Shown in pieces: positions 1-64,000 of a stretch of 64,000 bases of DNA (positions are counted from its first letter, which is position 1; the number at the start of each line of letters is the position of its first letter). A program made the position numbers and the translations under genes. This DNA is from Panicum virgatum (lineage: Eukaryota > Streptophyta > Magnoliopsida > Poales > Poaceae), in the NCBI RefSeq assembly GCF_016808335.1, contig NC_053150.1, positions 29,716,030 through 29,780,029 on the forward strand, given 5' to 3'. The notes below the pieces were generated by a model. That model saw only the letters and a list, made by a program, of their open reading frames with translations, ran no database searches and was not told where the DNA came from.

Positions 1-420
1 TTTCAGATTTAACCCGCGGTCCAGCCTTAGTCAAAAATAATTACGTTTAGGTCCTGTTTTTATGTCTTAGCACCCTGAGTTTCTTTAAAATAGAACCCGC
101 CATCCTGGCCAGACCTTTTTTCACGTCAGACCCTAAGACTTTCCAGTTTTTGCATTTAGGCCCTCGGTTTTAGCAGTAAAGCCCCTGGAACCCTGTTTTC
201 CTTACAAATAAGCCCCTAGAACTTGTTTTTAGCCTAGAAAATGCGTTTTAGCTCCGTTTTAAGCGTTCTTTATATCCACGCGATCATTGTAACGAGTAGA
301 ACAGTTTAGGCTTAGTTTTTCAAGCTGTTTTTATGTATTGATGTACTGTTTCTTAGTTTTATTAGTGTTTGCTTGTATGCTTATTTCTGTGCATTGTTTT
401 GGCCATGTGTTCGTGAGTAG

Positions 421-1615
421 ACGTTGATCCATCTGAGGAGCCCCAGTACCAGTACCAGGAGCAGCCGTCTTCCGAGCATTTTGAGCAGCAGCAGGAGCAG
501 TACGAGGAAGGCAAGTGTAACATGAACAACCCATCACCTTTAAATACATTTACATACTGCATTTTAATATTGTATGCCTATAAGGACTTTCCTAGCCACT
601 TTATATCCTTTATATACACCTTTGGGTTGCATTTTGGCTAGTTGTGCTAGGTTGCTGCGCTATAACACACTCTGGTCCTTTTTAATTAATTTGATTAATG
701 GTTTACTTGAATTTAATTCTGAGAGTGGCACTCTGTGTGGCTTGAGTGGCTCACTTCTCGTTAAAATTGATTTTGTTAGAAACATGGTTTAGGGGGCCAG
801 CACGGTGCTTAGTGCTTGGTTGGGCACTCTCCATAAGGACCGGTTCATAGAGCAACAACCTGGGACAACAGCGCTACCATAAGGCTAGAATGGGATAGAC
901 TTGGCTTACTAATTAGGTCTTTTTGGTTTGGAGTAACTTACCTGCGGGGCAAGAGTAGTAAGCTTCAATGGTCCCTGCTCCTCCGGCTTGGTCTGTGCTT
1001 GGATTGCGCTCCTATGCTTGTACCCCCGGAGGTGGGCCCCATCGTCGCTGACCTAACTCTCGCGGTTACGCCTTACCAACGAGATTCTTTGTAACGGCCT
1101 CGTAGTGAGTCGCTAGTCATCTCACCTAAGGAAGTGTGATGAACCTCTGGCGTAGCTCACGACTTGTGGGTAAAGATGTGCAATCTCTGCAGAGTGTAAA
1201 ACTGGTATACTAGCCGTGCTCACGGTTATGAGCGGCCCAGATCCTCCTTTTGATTAGTGGGGTTGTCTCCTTCCGACGAGGGAGGTGCCTCTCGGGGTTA
1301 CCTTGGTGGTTGGTTTCAGTTTGGTTCTCAGTAGTATCATGATTAAATTTGACTAATTACTATGTAACCGGGTTAATGGTAATTCATCAACTCGTAGTAA
1401 ATAGCTTTAATAAAATCTTGCCAACACTTAAAAGCTAATGCAGTTGAGTCAGCCAACCTTAGAGCCTCATAGTTTGTGTTATACTTGTTGAGTACAAGTT
1501 GTGTACTCACTCTTGCCTCTTCTCTACTTTTTCCTCTTGGATACGCTACTGCTGCTCAGTTCCTGCCGACACGAGGGAGTTCGTCCAGCGCTACCAGGAC
1601 TACGAGGACTTCTAG
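421..1615 (+). CDS. Candidate LTR-encoded mini-gene, last two exons (A0 copy)
   Basis: Two exon-like pieces inside the LTR. Exon 421-510 follows a T-rich tract ending TAG and, read after a phase-1 intron, encodes an acidic Q/E/Y-rich peptide (EEPQYQYQEQP ... EQQQEQYEEG). It ends at AAG|GCAAGT, an ideal GC-AG intron donor. The terminal exon 1560-1615 follows a pyrimidine-rich tract and CTGCTCAG and encodes a short tail ending YQDYEDF then TAG (1613-1615). Joining 510 to 1560 keeps one frame, also phase 1. The same layout recurs in E2 and E3, whose LTRs are otherwise different. I found no conserved AUG upstream, so translation is unproven; the segment could be a spliced leader. Function unknown. 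Confidence 0.4.
1490..1508 (+). other. Perfect hairpin before last 3' splice site (family A)
   Basis: GAGTACA, loop AGTTG, TGTACTC. It lies 51 bases before the candidate terminal exon at 1560 and is followed by CTCTTGCC. The same hairpin occurs at 9642-9660, 23022-23040, 31591-31609, 38574-38592 and 41409-41427. E3 and E2 carry hairpins with different stem pairs at the equivalent place (35888-35905, 56928-56947). Confidence 0.6.
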
Positions 1616-1724
1616 GCGTTCGTCTCCCAGTCGACGTCCCTGTGGCGCCCTGCTTTAGCTTCGGAGAGCTTTATTCGTATTTGTACTTCGCTTCCGCTGT
1701 ATCAGACATTCTCGTCATTATTGT

Positions 1725-1730
1725 AATAAA
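1725..1730 (+). terminator. Candidate poly(A) signal AATAAA in family A LTR
   Basis: GTAATAAATA about 110 bases after the mini-gene stop, downstream of a GCTTCCGCTG motif. The same pair of motifs is found in B (poly(A) at 38805-38810) and in E2 (57210-57215). It would mark the R/U5 end of the LTR transcript. Confidence 0.45.
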
Positions 1731-1954
1731 TAACATTCGTATTCGCTTTATTATATCTTTTTACGTGATATGTGCTATGATATACTGTTCATTCTGTTGT
1801 ATATACGTGTGACTTGATCCTGGCACGTATATGATTGCTCGGTTTATGTTCTTTTATAAACCGGGTGTTACAGAAAGTCCTTATAGGCATACAGTATTAA
1901 AATGCAGTATGAAAATGTATTTAAAGTGATAGGTGGTGTTCATGTTATACTTGC

Positions 1955-2044
1955 CTTCCTCGTACTGCTCCTGCTGCTGCTCAAAGTGCTCGGAAGTCGG
2001 CTGCTCCGGGTACTGGTACTGGGGCTCCTCCGGTAGCTTGACGT
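1955..2044 (-). CDS. LTR mini-gene small exon (A1 3' LTR)
   Basis: 90-base exon homologous to 421-510. It reads D-V-K-L-P-E-E-P-Q-Y then further Q/E/Y-rich sequence and ends before GCAAGT. No stop in the phase-1 frame. The terminal exon of this copy lies off-window beyond the A0 insertion. Confidence 0.35.
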
Positions 2045-3377
2045 CTACTCACGAACACATGGCCAAAACGAGGCACAACATTAAGCATACAAGCAAACAC
2101 TAACAAAACTAAGAAACAGTACATCAATACATAAAAACAGCACACCAAACTAGTCTAAAACTATTCTACGCATTACAACGATCGCGTGGATATAAAGAAC
2201 GCTTAAAACGGAGCTAAAACGCATAATCTAGGCCAAAAACAAGTTCTAGGGGCATATCTGCGAGAAAAACTAAGTTCCAGGGGGTTTTCTGCTAAAACCG
2301 AGGACTAAAACGTAAAAACTGGAAAGTTTTAGGGTCTGACGTGCAAAAAGGCCTAGCCAGGACAGCGGGTTCTATTTTAAAGAAACTCAGGGTGTAAAAT
2401 GTTAAACACAGGACCTAGACGTAAATACTTTTGAATAAGCCAGGACTGCGGGTTGAATCTCGGAAAGCTAAGGGGTTCTTTAGCAAAAGGTACCGGCCGA
2501 ACCGGTATCTTTGGATTGGGATCGTCGGATCTCGATCCGATGGCTCAGGGCGGCTCGGTCCTAGATCTAATCTAGACCGTCGGTCCTAGATCTAGTGCTG
2601 GGGTGCTTGCTGGCGGCGGCGGCGGCGGCGGAACACCGCCGGCGACGCGTTCCCACGGTGGCGAGCTCGCCGGAGACGCCCAATCTGGCGCCCCGGGGGT
2701 CAAACCGACCCGTGCTTGGGTCTGAGAGGTAGCCCGCCGCATGCGTAAGCCACTGGGAGTGGTTGCGCGGGCTATTCGTGGCCGGAGCAGTGGTCTAGGG
2801 TGGTGAGGCGGCGCTACGGCGGCGGAACCCGCCGACGTGCGGTGCTCTACAGGCTGGGGTGCTCTACGGGCTAAACCAACGGGTCTAAAAGGGAGAGCGG
2901 GCGGAGGAGGTCCTCACCGAGGTTCAAATCAAGCAGGGGCGTCTCGCAGAAGTCGCGGCGACGAATGTTGACGGCGGCGCACGGACGGAGTTCGCTGTCC
3001 GGGTCGCTGCAGGGGTCCTCCTGGCCTGCTGATCCGTCTAGGTGACGTGGACACGAGCTGCGAGCGAAAATCGTGGATCAGCGGGGCATGAGGGTCAAAG
3101 GAAGCGAGCAAATACTCGGAATTGGTCTCACCGGCGGTGGCGACGTCGTCCCCGATTCCGGCGCTGGCAAGGGTACGGGGTCGGGCAGCAAGCTTGGAGA
3201 GCCTCCTGGGATAGGGGCGAAGCTTTTGCACGGCTCCGCTGAGGCTGGGGAGCGGCGGAGCGTTGTGGTCGCGGCGGCGCAGGGGACTCTGCGCGGCGGG
3301 GCGGCGCGGGCGTGACTAGCTAGGGTTTGGGGCGGCGATGTGGGGTGATTGGTGGCGCAGGGGGTCCGCTGGTCGGT

Positions 3378-3383
3378 TTAAAG
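3378..3383 (-). promoter_or_regulatory. TATA-like box in GC-rich part of A1 3' LTR
   Basis: CCCCTTTAAACCGACC on the minus strand, about 40 bases before CAAACCCTAGC, a plant 5'-UTR-like motif. The 5' LTR has the same motif at 12061-12066. Related boxes in the other LTRs: CCTTTAATTGG in A2, CCTTAAATGG in B (36888-36896), TATAAG in E2 (53822). Inferred from position only. Confidence 0.3.
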
Positions 3384-4119
3384 GGGCTAGCGCGGGGATC
3401 TCGGCATCCGCGCCCGAGTTTGGAAGGCCGGCGAGCGACTCGGCGGGGATCTCGGCTTCGGTTGCGCGAGGAAGACGATGCTGTAGCTGGGCCCGGGTTG
3501 TCAGTGGGTGCTGGCGTGGGCGCGCTACTGCGGCTGACCAGCTGGGGCCACTAGGCAGAGAGGGGAAAAGGGTGTGCGGGCCGCTCGGGTCGGGCTGAAG
3601 GCGGGCGCTGCAGGTGGAGCCGCTGAAGCTGACATGTGGGCCGTCCATGTCAGTGTAAAGGCGCGCGGCTTCATGTCGCTGAGCGCGGTGCGCTGGGCTG
3701 CGGGGCGCGGACAGCGGAAGGGAGCAGGCCGCGGCGTGGGCCGTAGGGGAGGGAATGGGCCCGCGCTGGGCTGGTGCGGAAGGGGGAGAAGGGAAAAGCT
3801 GGCCGGGCCGGAGCTGGGTTCTTTGGGCCGGTTTTTGGGTTTTGCTTCTATTTCCTATTGCTTTTTCTACTCTATTTTCTATTTCTAAATCAAACCAAGT
3901 TTGAATTCAAATACAATTTGAATTCAACACACACTCAAATAATTAAAACTATGCACCAGCATGAATGCAACACCAAAATTTAAACCTATGATAAAATTTT
4001 AATTACTTAAGGATAAAAAATTTAGATTAAATGCAAGTCTAACACAATAAACCTTAGAAAATTAAATAAAGCGATTTAAATTTATTAATAAATGCTGGAA
4101 TTTAAATTAGGGTGTTACA

Positions 4120-4137
4120 GACCCTACCCCCTTAAAG
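4120..4137 (-). other. Polypurine tract of A1
   Basis: Minus strand TTTAAGGGGGTAGGGTC immediately before the 3' LTR start TGTAACACCC; plus-strand DNA primer of Ty3/gypsy elements. A2 has the same tract at 26057-26074 and B a related one at about 39852-39864. Confidence 0.85.
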
Positions 4138-4155
4138 AAATCTCATCCCCGAGAT

Positions 4156-7100
4156 TTAGCTGGGCTGGCTAGTAAAGAGATCTGGATATGTCTTCCTCAG
4201 CTCATCTTCTCGCTCCCATGTAGCCTCAGCTTCACTGTGATGACTCCACTGAACTCTGCACATCTTGATGCGCTTGTTCCGAGTAACCCTCTCTGATGTC
4301 TCCAGAATCTTCACCGGATGCTCAGTATAAGTCAGATCTTCCTGCACATCTACTCCATCCAATGGTGCCTGCTCCTCGGGTACTCGCAAACACCTCTTCA
4401 GCTGAGATATATGGAAGACATCATGAACTCCCGAGAGGCTGAGAGGTAACTCCAGGCGATAAGCAACTTCGCCTTTCCGCTCTAGCACCTTGAATGGCCC
4501 CACATACCGAGGTGTTAACTTCCCCTTGACATTGAATATGCGGATTCCTCTCATCGGAGACACCTTCAGGTAAACATAATCACCGACACTGAAAGTCAGG
4601 TCTCTCCGTTTGCCATCTGCATAGCTCTTCTGTCTGCTCTGTGCAATCCTCAGATTTTCCCGCACAGCCTGAACCATCTGCAGTGCATCATCTATGATCT
4701 CAGGGCCAAAGAGCTGCTTCTCATCAATCTGATCCCAATAGAGAGGAGTCCTGCACTTTCTGCCATACAATGCCTCGAAGGGGGACTTCTTCAGACTGGC
4801 CTGATAGCTGTTGTTATATGAGAACTCAGCATATGACAGACACTTATTCCAACTAGTACCGTACTGAATGGTACAAGCTCTCAGCATATCCTCCAACACT
4901 TGGTTGGTTCTCTCTGTCTGCCCATCTGTCTGAGGGTGATAAGCCGTACTGAAATGCAGCTTCGTATCCAACGAATCATGGAGCTGCTCCCAGAACCGAG
5001 AAGTAAACTGAGACCCTCTGTCAGATATGATCTTCTTGGGCACACCATGCAAGCAGACAATCCGAGAGATGTACAACTCTACAAGTCTAGCACCGGAGTA
5101 AGTAGTGTTCACTGGAATGAAGTGAGCAACCTTCGTCAATCCATCCACTACTACCCAAATGGAGTTGTACCCTTTCTGAGTACGAGGCAATCCAACAATG
5201 AAGTCCATAGTAATTTCCTCCCATTTCCACTCTGGAATCTTCAAAGGCTGTAATAGACCTGCTGGCCTCTGATGCTCAGCCTTGACACGCTGACAGGTGT
5301 CACAAATAGCCACGTACTCTGCCACTGAACGTTTCATTCCATACCACTAGAAACGTTCCTTGAGATCATAATACATCTTCGTGCTGCCTGGATGAATAGA
5401 GTATGCTGTATCATGGGCCTCACTCAGAATCAACTTCCGGAGATCATTCACATCTGGCACACAAATCCGGTTCTTGTACCACAAAGTACCCTGATCATCC
5501 TCTCTGAAATGAGGAGCCTTGCCCTTCTTGAGCAACTCGCGAATCTCCTGCAGCTTCTCATCATCTTTCTGATGCTGCCTTATCTCTGACTCTAGAGTCG
5601 GTACTGCCTCAAACGCTGCACTCGAAGTATGATGCAAGAAGCCCAGACTCAACTGCTCGAACTCCTCGCATAACTCTGGAGGCATCTGGAAAGCCACGGC
5701 CATGTTGACATAACTTCTCCTGCTCAGAGCATCTGCTACAACATTGGCCTTGCCCGGATGATAGTGAATCTCCATGTCATAGTCCTTGACCAACTCTAGC
5801 CATCTCCTCTGCCGCATGTTCAGCTCATTCTGCGTGAAAATGTACTTGAGGCTCTTGTAATCAGTGTAGATATCACACCGCTGCCCATACAAGTAATGCC
5901 TCCAAATCTTCAGAGCATGCACAACTGCGGCCAACTCAAGATCATGAGTGGGGTAGTTCAGCTCATGCCGACGTAACTGCCGTGAAGCATAAGCTATCAC
6001 TCTGTCCTCCTACATCAGAACACACCCAAGACCATCCTTCGAAGCATCACAATATACCGTGAACCTCTTGGTCTGGTCTGGCAGAGTCAGGACTGGCGCC
6101 GTAGTCAACCTTTTCTTCAGCTCATCAAAGGCCCTCTGACGCTCATCAGTCCACAAGAAAGCCACATTTTTCTCCAGCAAAGAAGTCAAAGGCTTCGCGA
6201 TCTTGGAGAAATTCTCAATGAACGTCCGATAATATCCAGCTAAGCCCAAGAACGACCTGACTTCCTTTACTGTCTGCGGTGTCTCCCACTCTAGCACATC
6301 CTTCACCTTGCTTGGATCATCAGCAATGCCTCCCTGAGAGATAACATGACCGAGGAATGGCACCTCATCAATCCAGAACTCGCACTTGTTGAACTTGGCA
6401 TACAACTGATGCTCTCTCAATCTCTGCAACACAAGCCTCAGATGCTCCTCATGCTCTTCTTCTGTCTTGGAGAAGATCAGAATATCATCAATGAAAATCA
6501 CCAAAAAGACATCCAGATAATCCATGAAGACCATGTTCATCAGATGCATGAAGAAAGCCGGGGCATTAGTCAAGCCGAAGGACATGACTGTATACTCATA
6601 TAGCCCGTACTTGCAAGTGAATGCCGTCTTCGGAATATCCCCAGGACGGATCCTCAGCTGAAAATAACCCGAATGAAGATCAATCTTCGAGAATATACGA
6701 GCACCTCGAAGCAAATCAAAGAGATCCTCAATACGGGGCAGTGGATGCTTGTTCTTGATAGTAACTGCATTCAGCTCCCGATAATCCACACACATCCTCT
6801 TCGAGCCATCCTTCTTATCTACCAGCAATAATGGAAAAGCCCAAGGAGAGAAGCTGCGACGGATATAGCCCTTGGCTAGCAACTCATCAATAGTCTTCTT
6901 GACTTCTTCATGATCTATAGGTGCCATACGGTAGGGCCACTTTGCAATAGGAGCTGTGCCAGGCAAGAGATCAATACAAAACTCAATGGCGCGTTCAGGC
7001 GGCATACCTGGCAGATCATCCGGAAAGACATCCGGGAATTCAGACACCACGTGAATACCGTCCGTGGGTCTAGCCTCCATCTGATGAAGAAATCCAGAAG

Positions 7101-8097
7101 GCTCTGAAGCACTGACTGTCACCTCTTGGCCATCAGATGCCGATAAGTGAACTGTCCGCTGAGCACAATCAATACGGACTCCCCATTTGGTAAGTGTCTC
7201 CATGCCCAAAATCACATCTATCCCCGAGGAGTCAATAACTATCAAGCCAGTGCGGAATTCTACCCCCTTTATGACAATACTAACTCTGGAGCATATAGAA
7301 CATGTACGAATCTGACCCCCAGGTGAGGTAACTACCATAGCTGTCCTCATACAAGAAATTGGTATACCATGCTGCTCGGCAAATGACTTGGAAATGAAAG
7401 AATGAGTAGCATCGGTATCGAAAAGCACTGTAGCGGGGTGAGAGTTGACCATGAACGTACCAATAACCACGTTAGGAGCCTCGGCTGCTGACTCGGCCGT
7501 CACGTGGTTCACCCGACCCTGTGCTGGCGCCCTGGGCTGAGCTGGGCGCCCCTGCTGTCCCGTCTGCGCCTTCCGGGGGCAAGTGTTGGCGTAGTGCCCA
7601 GGCTGGCCGCAGTGATAGCAGACGCGTGCAAGTGTCGAAGCCTGCTGTTCGGTAGGAGCTACCGGACGTGGAGCCTGCGGTGCTGGCGGAGCTGGTGGAG
7701 CACGAGCCGGAGGTGCTGGTAACCTCGGGCCCTGACCTGCCTGCTGCTGTCGAGGCGGGTACTACTGCGACCTCTGCTGGTACGGCTGGGGAGGCCGGTA
7801 CTACTGCTGGTACTGCTGCGGCGGCTGGAGGCAAGGACGAGTGTTGCTGCCGGAAGCAACGGGGACAATCTTCCTCTTCTTGTCCTCCATCTCCAGGTTC
7901 TTGCGCTCAGTGTTGAGCGCGCTGTCAACCAGATGGTTGAAGTCGTCGAAGCGGAGGTTGAGCAGCGCGTACTGGAGGTAGTCCTCAAGACCCTCCATGA
8001 AGTGCTCCTGCTTCTTGCGGTCATCCGCAACATCGGCAGGGGCGTAGCGAGCCAGCTGAAGAAAGCGATCACGATACTCCGTGACCGACATAGTCCC
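4156..8097 (-). pseudogene. A1 gag C-terminus and pol (PR-RT-RH-IN-chromodomain), decayed
   Basis: One long frame on the minus strand: end of Gag with zinc knuckle [14 protein letters not shown] (about 7577-7622), aspartic protease, reverse transcriptase with FIDD, RNase H, integrase with HHCC (CDTC) and DDE-type core, then SGVHDVFHISQLKRCLR and a chromodomain-like C-terminus (VQWSHHSEAEATWE). This is the domain order of Tekay/Del chromoviruses. In-frame stops: 7801-7803 and 7762-7764 (Gln-rich stretch), 6010-6012 (CAG to TAG, compare [12 protein letters not shown] in A2), 5347-5349 (TGG to TAG in ERFWWYG). The protease triad DTG has become DTD (7411-7419), so the enzyme would be dead even without the stops. 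Stop codon at 4156-4158. Not functional. Confidence 0.93.
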
Positions 8098-8207
8098 CTG
8101 AATTGACAAAGACAGATAGATATCGAAAGCTTAACTCAAGATTCATAAGGATAGAACAAGGGGCATTAGCTCAAAAGAAACCGCTGAATGATTATATCTG
8201 AGATTAC
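8098..8207 (-). other. Probable intron inside gag of A1 (110 bp)
   Basis: Begins CAG|GTAATC and ends TTTGTCAATTCAG|GGGACT. Removal joins EFLALKQ to GTMSVTEYRDRF in frame, restoring the continuous Gag motif seen without interruption in the gag at 63016 (HALQQGSMSVEEY). The equivalent segment in A2 is 30029-30139. Confidence 0.7.
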
Positions 8208-8706
8208 CTGCTTCAGTGCAAGGAACTCCTTCTGCTTCATCTTCATAATGCCCGCGGGGACGTTGTGGCTGCGGAAGCGCTCCCTGAACTGGAGCCAGGT
8301 GAGAGCCTCGTGGTCCTGAACTGGGTGGGACTCCCACCAGTCCAAAGCTGCCCCTCGCAGCTGTCCTGCTGCGTACAGAACTCTCTCCCGATCATCGCAC
8401 TGGGCGATGTCCAGCTGACGCTCCACTGCCCGGAGCCAGTCGCGACGTGTGAGAAAACATCGGCGGGTGACCCCTCAGGAACTCAGCATGCCTGTCGCGA
8501 GGCTGCGGCGGTGGAGGAGGCGGAGGCTGAGTGTGAGCCTGCTGAAGAGCCTGAACAGTGTTGTTCAGGGTGGCCATCATCTGCATCTGGAGCTTGAAGT
8601 ACTGCTCCGGAGTCAGAGGCGGAGGCATCGGGATCCCGGTCCCCTGGGTGTTCTGATCCTGGTTGTTCTGCCAATGCTGGTCAGAACCACGCCTGGTGTT
8701 CACCAT
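8208..8706 (-). pseudogene. A1 gag, first exon, frameshifted
   Basis: Starts with MVNTRRGSDQ at 8706 and has a proline run, then the capsid-like Retrotrans_gag region (AALDWWESHP, RERFRSHNVPAG, KEFLALKQ). Compared with A2 (TSDPLQADDWLRVV) about 17 bases are missing near 8440, so the frame changes inside the exon. Gag would form the particle that packages the element RNA. It ends at a splice donor (CAG|GTAAT). Confidence 0.88.
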
Positions 8707-9261
8707 CTGATTTTGGACAAAAGATTTCACGAGTAAGGATATTGCAAGAATAAATTCAGATGGATATGATAACTCTTTGCGGAAAAAGACTCAGCCATGA
8801 TAAAGTAGACAGGATAGAGTGGACTGTTTTACCCCCAACGATCTAACTCATTTTATTAATTAGTTAACTTTAACATAAGAGTGATTTTCTTTAAACAAAT
8901 TTAAACTACTAAGCTATACAATCATTCAAAATCCAAATCAAACATGTAGCATAATAGCAAGCAGACAATTTTCACAACTTAGCCGAGTTTAACATACGAC
9001 TCGACTAACACAACGCGTCGCAGAACGTGCTATCGTATTTTTATAAAAGGGTCACCTAGCTAATACTCATGGTGGTCAGATGACTGATTCGGGCCAAAAT
9101 CTACGAGAACTATTCTTCAGAGAGAGAAATCAAGGCAAGAAGGGTAAAAGTCATAGAATTCAAGGGGTATAATAGTAAAATAGTTTTAGCAGACAAGGAT
9201 TGGAGAGAAGAAGTCCTAAAACTCGACCAGTTCTATCTAGGCTTCGTCCTATAGTCGATAC
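8707..9261 (-). other. A1 5' leader between PBS and gag
   Basis: About 555 bases, AT-rich, no ORF of note. Closely similar to 22087-22642 and 30656-31211 in A2 and, in inverted orientation, to 38968-39440 in B. No accessory ORF is present here, unlike E2 and E3. Confidence 0.75.
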
Positions 9262-9274
9262 GGCTCTAATACCA
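9262..9274 (-). other. Primer binding site of A1 (tRNA-iMet type)
   Basis: Minus strand TGGTATTAGAGCC, three bases inside the 5' LTR end. The usual plant initiator-Met PBS is TGGTATCAGAGC; one mismatch here, none in A2 (22643-22655, 31212-31224). Confidence 0.85.
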
Positions 9275-9277
9275 CTC

Positions 9278-12200
9278 TGTAACACCCGGTTTATAAAAGA
9301 ACATAAACCGAGCAATCATATACGTGCCAGGATCAAGTCACACGTATATACAACAGAATGAACAGTATATCACAGCACATATCACGAATAAGTCATAATA
9401 AAGCGAATACGAATGTTATTTATTACATTAATGACAAAGATGTCTGATACAGCGGAAGCGAAGTACAAAATACGGTAAAAGCTCTCAGAAGCTGAGCAGG
9501 GCGCCACAGGGACGTCGACTGGGAGACGAACACCTAGAAGTCCTCGTAGTCCTGGTAGCGCTGGACGAACTCCCTCATGTCGGTAGGAACTGAGCAGCAG
9601 TAGCGTAGCCAAGAGGAAAAAAATAGAGAAGAGGCAAGAGTGAGTACACAACTTGTACTCAACAAGTATAACACAAACTATGAGGCTCTAAGGTTGGCTG
9701 ACTCAACTGCATTAGCTTTTAAGTGTTGGCAAAATTTTATTAAAGCTATTTACTACGAGTTGATGAATTACCATTAACCCAGTTACATAGTAATTAATCA
9801 GAATTAATCATGTTACTACTGAGAACCAAACCACAACCATACCAAAACCCCAAGAGGCACCTCCCTCGTCGGAAGGAGACAGCCCCACTAATCAAAAGGA
9901 GGATCTGGGCCACTCATGACCGTGAGCACGGCTAGTATACCAGTTTTACACACTGCAAAGGTTGCACATCTTTACCCACAAGTCGTGAGCTATGCTAGAG
10001 GTTCATCACACTTCCTTAGGTGAGATGACTAGCGACTCACTACGAGGCCTTTACAAAGAATCTCGTTGGTAGGGAGTAACCGCGAGGGTGGATCGGCGAC
10101 TATGGAGTAGGTCTAGTGGGCGTCAAGACACAGGTACGCAGACCAAGCACAGACGAGCCCACTCAGTACGAGGGCCATAGAAGCTTACCGCCCCTGCCTC
10201 GCAGGTAAGTTACTCCAAACCAAAAAGACCTAATTATTATGCCAAGACCGTCCCATTCCAGTCTTGTGGTAGCGCTGTTGTCCCAGGTTGTCGCTCTATG
10301 AACCGGTCATTATGGAGAGTGGCCAACCAGGTAGTAAGCACCGTGCTGGCCCCCTAAACCATGTTTCTACAAAAACCATATTTTAACGAGACGTGAGCCA
10401 CCCAAGCATGAAGCATAGAGGGCCACTCTCAGAATTAAGTTCAAGTAAACCATTAATCAAATTAATTAAAAGGACCAGAGTGTGTTATAGCGCGGCACCT
10501 AGCACAACTAACCAAAATGCAAACCAAAGGATATATATAAAGGATATAAAGTGGCTAGGAAAGTCCTTATAGGCATGCAGTATTAAAATGCAGTATGAAA
10601 ATGTATTTAAAGTGATAGGTGGTGTTCATGTTATACTTGCCTTCCTCATACTGCTCCTGCTGCTGCTCAAAGTGCTCGGAAGTCGGCTGCTCCGGGTACT
10701 GGTACTGGGGCTCCTCCGGTAGCTCGACGTCTACTCACGAACACATGGCCAAAACGAGGCACAACATTAAGCATACAAGCAAACACTAACAAAACTAAGA
10801 AACAGTACATCAATACATAAAAACAGCACACTAAACTAGTCTAAAACTATTCTACGCGTTACAACGATCGCGTGGATATAAAGAACGCTTAAAACGGAGC
10901 TAAAACGCATAATCTAGGCCAAAAACAAGTTCTAGGGGCTTATCTGCGAGAAAAACTAAGTTCCAGGGGGTTTTCTGCTAAAACCGAGGACTAAAATGTA
11001 AAAACTAGAAAGTTTTAGGGTCTGACGTGCAAAAAGGCCTAGCCAGGACAGCAGGTTCTATTTTAAAGAAACTCAGGGTGTAAAATGTTAAAAACAGGAC
11101 CTAGACGTAAATACTTTTGAATAAGCCAGGACTGCGGGTTGAATCTCGGAAAGCTAAGGGGTTCTTTAGTAAAAGGTACCGGCCGAACCGGTATCTTTGG
11201 ATTGGGATCGTCGGATCTCGATCCGATGGCTCAGGGCGGCTCGGTCTTAGATCTAATCTAGACCTTCGGTCCTAGATCTAGTGGCTGGGGCGCTTGCTGG
11301 CGGCGGCGGCGGCGGAACACCGCCGGCGACACGTTCCCGCGGTGGCGAGCTCGCCAGAGACGCCCAATCCGGCGCCCCGGGGGTCAAACCGACCCGGGCT
11401 TGGGTCTGAGAGGTAGCCCGCCGCATGCGTAAGCCACTGGGAGTGGTTGCGCGGGCTATTCGTGGCCGGAGCAGTGGTCTAGGGTGGTGAGGCGGTGCTA
11501 CGGCGGCGGAACCCGCCGACGTGCGGTGCTCTACAGGCTGGGGTGCTCTACGGGCTAAACCAACGGGTCTAAAAGGGAGAGCGGGCGGAGGAGGTCCTCA
11601 CCGAGGTTCAAATCAAGCAGGGGCGTCTCGCAGAAGTTGCGGCGACGAATGTTGACGGCGGCGCACGGACGGAGTTCGCTGTCCGGGTCGCTGCAGTGGT
11701 CCTCCCGGCCTGCTGATCCGTCTAGGTGACGCGGACACGAGCTGCGAGCGAGAATCGTGGATCAGCGGGGCACGAGGGTCAAAGGTAGCGAGCAAACGCT
11801 CGGAATTGGTCTCACCGGCGGCGGTGACGTCGTCCCCGATTCCGATGCTGGCAAGGGTACGGGGTCGGGCAGCAAGCTTGGAGAGCCTCCAGGGATAGGG
11901 GCGAAGCTTTTGCACGGCTCCGCTGAGGCTGGGGCGCGGCAGAGCGTTGTGGTCGCGGCGGCGCAGGGGACTCTGCACGGCGGGGTGGCGCGGGCATGAC
12001 TAGCTAGGGTTTGGGGCAGCGATGTGGGGTGATTGGTGGCGCAGGGGGTCCGCTGGTTGGTTTAAAGGGGCTAGCGCGGGGATCTCGGCGTCCGCGCCCG
12101 AGTTTGGAAGGCCGGCGAGCGACTCGGCGGGGATCTCGGCTTCGGTTGCGCGAGGAAGACGACGCTGTAGCTGGGCCTGGGTTGTCAGTGGGTGCTGGCG

Positions 12201-12795
12201 TGGGCGTGCTACTGCGGCTGACCAGCTGGGGCCACTAGGCAGAGAGGGGAAAAGGGTGTGCGGGCCGCTCGGGTCGGGCTGAAGGCGGGCGCTGCAGGTG
12301 GAGCCTGAAGCTGACATGTGGGCCGTTCATGTCAGGTGGAGCGGCTTCGTGTAGCTGAGCGCGGTGCCCTGGGCTGCGGGGCGTGGAGAGCGGAAGGGAG
12401 CAGGCCGCGGCGTGGGCCGTAGGGGAGGGAATGGGCCCGCGCTGGGCTGGTGCGGAAGGGGGAGAAGGGAAAAGCTGGCCGGGCCGGAGCTGGGTTCTTT
12501 GGGCCAGTTTTTGGGTTTTGCTTCTATTTCCTATTCCTTTTTCTACTCTATTTTCTATTTCTAAATCAAACAAAGTTTGAATTCAAATACAATTTGAATT
12601 CAACACACACTCAAATGATTAAAACTATGCACCAGCATGAATGCAACACCAAAATTTAAACCTATGATAAAATTTTAATTACTTAAGGATCAAAAATTTA
12701 GATTAAATGCAAGTCTAACACAATAAACCTTAGAAAATTAAATAAAGCGATTTAAATTTATTAATAAATGCTGGAATTTAAATTAGGGTGTTACA
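9278..12795 (-). mobile_element. 5' LTR of element A1 (3518 bp)
   Basis: Full LTR bounded by TGTAACACCC (9278) and GGGTGTTACA (12795). In element orientation: U3 with TTTGAATTCAAAT blocks, TATA-like TTTAAA at 12061-12066, CAAACCCTAGC, a GC-rich transcribed block with candidate splice sites (GCCGCCG|GTGAGA, TCGCTCGCAG|, CCTCG|GTGAGG), the small exon, a roughly 1-kb AT-rich intron-like part, the hairpin and the terminal exon. The right flank is the RT gene of T, so A1 is younger than T. Confidence 0.92.
9534..10730 (-). CDS. LTR mini-gene, last two exons (A1 5' LTR)
   Basis: Small exon 10641-10730 (90 bp, ends at AAG|GCAAGT) and terminal exon 9534-9589 (56 bp, stop TAG), each the same length as in A0. 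No stop in the small exon; the terminal peptide ends EFVQRYQDYEDF. Both junctions are phase 1. The upstream exon frame is unresolved: in the GC-rich block the frame shared with other families meets a TAG, while a different frame stays open from an ATG at 11997 that is ACG in the 3' LTR copy. Confidence 0.35.
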
Positions 12796-15600
12796 GAAGT
12801 GCAGTACCCAGATTGGCTGGCCAATGTAGTCATGGTCTCAAAGAAGAACGGAAGTTGGAGAATGTGCATCAACTTCACCACCCTCAACAAGTTCTGCCCG
12901 AAGGATGAGTTTCCTTTGCCTCGCATCGACACCCTGGTAGATGCGGCGGCGGGGTCGGAGATGTTAAGCATGTTAGATTGCTTTTCCGGCTATGACCAAA
13001 TCTTCATGAAGAAGTCAGATGAAGAAAAGACTAGTTTCACTACTCCCTTCGGCACATACTACTATGTGAGAATGCCCGAGGGTCTTCGCAATGCAGGTTG
13101 CACATTCAATAGAACCATTACAGCAGTGCTTGACACCCAGCTTGACAGAAACATTTCACTTACGTCGACGATGTCGTCGTGCGAAGGAAAAAACGCGAAG
13201 ACCACATTGCAGATCTTCAAGAAACTTTCACCAACCTTCGTAAACACGGGCTCAAATTGAACCTAGAAAAGTGTGTCTTCGGCATCAGAAGGGGAAAACT
13301 GTTGGGGTGCATGATCACTGAGCGAGGCATCGAGGCAAATCCAGTAAAGATCGAAGCCATCAGAAGAATGCAACCACCCACAATGAAGAAGGGGCTCCAG
13401 AAGTTGACAGGCCGTCTGGCTTCTCTGAACAGGTTTATCTCACGCTCCGTAGAAAAGTTACTGCCTTTCTTCAAGGTGCTAAAGGGATCCGAAAATTTTC
13501 ACTGGGGACCTGAGCAAGACAAAGCCTTCGATGATTTAAAGCAATACCTAGAGAACCTCGCCATGATGACAGGTCCTTCGCTTGGGACAGAGCTTCAATT
13601 GTACATAGCAACCTCTAGCTCCGCAGTGAGTGCAATGTTAATTGAAAAGAGAATGGTCAAAGACACTTTAAAGAAGTTACCAATCTACTTCATATCCGAA
13701 GCCCTTAGCAGATCGAAATTGCTGTACTCTGAAATGGAAAAGATGGCTTATACAATGGTAATGGCAGCCAGGAAGCTTTGCCATTATGTTCAGAGTTTTA
13801 AGATCAAGGTCCCGACATCTTTTCCCCTTCGGGACATTTTTGAGAACAGAGAGGCCTCAGGAACAATTGGAAAATGGGCAACGCATCTCGCTTCGCACAC
13901 AATTGATTTCGTCTCGTGAAGTGAATCAAGTCTCAAGTCTTGGCAGACTTTGTTGCTGGCAGACTTCGTTGCTGACTGGACACCATCAGCACCTTCGCAG
14001 AGTCCTCCGATAATTGAAGCAACCTGGCAGCAAGAATGTTATGGAGCCTACTGCAAGAACGGCTCGGGCGCTTCAGTGATCCTAACAGCACCTTTGGGGA
14101 CTCAACTCAAGTATGCAGCCAGGCTGGTATTTCAAGGATGCACAAAAAAAGTCGCTGAATATGAAGGCTTGCTTCTCGGCCTTCGAATCAAGTCCGACTC
14201 CGAGCTCATCACAAATCACATAGGCAAAACGTACAGAGCGCTCAAACCGGAGCTAGAGAAGTATCTGGTAGTAGTCTGAAGCATGGAGAAATATTTTTTG
14301 GGATTCAGTGTGCGAAGTTTCCCCAGACTACAGAATAAGCAGGCAGATGTTTTGACGAAGCACCTGCAGAAAATGATCCATTGCCTCCGGACGTGTTCTT
14401 TGAAACACTTCGGAGCGGCTCGGTAAATTGCGCCAAAGATCCAGCAAAATTTGTAAATGCCATCTCATGTGAGGACTGGAGGTTGACGATAATGGCTTAC
14501 CTTCGAGGACACTTTGTCCCGGAGGATGAGAAAGAGGAAAAAAGACTTGCCCTTCAGGCGCGAAGCTACTCAATCGTTAACAACACATTGTATCGAGGGG
14601 GTGTTTGCGCACCTCTACTAAAGTGCATCTCGCAAACCGGAGGCAGACAGTTGCTGCAAGAAATACATGCAAGCATGTGCTCTTCGCACATCGGAACGAG
14701 GTCTCTAGTGGGAAAAACCTTTCGCGAAGGGTTCTATTGGCCTTCAGCCGTGGTAGACACCCACGAGATCATGCGCACTTGCCCAAATTGTCAGAAGCAC
14801 GCCCATTACAGCAAGTTCTCAACCGAAGAAGTCCACCTAATACCTCCGGTCTGGCCCCTTGTCCGGTGGGGCATCGACATTATGGGTCCTCTACCAACAG
14901 CTCCAGGCAACTTTAAGTATGCAGCAGTCGCAGTAGAATATTTCTCAAAGTGGATCGAGCCAAGGTGCTTCGCGATATCGCAGCTGCAACCTTGCAAAAG
15001 TTTTTCTGGCAAAACATTGTATACCGCTTCGGTGTGCCCAAAGAAGTCACAGTGGACAATGGCAAGCAGTTTGATTGTACCACATTCAGAGAGTTCTGTC
15101 ATCAATTGGGCACAGTGTACCATCCATAGTCAAATGGGGCTGTTGAAAGAGCAAATGGTATCATCTTCTCCAGAATCAAGAAGAACATCACAGAACAACC
15201 GAAGGGCAAGTGGGTTGATGAGCTTCCAAAAGTAATCTGGTCTCATAACACAATGGAGTCACGGGCAACAAAGTTCACTCCCTTCAAGCTCCTCTATGGC
15301 GAAGAGCCAATGACACCAGAAGAACTTCGCCATGGATCCTACAGGACCGAAGCACCTGACGAAGACATCAAGCCAACAATCGATACGATCGAAGCCATCA
15401 AAACACAAGCGGCAATCAACCTTGGCAAATACCCGGAGGAAACCCGAAGATGGCGCAACAAGAAGGTGAGACCTCGGGAAATCGAAGAAGGTGATCTTGT
15501 ACTTCGTCGCATCCCGAACAGCAAGTTGCAAGGCAAAATGTACAGCAAATGGGAAGGGCCGTTCTTGGTCACCTCAATGGCATGGCCCCGAAGCCTGTAG
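12796..15600 (+). pseudogene. Tat/Grande-type pol (RT-RH-aRNH-IN), decayed (element T)
   Basis: Plus-strand pol whose 5' part is cut off by A1. RT starts at YPDWLANVVMVSKKNG and the catalytic YVDD is encoded at 13161-13172 after a frameshift. RNase H follows to about 13919. A second, archaeal-type RNase H (KYAARLVFQGCTKKVAEYEG, about 13990-14279) marks the Tat lineage. Integrase has CPNCQKH and the core WGIDIMGPLPTAPG, then a frame change (VPKEVTVDNGKQF) and TAG for CAG in YHPQSNG (15127-15129), and runs to about 15600 (KWEGPFLVTSM). No chromodomain, as expected for Tat. A 16-base tandem duplication lies at 13941-13972. Non-functional. Confidence 0.88.
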
Positions 15601-16910
15601 GCTTCAAACACTCGAAGGTGTCGAAGAGCCATACTCCTGGAACAAGGATATGCTCCAGTGCTACTATGTCTAGATTCTCCCATGATTTTTGTAATAAATT
15701 GTAATCTTCTTTCAGCATTAGCTTGAATAATGTATCCAAGGGCCTGTACTCTTTTCCTCACAGGGGAAACCTTCATGCAATCACTATGATTGTCGAAGGT
15801 GTGAGGTTTTTAATGAGGCGGCAACCCTATGTAAGCCCTTGTGAAATAAAAGCAAGGTCCCCAGAAAAAACTAGCATCTGAGAAGGCACCGAAGCTTCTA
15901 TCCCCCTTCATCGCAGCGAAGGGGGGAGTCATCGGTGCATTGTGAGTGATTAACACTTCGAGAAATGAGCTCAGGGCTCGCGAAGCTGAACGGCTTGCAG
16001 CACCCTAGAGTCTCAGTTCTTATTTTTTCCCAGTCGAAAAGGCCTTCCGCGCAGAGCGCCGAAGGCATGAAAAGTCCTATTGCGCAAAAGCCGAAGGCCT
16101 AGGGCCAGCCTAAGCGTGCTAAAGAGCCAAAGGCCCCTTACAAATAAAGGTTCCTCCGTGCCAAAGCGCCGAGGGCATGGAAAGTCCTATCGCGCGAAAG
16201 CCGAAGGCTAGGGCCCACCTAAGCGAGCAAAAGTGTCGAAGGTCCCCCTATCAACAGCTCTTCGGAACAAAGTTTCGAAGGCACTTTGCAGTCATAACTA
16301 ACGTTGCGTGCCCCACTCCTCCAAGAATGCAAAAAGGGGGGGGTGGCGCTTCGCGAATTAGCATGTTGCGCACTTGCAGTCATGGGTCACCCCAAGGAAA
16401 CAAAAGGGGGGTGGCGTTTCGCAACTAATAAAAGGCTTCGCCAAATACAGAAGGAGCTTCGCATATGATAAGAATCATTTTCATTGATAGAAGTGTCGCC
16501 CTCCAAGAACGCAGAAGGGGGGTGGCTCTTCGCGAACAAAATACAATGCATCCTCGAAGGGACAAAACTCACTTTAAGAAAAGTGGTGCTTTGCATACAG
16601 TAAAAATTACAAACATAATGGAAAAGAGGGCTTCGGCCAGTCCATGGCATACGAATCATGTTTACACCACAATCACAAACGGAACTTCGCATAGTCGAAG
16701 ACCCATATACACGAAACGAAAAGTGTCACCCTCCAAGCATGTCAAAGGGGGGGGGGGGTGGCGCTTCGTTACCAAAATCAACAACGTCCTCTAAGGGACT
16801 CACTTTTTTATTAAACAATAAAATCCGATATTCACACAATTACTTTTACAAAGAGGGCTTCGCCCATCAAATTGAATACACAGTTACATCTAATTTTTCC
16901 TCTTTGAACA
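15601..16910 (+). other. Spacer of T between pol and antisense gene
   Basis: No convincing coding sequence. Rich in CTTCGCGAAG-like words and purine runs, including GCGAAGGGGGGAG near 15915 and the repeats listed at 16311-16770. Long 3' internal regions of this kind are typical of Tat elements. Confidence 0.6.
16311..16770 (+). repeat. Four dispersed G-run repeats in T
   Basis: Units near 16311-16357, 16388-16432, 16496-16537 and 16722-16770 share CCTCCAAGAA, then 6-13 G residues, then TGGCGCTTCGC. Spacing is irregular (about 75 to 225 bases). Tat elements are known to carry 3' tandem repeats that can seed satellites; these look like a decayed example. Confidence 0.65.
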
Positions 16911-17424
16911 CTATACAGTCCATGTCTTCGTGACCATGTGGACCGCGCGGTCTATTATCTCTTCGGCTGTCTTCCGCAAATATTCTTCAAATTTCGGGCC
17001 TGAAAACGAACGAAGCCCGCCATGAGTCTCATTCAGACATAATGTCGCTTCACCGACGAAACGCAAAGTGTCTGGCATCAGATACTTCGTCAACGGGTTC
17101 TGGTTTAGGTTCAAGAAGTCCTCTCGCAGGCGCATAAGGATGATCCGTATCTAAAATACGTTTCATTTCGCGGCGAAGCGTCCGGTCTGCAAGAACCATC
17201 GCTTGTTTCTCTGCGTCACGTGAAAACTCAGCCCAATAGCATTTGGACTTCGCATTATCATTATCATATCTCTGCTCCAAATGCTCCCACCATTCCCCAA
17301 ACAAACCCCAGGGATGATCATAAATATACTTCGCCCAGGCCCCACCGGCAACACGAAAAGAACCACTTTACATCCATAAAGGCAAGATACCTTTGGTAAT
17401 CCGTACAGGTTCCAACGCAGGGTC
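16911..17424 (-). pseudogene. Antisense gene of T, downstream exon, frameshifted
   Basis: After a possible acceptor (GTCGACGCAG|GACC at 17424) the minus strand encodes a protein-like segment rich in W and charged residues (PWGLFGEWWEHLEQRY, KQAMVLADRTLRREMKRIL, EPKPEPVDEVSDA). One extra base near 17055 shifts the frame into FVGEATLCLNETHGG ... EEIIDRAVHMVTKTWTV and a stop at 16911-16913. A TAA also interrupts its start near 17365. It may be the alternative last exon of the gene at 17489-19224, joined through a donor GAT|GTAAAT just before that gene's stop. No function recognised. Confidence 0.55.
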
Positions 17425-17488
17425 CTGCGTCGACACTAAAGGTGTTAGTTCCTTACAAAACATCCTTCACAATATTTACATCAAGAAT

Positions 17489-19224
17489 TTATTGCCCTGC
17501 GGCATTTACATCATTTGCCGAAGGAGCACCAAGACCGCCTTCGCCTCCAGTAGTTGCTGCCGCTCCGCTCGCCGAAATGCCATGCAGATTCCCAGAGTTG
17601 GTGGGGCCAACGAAGGTCCTTGCGTGGGCCTCAACGTTGTCTTGAAGCTGCAAAGGAAACCGAAGTCAACATAAAAATAAAACAAAGTGGCAATGCCTTA
17701 AGCCACATAAACACACCTGCTTCAGAAGTCGTTCCGTTTCGGCCCAAACGAGGTCCTTCCTGCTCGTCTTGAAGAAACTTGCTGTGAAGTTCTTGGCAAT
17801 GTTCTTTGACAGGGGAGACAACGCTTCAGGGCGGACCTCGTCCGGGGAAGGCCACTCGAAAGTAGCATCGCGCATTGATCAGAGTTGGGCCTTCCTCTCC
17901 ACGGCTTCGGCACCTCCTCCAGCAGGAAGAAAATTGCAGATGGCAGTGCTAAGAGAGCGAACCGCCACAGCAGCACTCAGATCACCCATCGCGCAGTTGC
18001 CGGAGGTGGCCATAGCCACACAGGCACGAAGCTAGCGAAACAGCTCGGATACTGAAATTGAATTAGCAGTCGGAGACAGGTCGGGAGCAGACAGGCCCAT
18101 AGTCCTCAGGAAGGTAGCAATCTCGAGCTGGAGAGGTTCAGCACCAACACGGACAGCTTCGCGGTAGGCATTGATCTCATGAGAGGCAGCCTGCTCCCGG
18201 CGCTCTATGTCCTTCAGCTCTTTATCCTTCGCCTCCAATAGTTGACGAACCTCACCCATCTCAGACTTGGCAACCTCGGTTTCCCGACGAGCGGTCTGCA
18301 GCTCAGCTTCGAGTGCAGCCTTCTCTTCTTCCAAGCGAGCAACTTTCTGCTCCAAGCTTGCAATGCGAAGAGGCTGTTCATGCTCTGCGTTCAACTGGCG
18401 GCTGGCGCACCTCGCAGCCATGTAAGCTTTCAATGCAATGTCCTCGGCACATCGCAGAGCATTCCTGGGCACGGTCAACATGAGCCCTCGCTCCATGAGC
18501 GGAAAACAGAATGCGTCGCCCGCTTCGGCTAGATAGTCATCTGAGCTAGCTTCGGCAGCAATCTGTTTCCCCTTTGTATCCGCACCCGAATTCCCAACAT
18601 TAACCTCCTCCTCTTCTTCCTCCTCCTCCCCCAAAGAAGACAAAGTCGTCCTCTCGGTGGGTTTCTCAACCTCCACAACCGAACCAGCAGCGTCATGGGG
18701 CTTCGCTGCAACTTCGTCATCGTTGTCAGGCTCTGTCTTGCTCAATTGTAGTGAGAAGGCAGGTCTCGCACGCTCCGGAGCAGCATTAACCGAAGCAGCG
18801 GTGCTTCGCTCTGCTAGCGCATTGTCTCCGCTGGACTCCACCTTTTCTTCAGAGTCCCCTTTGCTGCGAAGGGGGGACTGTGTCAGGATATTGTCAATGA
18901 GATGGGAACGCTTCTTGGGAAGCGCCCCGCCACCTTCGCCCCTGCGTTTCTTCTTCTCCAAGGCCCCGGTATTGACGCTGCCCTTGGAGGGATTCTGCCG
19001 CTTGCCCCCGGCCGCTACCGAGCGATCGCCCTTCGTTTTCTTCTTTCCTTCAACCTCGGTTATCCGAGCTTCGGCAGCACGACGGGGAGTCTCGATACCA
19101 AAGAAGGCGAACACGCTGTTATTCCGAGTGGCCCCCAACTTGGTCTCAAGTAGAGTGCGCTCCTTGGCAGCTTCGGCCCCAATGGCTTCGTCCGCAAGAA
19201 CCTCGACAACGACAGGGTCTACAT
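17489..19224 (-). pseudogene. Tat antisense accessory gene (Grande gene-23-like), two exons
   Basis: Lies on the strand opposite to pol in the 3' internal region of T. An acceptor (TTTTTATAG|) at 19225 opens exon 17717-19224: a charged, low-complexity region with KKK and acidic runs, then a long coiled coil (LEQKVARLEEEKAALEAELQ and on). A strong donor (AAGCAG|GTGTGT), a 69-bp intron (17648-17716) and acceptor TTTCCTTTGCAG| lead to a short exon with stop at 17489-17491, in frame. Two stops (about 18031 and 17879) break the long exon. Upstream exons were separated by the E3 insertion at 19269. Tat/Grande elements are known to carry such antisense genes, reported for maize Grande as a nuclear protein. 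Molecular role unknown to me. Confidence 0.7.
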
Positions 19225-19268
19225 CTATAAAAAGGAGGTGTTCAGAAAAAAAAATGACGAAGGAAAGG

Positions 19269-21056
19269 TGTAACACCCGTAAAAATTCATCCAATTAAAT
19301 CACTCGCTAAAAATTGTTTTCAAAATCTTTTTCGTCGATGAGCTCAAATCGTTTCAAAATCTTTTTTCCGTCCGAGCTCCCAATCTCCCGAAATTTTCTC
19401 CCGGCATTTTGCCGTTCCGACACCAGTACCGATCGCTGTCTCGTCTCTCTGTTCTTCCCTGATCTGCGTGCATGTCACTGTCTGGCCAAACGCCGAGGCA
19501 CACGCATGGCCGACCGCCGCCGCGAATCCCACCGCGTCTCTCTCTCTCTCTCTCTTTCCTTTTTATTTTTCTCCATTTTCTTTTCCCTTTTCTTTTTTCT
19601 TTTTCCCTCCTCCTTTCTTCTCCTTCTTCCTTCTTCTCTCCTTTCCCGCACGTGCGGCATGCCGAGCACGCTCGACATCGGCGCCCAGCCCCCCGGCCAC
19701 CGTCGCCCCCACTTGCACCACTTGCGTGTCCTTCCTCTGCCGCGCCATCACTCCGCAGCCACTACGCGCCACCGCCCTTCCTACTCGCCTCGTCACCCAT
19801 GCCCGCCCCGGCGAGGCGCCCTCGCCGCACACCGCCACCACCACGCCGGCCGTCCTCTCTGCTCGCTCCCCCCCCCACTTGCGGCCTCTTCCTGGTCGCC
19901 CATCCCGTCTCGCTGTGCGCCGTGCCCCCTTGCCCACCTCGACGCGTGCGCGTGCCCAAGCAGCAGGAGTAGAGCTCGCATGGAGCCGAGCTCTCATGCA
20001 GCATGCCGCCGCGCGGCACCTCGCCGTTAGCCTCCGCACCACCCCTGCCCCCCCCACTATGCGCCACCGACCACCCCTGCACGCCGTCTCCTCAGCACCA
20101 CCACGCCACTCCGCGACGCCGAAATGGCCCCCACCGGCATTAATCGCCCGCCCTCGAGAACACCGGCCGGCCATCGCTCTCCCCCCTCCTCCTTGCTCCA
20201 CCCGGCCCATAAGTAGGCCCTCCACCGAGCCCTCCATCCCCACGACTCGCCCACCACCGCGCACCTCCCTCCCTGGCCTCCCAGCGCCGCTGCCCCAAAG
20301 CTCCACTGCCGCCTCCCGCCGGCCACCCTTGACGTTCCTCCCCGCTCCACCCCAGCCCGACGTAATAGGGGGAATAGAACCCCCTCGCTCTCCTCATTCT
20401 TTTCCCCCACCTTCCGGCCGCCGCCACGCCCTGGGCCGCCGGAGAGGGCCGCCGCCGTACGCCGCCCCCCCCTCCTCTGTTCTATTCGGGAGAGAGGAGG
20501 AAGAAGGGCGATTTTGCCTTGAGCCCCTCCCCTTTTCCTCTTTTTCCAAAAGAGCCCTTCCACTCTTTTAATTCTTTTTCAAAAGAAGCCCTCACTTTTT
20601 CTATTTTTCATAATTAGCCCTCCAACCATATAAACATAATTTTAAATAGACCCCTGCCCCTTTCCGGAGTAACACAAATATTTTCAGAAATTATAATCAA
20701 GTCCTTCCACCCTCAAAAATATTTACAAAGAAGCCCCTGAACCTCGGTTTAGCCCGTAAACGCCTCTTCGACCTATCATTTCATGCTCTAAAAATCCTCC
20801 GTTTGCCCCGAAACTTTACTACGCCATTTCTAACATGATTTCAGCTGTGCCATTAGAAAACCACCTAAAAATATTACTCCTATCTGCATATCTTAATTTT
20901 TTTCCGATTCGAGCTCAACGATATAACCTTTATTTCTTTTTCTTTATTGTGTGCGTCATAGATCACAGTGTGAACGAGGGAGAACCCGTCGACGAGCAGT
21001 ACCGCGAGCAAGTGTGCGAGGTGTAACGAACATGGCACCATTTATGCCATTTCGAG
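19269..21056 (+). mobile_element. E3 5' LTR, first segment
   Basis: Starts TGTAACACCCGTAAAAATTC inside the antisense gene of T; 5 bp before it is AAAGG. Layout resembles the other Tekay-type LTRs: AT-rich start, a CT-rich tract (19540-19640), a GC-rich block with TATA-like CATAAGTAGG (20209-20218), then AT-rich sequence. It is interrupted at 21056 by a copia LTR and resumes at 34704. The long C-rich ORFs here are compositional, not genes. Confidence 0.82.
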
Positions 21057-21736
21057 TGATTTTGGTGATCGAATGACAACACAACACTTGGACTAATATG
21101 ATTGTTAAGATGATCATTCTCAGGCTTTTAGGTTCAAGTGATGACAAAGAGAAAGAGAAGATAGGCGTAGCAAGGCCCGAAGGGCCGCCCCTACGGGGGT
21201 TCCGCTAGCAGACGGGGGTCGAGGGGGAGCCGCCCCTCGCGGGTCTCAGGGCAGCGCCCTGAAAGCTCTTCAGATCAGGAGCACCGGAAGAACCGATGCT
21301 TAAGCATCGGTGCATCCGACGCTTGTCAGAAGAACCGACGGTCCAAGAAAGGGCATCGGTGCATTGGGCGTACTATATACCAGAGACGATGTCAAGTGCC
21401 CAGGAGAAGTTTATTCAGCACCGGTTCAACCGACGGTGCATCAGAGTATTGCGTCGGTGCAATGACGTCAGCGCCCAGGAGAAGATCCTCAAGCACTGGA
21501 GGAACCGGTGATGCATTGGTACAAAGCATCGGTTCAACCGATGATCACTGCGTCAGCTGTCAGGAGTTCAACGGCTACTTCGGGTTATGAGTGACCTGAT
21601 AAACCGATGCTACCCTTGCCAGAGGCATCGGTTCATCCGGTGATACGCTGATTTTGTGCTGACCGTTGGAGCAACGGCTACAAGACTTGGTGGCCTATAT
21701 ATACGCCTCACCCCGGCCATTTGAAGCTTGCTGGAG
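21057..21736 (+). mobile_element. SIRE/Maximus-type copia LTR, 5' part
   Basis: TGATTTTGGTGATCGAATGAC onward is the diverged counterpart of the copia LTR at 61591-62994 read in reverse. It ends at 21736 where family A gag begins; about 690 bp of LTR are missing before the LTR end at 34647-34703. No internal copia region, so probably a solo LTR in the E3 LTR. Flanks share CGAG (21053-21056 and 34704-34707). Confidence 0.82.
21293..21641. repeat. Palindromic short repeats in copia LTR
   Basis: ACCGATGCTTAAGCATCGGT at 21293-21312 is a perfect 20-bp palindrome. Related words: 21419-21438 (CACCGGTTCAACCGACGGTG), 21526-21543 (GCATCGGTTCAACCGATG) and 21598-21641. The better array is in the other copy (62417-62779). 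Confidence 0.65.
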
Positions 21737-22086
21737 TACAGAACTCGCTCCCGATCATCGCACTAGGTGATGTCCAGCTGACGCTCCACTGCACGGAGCC
21801 AGTCGTCAGCCTGAAGAGGGTCGGACGTGTGAGAAAACGTCGGCGGGTGACCCCTCAGGAACTCAGCACGCCTGTCGCGAGGCTGCGGCGGTGGAGGAGG
21901 CGGAGGCTGAGTGTAAGCCTGCTGAAGAGCCTGAACAGTGTTGTTCAGGGTAGCCATCATCTGCATCTGGAGCTGGAAGTACTGCTCCGGAGTCAAAGGC
22001 GGCGGCATCGGGATCCCGGTCCCCTGGATGTTCTGACCCTGGTTGTTCTGCCCCTGCTGGTCAGAACCACGCCTGGTGTTCACCAT
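21737..22086 (-). pseudogene. Truncated family A gag, first exon (A2 left end)
   Basis: Gag N-terminus from MVNTRRGSDQQG (22086) to about QLDIT, cut at the junction with the copia LTR at 21736/21737. It is nearly identical to the start of 30140-30655. The junction has microhomology (GCTG near the breakpoint in both parents), pointing to a deletion by illegitimate recombination. Confidence 0.85.
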
Positions 22087-22642
22087 CTGATTTTGGACAA
22101 AAGAGTTTCACGAGTAAGGATATTGCAGGAATAAATTCAGATGGATATGTTAACTCTTTGCGGAAAAAGACTCAGCCATGATAAAGTAGACAGGATAGAG
22201 TGGACTGTTTTACCCCCAACGATCTAATCCATTTTATTGATTAATTAACTTTAGCATAAGAGTGTTTTTCTCTAAACAAATTTAAACTGCTAAGCTATAC
22301 AATCATTCAAAAATCCAAATCAAACATGTAGCATAATAACAAGCAGACAATTTTCACGACTTAGCCGAGTTTAACATACGACTCGACTAACACAATGTGT
22401 CACAGAACGTGCTATCGTATTATTATAAAAGGATCGCCTAGCTTACTCATGGTGGTCAGATGATTGATTCAAGCCAAAATCTACGAAAACTATTCTTCAG
22501 AGAGAGAAATCAAGGCAAGAAGGGTAAAAGTCTTAGAATTCAAGGGGTATAATAGTAAAATAGTTTCAGCAGACAAGGATTGGAGAGAAGAACTCCTAAA
22601 ACTCGACCAGTTCTATCTAGGCTTTCGTCCTACAGTCGATAC

Positions 22643-22655
22643 GGCTCTGATACCA
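22643..22655 (-). other. Second PBS of A2 (left copy)
   Basis: TGGTATCAGAGCC on the minus strand, three bases from the LTR at 22659. It shows that a second internal region once followed this LTR. Confidence 0.85.
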
Positions 22656-22658
22656 CTC

Positions 22659-25600
22659 TGTAACACCCGGTTTATAAAAGGACATAAACTGAGCAGTCAT
22701 ATACGTGCCAGGATCAAGTCACACATATATACAACAGAATGAACAGTATATCACAGCACATATCACGAATAAGACATAATAAATCGAAATACGAATGTTA
22801 TTTATTACATTAATGACATAAATGTCTGATACAGCGGAAGCGAAGTACAAGTACGATAAAAACTCTCCGAAGCTGAGCAGGGCGCCACAGGGACGTTGAC
22901 TGGGAGACGAACTCCTAGAAGTCCTCGTAGTCCTGGTAGCGCTGGACGAACTCCCTCGTGTCGGCAGGAACTTAGCAGCAGTAGCGTAGCCAAGAGGAAA
23001 AAGTAGAGAAGAGGCAAGAGTGAGTACACAACTTGTACTCAACAAGTATAACACAAACTATGAGGCTCTAAGGTTGGCTGACCGACTGCATTAGCTTTTA
23101 AGTGTTGGCAAGATTTTATTAAAGCTAATTACTACCAGTTGATGAATTACCATTAACCCAGTTACATAGTAATTAATCAAATTTAATCATGATACTACTG
23201 AGGACCAAACCAAAACCAAGCCACCAAGGTAACCCCGAGAGGCACCTCCCTCGTCGGAAGGAGACAACCCCACTAATCAAAAGGAGGATCTGGGCTGCTC
23301 ATGACCGAGAGCACGGCTAGTATACCAGTTTTACACTCTGCAGAGGTTGCACATCTTTACCCACAAGTCATGAGCTACGCTAGAGGTTCATCACACTTCC
23401 TTAGGTGAGATGACTAGCGACTCACTACGAGGCCGTTACAAAGAATCTCGTTGGTAAGGCGTAACCGCGAGAGTTAGGTCAGCGACGATGGGGCCCACCT
23501 CCGGGGGTACAAGCACAGGAGTGCAATCCAAGCATAGACCAAGCCGGAGGAGCAGGGACCATTGAAACTTACTACTCTTGCCCTGCAGGTAAGTTACTCC
23601 AAACCAAAAAGACCTAATTAGTAAGCCAAGTCTATCCCATTCTAGCCTTGTGGTAGCGCTGTTGTCCCAGGTTGTCGCACTATGAACCGGTCCTTATGGA
23701 GAGTGGCCAACCAAGCACTAAGCACCGTGCTGGCCCCCTAAACCATGTTTCTACAAAAACCATCTTTTAACGAGACGTGAGCCACTCATCCACACAGAGG
23801 GCCACTCTCAGAATTAAGTTCAAGTAAAACTATTAATCAATTTAATTAAAAAGGACCAGAGTGTGTTATAGCGCGGCACCTAGCACAACTAACCAAAATG
23901 CAACCCAAAGGATATATAAAGGATATAAAGTGGCTAGGAAAATCCTTATAGGCATACAGTATTAAAATGCAGTATGTAAATGTATTTAAAGGTGATGGGT
24001 TGTTCATGTTACACTTGCCTTCCTCGTACTGCTCTGGCTGCTGCTTAAACTGCTCCGAAGACGGCTGCTCCTGGTACTGGTACTGGGGCTTCTCAGATGG
24101 ATCAGCGTCTACTCACGAACACATGGCCAAAACAAAGCACAATAATAAGCATACAAGCAAACACTAACAAAAACTAAGAAACAATACATCAATACAATAA
24201 AACAGCACATTAAACTAGTCTAAAACTATTCTATGCGTTACAACGATCGCGTGGACATAAAGAACGCTTAAAACGGAGCTAAAACGCATAATCTTGGCTA
24301 AAAACAAGGTTCAGGGGCTTATTTGTAAGAAAACTGAAGTTCCAGGGGGTTTTCTGCAAAAACCGAGGGCTAAAATGTAATTAAACAAAAGCTTCAGGGT
24401 CTAACTCGCAAAAACTTCATGCCTGGACTGCGGGTACTAATACTGGAAAATGCAGGGGCCTACGCGCTAAAATCTGGGCCTCAGTGTAAATATTTTTACA
24501 CTAAATAGGAATGCGGGTTGAATCAGAGAAAGGGCAGGGGCTCTTTAACAAAACTTCCAGGCCGAACCAGTACGCACGTATTAGGGCCGTTGGATCTAGA
24601 TCTAGTGGCTCAGATCTGAGGGAGACTCGATCTAATCCTAAGCGTCCAAGACAGAGCGCGGGTCGGCGGCGCTAGTCGCCGGAGACCAAGCTCCGCGGCG
24701 GCGCTGCGCGGGAGCTTGCCGGACTTGGCCAAACTTTGCCGTCCGAGGGTCAAATCGACCCGTTTTTGGGTCTGGGGTGACCTACGGGGCACGTGTAGTC
24801 CACCTGGGCTCTAAACGGAGCTCGGGGAGGCTCGGGGCGGCACGTGCTGCGTCGGCGGCGGCTCTGCGCGGCGGACTTCGCCGGCGAGCGGGATTCCAAG
24901 GGCGCCAGGGGCTACGGATCTCAAAAACTAACGCCAAAAGGGACCGAGGAGGGTTGTGGGTTCTCACCGGGGCTTCGGGTGGCCGGAGAAGTCGCGCAGG
25001 TGGGTCGTCGGCGAGGTTCGGTGGCGGGATCGGTGCGGTGGCCGTGGATAGGTCACTGCGGAGGTGCTCCGAGACTGCTGACTCGCCGGGAAGACACGAG
25101 TGGGCCCTGCGAAGGTGGTCCAGGGGTCAAAGAAGCCCTGAGGTCGACGGCGGCGGGGAATTTCTTGCGAAAGGGCTCACCTGCGGCGGCACCTTCGCGA
25201 GCAATTCCGGCGTGGATGGGGTCCGGAGTCGCAGCAGCGGCTCGGTGCGCGTCTGGGCGTCAAGGTGGGGCTAAGGCGGGGAGTTGCAGGGATGGGCTGC
25301 AGCGGAGCGGCGCGGCTACGTCGGCGCAGAGGTGCGGCACGACGGGGCTGCCCGGTTGCGGCGGCTAGGGTTGTGTGGGGCGGCGCGTGGGTGGATGGGG
25401 TGCAGGGGGAGCCGTGGGGGCCAATTAAAGGCCTGCGGGGATTTTGGCATCCGCGCCCGATACGGAAGGCCGGCGAGCATCCCGGGCGGGGATCGCGGCT
25501 GGCCGTTGCGCGGCCGGGAGAGGCGGGGAAGACGGGCCAGGTCAGGCGGGCCCGGGCGGTCAGCGAAAGCGGGGTCGGGCGAGTGGGGCGTGCGCTCTGC

Positions 25601-26056
25601 GGGCGTGAGGCGCCGGCTGGCTGACGGGTGGGCCCGACTGGGACGCTGCGTCGCGTGGAGTGGGCCGCTGCGCGCTAGGCGGCCAAGCGCGAGCGGGGTT
25701 TGGGCCAAGCGGTTTGCTGGGCCGGATCGGGTGGAGAGACGGTTTTGGGCTGAGTGGGGAAGGATAGGCTGGGTTGTTTTGGGTTTGGGCTCCTTTTCTA
25801 TTTCTTTTCTTTTCCTCTCAACTCAAAATTATTTGAATTCAAATGAATTTGAATTCAAACTCCTATACAAACAAACAAAACAAAACCATGCACCAGCATG
25901 AATGCAACACCAAAATTTAAACCTATGATAAAATTTTAATTACTTGTGAAACAAAAATTTAGATTAAATGCCAACTAAACACAATAAACCTTAGAAATTT
26001 GAATAAAGCCATTTAAATTTATTAATAAATGCTGAAATTTAAACTAGGGTGTTACA
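22659..26056 (-). mobile_element. A2 middle/left LTR (3398 bp)
   Basis: Full LTR, TGTAACACCC to GGGTGTTACA. It serves as 3' LTR for the internal region 26057-31227 and as 5' LTR for the truncated internal region on its left. Same architecture as A1 LTRs but a diverged GC-rich block: TATA-like CCTTTAATTGG near 25424, exon 1 end GCCGCCGCAG|GTGAGC, acceptor ACCTTCGCAG|, donor CCCCG|GTGAGA. Clearly closer to 31228-34646 than to the A1 LTRs. Confidence 0.92.
22915..24108 (-). CDS. LTR mini-gene, last two exons (A2 left LTR)
   Basis: Small exon 24019-24108 (90 bp) encodes EKPQYQYQEQP and on to EQYEEG before GCAAGT; terminal exon 22915-22970 (56 bp) ends with the family stop. The acceptor reads CTGCTAAG here instead of CTGCTCAG. 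No stop in the small exon. Confidence 0.35.
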
Positions 26057-26074
26057 GACCCTACCCCCTTAAAG
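26057..26074 (-). other. Polypurine tract of A2
   Basis: TTTAAGGGGGTAGGGTC on the minus strand adjoining the LTR at 26056; identical in arrangement to A1. Confidence 0.85.
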
Positions 26075-26092
26075 AAATCTCGTCCCCGAGAT

Positions 26093-29000
26093 TTAGCTGG
26101 GCTGGCTAGCAAAGAGATCTGGATATGTCTTCATCAGCTCATCCTCTCGCTCCCATGTAGCCTCAGCTTCACTGTGATGACTCCACTGAACTCTGCACAT
26201 CCTGATGCGCTTGTTCCGAGTAACCCTCTCTGACGTCTCCAGAATCTTCACCGGATGCTCAGTATAAGTCAGATCTTCCTGCACATCCACTCCATCCAGT
26301 GGTGCCTGCTCCTCGGGTACTCGTAGACACCTCTTCAGCTGAGATATATGGAAGACATCATGAACTCCTGAGAGGTTGAGAGGTAACTCCAGGCGATAAG
26401 CAACTTCGACTTTCCGCTCTAGCACCTTGAATGGACCAACATACCGAGGTGCTAACTTCCCTTTGACATTGAATCTGCGGATTCCTCTCATCGGAGACAC
26501 CTTCAGGTACACATAGTCACCAATACTGAAGGTCAGATCTCTCCGTTTGCCATCAGCATAGCTCTTCTGTCTGCTCTGTGCAATCCTCAGATTTTCTCGC
26601 ACAGCCTGAACCATCTGCTCTGCATCATCTATGATCTCAGGGCCAAAGAGCTGCTTCTCACCAATCTGATCCCAATAGAGAGGAGTCCTGCACTTTCTGC
26701 CATACAATGCCTCGAAGGGGGACTTCTTCAGACTGGCCTGATAGCTGTTGTTATATGAGAACTCAGCATATGACAGGCACTTATCCCAACTAGTACCATA
26801 CTGAATAGCACAAGCTCTCAGCATATCTTCCAACACTTGGTTGGTTCTCTCTGTCTGCCCATCTGTCTGAGGGTGATAAGCCGTACTGAAACGCAGCTTC
26901 GTATCCAACGAATCATGGAGCTGCTACCAGAACTGAGAAGTGAACTGAGACCCTCTGTCAAATATAATCTTCTTGGGCACACCATGTAAGCAGACAATCC
27001 GAGAGATGTACAACTCTGTCAGTCTAGCACCGGAGTAAGTAGTGTTCACTGGAATGAAGTGAGCAACCTTCGTCAGACGATCCACTACTACCCATATGGA
27101 GTTGTACCCTTTCTGAGTACGAGGCAATCCAACAATGAAGTCCATAGTGATTTCCTCCCATTTCCACTCTGGAATCTTCAAAGGCTGTAACAGACCTGCT
27201 GGCCTCTGATGCTCAGCCTTGACACGCTGACAGGTGTCACAAATAGCCACGTACTCTGCTACTGAACGCTTCATCCCATACCACCAGAAACGTTCCTTCA
27301 GATCATAGTACATCTTCGTGCTGCCCGGATGAATAGAGTATGCTGTATCATGGGCCTCACTCAGAATCAACTTCCGGAGATCCTTCACATCCGGCACACA
27401 GATCCGGTTCTTGTACCACAAGGTACCCTGATCATCCTCTCTGAAGTGTGGGGCCTTGCCCTTCTTGAGCAACTCACGGATCTCCTGCAGCTTTTCATCA
27501 TCTTTCTGATGCTGCCTGATCTCTGCCTCTAGAGTCGGTACTGCCTCGAATGCTGCACTGGAAGTATGATGCAAGAAGTCCAGACTCAACTGCTCGAACT
27601 CCTCACATAACTCTGGAGGCATCTGGAAAGCCACGGCCATGTTGACATAACTTCTTCTGCTCAAAGCATCTGCTACAACATTGGCTTTGCCCGGATGATA
27701 GTGAATCTCCAGGTCATAATCCTTGACCAACTCTAGCCATCTCCTCTGCCGCATGTTCAGCTCATTCTGCGTGAAAATATACTTGAGGCTCTTGTGATCA
27801 GTGTAGATATCACACCGCTGTCCATACAAGTAATGCCTCCAAATCTTCAAAGCATGTACAACTGCGGCTAACTCAAGATCATGAGTGGGATAATTCAGCT
27901 CATGCCGACGTAACTGCCGTGACGCATAAGCTATCACTCTGCCCACCTGCATCAGAACACACCCAAGACCATCCTTCGAAGCATCACAATACACCGTGAA
28001 CCTCTTCGTCTGGTCTGGCAGAGTCAGGACTGGCGCCGTAGTCAACCTCTTCTTCAGCTCATCAAAGGCCATCTGACGCTCATCAGTCCATACAAAAGCC
28101 ACATTCTTCTCCAGCAAAGAAGTCAAAGGCTTCGCGATCTTGGAGAAATTCTCGATGAACCTCCGATAATATCCAGCTAAGCCCAAGAATGACCTGACTT
28201 CCTTCACTGTCTGCGGTGTCTCCCACTCTAGCACATCCTTCACCTTGCTCGGATCAACAGCAATGCCTCCCTGAGAGATAACATGACCGAGGAATGGAAC
28301 CTCGTCAATCCAAAACTCGCACTTGCTGAACTTAGCATACAACTGATGTTCTCTCAGCCTCTGCAACATGAGTCTCAGATGCTCCTCATGCTCTTCTTCT
28401 ATCTTGGAGAAGATCAGAATATCATCAATGAAAATCACCACAAAGACATCCAGATAATCCATGAAGACCATGTTCATCAGATGCATGAAGAAAGCCGGGG
28501 CATTAGTCAAGCCGAAGGACATGACTGTATACTCATATAGCCCGTACTTGCAGGTGAATGCCGTCTTCGGAATATCCCCAGGACGAATCCTCAGCTGGAA
28601 ATAACCCGAACAAAGATCAATCTTCGAGAATATACGAGCACCTCGAAGCAGATCGAAGAGATCCTCAATACGGGGCAGTGGATGCTTGTTCTTGATAGTA
28701 ACTGCATTCAGCTCCCGATAATTGACACACATTCTCTTCGAGCCATCCTTCTTATCTACCAGCAATAATGGAAAAGCCCAAGGAGAGAAGCTGCGATGGA
28801 TATAGCCCTTGGCTAGCAACTCATCAATAGTCTTCTTGACTTCCTCATGCTCTATAGGTGCCATACGGTAGGGCCGCTTTGCAATAGGAGCTGTGCCAGG
28901 CAAGAGATCAATACAAAACTCAATGGCGTGTTCAGGCGGCATACCTGGCAGATCATCCGGAAAGACATCCGGGAATTCAGACACCACGCGAATACCGTCC

Positions 29001-30028
29001 GTGGGTCTAGCCTTCATCTGATGAAGAAATCCCGAAGGCTCCACTGCACTGATAACAACCTCTTGTCCACTGGAAGCTGATAGCAAGACTGTCCTCTGGG
29101 CACAATCTATCCGGACTCCCCATTTGGCCAGAGTCTCCATTCCCAGAATGACATCAATGCCCTTGGTGTCTAGCACCATCAGATTAGTACAGAACTCTAC
29201 TCCCCTCAAGGAAACACTGACTCTCGGGCAGTAAGTGTGAGACCTCAACTGTCCTCCCGGTGAAGATACTTACAGGCACCTCTTTAATGTGCTAGTATGA
29301 ATACCATGATGCTCGACAAAAGACTGAGTAATGAAGGAATACGTAGCACCAGTATCGAAAAGCACTGTAGCTGGATATGAATTAACCATGAACGTACCAA
29401 TAACCACGTTGGGAGCCTCGGCCGCTGACTCGGCCGTCACGTGGTTCACTCTGCCCTGAAGTGGCGCCCTGGGCTGAGCTGGGCGCCCCTGCTATCCCGC
29501 CTGCGCCTTCCAGGGGCAAGCGTTGGCGTAGTGCCCCGGCTGGCCGCAGTGAAAGCAGGTGCGAGGGGGTCCCTGAGCCTGCTGTCCGGTAGGAGCTGCC
29601 GGACGTGGAGCCTGCGGTGCCGGTGGAGCAGCATGAGCCGGAGGTGCCGGTAACCTCGGGCCCTGACCTGCCTGCTGTTGTCGAGGCGGGTACTGCTACG
29701 GCCTCTGCTGGTACTGCTGGGGAGGCCGGTACTGCTGCTGGTACTGCTGGGGCGGCTGGAGGCGAGGACGAGTGTTGCTGCCGGAAGCAACGGGGACAAC
29801 CTTCCTCTTCTTGTCCTCCATCTCCAAGTGCTTGCGCTTAGTGTTGAGCGCGCTGTCAACCAGGTGGTTGAAGTCGTCGAAGCGGAGGTTGAGCAGTGCG
29901 TACTGGAGGTAGTCCTCAAGACCCTCCATGAAGTGCTCCTGCTTCTTGCGGTCATCCGCAACATCGGCAGGGGCGTAGCGGGCAAGCTGCAGAAAGCGAT
30001 CACGATACTCCGTGACCGACATAGTCCC
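26093..30028 (-). pseudogene. A2 gag second exon and pol, nearly full length, with stops
   Basis: Single frame from GTMSVTEYRDRF to the chromodomain-like end (VQWSHHSEAEATWE). Contains zinc knuckle [14 protein letters not shown] (about 29512-29562), an intact protease motif FDTGATYSF (about 29350), RT with FIDD, RNase H, integrase HHCC and core, and the C-terminal chromodomain. Stops: 29696-29698 and 29492-29494 (TAG for CAG), 29270-29272 (TAA, protease/RT linker) and 26924-26926 (TAG for GAG in the integrase WEQLHDS). Less decayed than A1; 774 codons of RT-RH-IN are open. The polyprotein would copy and integrate the element, and the chromodomain would guide it to chromatin. Confidence 0.93.
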
Positions 30029-30139
30029 CAGAAGTGACAAAGACAGATAGATATCGAAAGATTAACTCAAGATTTTATAAGGATGGAACAAGGGGCATTA
30101 GCTCAAAATAAACCGCTGAATGGTTATATTTAAGATTAC
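30029..30139 (-). other. Probable gag intron of A2 with broken 3' splice site
   Basis: Donor CAG|GTAATC as in A1. At the 3' end A1 has TCAATTCAG|GGG whereas A2 has TCACTTCTG|GGG, so the terminal AG is lost. Length 111 bp. Unspliced RNA meets a stop soon after the donor (VILNITIQRFILS). Confidence 0.65.
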
Positions 30140-30655
30140 CTGCTTCAGTGCAAGGAACTCCTTCTGCTTCATCTTCATAACGCCCGCGGGGACGTTGTGG
30201 TTGCGAAAACGCTCCCTGAACTGGAGCCAAGTGAGAGACTCGCGTTCATGAACTGGGTGGGACTCCCACCAGTCCAAAGCTGCCCCTCGCAGCTGTCCTG
30301 CTGCGTACAGAACTCGCTCCCGATCATCGCACTGGGCGATATCCAGCTGACGCTCCACTACACGGAGCCAGTCGTCAGCTTGAAGAGGGTCGGACGTGTG
30401 AGAAAACGTCGGCGGGTGACCCCTTAGGAACTCAGCACGCCTGTCGCGAGGCTGCGGCGGTGGAGGAGGCGGAGGCTGAGTGTGAGCCTGCTGAAGAGCC
30501 TGAACAGTGTTGTTCAGGGTAGCCATCATCTGCATCTGGAGATGGAAGTACTGCTCCGGAGTCAAAGGCGGCGGCATCGGGATCCCGGTCCCCTGGATGT
30601 TCTGACCCTGGTTGTTCTGCCCCTGCTGGTCAGAACCACACTTGGTGTTCACCAT
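30140..30655 (-). pseudogene. A2 gag, first exon (open)
   Basis: 172 codons from MVNTKCGSDQQG with no frameshift: proline run, SDPLQADDWLRVVERQLD, AALDWWESHPV, RERFRNHNVPAGV, KEFLALKQ. It forms the first part of the Retrotrans_gag domain and needs splicing to 30028 for the rest. ATG chosen because it is the first in frame and is conserved in A1 and in the left fragment. Marked pseudogene because the rest of gag-pol carries stops. Confidence 0.88.
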
Positions 30656-31211
30656 CTGATTTTGGACAAAAGAGTTTCACGAGTAAGGATATTGCAGGAA
30701 TAAATTCAGATGGATATGTTAACTCTTTGCGGAAAAAGACTCAGCCATGATAAAGTAGACAGGATAGAGTGGACTGTTTTACCCCCAACGATCTAATCCA
30801 TTTTATTGATTAATTAACTTTAGCACAAGAGTGTTTTTCTCTAAACAAATTTAAACCGCTAAGCTATACAATCATTCAAAAATCCAAATCAAACATGTAG
30901 CATAATAACAAGCAGACAATTTTCACGACTTAGCCGAGTTTAACATACGACTCGACTAACACAACGCGTCGCAGAACGTGCTATCGTATTATTATAAAAG
31001 GATCGCCTAGCTTACTCATGGTGGTCAGATGATTGATTCAGGCCAAAATCTACGAAAACTATTCTTCAGAGAGAGAAATCAAGGCAAGAAGGGTAAAAGT
31101 CATAGAATTCAAGGGGTATAATAGTAAAATAGTTTCAGCAGACAAGGATTGGAGAGAAGAACTCCTAAAACTCGACCAGTTCTATCTAGGCTTTCGTCCT
31201 ACAGTCGATAC

Positions 31212-31224
31212 GGCTCTGATACCA
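31212..31224 (-). other. Primer binding site of A2
   Basis: TGGTATCAGAGCC, exact plant initiator-Met type PBS, three bases from the 5' LTR. Confidence 0.88.
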
Positions 31225-31227
31225 CTC

Positions 31228-34200
31228 TGTAACACCCGGTTTATAAAAGGACATAAACCGAGCAGTCATATACGTGCCAGGATCAAGTCACACGTATATA
31301 CAATAGAATGAACAGTATATCACAGCACATATCACGAATAAGACATAATAAATCGAAATACGAATGTTATTTATTACATTAATGACATAAATGTCTGATA
31401 CAGCGGAAGCGAAGTACAAGTACGATAAAAACTCTCCGAAGCTGAGCAGGGCGCCACAGGGACGTCGACTGGGAGACGAACACCTAGAAGTCCTCGTAGT
31501 CCTGGTAGCGCTGGACGAACTCCCTCGTGTCGGCAGGAACTGAGCAGCAGTAGCGTAGCCAAGAGGAAAAAGTAGAGAAGAGGCAAGAGTGAGTACACAA
31601 CTTGTACTCAACAAGTATAACACAAACTATGAGGCTCTAAGGTTGGCTGACCGACTGCATTAGCTTTTAAGTGTTGGCAAATTTTATTAAAGCTAATTAC
31701 TACCAGTTGATGAATTACCATTAACCCAGTTACATAGTAATTAATCAAATTTAATCATGATACTACTGAGGACCAAACCAAAACCAAGCCACCAAGGTAA
31801 CCCCGAGAGGCACCTCCCTCGTCGGAAGGAGACAACCCCACTAATCAAAAGGAGGATCTGGGCCACTCATGACCATGAGCACGGCTAGTATACCAGTTTT
31901 ACACTCTGCAGAGGTTGCACATCTTTACCCACAAGTCGTGAGCTACGCTAGAGGTTCATCACACTTCCTTAGGTGAGATGACTAGCGACTCACTACGAGG
32001 CCGTTACAAAGAATGTCGTTGGTAAGGCGTAACCGCGAGAGTTAGGTCAGCGACGATGGGGCCCACCTCCGGGGGTACAAGCACAGGAGCGCAATCCAAG
32101 CACAGACCAAGCCGGAGGAGCAGGGACCATTGAAACTTACTACTCTTGCCCCGCAGGTAAGTTACTCCAAACCAAAAAGACCTAATTAGTAAGCCAAGTC
32201 TATCCCATTCTAGCCTTGTGGTAGCGCTGTTGTCCCAGGTTGTCGCTCTATGAACCGGTCCTTATGGAGAGTGGCCAACCAAGCACTAAGCACCGTGCTG
32301 GCCCCCTAAACCATGTTTCTACAAAAACCATCTTTTAACGAGACGTGAGCCACTCATCCACACAGAGGGCCACTCTCAGAATTAAGTTCAAGTAAAACCA
32401 TTAATCAATTTAATTAAAAAGGACCAGAGTGTGTTATAGCGCGGCACCTAGCAAAACTAACCAAAATGCAACCCAAAGTATATATAAAGGATATAAAGTG
32501 GCTAGGAAAATCCTTATAGGCATACAGTATTAAAATGCAGTATGTAAATGTATTTAAAGGTGATGGGTTGTTCATGTTACACTTGCCTTCCTCATACTGC
32601 TCTGGCTGCTGTTCAAACTGCTCCGAAGACGGCTGCTCCTGGTACTGGTACTGGGGCTCCTCAGATGGATCAGCGTCTACTCACGAACACATGGCCAAAA
32701 CAAAGCACAATAATAAGCATACAAGCAAACACTAACAAAAACTAAGAAACAATACATCAATACAATAAAATAGCACATTAAACTAGTCTAAAACTATTCT
32801 ATGCGTTACAACGATCGCGTGGACATAAAGAACGCTTAAAACGGAGCTAAAATGCATAATCTAGGCTAAAAACAAGGTTCAGGGGCTTATTTGTAAGAAA
32901 ACTGAAGTTCCAGGGGGTTTTCTGCAAAAACCGAGGGCTAAAACGTAATTAAACTAAAGCTTCAGGGTCTAACTCACAAAAACTTCATGCCTGGACTGCG
33001 GGTACTAATACTGGAAAATGCAGGGGCCTACGCGCTAAAATCTGGGCCTCAGTGTAAATATTTTTACACTAAATAGGACTGCGGGTTGAATCAGAGAAAG
33101 GGCAGGGGCTCTTTAACAAAACTTCCAGGCCGAACCGGTACACACGTATTAGGGCCGTTGGATCTAGATCTAGTGGCTCAGATCTGAGGGAGACTCGATC
33201 TAATCCTAAGCGTCCAAGGCAGATCGGACGGCTGTGATTTAACAGAGCGCGGGTCGGCGGCGCTAGTCGCCGGAGACCAAGTTCCGCGGCGGCGCTTCGC
33301 GGGAGCTCGCCGGACTTGGCCAAACTTGGCCGTCCGAGGGTCAAATCGACCCGTTTTTGGGTCTGGGGTGACCTTCGGGGCACGTGTAGTCCACCTGGGC
33401 TCTAAACGGAGCTCGGGGAGGCTCGGGGTGGCACGTGCTGCGTCGGCGGCGGCTCTGCGCGGTGGACTTCGCCGGCGAGTGGGATTCCAAGGGCGCCAGG
33501 GGCTACAGATCACAAAAACTAACGCCAAAAGGGACCGGGAAGGGTTGTGGGTTCTCATCGGGGCTTCTGGTGGCCGGAGACGTCGCGCAGGTGGGTCGTC
33601 GGCGAGGCTCGGCGGCGGGATCGGTGTGGTGGCCATGGACAGGTCACTGCGGGGGTGCTCCGAGACTGCTGACTCGTCGGGAAGACACGAGTGGGCCCTG
33701 CGAAGGTGGTCCAGGGGTCAAAGAAGCCCTGAGATCGACGGCGACGGGGAATTTCTTGCGAAAGGGCTCACCTGCGGCGGCACCTTCGCGAGCAATTCCG
33801 GCGTGGATGGGTTCCGGAGTCGGAGCAGTGGCTCGGTGCGCGTCTGGGCGTCGAGGTGGGGCTAAGGCGGGGAGTTGCAGGGATGGGCTGCAGCGGAGCG
33901 GCGCGGCTACGTCGGCGCAGAGGTGCGGCACAACGGGGCTGCACGGTTGCGGCGGCTAGGGTTGTGTGGGGCGGCGCGTGGGTGGATGGGGTGCAGGGGG
34001 AGCCGTGGGGGCCAATTAAAGGCCTGCGGGGATCTTGGCGTCCGCGCCCGATACGGAAGGCCGGCGAGCATCCCGGGCGGGGATCGCGGCTGGCCGTTGC
34101 GCGGCCGGGAGAGGCGGGGAAGACGGGCCTGGTCAGGCGGGCCCGGGCGGTCAGCGAAAGCGGGGTCGGGCGAGTGGGGCGTGCGCTCTGCGGGTGTGAG

Positions 34201-34646
34201 GCGCCGGCTAGCTGACGGGTGGGCCCGACTGGGACGGTGCGTCGCGTGGAGTGGGCCGCTGCGCGCTAGGCGGCCAAGCGCGAGCGGGGTTTGGGCCGAG
34301 CGGTTGTCTGGGCCGGATCGGGTGGAGACAGGGTTTTGGGCCGAGTGGGGAAGGATAGGCTGGGTTGTTTTGGGTTTGGGCTCCTTTTCTATTTCTTTTC
34401 TTTTCCTCTCAACTCAAATTATTTGAATTCAAATGAATTTGAATTCAAACTCCTATACAAACAAACAAAACAAAACCATGCACCAGCATGAATGCAACAC
34501 CAAAATTTAAACCTATGATAAAATTTTAATTACTTGTGAAACAAAAATTTAGATTAAATGCCAACTAAACACAATAAACCTTAGAAATTTGAATAAAGCC
34601 ATTAAAATTTATTAAAAAATGCTGAAATTTAAACTAGGGTGTTACA
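31228..34646 (-). mobile_element. 5' LTR of A2 (3419 bp)
   Basis: Full LTR with TG/CA ends. Highly similar to 22659-26056 with scattered substitutions; one difference is G to A in the candidate donor after the GC-rich block (CCCCG|ATGAGA here). The right flank is the end of the copia LTR, beginning TATTA, so A2 inserted into that LTR. Confidence 0.92.
31484..32676 (-). CDS. LTR mini-gene, last two exons (A2 5' LTR)
   Basis: Small exon 32587-32676 (90 bp) and terminal exon 31484-31539 (56 bp), same boundaries and phases as the other family A copies. Some differences from A1 in the peptide region are synonymous (Ser codons TCC/TCG). Confidence 0.35.
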
Positions 34647-34703
34647 TATTAGTGCCTAATTCACCCCCTCCCCCTCTTAGGCTAGAGCACCCGATCACTT
34701 TCA
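34647..34703 (+). mobile_element. SIRE/Maximus-type copia LTR, 3' end
   Basis: TTCACCCCCTCCCCCTCTTAGG ... CACCCGATCACTTTCA matches the end of the copia LTR at 61591 read in reverse. It completes the LTR begun at 21057. Followed by CGAGG and the E3 LTR. Confidence 0.8.
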
Positions 34704-35887
34704 CGAGGACTAGTACCGCGACCCCGAACCCGAAGGACAGTACCTCAATCAGGATTTCCCGCAAGGCTTTGTGAACGGCAAGTTCAATCTCATCCTTTGA
34801 TGCATATTTTGTCCCAATTTTATAAACACAACCTACTGGCCTATTTTACAAAACTGCATATGCTTTTACTGCTAAAACATGGTTGGATAGCCACCCCTTG
34901 ATTTGTTTTAACCATTCCTTGACCACCTAGATTGATGTCTACATATGATTCGTTCTGTGTGGATGTTAATCACTGCTAGAATTGCTTAGGACCTTATACT
35001 CGTTCTACTACACATCAAATGTGATTATTTATAAAAGAAAATGTGTGAGTGTGTGGGAAGGAAAAATGGTGGATTTGTTGAAAATAAATGAAAGACGTGT
35101 CTCGATGAGATGGATGGCATTTCTGTGTGAATTGCCAGAAGGTGTGCTCGTACCTGTGTGGTTGAGCAAGGTTGGGAGATATCCATCTTGTCACCATTAA
35201 GGACCGAGTTGATGTGTCATCTTGCCTGACTCAACTATCGTGCAAACCACTCGACCGTTGTGTGTGGCAACGGCTCAGCGTAAACCCCATTAGTTAGTCT
35301 GATAGCCATCAGGAGGGCTGAGGGCAACGGGTGATCAAGAAGAAGGGATAAGCTCTGTGTGACTTATGCCCCGGTTGAACCTCAGTGATAAGTCAATGAC
35401 CCCTTGGTGGATCCCGTGGTGGCTAGTCAGGTCTAGCTAAGGCGGGTAATGGCTTTGTTGGGATCTGCACTGACACTAAGGTGATCGTGCTGTGGTATCC
35501 CGCTTGTGGGTAAAGTTGCACACCTTTGCAGAGTTAAAAACCTATTTGAATAGCCATGCCCACGGTACTGGGCGAGTTATGGTTTGGTCACATAACTAGT
35601 GTTTCTTCTGGGAATGGCTGGGATGGCGTGAGTTGTTTTAGAAAGGTGTCCGGCAGCTGTGCCGTGTGCTACAGCGGATGAGGAGTCCGGTGGCAACTTT
35701 TAAAATCTTGGATCCTGTGTGGATCAACCCCACCGGTCAAAAAAGAATTGTTTTAAAAACCTATTTCAAAATAAACCCTTGCATGTGTTAAAATTAGCTT
35801 TCCGCAAATTAAACCCTAGCCTTATCCTTGATTTATCATGTGCATGAACTCTGTTTATACCCCCTCCGTGGGTGCGGTTGGACTTCC

Positions 35888-35905
35888 TGAGTACGTTTGT
35901 ACTCA
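35888..35905 (+). other. Hairpin before last 3' splice site (E3)
   Basis: TGAGTAC, loop GTTT, GTACTCA, followed by CCTCTTGC; 21 bases before the terminal exon. Equivalent to the family A and E2 hairpins. Confidence 0.6.
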
Positions 35906-35997
35906 CCTCTTGCTTAATTTTCACAGAGGAAGATCCAGACTTTGTTCCCGAGGATGTTGAGTTGGAGTTCCGTTCTGCACCCAACCTTGCCTGTGGA

Positions 35998-36002
35998 TAG
36001 GG
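35998..36002. repeat. Target-site duplication of B, left copy
   Basis: TAGGG, identical to 41787-41791 on the other side of B. Proves B entered as one unit and that 36002 and 41792 were once adjacent. Confidence 0.9.
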
Positions 36003-37132
36003 TGTAACACCCTAATTTAAATTTCAATATTTAATAATAAATTTAATTGGCTTTATTTAATTTTTAAGGTTTTATATGCTTAGCCTTGCATTTAAATTAA
36101 TTTTCTTTCATAAGGAATTAAAATTTATTTTAGGTTTAACATGTTTGTGCATTCATGCTGGTGCATAAGTTTTATTTGGTTGAGTGCATAGGGTTTGAAT
36201 TCAAATTTATGTTTGAATTCAAAATAGGTTGAGTGAAGTTTGAAAAACAAAAGAGGAAGAAGAGAGAACTGGCCCGAGCCATCCCAGCAAACCCAATCCA
36301 GCTTTCGGCCCAGCAATCCAGCCTAGCAGCGGCCCGGTCTCCTCTCCCCTCCCTTTTCCTCAGCCGCTCCACACCCCCAGCCCGTTGGCCGTGCGGCCCA
36401 GCACTTGCCTCACTCACGCCCGCTCAGCCCAGCATCACCCTCAACCCAGTGTCACGCGTCATCCTTGTTACCCACCTGGGCCCGCCTGTCAGCCCAACCT
36501 GCAATGCCGCGCTCGCCTCGCCCGACCCCCGCAGTGCTCTCGCCCGCGCTCGCTGACAGCCACGGCCCACCTTGTCGGCACTCAACCCAGCTCGCGTTCT
36601 CGCCCTCTGTCACGCTACCGGTCCGGCCCCACCCGTCAGCCAGCCCAGAGCCCCGCGTCCGCACGCGCCCGCGCCCGGTTCGGTGCCTGTCATCCCGGCC
36701 CCTCATGTTAGCGCACCCGACCACCACCCCGCGCGCGTCACCCCCTTCCTCTCTCTGACCGAGCAGCCCCGCATGTCAGCTTTTCCTTCCCTTTTCGTCC
36801 CCGTCGCGCAAACAGCTGCCATGATCCTCGCCGAGGATTGCGCCGCGACTTTCCCAAGCCCGCACGCCGAGATCCCCGAACCCCCTCCTTAAATGGCCGT
36901 GACCCTCTGCACCCTCCTCCCATCCCGCAGCCGCCGCACCAAACCGTTGCCACCCCGCTGCCTTGCCCCGCCACGCCGCACCCTCTACTCCATCGTGATC
37001 TCACCACCCACAGCACCCCTGTCTCCAAGAGCCGCCGCAGAAGCTCCGTTCGAGCACCAGGAGCGACCCTGTGGCCACAATCCTCGACCACATCACCTGC
37101 AGTGACCGGAATTGTGCCGGACGCCGCCGCAG

Positions 37133-37209
37133 GTAAGTCGGCCCACCGCCCCGATTTCCTCGCCGCCGGTAACCCTTACCTCGTCCTGACCCCTGGTACA
37201 CCTTCGCAG
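37133..37209 (+). other. Candidate first intron inside B LTR (77 bp)
   Basis: GCCGCCGCAG|GTAAGT to ACACCTTCGCAG|CAC. In the 3' LTR the same intron is 40996-41081 with the poly(C) run inside. A2 has a matching donor and acceptor (GCCGCCGCAG|GTGAGC, ACCTTCGCAG|). Confidence 0.5.
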
Positions 37210-37546
37210 CACATCGCCGCACCTGCCCGTGGAGATCCAGGCACCCGGAGGACCACTGCAACACCCCGTCCGCGAGCTCTGCCTCCGCTCCGCCGCCGGT
37301 CAACGTCGCCATCGACCCTGCCCGGGCGTCCAGCCTGCTCTGCACCTCAGTGAGCATCAGCGTCCCCTCCTGAACCTTTTGCACACTCAACCCAGCTCTG
37401 GAATGGCCTGCACGCCGCACACCGGCGAGCACCGCCGCGCAGACCCGCCACCGCCACCGCGCACGCCGCCCCGAGCCTTAGTGTTTGCTCTTGTTTGCAT
37501 GTATGTGTATGTGCTGGACTTGTTTTGGCGTTGCGATCGTGAGTAG

Positions 37547-38708
37547 ACGTTGATCCTTCGGAGGAGTACTAGTACCCGGAGCAGCCACCGTCTTCAGAGC
37601 AGTTTGAGCAGCAGGAGAACTTTGAGGAAGGCAAGTATAACATGAACACCACCTATCACTTTTAAATACAATTTCGTACTGCATTTTAATACTGTATGCC
37701 TATAAGGACTTTCCTAGCCACTTTATTACCTTATATATATCCATTGGGTTGCATTTTGGTTAGTTGTGCTAGGTGTCGTGCTATAACACACTTGGTCCTT
37801 TTTAATTAATCTGATTAATGGTATATGCAACTTAATTCTGGGAGTGGCCCGCTTGAGTGGCTCACGTCTCGTTAAAAAGTGGTTTTTCTAGAAATATGGT
37901 TTAGGGGGCCAGCACAGTGCTTAGTGCTTGGTTGGCCACTCTCCATAAGGACCGGTTCATAGAGCGACAACCTGGGACAACAGCGCTACCACAAGACTGG
38001 AATGGGACAGTCTTGGCTTACTAATTAGGTCTTTTTGGTTTGGAGTAACTTACCTGCGGGGCAGGGGTGGTAAGCTTCTATGGCCCTCGTACTAAGTGGC
38101 CTCGTCTGTGCTACGTGTCTTGACGCCCACTAGACCTGCTCCATCGTCGCCGATCCAACCCTCGCGGTTACTCCTTACCAACGAGATTCTTTGTAACGGC
38201 CTCGTAGTGTGCTTGCTAGCCATCTCACCTGAGGAAGTGTGATGAACAACTAGCGTAGCTCATGACTTGTGGGTAAAGATGTGCAACCTCTGCAGAGTGT
38301 AAAACTGGTATACTAGCCGTGCTCACGGTCATGAACGGCCTAGATCCTCCTTTTGATTAGTGGGGTTATCTTCCTTTGATTAGGGGGGTTCCCCGGGTGG
38401 TTTGGTTTGGTTCTCAGTAGTTCATAATTAATTTTGATTAATTTCTATGTAACTGGGTTTATCGTAATTCATCCACTTGTAGTAATTAGCTTTAACATAA
38501 TTTTGCCAAGATTAAAAGCTAATGTAGTTAAGTTAGCCAACCTTAGAGCCTCATAGTTTGTGTTATACTTGTTGAGTACAAGTTGTGTACTCACTCTTGC
38601 CTCCTCTACTCTTTTCCTCTTGTTCTTTTGGGGATACCCTACTGCTGCTCAGTTCCCGGCGACACGGAGGAGTTCACCCGGACCTACCAGGAGTACGAGG
38701 ACTTCTAG
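37547..38708 (+). pseudogene. LTR mini-gene, last two exons (B 5' LTR), one stop
   Basis: Small exon 37547-37630 ends AAG|GCAAGT and carries TAG at 37570-37572 where other copies have CAG. Terminal exon 38653-38708 encodes DTEEFTRTYQEYEDF then TAG. Phases match the other copies. In the B 3' LTR the small exon is deleted but the terminal exon (41488-41543, ending SYQEYEDF) remains. Confidence 0.35.
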
Positions 38709-38954
38709 GCGGTCGTCTCCCAGTCGACGTCCCTGTGGCGCCCAGCTTCCGAGTTTCGTACTTGTTTTACGCTTCCGCTATATCAGACGTTTTGTCATTC
38801 ATGTAATAAATAATATTAGTACTTGCTTTATTATATCTTTTATGTGATATGTGCTGTGATATACTGTTCATTCTGTTGTATATACGTGTGACTTGATCCT
38901 GGCGCATATATGATTGCTCGGTTTATGTCCTTTTGTAAACCAGGTTTTACAGAG

Positions 38955-38967
38955 TGGTATCCGAGCT
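38955..38967 (+). other. Primer binding site of B
   Basis: TGGTATCCGAGCT three bases after the 5' LTR; one mismatch to the usual TGGTATCAGAGC core. Followed by ATATCGACTGTAGGACGAAAGC, the family A leader. Confidence 0.8.
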
Positions 38968-39541
38968 ATATCGACTGTAGGACGAAAGCCTAGATAGAAC
39001 TGGTCGAGTTTTAGGTCTTCTTCTCTCTATCCTTGGTTGCTGAAATTATTTTGCTATTATATTCCTTGAAATCAAAATTTCTTACTCGTCTTCCTTTGAT
39101 TTTTCTCTATAGAATAGTTTCCGTAGATTTTGGCCAGAAGTAAGTCGATTGACCATCATAAGTGTTAGCTAAATGACCCCTTTATAATAGCACGATAGAA
39201 CGTTCTGCGACACGTTGTGTTAGTCGAGTCGCGTGATAAACTCGACTAAAGTGTGAACTTTTGAATGCTTGTTATTATGCTAAATGTTTGATTTGGATTT
39301 TTGGATGATTGCATAGCTTAGTAGTTAAATTTGTTTAATGAAAATCAGTCTTAAGTTAAAGTTAGTTAATTAATAAAATTGAGTTAGATCGTCGGGGGAA
39401 AACCATACAATCTGTTCCCTCTACCTTATCATGCCTTGGTCTTCTCCTGTCTTGCTTGTTGAGAAGAAGGATAGGGCGAAGAGGATGTGATATCCCCGTG
39501 TTTAACCGACGAGGACGTCGGTCCTGTAAGGGGGTAGGGAT
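38968..39541 (+). other. B leader, ending in a foreign PPT/LTR-start relic
   Basis: Up to about 39440 this is the family A leader; gag and most of pol are absent. At 39528-39549 AAGGGGGTAGGGA is followed by TGTGACACC, the PPT-LTR junction pattern of E2-type elements rather than of family A. The body is therefore a mosaic. Confidence 0.6.
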
Positions 39542-39829
39542 GTGACACCACGGCCTACAGATAGTACGGGAGAATTTGAGGATTTCTCAGACGAGGTAGA
39601 AGAGTTATGCAGATCTGAGTTGAAGAGGTGCTTGAGAGTGCCAGAAGAACAAGCACCGTTGAAAGGATTGGATCTGACCTATACCGAGCATCCGGTGAAG
39701 ATACTGGAGACATCAGAGAGAGTTACACGGAACCGGAAGATCAAGGCGTGCAGAATGCAATGGAGTGACCACACTGAGAAGATGAGCTGCGGAAGACCTA
39801 TCCAGATCCGTTTGCTAGCCAGCCCTTAG
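39542..39829 (+). pseudogene. Remnant of pol C-terminus (chromodomain end) in B
   Basis: Encodes SELKRCLRVPEEQAPL, LTYTEHPVKILETSERVTRN and CRMQWSDHTEK before the frame drifts at the missing EATWEREDEL. This is the last about 90 residues of the family A polyprotein. The conserved GGACGAGATT and PPT TAAGGGGTAGGATT follow. B has no other coding capacity and must have used enzymes from a related element. Confidence 0.85.
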
Positions 39830-39864
39830 AATTTCGGGACGAGATTCCTGTAAGGGGTAGGATT

Positions 39865-41786
39865 TGTAACACCCTAATTTAAATTTCAGTATTTAATAAT
39901 AAATTTAATTGGCTTTATTTAATTTTCTAAGGTTTTATATGCTTAGCCTTGCATTTAAATTAATTTTCTTTCATAAGGAATTAAAATTTATTTTAGGTTT
40001 AACATGTTTGTGCATTCATGCCGGTGCATAAGTTTTATTTGGTTGAGTGCATAGGGTTTGAATTCAAATTTAAGTTTGAATTCAAAATAGGTTGAGTGAA
40101 GTTTGAAAAAGAAAAGGGGAAGAAGAGAGAACCGGCCCGAGCCATCCCAGCAAACCCAACCCAGCTTTCGGCCCAGCAATCCGGCCCAGCAGCGGCCCGG
40201 CCTCCTATCCCCTCCCTTTTCCTCAGCCACTCCGCACCCCCGGCCCGTTGGCCGTGCGGCCCAGCGCTTGCCTCTCACTCACGCCAGCTCAGCCCAGCAT
40301 CACCCTCAGCCCAGCGTCGCACGTCATCCTCATTACCCACCTGGGCCTGCCTGTCAGCCGAACCTGCAGCGCCGCGCTCGCCTTGCCCGACCCCCGCAGT
40401 GCTCTCGCCCGCGCTCGCTGATAGCCGAGGCCCACCTTGTCGGCGCTCAACCCCCGCTCGCATGCTCGCCCTCTGTCGCGCTACCGGTTCGGTCCCACCC
40501 ATCAGCCAGCCCAGCACCCCGCGTCCGCATGCGCCCACGCCCCGCTCGGTGCCTGTCACGCCGGCCCCGCATGTCAGCACACCCGACCACCACCCCGCGC
40601 GCATCACCCCCTTCCTCTCTCTGACCGAGCAGCCCCGCATGTCAGCTTCTCCTTCCTTTTCGTCCCCGTCGCGCAAACGGCTGCCATGATCCTTGCCGAG
40701 GATTCCACCGCGACTTTCCCAAGCCCGCATGCTGAGATCCCCGGACCCCCTCCTTAAGTGGCCGTGACCCTCTGCGCCCTCCTCCCATCCCGCAGCCGCC
40801 GCACCAAACCCTAGCCACCCCGCTGCCTTGCCCCACCGCGCCGCACCTCTGCTCCACCGTGATCTCACCACCCATAGCACCCAGTCTCCAAGAGCCGCCG
40901 CAGATGCTCCGCTCGAGCACCAGGAGCGACCCTGCGTCCACAATCCTCGACCACATCACCTGCCGCGGCCGGAATTGTGCCGGACGCCGCCGCAGGTAAG
41001 TCGGCCCACCCCCCCCCCCCCCCCGATTTCCTCGCCGCCGATAACCCTTACCTCATCCTGACCCCTGGTACACCTTTGCAGTACGTCGCCGCACCTGCCC
41101 GTGGAGATCCAGGTACCCGGAGGACCATTGCAGCACCCCATCCACGAGCTCTGCCTCTGCTCTGCCGCCGGTCAACGTCGCCATCGATCCTGCCCGGCCA
41201 TCCAGCCTGCTCTGCACCTCGGTGAGCATCAGCGTCCCCTCTTGACCCTTTTGCACACTCAACCCAGCTCTGGAATGGCCTGCACGCCGCACGCCAGCGA
41301 GTACCGCCACGCAGACCCGCCACCGCCACCGCACACGCCGCCCCGATTAAAAGCTAATGCAGCTAAGTCAGCCATCCTTAGAGCCTCATAGTTTGTGTTA
41401 TACTTGTTGAGTACAAGTTGTGTACTCACTCTTGCCTCCTCTACTCTTTTCCTCTTGTTGTTTTGGGGATACCCTACTGCTGCTCAGTTCCCGGCGATGC
41501 AGAGGAGTTCACCTGGAGCTACCAGGAGTACGAGGACTTCTAGGTGGTCGTCTCCCAGTCGACGTCCCTGTGGCACCCAGCTTCCGAGTTTCGTACTTGT
41601 TTTATGCTTCCGCTGTATCAGACGTTTTGTCATTCATGTAATAAATAACATCTGTACTCGCTTTATTATATCTTTTACGTGATATGTGCTGTGATATACT
41701 GTTCATTCTGTTGTATATACGTGTGACTTGATCCTGGCACGTATATGATTGCTCGGTTTATGTACTTTTGTAAACTGGGTGTTACA
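39865..41786 (+). mobile_element. 3' LTR of element B (1922 bp, internally deleted)
   Basis: Same termini as the 5' LTR. About 1.03 kb present in the 5' copy (roughly 37471-38510) is missing at 41345/41346, where CCCCGA joins TTAAAAGC; GATTAAAAGC in the 5' copy gives short homology at the breakpoint. Ends at 41786 followed by TSD TAGGG. Confidence 0.88.
41009..41024 (+). repeat. Poly(C) run of 16 in B 3' LTR
   Basis: Uninterrupted C run inside the candidate first intron; the 5' LTR has only short C runs here (CCCACCGCCCCG). Replication slippage or an assembly problem. Confidence 0.8.
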
Positions 41787-42015
41787 TAGGGTCACCCGCA
41801 GGAAGCTTCGTATGGCGCAAGACTCTGATGACCTCTTCGTAGTTAATATCGTTGTTTGGGTTTTAGTTGTTATCCTCGCGATAGTGGCGCTTCATTGCCC
41901 ATTACCGCGCAAAGTTGTATGGTGATGTACCATCTGATGTAATGAATGTGTTATCAGCATCTTGGGACTGATATTTGTATCACATTTAAGTCACCTCTTG
42001 TGAGGGGTTGCTTCA
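41787..42015 (+). mobile_element. E3 5' LTR, last segment, with TSD of B
   Basis: TAGGG (41787-41791) repeats 35998-36002. The segment continues to GGGTTGCTTCA at 42015, two bases before a PBS, so it is the end of the E3 LTR. Summed over its three parts the E3 LTR is about 3.3 kb. Confidence 0.78.
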
Positions 42016-42017
42016 GG

Positions 42018-42030
42018 TGGTATCAGAGCC
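42018..42030 (+). other. Primer binding site of E3
   Basis: TGGTATCAGAGCC, exact initiator-Met type, two bases after the LTR end. It separates LTR from internal region and places the two accessory ORFs before gag. Confidence 0.88.
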
Positions 42031-42155
42031 GTAAGTTGGCCGTAGGACGTGACCCTAGGATCGAGACCCTTTTTCGAAACCTTTCCCCATTAGAACTTTC
42101 CTTGCTTAACCCTTTTTCCACACAAACACTCGCCACTAACTCTTGCCTGTTCCTG

Positions 42156-42797
42156 ATGGCTGACAACGGATGGAGTAATGGAATCTGCTTCATAGAGCCT
42201 GGCCTCCCTAAGTTATTGCTACTCAGCCTGGAACGCGTCGGAGTTGTGGACACACCAGAGTACATCTACCGGGAGTACGACTCTAGGGGCACCCGTCGGT
42301 GTGACATAATGATCTTCGTGGGAAAGAGCACCCGCTATCCTGACATGGAACCCTGGTTCATCTCCACCACTGGCTTTTGCTTCCCAGACACCTACCGAAA
42401 AGCCGCCCGAAAAGCCCTACGACGTCTGCGTATGGTTTACAAACATCATCTTTAGCGGACTCCTATGAGATTTTTCCCGCCTACTGATGGAAGAGGACGC
42501 TCATGGATTGCCCGGATGAGAGGACTTGGAAGGAAAGAAGAACTAGAAGATACGGTCTCCCACCTATCCATCTACCTCACCGGCTTGGACCAACTCTACC
42601 GCGAACAGGTGGCACAACTTAAATACCAAATCCGCAGGGCAGAAAAGGCAATCCAAGAGATGGAGTCACAACGGATAAGAGCCGCACAAGCCGAGAATTC
42701 CCTAGCCACTCTCCAAACCCATTGGCAAAACCACGAGGCTCACAGAGGAGCAGGTGGATGGTTAGAAGAAGAACCCAAAAAAAACCCATTGGGATAA
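42156..42797 (+). pseudogene. Accessory ORF A of E3 (paralogue of ORF B), one stop
   Basis: Starts MADNGWSNGI. Conserved block YREYDSRGTRRCDIMIFVGK, then YPDMEPWF, TTGFCFPDTYRKAARKALRRL; TAG at 42453-42455 interrupts HL-RTPMRFFPP, which in ORF B reads HLAPTPLRIFPP. A helical region follows (LDQLYREQVAQLKYQIRRAE ... RIRAAQAE). The frame ends at 42797, earlier than in ORF B, so the C-terminus is truncated or shifted. Order in the element: LTR, PBS, ORF A, ORF B; gag and pol are lost. No domain recognised with certainty; the N-terminal helix, strands, then AARKAL helix recall a dsRNA-binding domain (inference). Function unknown. Confidence 0.7.
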
Positions 42798-43034
42798 GGG
42801 TACTCAGATCGAAGATGAGATGTTGGAGTAGTGTCTTCCACCAAAGAAGCGCCCTATCCAGATCGAGAAAGAATCGCCATGATAGGAGAGTAGTACACCT
42901 AGGCTAGAGTCTCTATCCTAATAATCGTGTATCCATGGAAAATGTATCCCACTCTGTTGTAATAATAAGAACCATCTATCTCCTTTGTACCCAAGTATAT
43001 GTGCAAGCCTTGTTCACCCTATCTTTGTTTTCAG

Positions 43035-43922
43035 ATGGCCGCGGAAGGATGGACCCAGGGCATTTTCCAAGCTGCCCCCGTCTTCCCTAGCCTTTTGACC
43101 AATGCCTTGGAGAGTCTTGGTGTGTCGGAACACCCAAGGTACTATAGCAGGGAGTACGAGCACCATGGTACCCTCCGCTGCAGGGTGATCCTGCTCATCG
43201 CCAAAAGTGACCGCTACCCCGACATCCAGCCATGGCGAGTGACCACCACCGGGTTTAAGTACCAAGACACCTATCCCTTAGTCGTCAGGACGACACTCCG
43301 TTATCTGTGTCGGATTTTCGAGGGACATCTCGCCCCCACACCATTGAGGATCTTTCCTCCGGCCATCAGAACCCTTGTTTGGGAGGATCGCATGAGAAGC
43401 CTGGAACGGTGCCGTCATGAAGAGGACCCCCTGTACCAAGTGGCTACTTACCTAGCCTCCTTGGATCAGCTCTTTGACGAGCAAGCCAGCATCCTGAGGG
43501 AGCAGACCCATCGGGACGAGCAAGCAGAGCTCACCATAAGAATGCATCAAATCCGGGTGGCTCAAGCCGAGGCAAGAGCCGCAGCCGCGGTCAGTAGTGA
43601 AGTAGTTACCTAAGAGAGCCTCAGGCAGGCCCGGGACTTGCGTATACAAGAATGGACCAGAAGTGGAATGCCAGTCCCGGCAATTGGAGAAACCCATGTC
43701 CTACTTGGGACGCCCATCATGGGATGGGGACCACTTTTTTGGACCCCACCAGCCCCACCCGAGAACCCTGAAGGGCCTACTGCCACCGTTGAAGGAGAAG
43801 CTGCTGAGCAACCCCTGGAAAACAGAGACCTAGAGAACGGCAAGCAGGGACTGCTCATTCCCCTGGAGGATGTGTGTTCTCCTCCAAGGGGAGAACCCAC
43901 TCAAGCCAATGAGTCTGCCTAA
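43035..43922 (+). pseudogene. Accessory ORF B of E3, 295 codons, one stop
   Basis: ATG directly after TTTTGTTTTCAG, so it may be the start of a spliced exon. N-terminal block YSREYEHHGTLRCRVILLIA, YPDIQPWRVTTTGFKYQDTY, then FPPAIRTLVWEDRM, a helical stretch (LASLDQLFDEQASILREQ ... RVAQAEARAAAA) and an acidic proline-containing C-terminus ending ANESA. A TAA at 43611-43613 interrupts the frame, which otherwise runs on. Total length to the stop is 888 bases, exactly that of ORF C in E2. It is clearly homologous to ORF A, so the pair arose by tandem duplication. Not a gag, pol or env that I recognise; I regard it as an element-borne accessory protein. Confidence 0.75.
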
Positions 43923-44120
43923 GTGCTAGTGGCCGTCAAGGGATGAAGCCGTGTGGTTCGAAGTTAGAGTTGTGCCCCCCCTTCTTTTGGAGTTGTGTAC
44001 TCGGACATGTAGTACGCGTTTCGGCCTTGCCCCAGTGTTGTACCCCCCCTTGTAGTAATGAAGTTGTTTGTGCTTGTTGCTTGCTAGTCTATGTGGTTAT
44101 TGTTAGTTGGTGTGCTTTCG
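43923..44120 (+). other. Non-coding end of the E3 fragment
   Basis: About 200 bases after ORF B, T/G-rich, no ORF. E3 ends where a family A LTR start appears at 44121; its gag, pol and 3' LTR are not in the window. Confidence 0.6.
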
Positions 44121-44426
44121 TGTAACACCCGGTTTATAAAAGGACATAAACCGAGCAATCATATACGTGCTAGGATCAAGTCACACGTATATACAACAGA
44201 ATGAACAGTATATCACAGCACATATCATGTAAAAAGATATAATAAAGCGAGTACGAATGTTATTTATTATATTAATGACAAATGTATGATACAGAGTATG
44301 CGGAAGCATAAAACAAGTACGAAACTCTCGGAAGCTGGGCGCCACAGGGACGTCGACTGGGAGACGACCGCCTAGAAGTCCTCGTATTCTTGATAGCTCT
44401 GGGTGAACTCCTCCGCGTCGCTGGGA
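44121..44426 (-). mobile_element. Family A/B LTR fragment, 306 bp
   Basis: From the terminus TGTAACACCCGG to within the terminal mini-gene exon (stop complement at 44372-44374; peptide TQSYQEYEDF with synonymous changes relative to B). Cut at 44426 where the E2 LTR begins abruptly. Both partners are truncated at one point, so a single deletion removed the rest of this LTR and the first 3.2 kb of the E2 LTR. Confidence 0.85.
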
Positions 44427-45624
44427 ACTTTAATTCCTGCTGAAATATAAGGACAACGGGTGGGGTTGTGTAGTTGTGATACCCCGCTGGTATAGTCAGA
44501 AATGGCTAAGGTCGCAGTGTGTGGCTCATTTCGTTAAGCGTTTGAAAGTACTAGCCACATACCGAGAAATATGGTAATTAGAAAGCTTAAGTACCTGATT
44601 GGACTGGCGAGTGGAACGATCTCGCACCCTCCTGGTAGATGTAGGGTTTATATTTTGTCGCGACGTATGGGTGCAGAGTGGTCGGACTCTGTAGTCGGGG
44701 AGGGTGCCCCGGATCCACGGATTGGAAAGAAAGGGGAACGGTTGCGTGGGTGGGAGCGAAGTCAATCCCCATGCGTGTGGTCTAGGTTCCCCTGGCCAGG
44801 TTGAAATTCGATTCAGAATCGTCCGCCTCTCACGGCATGAGATTGCTTAATGTTTTCGGTCACACAGAGTAACAAGTGGAACATGATGATGATAATACTG
44901 CTGGTTGATTAAATGTTTGCTCTACCATGTTTGTGTAGAGTTAGATGCAAACTTAGGACGATTAACCCCAATAGAAGATGGCTAAATAAAATCTGAAAAT
45001 AAGGATCAACATGTAGTGGCATTTTTTTGGCAAAACAAACCCCACCAACCAAAAAGCCTTGCATGTCTAGTTATCGGACTATGTATATCCGGTGACGGGT
45101 CAGTCTTGCTGAGCATTAGTATACTCAGCCTTGCTTGTGGCACTGTTTTCAAGTACTAACTTTGAAGATCTATTCGCGAGTCTTACTTGGCCGTGTACCT
45201 TGCCTCCGGGTTGGTCTGTTGAGTGGGATGGCCCTTCAGCTGGTGCTGATCACCCTCCCTCTGAGTGACGCTTTCGTACGGGCTTATCGATGCGTCACGT
45301 ATTTCGCTAGTTATCTTTTAATGCTTCCGCTGAACAATGAGACTTGAATAATTAAGTAGATGGAACTCTGTAATACTTTACTATTCTGAACCTGGTTTGT
45401 AATAAATACTTTTTCCGCTGCATTACTCTGAGATGTATGAAATGTTCTGTGTTGTAATCTCTGGGCTCACCTTCGTGTGAGTGTTGTCTGCTAATCCTGG
45501 AATAGCGTGGCTTTTATCAAGGCTTCACTCGAGGAATTACTGGTGAGTGCCAATTTGGGTCAGAGTTGCTTAGCAACAAAGATCAATGCACCCGGGCCCA
45601 GTAGTTTTGGGTGGTTCCGCCACA
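44427..45624 (+). mobile_element. E2 5' LTR, truncated (last 1198 bp)
   Basis: Aligns base for base in length with 56236-57433 and differs by a few percent. Contains the hairpin (45109-45128, one mismatched pair) and terminal exon; the acceptor reads TTTTCAAG here versus TTTTCAG|G in the 3' LTR. Ends TTCCGCCACA, two bases before the PBS. Confidence 0.88.
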
Positions 45625-45626
45625 GC

Positions 45627-45640
45627 TGGCATCAGAGCTC
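45627..45640 (+). other. Primer binding site of E2
   Basis: TGGCATCAGAGCTC; one mismatch in the TGGTATCAGAGC core. Lies two bases after the LTR end. Confidence 0.8.
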
Positions 45641-47035
45641 GCAGACAGCCTACCAGAGATGGCAGCCTCTGTTTTGAAAACAACAAATTAAGACTCGACT
45701 TCAAAACTACTAAAGTTTTTGGAAGAGTTTAGGATCTCCAAGGACAAGTCTAGGACGTAAAGCCCTAGGGAATATTATGGGTATAATCAGGTGGCTTATA
45801 TTGTATGGCTAATTTCCAGCACTTTACTTTCCGGTATTTAAATTTTGTAATTTAAATTCTGCAACTAAATCATCGCCCCGGAGGTATGCTTACTCAGTCA
45901 GCTGAGGGAGTCTGACCTTCCCGTCGGTGATGCGAGCCGAACACTGGAGCTCAAGCAGTGGCCTACTTGAGCTGCTGCCCATATACCAACTTCAGTTGAT
46001 TATATGGGGAGTAATGGTTCGAAATTGGAATTCAATTCCCCGTCAAAGACAGTACTCGGTCAATACGTTGTTCTCAATAACGTATGCTTAACGTTGTCCA
46101 TACGGCGGTAATTGTATGGATGCCGGTTCTATAGTGATCGGTAATGTATGGGAACGCTTTCGTGAGTGCTGGCACGGAAGGTTCAATCTATATATTGTCA
46201 ATTTTCTGCAGGTACGCTAACTCGAAATCGGATCCTAGGCTATCTAGCTATATCGAGTAGCTACATAGTGAGAGACGTAATATGTATGCCACCAAAGTCA
46301 TTTGCGTAAGACCAAGGTTACTTGGCAATTCTTTTTCTTGGTGAGGACGTGTAGGTTCTGCATTCATCCTCAAAATGGTTAACAAAGGAATCCTTGGAAT
46401 AAATCCCAATCAAATCGGCTAAAAACCTATCTTAAGGAGCATCTAGACAGTCTGCAAATCCAGGGAAATTGGTTTCCACGAATTTAAACCTCTGTTTAAT
46501 TATTCAAATAAACTTGGGGTAGTAAGACGAAATGATTTTACCTAAGTTACCAAACTCTTGTAAAATTTTGAGAATTTTTGAAGCCTTCTATCTTGGTATT
46601 TGTGATTTTAGAACAACTCTGTGTAAACTGTTAACTCTGAACAGTCGTTACAACTGAAATTTTTCGACCTTCATAAGTTGTTTAAACGAAAATAGTTCAA
46701 CATGAAAGTTGTAGACAACTAAGTGGTTATATTACCATAAAAATTTGAATAATTTTTGACAACTAGTTTGAGAGTTATGGTCAAAATACACCCTCTCTGG
46801 ACACCCAGTTTTCCTGGTGGACGTCATTCTAAAAACCTGAGCATATCACCCCCTTTGAGTCCGAATTAAGCTTAGTGATGACTACATGAATCGTTCCTTA
46901 ATATCATAGAGATCTTGTGTAAATTTTTGAGAATGTTTGGAGTATATTAATTATCGTTTTGGCATTTTCTTTCACTGTCCAGAGTTAGTAATCCTTGTTA
47001 CCATCAGCTGATCCATCGGTCTTTTGTTGGGACAG
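45641..47035 (+). other. E2 leader before accessory ORF C
   Basis: About 1.4 kb, AT-rich, with no ORF. Possible donor TTCTGCAG|GTACGC near 46210, and the AG just before ATG at 47036 (TTGGGACAG|ATGG) could be an acceptor. It contains GAAAGTTGTAGACAAC-like words that recur near 53390. Probably carries packaging signals (inference). Confidence 0.55.
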
Positions 47036-47923
47036 ATGGAAGAGCTGCTGGTCGTTGACGCGCAGGGACACGTGCACTCCGCTTGCCTGCACTGGGATGG
47101 ATTTCCTCGCCGTCTTTGGGAGCTTTTGAGTGCAGCCGGTTACCTCCAGCCACCGATTTACGATGGCCACGAGTTTGTGTAGGACGGAGTTCGTCGCTGC
47201 AGTGTGACGATGGTGATCCCGCAGCACCCGCTCAACGGGTGGGAGCCGATCGTGACTCAGGTGGTCGGTAAATACCTGCTGGACACTTGGGAGCTTACCG
47301 CCATGAGGGCGATGACCACTTTTTGCTCTTCGCACCCTCTGGAGGTGGTTCTGACCGCGTTCGGGTTGTTCCCTGCACCGGACCCGACAGACCCGCTTTG
47401 GCTCGACCAAATGGCACACGTGGACGTGGTTGCTACCCTTGACCCGGTCGGGGCACTTCGGACGACAGCGATGTGCCTGGACGGCCTCTACAGACTCCAC
47501 ACATACCAGAGTTACGCCGTCACTCAGTTGGTGGACCATGCTCAGGCGTTGCACCTGGCGGTCCAGCTGAGAGATGGGCAGCTTCAGGAGGCTAGTACCG
47601 AGCTCGAGAGCAGGGCCACTCTTATCTCCCAGCTCCACGGCCAGGTTCACGAGCTTCAGGACACGGTGATGGATCGTGACGCTACGATCAACTTCCTGGA
47701 GGACCAGTTTCACGACCTGCAGCTTGAGTTGGACAAGGCCCAGGGGCAGCTCCACGCAATACAGCACGCGCAGGATGCCCTTTACGCACCCCCCGACGAG
47801 ATGCAGGTGGATGATGAGGATGAGCCCCAGGAGATCGAGGGCGTTTCAGAGATGGACTCTGAGGACCAGGCGCCGCAGCCCGCACCGGTTGAGGTTCACA
47901 CTCCCGCGGCGAGTGAGGCATAG
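47036..47923 (+). pseudogene. Accessory ORF C of E2, 295 codons, one stop
   Basis: Begins MEELLVVDAQGHVHSACLHW. TAG at 47180-47182 falls in the block YDGHEFV-DGVRRCSVTMVI, which aligns with YREYDSRGTRRCDIMIF of ORF A. It continues GWEPIVTQVVGKYLLDTWEL and a long predicted helix (AQALHLAVQLRDGQLQEAST ... QLHGQVHELQDT), then an acidic proline-rich tail ending AASEA. Length is identical to ORF B (888 bases with stop) although identity is low. Lies between PBS and gag. The antisense ORF over the same bases is a shadow. Role unknown; RNA binding is a guess from the dsRBD-like pattern of the N-terminal block. Confidence 0.7.
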
Positions 47924-48526
47924 GTCAACATGTAGACCGAGGCGCTGTTTCTTAGCTTTTGTAGACTCCTCTCAGTGTAGCCTACTTTTGGATCATGGCT
48001 ACTAGGCTAACTTAGACTTTAGTAACCCCTTAGTACTGATGTTAGAAGTAACCAAGTAGAAAGGAGAGGTTGATGGATGTAATGAATCCCTAATGCTACT
48101 AATATGAATTATCAGTGATCTGTGAAAAGCTGAAGGCAGCAGCTAGTTCGAATTTTTATCCTCTTTTCCTTTCTGAATTAGCTCCTGAGTTGAATACCAA
48201 AGTTGTTCCAAATTTCATCATGGAAATGCTCACAAAATTTCAGCCCAAACGGATTCATATCGCAGGAGAAAATCGCAAATTACAGAAGCTCTGTTCTCTG
48301 TAAAACCGAAAAAAACAGAGGAGTAAATGAATTTTTCGCCTAACCTACTCTTGGAATCTGACTTTATATCATGTACCGAACTCCAATTATGAGCGCTTTC
48401 GTCTCACTGGTTTTTTTGCACAACGTGATTTAAACAATTCCGAATACTTCCATGTCATTTTGAGTTGTATGTTCCATTTGAAATGATGATAATATTGAGC
48501 CTAATGCAAAAGTACTCACATTTTAG
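47924..48526 (+). other. Spacer between ORF C and gag in E2
   Basis: About 600 bases, AT-rich; only small random ORFs. Repeated wording with the leader suggests an old internal duplication, but I cannot define units. Gag starts at ATGGTTGGATCAAC. Confidence 0.5.
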
Positions 48527-49695
48527 ATGGTTGGATCAACTCGAGGTATCCCTAGTGGTTTTGGAGCCGGGGGGGGAATGGCGATCCACCTCCACCTCCT
48601 CCACCAGTGCGTATCGCGGAGGTTCTTGCCGCTCAGACGGAAATTTTGCGGCAGTTGGTTCAAGCTCAGCAACAACCGCGGGGTGGGCATCATGCTCATC
48701 AAGCACAAAAAGCGAGCTACCAAGAGTTCCTCAGTACTCAGCCTCCGCTGTTCAATAAAGCTGATGAGCCTTTAGACGCGGACGCTTGGATTCGCACAAT
48801 CGAGTCCAAGTTTTCTCTATTGACTACTCCTTGTTCCGAAGCGAACAAGACTCGCTACGCCGCGCAGCAGCTTCGCGGATCAGCGCGTATGTGGTGGGAT
48901 CATTACCACGGGATGCTACCGGCTGATCATGTGGTGAATTGGAATGAGTTCAGACTGGCTTTTCGAGATCATCATATTCCAGCCGGACTTCTTGACCGTA
49001 AGCTCAATGAGTTCTTGGCTTTAACTCAGGGCACTCGTACTGTGGTGCAGTATGCCCAAGTATTCCATCAATTGTGTCAGTATGCTGGACATCATGCGGA
49101 TACCGATGCTAAGAAGCGTGAATGCTTCCGTCGAGGCCTTAGCACCAAGTTACAAGAAAGGCTAAATCTTGTCCGGGCGGACTCTTTCAATGAATTGGTG
49201 AATATGGCTATCTCTCAGGAGGATCTTATTTCTGCACACCGCGCTGAAAAGAAGCGCAAGGCACCAGCTGGACCCTCGAGTGCTTCTGCACCGAGGTATC
49301 GTATTGTGCAGAATAACCCACCCGCACCCTCTCAGAAGGCCCCTCAGCCAGGGCATTGGATTATTCGGCCTCCTTAACAGCAGCAGCAGACTCGATCCGG
49401 GTTTCCTCAGCAAGCTCGATTTGCACCTCAGCAGCAGCAGAACGGCCCTAGGCCGAATACTCAGCCAGCCGCTCGCCCTGATAATAATAACCGTTGTTTC
49501 AGATGCGGGAGTCCAGATCACTTTGCCAAGATGTGCCCCCAGGCGGGACAATCTCAAGGGCAGGCTTCTCGCAGAAATGATCAGAACAAGGGCAAGAGGC
49601 AAACCATTCAAGTCAGGCAGGGCCGACTTAACTTCACCAGCCTTGCTGACCTTCCTGAGGGAGCACCAATCATGTCGGGTACATTCTCTATAAAA
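48527..49695 (+). pseudogene. E2 gag, frameshifted and with one stop
   Basis: ATG at 48527 (MVGSTRGIPSGFGAG). A run of eight G near 48570 shifts the frame into DPPPPPPPVRIAEVLAAQ. Retrotrans_gag domain follows: FNKADEPLDADAWIRTIE, ARMWWDHYHG, FRDHHIPAG, NEFLALTQGTRTVVQYA (no intron here, unlike family A), LNLVRADSFNELVNMA. TAA at 49375-49377 replaces a Gln codon in a Gln-rich stretch; the frame then continues to the zinc knuckle CFRCGSPDHFAKMC (about 49495-49540). Tekay/Del type capsid-nucleocapsid. Confidence 0.9.
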
Positions 49696-52600
49696 CCAAC
49701 ACCCCACCGTTATATTATTCGATTCTGGTGCATCTCATAGCTTCATTAGTTCTAAATTTGGAGCAAGGGTTGGGTTAGATTTTCATCACATGAAAGGGTC
49801 ATTTATGATATCTACTCCGGGTGGTAAAGTTGCATCAAACCAAATCATTCGTAATGCGCCACTTAGTTTGGGTAGTAAAACTATTCCTACCACTTTAATC
49901 TTGTTGCCACTAGAAGGTATGGACATTATTCTGGGAATGGATTGGATGAAAAGACATGGGGTAATGTTAGACATCTCTTCCCGAGCTGTTGAAATAAATT
50001 CTCCAACTCATGGTCATTCGGTTCTATATTTACCTCATCACCAATGCAACAACTCTTGTGCCTATGCCATGAAAGATATTCATCTCGAAGATATTCCGAT
50101 AGTCCGTGAATATACAGATGTGTTTCCGGACGATTTACCTGGTATGCCGCCAGACCGGGATATCGAATTTGTCATTGAACTTCAGCCTGGTACAGCACCT
50201 ATTTCAAAAAGGCCGTACCGAATGCCGCCTAAAGAATTAGCCGAATTAAAGATCCAGCTGCAAGAACTTCTAGACAAGGGTTATATTCGCCCAAGTGCTT
50301 CACCTTGGGGTTGTCCAGCATTGTTCGTAAAGAAGAAGGATGGCAGTCTGAGGTTGTGTGTTGACTACCGGCCTCTCAATGCGGTGACCATCAAAAATAA
50401 ATACCCACTTCCCCGCATTGATGTACTGTTTGATCAGTTGGCTGGAGCAAAGATCTTCTCCAAGATTGATCTTCGTTTGGGGTATCATCAAATTAAAATC
50501 CGACCTTGTGATATTCCCAAAACCGCCTTCTTAACCCGATATGGTCTCTATGAATATTTGGTTATGTCTTTCGGTCTCACCAATGCTCCGGCTTATTTTA
50601 TGTATCTCATGAACTCGGTATTCATGCCGGAACTTGACAAGTTTGTCGTGGTTATTATTGACGACATTCTGATCTATTCCAAGAATGAGGCAGAACATGA
50701 GCAACATCTGCGCATTATTCTTCAACGTCTCAGAGATCATAAGCTGTACGCAAAATTCTCCAAGTGTGAATTCTGGCTGGACACTGTCAAATTTCTGGGT
50801 CACACTATATCCAGTGAAGGCATCTCAGTTGATCCCAGCAAAGTACAAGAAGTGATGGACTGGAAACCCCCTACCTCAGTTCATCAGATCCATAGTTTTC
50901 TCGGCTTGGCAGGGTATTACCGCAGATTTATTCCAGACTTCTCCAGAATTGCTAAACCCATGACAGAACTACTAAGAAAGGATGTCAAGTTTAAATGGGA
51001 TGCAAAGTGTGATGAAGCATTCCATACTTTGAGAGCACATCTAACCACAGCACCAGTCTTGGCTCAACCTGACAACAATAAATCCTACGATATTTATTGT
51101 GATGCTTCAGGCACTGGTCTTGGTTGTGTTCTAATGCAAGACAATCGGGTTATAGCATATGCTTCCCGAGCTCTTCGGCCACATGAGCTAAATTATCCCA
51201 CTCATGATCTTGAACTAGCCGCCGTTATTCATGCTCTCAAGATTTGGAGACATTATCTTATGGGCACACATTGCAATATCTACACCGACCATAAGAGTCT
51301 CAAATACATTTTCACCCAAAGTGAGCTGAATATGAGGCAACGAAGATGGCTGGAATTAATCAAAGATTATGACCTGGAAGTTCATTATCATCCGGGCAAA
51401 GCTAATGTCGTAGCCGATGTGCTCAGTCGTAAGGTTCACTGCAATTGCCTTTCAGTGGAGTCGTATAATGACACATTGTGTGCTGAAATGCAAAGGCTGA
51501 AATTGGAAATTATTCCACAGGGCTCTTTGAATCATATTTCGGTGGAACCGACACTTTGTGACAAGGTCATCATGACACAATTACATGACAAAGGTGTTGG
51601 TGTCAGGTGAAAATAAATACAAGTGTTTCCGAGTGGACCATAAAGGAATTTTGTGGTTCGAGGATCGCCTAGTCGTTCCCAAAAATCATGAGCTGCGGAA
51701 ACAAATCCTGGACGAAGCACATCTCTCTAAATTCTCCATTCATCCGGGTAGCACCAAGATGTACCAGGATCTCAAACAAAATTTCTGGTGGACTCGCATG
51801 AAGAGAGAGATTGCCAAATATGTCACAGAGTGTGACACCTGTCAGAGAGTGAAAGCTAGTCACTTGAAAGTTGCTGGAACTCTCCAACCTCTGCCAATTC
51901 CGTCTTGGAAATGGGAAGATATCAGCATGGATTTCATCGTGGGCTTACAGAACACCTCAACATCATGATTCCATTTGGGTCATTGTCGATAGGCTCACAA
52001 AGACCGCTCATTTTATTCCAGTACATACTGAATATCGAGCCAAGAAATATGCTGAAATCTATATCGATAGGATTGTCTGTCTACATGGTGTACCCAAAAC
52101 TATTATCTCGGATCGTGGTCCTCAGTTTGTGGCAAGGTTTTGGGAGCAGCTCCAAGAGGCTCTCGGAACCAAATTAATTCGAAGTTCGGCTTACCATCCG
52201 CAGACTGACGGACAGACCGAAAGAGTGAATCAAATTCTTGAGGATATGCTTCGAGCATGTGTCATCCATTATGACAAGAACTGGGACAAATGTTTATCCT
52301 TGGCTGAGTTTTCTTATAACAACAGCTATCCGGCCAGTCTGAAGATGGCACCATTCGAGGCCTTGTATGGTCGACGGTGTCGAACTCCTTTGAGTTGGTC
52401 CCAGACTGGAGAACGTCAAATATTTGGACCCGAATTGGTGGTCGAGGCTGAGGAAAAAGTAAAAATTGTACAAGCAAATCTCCGAGCAGCCCAGTCTCGG
52501 CAAAAGAGTTATTTTGATAAAAGAAGGGATCCTTTGAAGTTCATGGTTGGCGACCACATTTATTTACGAGTGTCACCAATTCGAGGCGTTCAATGTTTCG

Positions 52601-53031
52601 GAGTCAAGGGTAAGCTAGCACCTCGCTATGTCGGGCCATATGAAATCATTGAAGAAAGTGGACCCGTGGCTTATCGTTTGCGACTTCCTTCACGACTCGC
52701 TGCCATCCATAATGTTTTCCACATATCCCAACTCAAGAAATGTGTTCGAGTTCTTACGGAAATCATCGATCAACAAGAAATTTTATTGGAGCCCGATCTC
52801 TCTTATACCGAATATCCACTCAGAATTCTGGATAAAAAAGAGAGAGGTACTCGTCAAAAGGTGCTAAAAATGTATAAAATTCAGTGGTCTCATCACACTG
52901 AAGAAGAAGCCACCTGGGAGACGGAAGAATATCTTAATCGACATTATCCGGGTTTTCTTAGCTCCACCTCAGGTATATCCCTTCCCTACCTAATTTTCAA
53001 TCATCCAATCTCGAGACGAGATTCTTTTTAA
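49696..53031 (+). pseudogene. E2 pol (PR-RT-RH-IN-chromodomain), frameshifted
   Basis: Protease [11 protein letters not shown] (DSG at 49721-49729) is in frame with the RT but not with gag. [37 protein letters not shown] and a DD motif [10 protein letters not shown] where Phe or Tyr is usual before DD. RNase [16 protein letters not shown]. One frameshift near 51600 and another near 51955 split the integrase ([28 protein letters not shown]). Chromodomain-like end YKIQWSHHTEEEATWETEEY; TAA at 53029-53031. This part of the gene is otherwise well preserved. Tekay/Del chromovirus pol, distinct from family A. Confidence 0.93.
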
Positions 53032-53042
53032 GGGGGGTAGGT
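53029..53042 (+). other. Polypurine tract of E2
   Basis: TAAGGGGGGTAGGT directly before the LTR start TGTGACACC; overlaps the pol stop codon. CGAGACGAGATTC just upstream is shared with A and B. Confidence 0.85.
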
Positions 53043-53821
53043 TGTGACACCTCAGGTGTCAGTACACTTAAATACATACCACTGTACCTTATTTAACCTT
53101 AAAAAGAAAAAAATGGGGGAATTAATTCAAAAAGAAGGGGTCAAATAAAAGTCAAAGTATCCAAAAGAAATTAAAGGAGAAAGAAAAAGGAGTGAACAAC
53201 TACTCAAATTTCAATTCAAAAATGTGCACAAAATTTTTGTTGGCTCATGGGAGGTACTTCAAATGACATGTGCTCAATTGAATCTCAGTCAAAAATCAGT
53301 CAAAAACAGAATAAAATCAAAGCCCTTTTGTGCAAGATTGCAAATTTACAAATAGTTCAAAATGTGAGTTTCAAATGAAAATTTGCATAACACAAAAGTT
53401 GTAGATCTTGAAAAGTTATGCAAAATTGGTATTCAACACTTTTTCATTTGAGCCCTCAAAATAGGAGATATTTTTATTTTACCGATAGGTCCCTGGATTT
53501 TCAGAAATCACAGATAGGCCCTCACCTTCATCTCTCTCTCCTCCCGTTGCTCTGTTTCGCGCCGCCCGCCGTACGCCGCCGGTGGACTTCGTCCACCGCG
53601 CGCCTGCGGCCAAATGGACCCGGGGAAACCCCTCAGCGCCACCTGGCCCGCCCCTTGGCACCTCCTAACGCGCACACGCATCCCAGGCGCGCTCCCGAGC
53701 CGCCACGCCACCCCCGCCATGCGCCGCGCCGCTGGCCGCTCCGCCCGCTCGCCGTCGTGCGCCCCGGACCTAAATCGACCGCCCCCAGTCGCTACTTCCC
53801 TCGCCCAGGAGCTCCTTGGCC

Positions 53822-53828
53822 TATAAGA
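53822..53828 (+). promoter_or_regulatory. TATA box of E2 LTR
   Basis: TTGGCCTATAAGAACCCCC in a GC-rich context. A start site near 53850 would make U3 about 800 bp and R about 3.4 kb. Confidence 0.5.
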
Positions 53829-55846
53829 ACCCCCAGAGCTCCATCGTCGCGCGCCTTCTCCACCTTCTTTCTCCTCCCGCCGCTCCGCCATGGCCGGCGA
53901 GATCTAGCTCGCGCGGACTGGCCACCACAGCCCTACATTGTCCCATCCAACCACCGCAGCAGTTTCTCCACCTTCCAGTTGAGCTCCACGCGCGCAGAAT
54001 CGAACCCAATCCCTCTCCCGACGTCGTTCCCCTTTTGCGCCGCCGCCGGCAAGCTCGGGCTCACCGCGGACCGGCCAGCCCAGAGGGAGTCCGTGCACAA
54101 CAGCTACCCCAGGTGCATCCTCAAGCTCACGCGGTGCTCGTGCGCGCCCTGTTCCCCTACCCTGAGCCCTCCTTCACCTCCAACGCCGACGAACCGAACA
54201 ACCGCTCTGCCATTGACGCCGACGAGCCCAATTCCGTGCACCAAACACTCGAACGCCAACCAGGGTAGGTGTTCCTCGATCCCTACTCTCCCACGCGCCT
54301 CCCCGTGGTAGCCCCGGTAAGCCCTGCCTAGCAGAACACCACCGGCAAGATGCCACGGCGGAGAAGGCCGGCGAAGGGCCCGATTGTAATTTGTTTTTTC
54401 TGTTTAAGGGTGTGTTTGCAAGATTTCCAGTGTATACCAGTGAACTTTTAAAATGCAGAACAAATCATAGAAAAATCGTAAAAATGCAAACTCAACGGAT
54501 CTAGAATTCTTGTAACAAGATCTACAAATTTTGTAACAGTCACATCTGTAGGAACTCAACCAATTTTAATCTGGGAAAAAGAATAAGAAAGCCACCTTAT
54601 GCATGTTCAGGAAGTTCTACTCAGCAAATGACCTTGATTTTTGGATATGTCATCACTAATGGAATGTTAAGATCACAGTAAAAAGATGACACGCAACCAA
54701 AACATTTATCATGTTGGAACAATCAAGATTCTCTAATCTGTTGCTAGCCTTCTCGATTTAATACTGGAAAATGTGCACATGAACTTGCTCTGGAAGTTTG
54801 ACTGCATACATGTGTAACTGAAATCTTGTTAATCCATAAATTTCGGATTTATTAGAGTTCATTTTCTATATACCATGTTTTAAGCTTGTTTAATCAACTT
54901 AATTCTTCATATATAGTTTGTATGCTCAGAAAAATCTATATTTAATTCTGAAGTCTATTTTTGGCTCTGTGATCCTGCCTAAAAGTTTTGAGCTGCAGTT
55001 ACTGGGTTTTACTTTGGTGAATAATCATGCTTAGCATCTTATGGTTAGTTTTACCATTTTTGTTCTGAGTAAAATACACCATATCTGATCTTGATCTTTT
55101 GACATGTTCTTGTGTAGAGTATGATATGTCTGTAATAAAAAGTTGACATGCTTTACTAGTCATTTGAACTGTGAGAAATTTATGCTAACTCATGTTAAAT
55201 TAATTGCATAACTAATTTATCTGGTGGATATAAAGTTTGATTATTTTTCTGGAGTATGTTTAGCTTATGAATAGGCTCTGGTAAAAATTTGACAACCATA
55301 CCTAGTATAACTCTCTGTAGAATTAATCTTGGTTAATGGCTTGCTGTTTTTGTTCTTTTTGTCACCTCTACTGTATAAGGCAATAAAATCTGAAAAAATA
55401 TCAGTGCTGATTAGATGCTTGGTAGATGCTTCCATAAAATTTGTAGCACCAGAACCCATGTTAAACGTTCTGTGCAAAAAGGTGAAGCAACTAGAGTAAT
55501 CCACTTGCATGAATAGTTGTGGTAAATGCTTTATGGTTAGAGGCTGGAAATTATACCATAAATACTTAAGAGAAATCTGTGTTGTTTTAGTTTTTCCAGC
55601 ACTAGCTCATGAGTAGTTTTGTTGTTATGCAATAGTGAAAGCATGCTATGTTTTAATGTTGGAAATGCAAACCAAACCCCCACTCATTCATGAAGAAATG
55701 TAGTTATGTTTACTACTCTATAAATGACTGCCCATGAAAAGAAATGTTGAAATCATCATTAAAGTAACTTTTGTTGAACTACAACTTTATCGTGAAGGAA
55801 AGAAATCGTTATCCATGAGTAACTCATAATCTTGCATTGCATATAG

Positions 55847-57077
55847 AAACGGTTAATCTCGCGGACGGCGACTACAAATTGGTGCCCGCGGACTCTCGTG
55901 TGGATCAGGAGGTCTCTTTGAACTGTGCTAACTTGTTTCAAGACCTGGGCCAAGCCCCAGAGGCTTTTCTGCCTGACAGTGCCCAAGAAGGCAAGCCCCG
56001 GAGCATAATCCCACTATTTTCCGAATTATCATTCAGCTATCTATTTACTAATGTATTGTAATCTTTTGTTTTCTGCATTTAAGTTTTCTAGGCGTTGATC
56101 GAAAACCTTAGACGCATGATCCCTAGGAACCTATGTTTGATACCGGATCTTTTTATCGACTAGTTGCCATGCTAAATAGGTACGGTAGAAGTCGAGTGGT
56201 TTCCTGCCTCTCGCGAGCAAATAGGAGTTGTACTGACTTTAATTCCTGCTGAAATATAAGGACAACGGGCGGGGTTGTCTAGTTGTGATACCCACTGGTA
56301 TAGTCAGAAATGGCTAAGGTCATGGTGTGTGGATCATTTCGTTAAGCGTTTGAAAGTACTAGCCACATACCGAGAAATATGGTAATCGGAAAGCTTAAGT
56401 ACCTGATTGGACCGGCGAGTGGAACGATCTCGTACCCTCCTGGTAGAAGTAGGGTTTATATTTTGTCGCGACGTACGGGTGCAGAGTGGTCGGACTCTGT
56501 AGTCGGGGAGGGTGCCCCGGATCCACGGACTGGAAACAAAGGGGAACTGTAGCGTGGGTGGGAGCGAAGTCAATCCCCATGTGTGTGGTCTAGGTTCCCC
56601 TGGCCAGGTTGAAATTCGATTCAGAATCGTCCGCCTCTCACGGCATGAGATTGCTTAATGTTTTCGGTCACACAGAGTAACAAGTGGAACATGATGATGA
56701 TAATACTGCTGGTTGATTAAATGTTTGCTCTACCATGTTTGTGTAGAGTTAGATGCAAACTTAGGACGGTTAACCCCACTAGAAGATGGCTAAATAAAAT
56801 CTGAAAATAAGGATCAACATGTAGTGGCATTTTTTTTGGCAAAACAAACCCCACCAACCAAAAAGCCTTGCATGTCTAGTTATTGGACTATGTATATCCG
56901 GTGATGGGTCAGTCTTGCTGAGTATTAGTATACTCAGCCTTGCTTGTGGCACTGTTTTCAGGTACTAACTTTGAAGATCTGTTCGCGAGTCTTACTTGGC
57001 CGTGTACCTTGCCTCCGGGTTGGTCTGTTGAGTGGGATGGCCCTTCAGCTGGTGCTGATCACCCTCCCTCTGAGTGA
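55847..57077 (+). CDS. LTR mini-gene, last two exons (E2 copy, no stops)
   Basis: Small exon 55847-55990 follows CATATAG| and, in phase 1, encodes TVNLADGDYKLVPADSRVDQ ... FQDLGQAPEAFLPDSAQE; it ends AAG|GCAAGC (GC-type donor). Terminal exon 56962-57077 follows CACTGTTTTCAG| and encodes TNFEDLFASLTWP ... SAGADHPPSE then TGA (57075-57077). Splicing keeps one frame, with the same phase-1 junctions as in A and E3. The preceding donor at 54264/54265 is also phase 1 and joins an open GC-rich exon, but that exon has no AUG in this frame. Acidic and hydrophilic, no known domain. Could be an LTR-encoded small protein or a decayed leader. Confidence 0.42.
56928..56947 (+). other. Hairpin before last 3' splice site (E2)
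   Basis: CTGAGTAT, loop TAGT, ATACTCAG, followed by CCTTGC; 14 bases before the terminal exon. In the 5' LTR (45109-45128) one pair is lost (C for T). Confidence 0.6.
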
Positions 57078-57209
57078 CGCTTTCGTACAGGCTTATCGAT
57101 GCGTCACGTATTTCGCTAGTTATCTTTTAATGCTTCCGCTGAACAATGAGACTTGAATAATTGAGTAGATGGAACTCTGTAGTACTTTACTATTCTGAAC
57201 CTGGTTTGT

Positions 57210-57215
57210 AATAAA
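57210..57215 (+). terminator. Candidate poly(A) signal in E2 LTR
   Basis: TTTGTAATAAATAC, about 135 bases after the mini-gene stop. GCTTCCGCTG precedes it, as in family A. In the 5' LTR it would be read through; in the 3' LTR it would end the genomic RNA. Confidence 0.5.
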
Positions 57216-57433
57216 TACTTTTTCCGCTGCATTACTCTGAGATATATGAAATGTTCTGTGTTGTAATCTCTGGGCTCACCTTCGTGTGAGTATTGTCTGC
57301 TGATCCTGGAATTGCGTGGCTTTTATCGAGGCTTCACTCGAGGAACTACCAGTGAGTGCCAATTTGGGTCAGAGTTGCTTAGCAACAAAGATCAATGCAC
57401 CCGGGCCCAGTAGTTTTGGGTGGTTCCGCCACA

Positions 57434-59571
57434 CTAATGGCATCATTTTACTCCAAAATATTTGCTTGCTTTTAGGGTACATTTCTCCCCCTTTGTCATC
57501 AAACACCTAAAAGCTTCATAACCACTACCAACAAGAAGTATTAGTAGCAAAAAGAAATTCACTAGTGATAGAGTGTTATACCAACTAAATCCGGCATATC
57601 TCCCTTTGTTTGAACAAGCTCCCCCTTTTTCAAAACTTGTGGCACCTCCTATCTTGACATCCTTTGTGATACCAATTGTGACTTGTAGGGGTAGTGTTCA
57701 AAAGAAATTGAACTCATGGAGATAGCTCTAGATGACTAGCCATGCCTCCCTATATCATTTATCTCTTTAACCTTTGGGAGTTATGGCTTGGTCTTCTTCC
57801 CTTGTCCAATCTTTCTTGATCAATTGATACCAATTGTAAGGTTAATTGCAATGTGCATCATCCTGATATCGAAGGATTGAGTGCATTACCATATGGACAA
57901 AAGGAGTGTGACTACAGCAAATATCACTTTGAAAGCATGTTAGTCACAAAAACACAAGCTATAGAGTTAGCTCCCTCTAAATGTGTGCAATAATGTTTGT
58001 ATCACCTAACCAAATGTATGCACTTGTATTTCACATGATGGGGATCAAACTCTACAACTTGAAAAACATGACACCAAATGAATACCAAGAAATAGGATTG
58101 ATACCACTTGTAGACCTTGGTATTTTCTTTCAAAAATATGTGTCATGGAGAAGCAACGGTTTTCGCCCATGTAGGTTGCACTCATATGTAGGGGAGGGGA
58201 ATTTGGGTCACTAATCTTTAATCCACAACTTGGCTTTCCTTTATCTTTGCATGATGCATCCCAAACCTTGCCAAGCCTCCAAATTCCCCGTGACTTGGAT
58301 GCTTACCACCATCCAATGATGGCTTGGCCTCCCCCTAAAACCATGATTCCCTCTTTGATTCTCCCTCATGACTTGATTCACTTAGGTATTTCTCCCCCTT
58401 TGGGATATGCTTCCTCTCCTTGAGAAAATACCTTGCTTTGATCCACATTTCTCCCTTTTGGAATCAAATCACTTAAAAGGTCTTCCTCCTAAAAAGGTAT
58501 TGCAAAACAATATAGCTCAAAAGAAGATTAGTAACCTAGGGAGTTAGTTCCATGACTCATGATCCAATTGTATGATATCAATGAAGATATCGATTGAGAA
58601 TTTACTATGGTGGATCACAAAATCACGAAACTAGCATGACATGAGCTAAGCTTTCCACAAGTATGTGCACAAAATGATAATGTGAAAATCAAGTGCACAA
58701 CTAGATGTTATGACTAGAAAGCTTAGATCATATCATGCACGGAGGAAGCTCTAAAAAGGATAAGAAATTGGCAAATATACCAATTGAATGAGTTTAGAAC
58801 CTAGCATACCTCCGGGGGTACAACTTAGTTTACCTTGCATGTACCAAATTGAAAGTGACTTGCAACCAATTGAAAGTCTTTGAAAGAAGAGTACTTGGTA
58901 CACCAAGGTTAAGCAATTGTATGAGCACATAGCCTATGAACTTAGATATGAGTATTTAAGTTCAATAAAGCATGGCTCAATATGCATGAAAGCACAAAAT
59001 CTAATCACTCTTATAGAGTTATTTGTTCACATTGATCGTGAATAACATTCTCTTAGAGTGTTAACTCCACGTGAGACTACAAAAGATAAACCAGCAAACA
59101 CATTAGTCTCAAAATCACAACCTATAAAGTGAACTCCTCCTAAATGTGTGCATTTAGTGTTTGAATCACCAAGCAAATGTATGCACATTGATTTTGACAC
59201 AATTGGGAAGTTTACCCTATAGCTTGTGTTCATGGTACACATATGAAATACATACCTCATGAAGTCCATGTACCATGAAAGGTAACCTTGTGTACCTTTC
59301 TACACACTTATCAAACCATGTAGGTTACTCATGGGTTAGAGTCATGGCACAAGCAACCCACCATATATAACACTAGGAGATGCAAAACAAGCAAACATCC
59401 TAGCAAAAGCAATGGAGCTACATGATGCTTGAATTGAAATCTAGCTACCATTACCTTATGGGGGACTTGGGTAACAAATGTCCAAGTTGTGAGCTTAGCT
59501 TGTTTTGGCTTGAACCTTCACTTTAACTTATAAGCTAAGCATCCAAATCCCTCTTTGCACTTGTTTGGTGC
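57434..59571 (-). mobile_element. Non-coding internal region of SIRE-type element
   Basis: Downstream of gag on the minus strand; no protease, integrase or RT motif in any frame. It contains a diverged internal duplication (57940-58080 resembles 59095-59240, both with CTAAATGTGTGCA and CAAATGTATGCAC) and a 17-base copy of the PBS/LTR junction (57825-57841). The 3' LTR is missing; E2 abuts at 57433. Confidence 0.7.
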
Positions 59572-61488
59572 CTAAGTCTTAGGAACCCAAACTTTTTGAG
59601 AGCCATCCATGGTATGAATAATATCCTTGGGCACCCAAATAGGTCGGTTCCATCCATATGTTCTCCACCCCATGACATGAGCCACCACCTTGCCATTCTT
59701 CTTCTTTTCAAGTATGTAGTGGTTGCTCTTTTGCTTGTTCTTGTCGGTGGGCTTGGTGTACATGTAGGACGCCTTCAAGTATGGGCATGTGTTTTTCTTG
59801 ATCTCCTTAGCCTTCTTGTTCTTGTTCAAGTTCTTGGGCTTGCTATTTTCTTTGCCCTCTTTCTCCTTGCATTGGTAGGACTTGTGGCCTTCTTTGTGAC
59901 ACTTGAAGCAAGTCACGGTTTCTCCCTTCTCAAGCTTTTTCACGCCCGCGGAGGTGTTATCTTGAGAAGGTTGGACTTGCTCTTGAGTGTACTTTCCTTT
60001 GGGCCGCCTCAAGTCCGTCATTAGCCTTTCTACCTCTTGTTTAAGCTCATCATTTTCCTTCGCAATGAGATCATCACATGTTTCTACAATCACATTCTCA
60101 TTGCAAGGGGTTAGATCACAAGAGGTAGACGCATCTACCTTGTCAAAAGAGATAGCACAAGAAATATTGCAAGGAAATGATTTATCCGATGATGATTCAC
60201 TTTTAGACTCAAGACTCTCATATTTCATTTTAAGTTCTTTATGCTCATTGTCTAACAAATTGAATTTGTTTAGCAAGTTCTCATATCTTGAGACAAATGA
60301 AGCATGAAGTTTTTCTTTACTCTTGAGAGCTTTGATTTCTTCATTTTGTTTAGTGAGATATTCTTGTTGATTATGGAGGAGTGTCATCATCTCACAAATT
60401 TCATTGGTTTCAACATCGGATTCATCATTGGAGGAGTTATCACTTACATCGTTATTACCTAGTGCCATAAGACACATGGGAGGTGGTGATAATCTCTGAG
60501 GACGATGGGTGGTGGAGCTCTTGGAATTTTTCTTGTGACTTGAGCTTTCACCACTTTTCTTGGGCTTGTGGATGGTGGAGAGAGCTTGGCCTCTTGACTC
60601 GTTCTTTTTCTTCGCCATCTTCTCCATCCCAACCGCACTTCCTCTAATGAGTGTTTTGTACCCAAGCTCATAGAGCTCATGTACATGCTCAGCAATCTTG
60701 CGGTGATGGTATAGCACGATCCTTGGATATTCTTCATCACTTGAACTTGATTCATCATCACTATCTTCCTCATCCTCTTCTTCTTGTTCACTTGAGCTTG
60801 ATGAGTCTTGTCGCATTGGTTGGTGCTTGCATGAGTGCTTGGCGGCGAGACTCTTTTTGCTTGAAGAGGAGGTGGACTCTTGCTCTTTCTTCTTTGTCAT
60901 CCCTATACTATATTCATGGGCAATGATTTGATTGATGACTTGGTTGGGTGTAAGCTTGACCAAGTCTTCCTTTTGCAAGAGTGTGTTGATGATGTCATAA
61001 TCGGGCTTGCGAAGGCTTCGGAGAATCTTGCGATTGATTTCTTCATCTTTCACTTGATTGAGACCTAAGGCATTAATTTCATTGACAAGAGTATTTAATC
61101 GTGAGTACATGTCATGAGCATTTTCATTTGGAAGTTGCTTAAAGCTACTAAGCTCATCGCCGAGAATATGATATTTTTGATTGGCAACATCCTTTGTGCC
61201 CTCATGATTCTCGACAATTTGCTTCCATAGCTTATGAGCATTTTCATTAGCAAAAACACGATTAAACACACTATCACATAGAGAAGACAATAGAATTGAT
61301 TTTGCAATGGCATCATATTGTCTCTCGGCCTTATTCTCATTTTTCATGCCTACTTCGGTGACACGCCAAACATCAAGCCCACGGGCTTGGAGATGTGCTT
61401 GCATAAGCACTTTCCATCGTGGAAAACCCGTGCCATCGAAAAACGGAGCCCTATCGGTACTCATCCCTTCCCCGGACATAATACTCAC
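59572..61488 (-). CDS. SIRE/Maximus-type copia Gag, intact
   Basis: 638 codons without interruption. The N-terminal about 210 residues are a UBN2-type capsid region (APFFDGTGFPRWKVLMQAHL, YDAIAKSILLSSLCDSVFNR, LPNENAHDMYSRLNTLVNEI). Then Lys/Ser/Glu-rich low-complexity sequence, a coiled-coil stretch (about 370-420), zinc knuckle CFKCHKEGHKSYQC (about 525-538) and a tail ending DGSQKVWVPKT. Chosen start MSIMSGEG at 61488; a second Met lies three codons later. The gene sits 100 bases inside the PBS, but pol is absent, so the element could only move with enzymes from an autonomous relative. Gag would build the particle and bind RNA. Openness suggests recent activity. Confidence 0.92.
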   Translation of the reverse strand: MSIMSGEGMSTDRAPFFDGTGFPRWKVLMQAHLQARGLDVWRVTEVGMKNENKAERQYDAIAKSILLSSLCDSVFNRVFANENAHKLWKQIVENHEGTKDVANQKYHILGDELSSFKQLPNENAHDMYSRLNTLVNEINALGLNQVKDEEINRKILRSLRKPDYDIINTLLQKEDLVKLTPNQVINQIIAHEYSIGMTKKKEQESTSSSSKKSLAAKHSCKHQPMRQDSSSSSEQEEEDEEDSDDESSSSDEEYPRIVLYHHRKIAEHVHELYELGYKTLIRGSAVGMEKMAKKKNESRGQALSTIHKPKKSGESSSHKKNSKSSTTHRPQRLSPPPMCLMALGNNDVSDNSSNDESDVETNEICEMMTLLHNQQEYLTKQNEEIKALKSKEKLHASFVSRYENLLNKFNLLDNEHKELKMKYESLESKSESSSDKSFPCNISCAISFDKVDASTSCDLTPCNENVIVETCDDLIAKENDELKQEVERLMTDLRRPKGKYTQEQVQPSQDNTSAGVKKLEKGETVTCFKCHKEGHKSYQCKEKEGKENSKPKNLNKNKKAKEIKKNTCPYLKASYMYTKPTDKNKQKSNHYILEKKKNGKVVAHVMGWRTYGWNRPIWVPKDIIHTMDGSQKVWVPKT

Positions 61489-61571
61489 TCGACGGTGAAG
61501 TCGACGGGTCTCTTACGAGCTTTCTCACAAATTTACCAATAGAATTGGCTAATCCTCGTAAAAGGTGTGAG

Positions 61572-61588
61572 ACCAGGCTCTGATACCA
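61572..61588 (-). other. Primer binding site of SIRE-type element
   Basis: TGGTATCAGAGCCTGGT on the minus strand, two bases from the LTR; matches the initiator-Met tRNA 3' end. Confidence 0.88.
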
Positions 61589-61590
61589 AT

Positions 61591-62994
61591 TGTAAGGATC
61601 ACTGGGGTGTCCGACCCTAGAGGGGGAGGGGGTGAATAGGGTCGCTAATCGCTTTTTGTCCTAGGGCTCAAACTACTTGCATAAGATAAACCTAACACAT
61701 CCTACACATGCTAGTTATGACTAAGGTTTATCTATGCTACTCTCTACTTACCCCTAAAAACATGCAACCTATAGCCAATCCTAATCAAACTAACTAGGAA
61801 AGTAAAGGCATGCAAGATATAGTAAATGCGGAAGCGTAATATGATAAGTAAAGAGGTAAGTGCAAGAGGGATGCAAACTCCCAAGTAGATACGGTCATGT
61901 AACGTGGTTCGGCACAAACGCCTACATCACGGGACATCGAGGCTCTTCCGATCACATCTTGCACTACGCCACCATGGCGATGCCGGCAAGCAAAGGCAAG
62001 TGCCCACAAGACACTAAGTCTCGTGCACCGCCACCGTCTCTCTCGGTCACCCGGCCGAAATCCACTACGGAGCTTCTCCACCAAGGAGGGGGCCTCCTCT
62101 TCCCCCGCACAAAGTGTCGTTGCCACTCCACACCAAGACGGAGGGTCACACGACGGATCACAAGTTGGTTGCCGCAGCAAGACTTGTCTCAAGGGAGCTC
62201 TCGTAAGAACTAATCCCTATTACAAGCACTAAGCACTCTCACAAGTGTGCTTAAGCCTATATGATGTACAATGAAACTCTATGGTGGTTGGAGATGATCT
62301 TTGGCTCTTGTATACTTCCTTGGTCTCCAGCACTCTCAAATGAGCCATGGGGTGGCATATATATAGCCCACACACCCCAAACTAGCCGTTGGAAAAAGGC
62401 TGACAAAAACTGCTATCATCGGTTAAACCGATGCTCCCATTTTTGTCATCACCGGTTTAACCGGTGAGTGCATTTTCCAACTAGCCGTTATACTTCAACG
62501 GCTACCTCAATCGACCGACGTAATCAACCGATGCAGCGTCGGTTTAACCGGTGAGTGTAGTTGCTGAAAAACTAACTCTCTGGGCAACTGCACCGTCGTT
62601 CACCAATATCTAATCGTCGGTTTAACCGGTGTATAGAATTTCCTCTGTCTTCATCTGTCAATGCACCGACGTATGCAATTTCTTTAGCGTCGGTTAATCC
62701 GGTGTAAAACCCTAGCCCACAGACCTTCTCTGTGATTGCACCGGTGAGTTCATTTTGTCCTACGTCGGTTTAACCGATGATAGCAAAATACCTCAATCCT
62801 TGTCCCTTGGACCGAAGAGCTTTCAGGGCGCTGCCCTGAGACCCGCGAGGTAGCGGAACCCCCGTAGGGGCGGCCCTTCGGGCGTTGCTACGCCTCTCTT
62901 CTCTTTGTCATCACTTGAACCTAAAAGCCTGAGAATAGTCATCTTAACAATCACATTAGTCCAAGTGTTGTGTGTGTCATCAATCGCCAAAACA
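61591..62994 (-). mobile_element. 5' LTR of SIRE-type element (1404 bp)
   Basis: In element orientation TGTTTTGGCGATTGATGAC to GTGATCCTTACA. Includes a GC-rich conserved block (about 62822-62895), a palindromic repeat array, TATATATA near 62360 and a C-rich end (CTATTCACCCCCTCCCCCTC). The right flank TTATA leads into a gypsy gag. The LTR at 21057-34703 is a diverged relative. Confidence 0.9.
62417..62779. repeat. Array of six GGTTTAACC palindromes in copia LTR
   Basis: 17-base units at 62417, 62450, 62537, 62615, 62688 and 62763, each C-A/G-T/C-CGG-T/TTAACC-GRTG-like and self-complementary or nearly so. Four of the five intervals are 72-88 bases. Confidence 0.8.
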
Positions 62995-63015
62995 TTATAT
63001 TGAAATATGGCATGA

Positions 63016-64000
63016 GAGGCCATTTTTGCTATAGCAGCCCCTGGCGCAGGAGGACCGCAAAATGAGCACAGACATGACCATCTCAAAGAACAGGAAGTGA
63101 ACCAGAACGAAGGAGGGAACCAAGGAGAAGTGCCACTGCCACCACCTCCACCTGTCGGAGACATGGCACATGCGATAAACAATCAGACCCTCATACTGGA
63201 AGCCCTGGCCAATGCCCTCATCAATAAGTGGCCACGAGAGCAGACCATGAATGACAAGCTGACAGCTTTCCTGAGAACCAAGCCACCCACCTTTGATGGA
63301 TCCAGCAACCCCTTGGAGGCAGATGATTGGCTGCGTGTGATCGAAAGGAAGCTCGAGCCATTCGAATGCCAAGACCGAGACAAAGTTCTTCTGGCAACAC
63401 ACCAACTCACCGGAACTGCCTTAGCTTGGTGGGAGAATTACTGTGCCACTGCCGAAGATGACACCACCATCACTTGGAATGAATTTATGAAAGAGTTCCG
63501 CCGCTACCATATCCCTGCAGCCACCTTAAAGCGCATGGTGGATGAGTTCCACGCACTGCAGCAAGGGAGCATGTCTGTGGAAGAATACACCTACCAGTTC
63601 ATAGAACTTGCCCGCTATGCACCAGAGGAAGTGGATAAGGATGAAAAGAAGCTAGACATGTTCAAGAAGAGATTAAGCCCAGAACTCCGGACCTTGCTTA
63701 CCCCTCAGATATACCTGGACTTCAATACTCTGATGAACATGGCCATTCTCACAGAAAGGGCCAAAGCTAAAGAAAGGAATGAAAACAAGCGTAAGTTCCT
63801 GGAAAGCATGGCCCGCCAGCAGGATCGCTTCCAGAAACCAAGAAGCTCCAGCTATACTGCACCAGGATCTCAGGCCCCAATGCAGTATAGGACCCAGTCT
63901 CAAGTGACAGGCCCCCAGGCCCCTAACACACAGTTCAGGAACCAGAACACCATGAAAGCCCCGCAGAACAATGCCAGCCAAGTCACCACTAACAACAACA
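63016..64000 (+). CDS. Ty3/gypsy gag, open, cut at both ends
   Basis: Frame with codons starting at 63016 stays open to the window end; a candidate ATG is at 63163, but sequence before it (acidic, then a PPPPPP run) already reads as protein. Retrotrans_gag landmarks: LRTKPPTFDGSSNPLEADDW, ALAWWENYC, FMKEFRRYHIPAATLKRMV, HALQQGSMSVEEYTYQF, ELARYAPEEVDKDEKK, then a Gln/Asn-rich linker expected to precede a zinc knuckle beyond the edge. No intron at the site where family A gag has one. The 5' side is cut by the SIRE-type LTR at 62994 (flank TTATA), so that element inserted at or near the start of this gag. No stop seen; whether pol is intact cannot be judged. Confidence 0.88.

Follow-up and report, generated by a model that had tools for sequence, protein, structure and literature searches.

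LTRs count as non-coding DNA, and gene prediction is usually run after they have been masked; a protein encoded in an LTR is known from the superantigen gene of mouse mammary tumour virus. That product is an animal retrovirus protein of another character, and its likeness to the sequences described here lies in the LTR location. According to the available part of a review (PMC12786077), plant LTR elements are generally without introns, with Ogre and EVADE as exceptions. Ogre, EVADE and Bagy-2 are likewise plant LTR retrotransposons with spliced RNA, but in the available parts of PMC12786077 and PMC7264820 their splicing is tied to subgenomic RNAs or to an env-like ORF, and coding LTR exons are not mentioned there. 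The additional or extra ORFs of plant LTR retrotransposons (PMC7264820 and PMC6317226, both in part) also represent conserved coding capacity outside gag-pol. As far as the available text of PMC6317226 describes them, extra ORFs have at least 250 codons and lie in the internal region, in the 5' or 3' part of the element, whereas here we found two short, probably spliced exons inside the LTR with products of 48-86 residues. No mention of LTR-resident ORFs was found in the available part of the review of additional ORFs (PMC7264820), and no spliced protein coded in a plant LTR was found in the available text of the literature on LTR-coded proteins, extra ORFs and LTR introns, which included few subscription papers. 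By analogy, the nearest printed mechanism would be CERV of the C. elegans element Cer1 (PMC10309623, available part), likewise a spliced-RNA product of a Ty3-type element whose unspliced RNA is the genome. CERV joins gag exons to a fifth exon, has 517 residues and is needed for export of the unspliced RNA, whereas the products described here have 48-86 residues and are encoded in the LTR.

The window, i.e., the whole stretch of 64,000 nucleotides of Panicum virgatum DNA analysed here, is a nest of LTR retrotransposons (Table 1). In the LTRs, an acidic exon is followed by a GC-AG intron of roughly 1 kb and then by a stop-containing terminal exon that finishes just short of the LTR end. As an explanation of the whole, we consider it probable (roughly 0.78) that at least four chromovirus-type families carry in their LTRs the last two exons of a coding sequence from which a spliced accessory protein would be made. 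LTR ends of the TG..CA type, a 5-bp target-site duplication and a primer site after the 5' LTR were present (TGTAACACC..GGTGTTACA, TGGTATCAGAGC), and the primer site presumably fits the initiator tRNA-Met. Element C is flanked by TAGGG at both ends, a 5-bp target-site duplication. In the Pfam analysis, the internal region of E2 was found to code for gag, protease, RT, RNase H, integrase and chromodomain; the first four scored above the cut-off, as did Chromo with 27.3 bits (cut-off 25.1), and the integrase core reached 30.6 bits, slightly under the cut-off of 32.6. Since these gag-pol domains include a chromodomain, E2 is a chromovirus; this assignment rests on the domains, and the clade name Tekay is the label of the first-pass annotation. 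In B, gag, protease, RT and RNase H were detected by Pfam. The start of the B internal region recurs behind both B LTRs (21736-22656, 30305-31225), as in a tandem LTR-internal-LTR-internal array of which B would be a part. Between primer site and gag, E2 carries an extra ORF of 237 residues (47210-47923, + strand), coiled-coil-like and with an acidic tail, and E3 apparently has two tandem related ORFs (42095-42797 and 42969-43613, + strand); the extra ORFs of E2 and E3 matched each other weakly (E 0.001). Rfam gave no match within the window, and no relatives were found in the viral contig set or the genome contig set.

Table 1. LTRs, predicted exons and candidate signals in the window (a slash marks an exon boundary).
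Feature	Position	Strand	Remark
A0, 3' part of LTR	1-1872	+	inserted in A1
A0 exon 2 (acidic exon)	421-510	+	GTAG/ before; ends GAAG/GCAAGT; phase 1-1
A0 GC-AG intron	511-1559	+	
A0 hairpin TGAGTAC..GTACTCA	1489-1509	+	upstream of acceptor
A0 terminal exon	1560-1615	+	after acceptor CTCAG/; stop TAG
A0 AATAAA, candidate poly(A) signal	1725-1730	+	read in sequence
A1 LTR	1874-4119	-	
A1 exon 2	1955-2044	-	
A2 LTR	9278-12795	-	
A2 exon 2	10641-10730	-	
A2 terminal exon	9534-9589	-	
B1 LTR	22659-26056	-	
B1 candidate 74-nt mini-intron	25107-25180	-	precedes exon 1b
B1 candidate leader exon 1b, 139 nt	24968-25106	-	no consistent coding frame
B1 exon 2	24019-24108	-	
B1 terminal exon	22915-22970	-	
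B2 LTR	31228-34646	-	
B2 exon 2	32587-32676	-	
B2 terminal exon	31484-31539	-	
C5 LTR	36003-38952	+	
C5 exon 2	37547-37630	+	in-frame TAG in C5 copy
C5 terminal exon	38653-38708	+	
C3 LTR	39865-41786	+	
C3 terminal exon	41488-41543	+	exon 2 missing through deletion
D, LTR fragment	44121-44429	-	
D terminal exon	44372-44427	-	within LTR fragment
E3 LTR	apparent start 19269; primer site 42018	+	interrupted by copia-like insertion and by C
E3 exon 2, left piece	20962-21021	+	
E3 exon 2, right piece	34709-34777	+	ends G/GCAAGT; in-frame TAG 34711-34713
E3 terminal exon up to conserved-stop position	35927-35964	+	TTG in window copy
E2 5' LTR, truncated	about 44430-45624	+	
E2 5' LTR terminal exon	45153-45268	+	acceptor altered
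E2 3' LTR	53043-57433	+	
E2 TATA-like box TATAAGAA	53822-53829	+	before GC-rich leader
E2 short upstream ORF MAGEI-stop	53890-53907	+	after TATA-like box, good start context
E2 second TATA-like box TATAAAT	55719-55725	+	about 120 nt before exon 2
E2 exon 2	55847-55990	+	ATAG/ before; ends GAAG/GCAAGC
E2 GC-AG intron	55991-56961	+	
E2 terminal exon	56962-57077	+	stop TGA

The exon pairs that the first-pass annotation had proposed for A0 and E2 were all present in the sequence, as were the GC donors of both, the acceptor of A0 and the hairpin that precedes the acceptor; both junctions are in phase 1, and the joined frame was indeed open in A0 and E2. Exon 2 lies behind TAG/A in A, E2 and E3, its length is 2+3n+1 nt, and exon 3 continues in frame. 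The upstream exons of A1 and A2 had been thought to disagree in frame; this was an error, as both read in the A0 frame (DVKLPEEP.. and DVELPEEP..). The 5' LTR copy of E2 has CAA at the acceptor and the 3' copy CAG. The missing middle of C3 was considered as a scar of splicing, but its ends are not splice sites, and it was taken as an ordinary deletion. In E3, exon 2 is split by the copia-like insertion with the target-site duplication CGAGG (21017-21021 / 34704-34708), and its pieces of 60 and 69 nt add up to the 129 nt that most intact copies have. The conserved E3 stop is a TAG after ..EEDPDFIPEDVE; at the equivalent position 35962-35964 the window copy has TTG, indicating that the end at 36000, as first annotated, is peculiar to this copy. 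For E3 the annotated boundaries had to be moved: the left piece ends at 21021, the right piece starts at 34709, and the stop lies before 36000. A further family, F, was detected via the public protein P0220; its exon 2 was open and followed by a GGCAAG donor in 4/4 copies, and exon 3 was located by pattern in three.

Similarity searches of the 1.13-Gb genome gave the best 40 (A), 40 (C), 40 (E2) and 41 (E3) places, from which 20 copies per family were taken, second LTRs of one element being omitted where the coordinates revealed them. With the window copy added as one row for A, C and E2, the comparisons held 21 rows for each of these families and 20 for E3. The GC donor was found in 79 of the 83 rows (A 21/21, C 21/21, E2 18/21, E3 19/20) and the AG acceptor in 81 (A 21/21, C 20/21, E2 20/21, E3 20/20). 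The hairpin, sought as the pattern TGAGTA[CT]..[AG]TACTCA, was detected in 20/21 (A), 19/21 (C), 21/21 (E2), 15/21 (E3) and 4/4 (F) rows, its last pair being C-G in A and C, mostly C-G in E3, T-A in E2, and T-G or T-A in F. By eye, the A intron (1141-1250) and the E3 intron (35495-35600) are similar around TGCAGAGT..TAGCC.TG..CACGGT, which suggests common descent of these introns.

When all pairs of copies were compared in the spliced phase-1 frame, pN/pS was 0.32 in A, 0.30 in E2 (0.15 for exon 3 alone), 0.50 in E3 and 0.72, a weak value, in C, with E2 rows L016 and L021 and E3 rows L103, L107 and L108 omitted. The two shifted frames gave 1.33 and 0.99 (A), 0.89 and 1.63 (C), 1.27 and 1.32 (E2), and 0.68 and 2.06 (E3), and the intron frames 0.86-1.55; pol, compared between A and B, had a pN/pS of 0.23. 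Mean diversity at codon positions 1/2/3 was.015/.032/.076 in A (third-position excess, p.007),.062/.043/.117 in E2 (p.00025; exon 3 alone.044/.025/.141),.127/.065/.141 in E3 (p.02, the same three rows omitted) and.118/.070/.116 in C (p.19), the p-values coming from permutations that ignore the relatedness of copies. Indels had a length of 3n in 8/11 cases in exons versus 13/117 in introns (Fisher p 1.7e-5), and the three exon indels of other lengths were all in E2. The spliced frame was open in 16/21 A, 17/21 E2, 5/21 C and 9/20 E3 rows, and 41 of the 54 premature stops were TAG (A 5/6, C 21/24, E2 3/11, E3 12/13, two E3 rows omitted), an excess as would be expected from CAG deamination in silenced copies. 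In the public set of E2-type proteins, diversity was 0.129 in exon 2 versus 0.340 upstream and 0.560 in the intron. Substitution ratios and frame-breaking indels, part of the evidence by which the first-pass annotation proposed to judge the idea, thus favour coding in A, E2 and E3 (pN/pS 0.30-0.50) and do so weakly in C. Young and similar copies picked by similarity could mimic selection, as the rows came from lists of the best matches to the window copies, cut at about 40 per family, the permutations disregard kinship, and C is weak; yet in these very copies neither introns nor shifted frames carried such a signal, and A, E2 and E3 each showed it separately, so that we regard a sampling effect as extremely unlikely. 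Collectively, this comparison showed protein-level selection on the predicted spliced frame in A, E2 and E3.

The joined products comprise 48 (A), 86 (E2), 84 (F) and 55 (E3) residues and are acidic in all four families, with 19-40% D+E, 2-7% K+R and a pI at the floor of the program. Translating A, E2 and E3 in the shifted frames gives basic products instead. They differ in sequence between families; E2 and F share a near-identical end motif, FED[LM]FASLTWPCTL.PGWSVEWD. No Pfam family scored above the cut-off for the peptides, and DUF7639 (E 0.0065 with the A0 peptide and 0.024 with one of seven further peptides, absent in P0121 and P0220) was judged composition-driven and rejected. No relative of solved structure was found (best PDB E 0.97), and the AlphaFold model of the peptide had a pLDDT of 53 with no confident fold. 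A non-coding leader intron kept for RNA processing only, with the open frame as a by-product, would agree with the lack of an AUG, with a hairpin pair that varies by family, and with the candidate non-coding exons of the leader; against it, the codon-position bias and low pN/pS are confined to the spliced frame, the exon indels are of 3n length, and the products of four families are acidic, making this explanation very unlikely.

A search of 5.8 billion public proteins with the joined E2 peptide gave 160 matches, the best 120 of them listed. Protein P0121 was 95% identical to the entire joined E2 query (E 8e-50), and its ..SAQEG-TNFEDLF.. corresponded to the predicted junction; P0220, of family F, also joined the exons at the predicted junction (..YAQEG-ETFEDMF..). 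These were, by pattern, the sole joined proteins among 135 public proteins of E2 or F type, and the source of both is JGI, where the library may be RNA or DNA. No joined A-type product was found by pattern among the best 120 of 230 matches to the joined A peptide, and none of the 25 matches obtained after the length window had been widened was a longer spliced product. As queries against the genome, the joined proteins of E2, F and A gave 151, 150 and 150 matches from 13,162, 14,688 and 16,883 candidates, with 150 scored each. Contiguous exons 2 and 3 were not found among the matches listed for these probes, one of the three listings being slightly short of complete, and the listed matches stopped at or before residue 67 of 89 (E2), 63 of 91 (F) and 42 of 48 (A). 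As no intron-less genomic copy was among them, P0121 and P0220 are more simply explained as derived from spliced RNA. Taken together, the predicted LTR exons of A, E2 and E3 are a real coding sequence under selection and very probably spliced; F is well supported by its product, and C is weak on selection.

Regarding the start of translation, the first-pass annotation had rightly noted the lack of a conserved AUG, and none is conserved across families. In the E2 leader (12 rows), no in-frame AUG reaches exon 2; among the leaders of A1, A2, B1, B2 and C5, only that of A2 has an in-frame M, and all 21 A rows have a TGA that ends the frame directly upstream of exon 2. In F, an ATG seven codons upstream is kept in 3/4 copies, and about 101 of the 150 genome matches listed start there (hand count). 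Many A-type public ORFs begin with MCSWVD.., in a set biased towards open frames. A start of exon 2 further upstream (MKERN.., MCSWV..) was rejected for families other than F, because protein constraint drops near the TAG/ boundary. The leaders of A1, A2, B1, B2 and C5 share a candidate mini-intron of 74-77 nt and a leader exon of 139-140 nt, whose GTGAG and CAG sites align within an otherwise diverged GC-rich region. The stop of MAGEI in E2 is a TAG kept in 9/12 rows, with CAG in the other three (rows from L069-L081). A coding E2 leader was rejected, as codon-position variation in the 12 rows favoured, by eye, no fitting frame; for this comparison, 9 of 20 upstream stretches had been dropped as too dissimilar, and at the A loci L001-L008 the sequence upstream of exon 2 was too diverse for comparison. 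The start of translation may lie in an exon outside the LTR, at a codon other than AUG, or at an AUG that is specific to a family and a little upstream of exon 2.

The first of these starts would make the LTR exons an alternative C-terminus, in which splicing connects a gag, pol or pre-gag exon that has an AUG to exon 2 of the 3' LTR and a solo LTR makes nothing. The precedent is CERV of Cer1, where gag exons are spliced to a downstream exon (PMC10309623, available part). In all four families exon 2 starts in phase 1 after an AG, in an LTR without a conserved AUG, and the pol frame of E2 has a phase-1 CAG/GTATAT near its end, unchanged or nearly so in 12 other copies, along with further phase-1 donors. 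This E2 site lies in coding sequence of about 95% identity, which makes its conservation uninformative; moreover, the pol end of A and B lacks a donor of this kind, and P0121 and P0220 retain LTR-like sequence right before exon 2, indicating that the exon-2 acceptor was unused in both. We hold the alternative C-terminus to be possible, though doubtful. The original proposal is supported in part: the spliced, coding and selected nature of the sequence is backed by pN/pS, the splice sites, and P0121 and P0220; a self-contained gene that solo LTRs express may exist, but no AUG conserved across families was found for it.

Under our main reading of a spliced accessory protein, transcription from the LTR would give two classes of RNA, intron-retaining and spliced. 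The former would serve as genome and gag-pol mRNA, the weak GC donor probably favouring intron retention and the hairpin that precedes the acceptor perhaps doing so too, and the RNA spliced in the LTR would yield a small, acidic, aromatic-containing accessory protein, predicted to be largely disordered. If reverse-transcribed, spliced RNA loses LTR sequence, and this fits the lack of intron-less copies among the scored matches. More speculatively, and in our opinion rather unlikely, grass chromoviruses might keep a trans-acting regulatory gene in the LTR, whose acidic aromatic tail, exemplified by the motif shared by E2 and F and resembling an activation or export domain, would boost or de-silence LTR transcription or export unspliced RNA. 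Spliced RNA would then be the sole source of the protein, which would come from the LTR itself or form an alternative C-terminus of the integrase-chromodomain protein; if LTR-made, it would also be expressed by solo LTRs, which could help full-length relatives in trans.

Should thousands of LTR copies hold a spliced coding sequence under selection, part of what grass genomes encode would have been missed, these elements would possess an accessory protein, and solo LTRs would be possible sources of protein. The LTR-borne coding sequence may also help to explain the LTR length of 3-4 kb.
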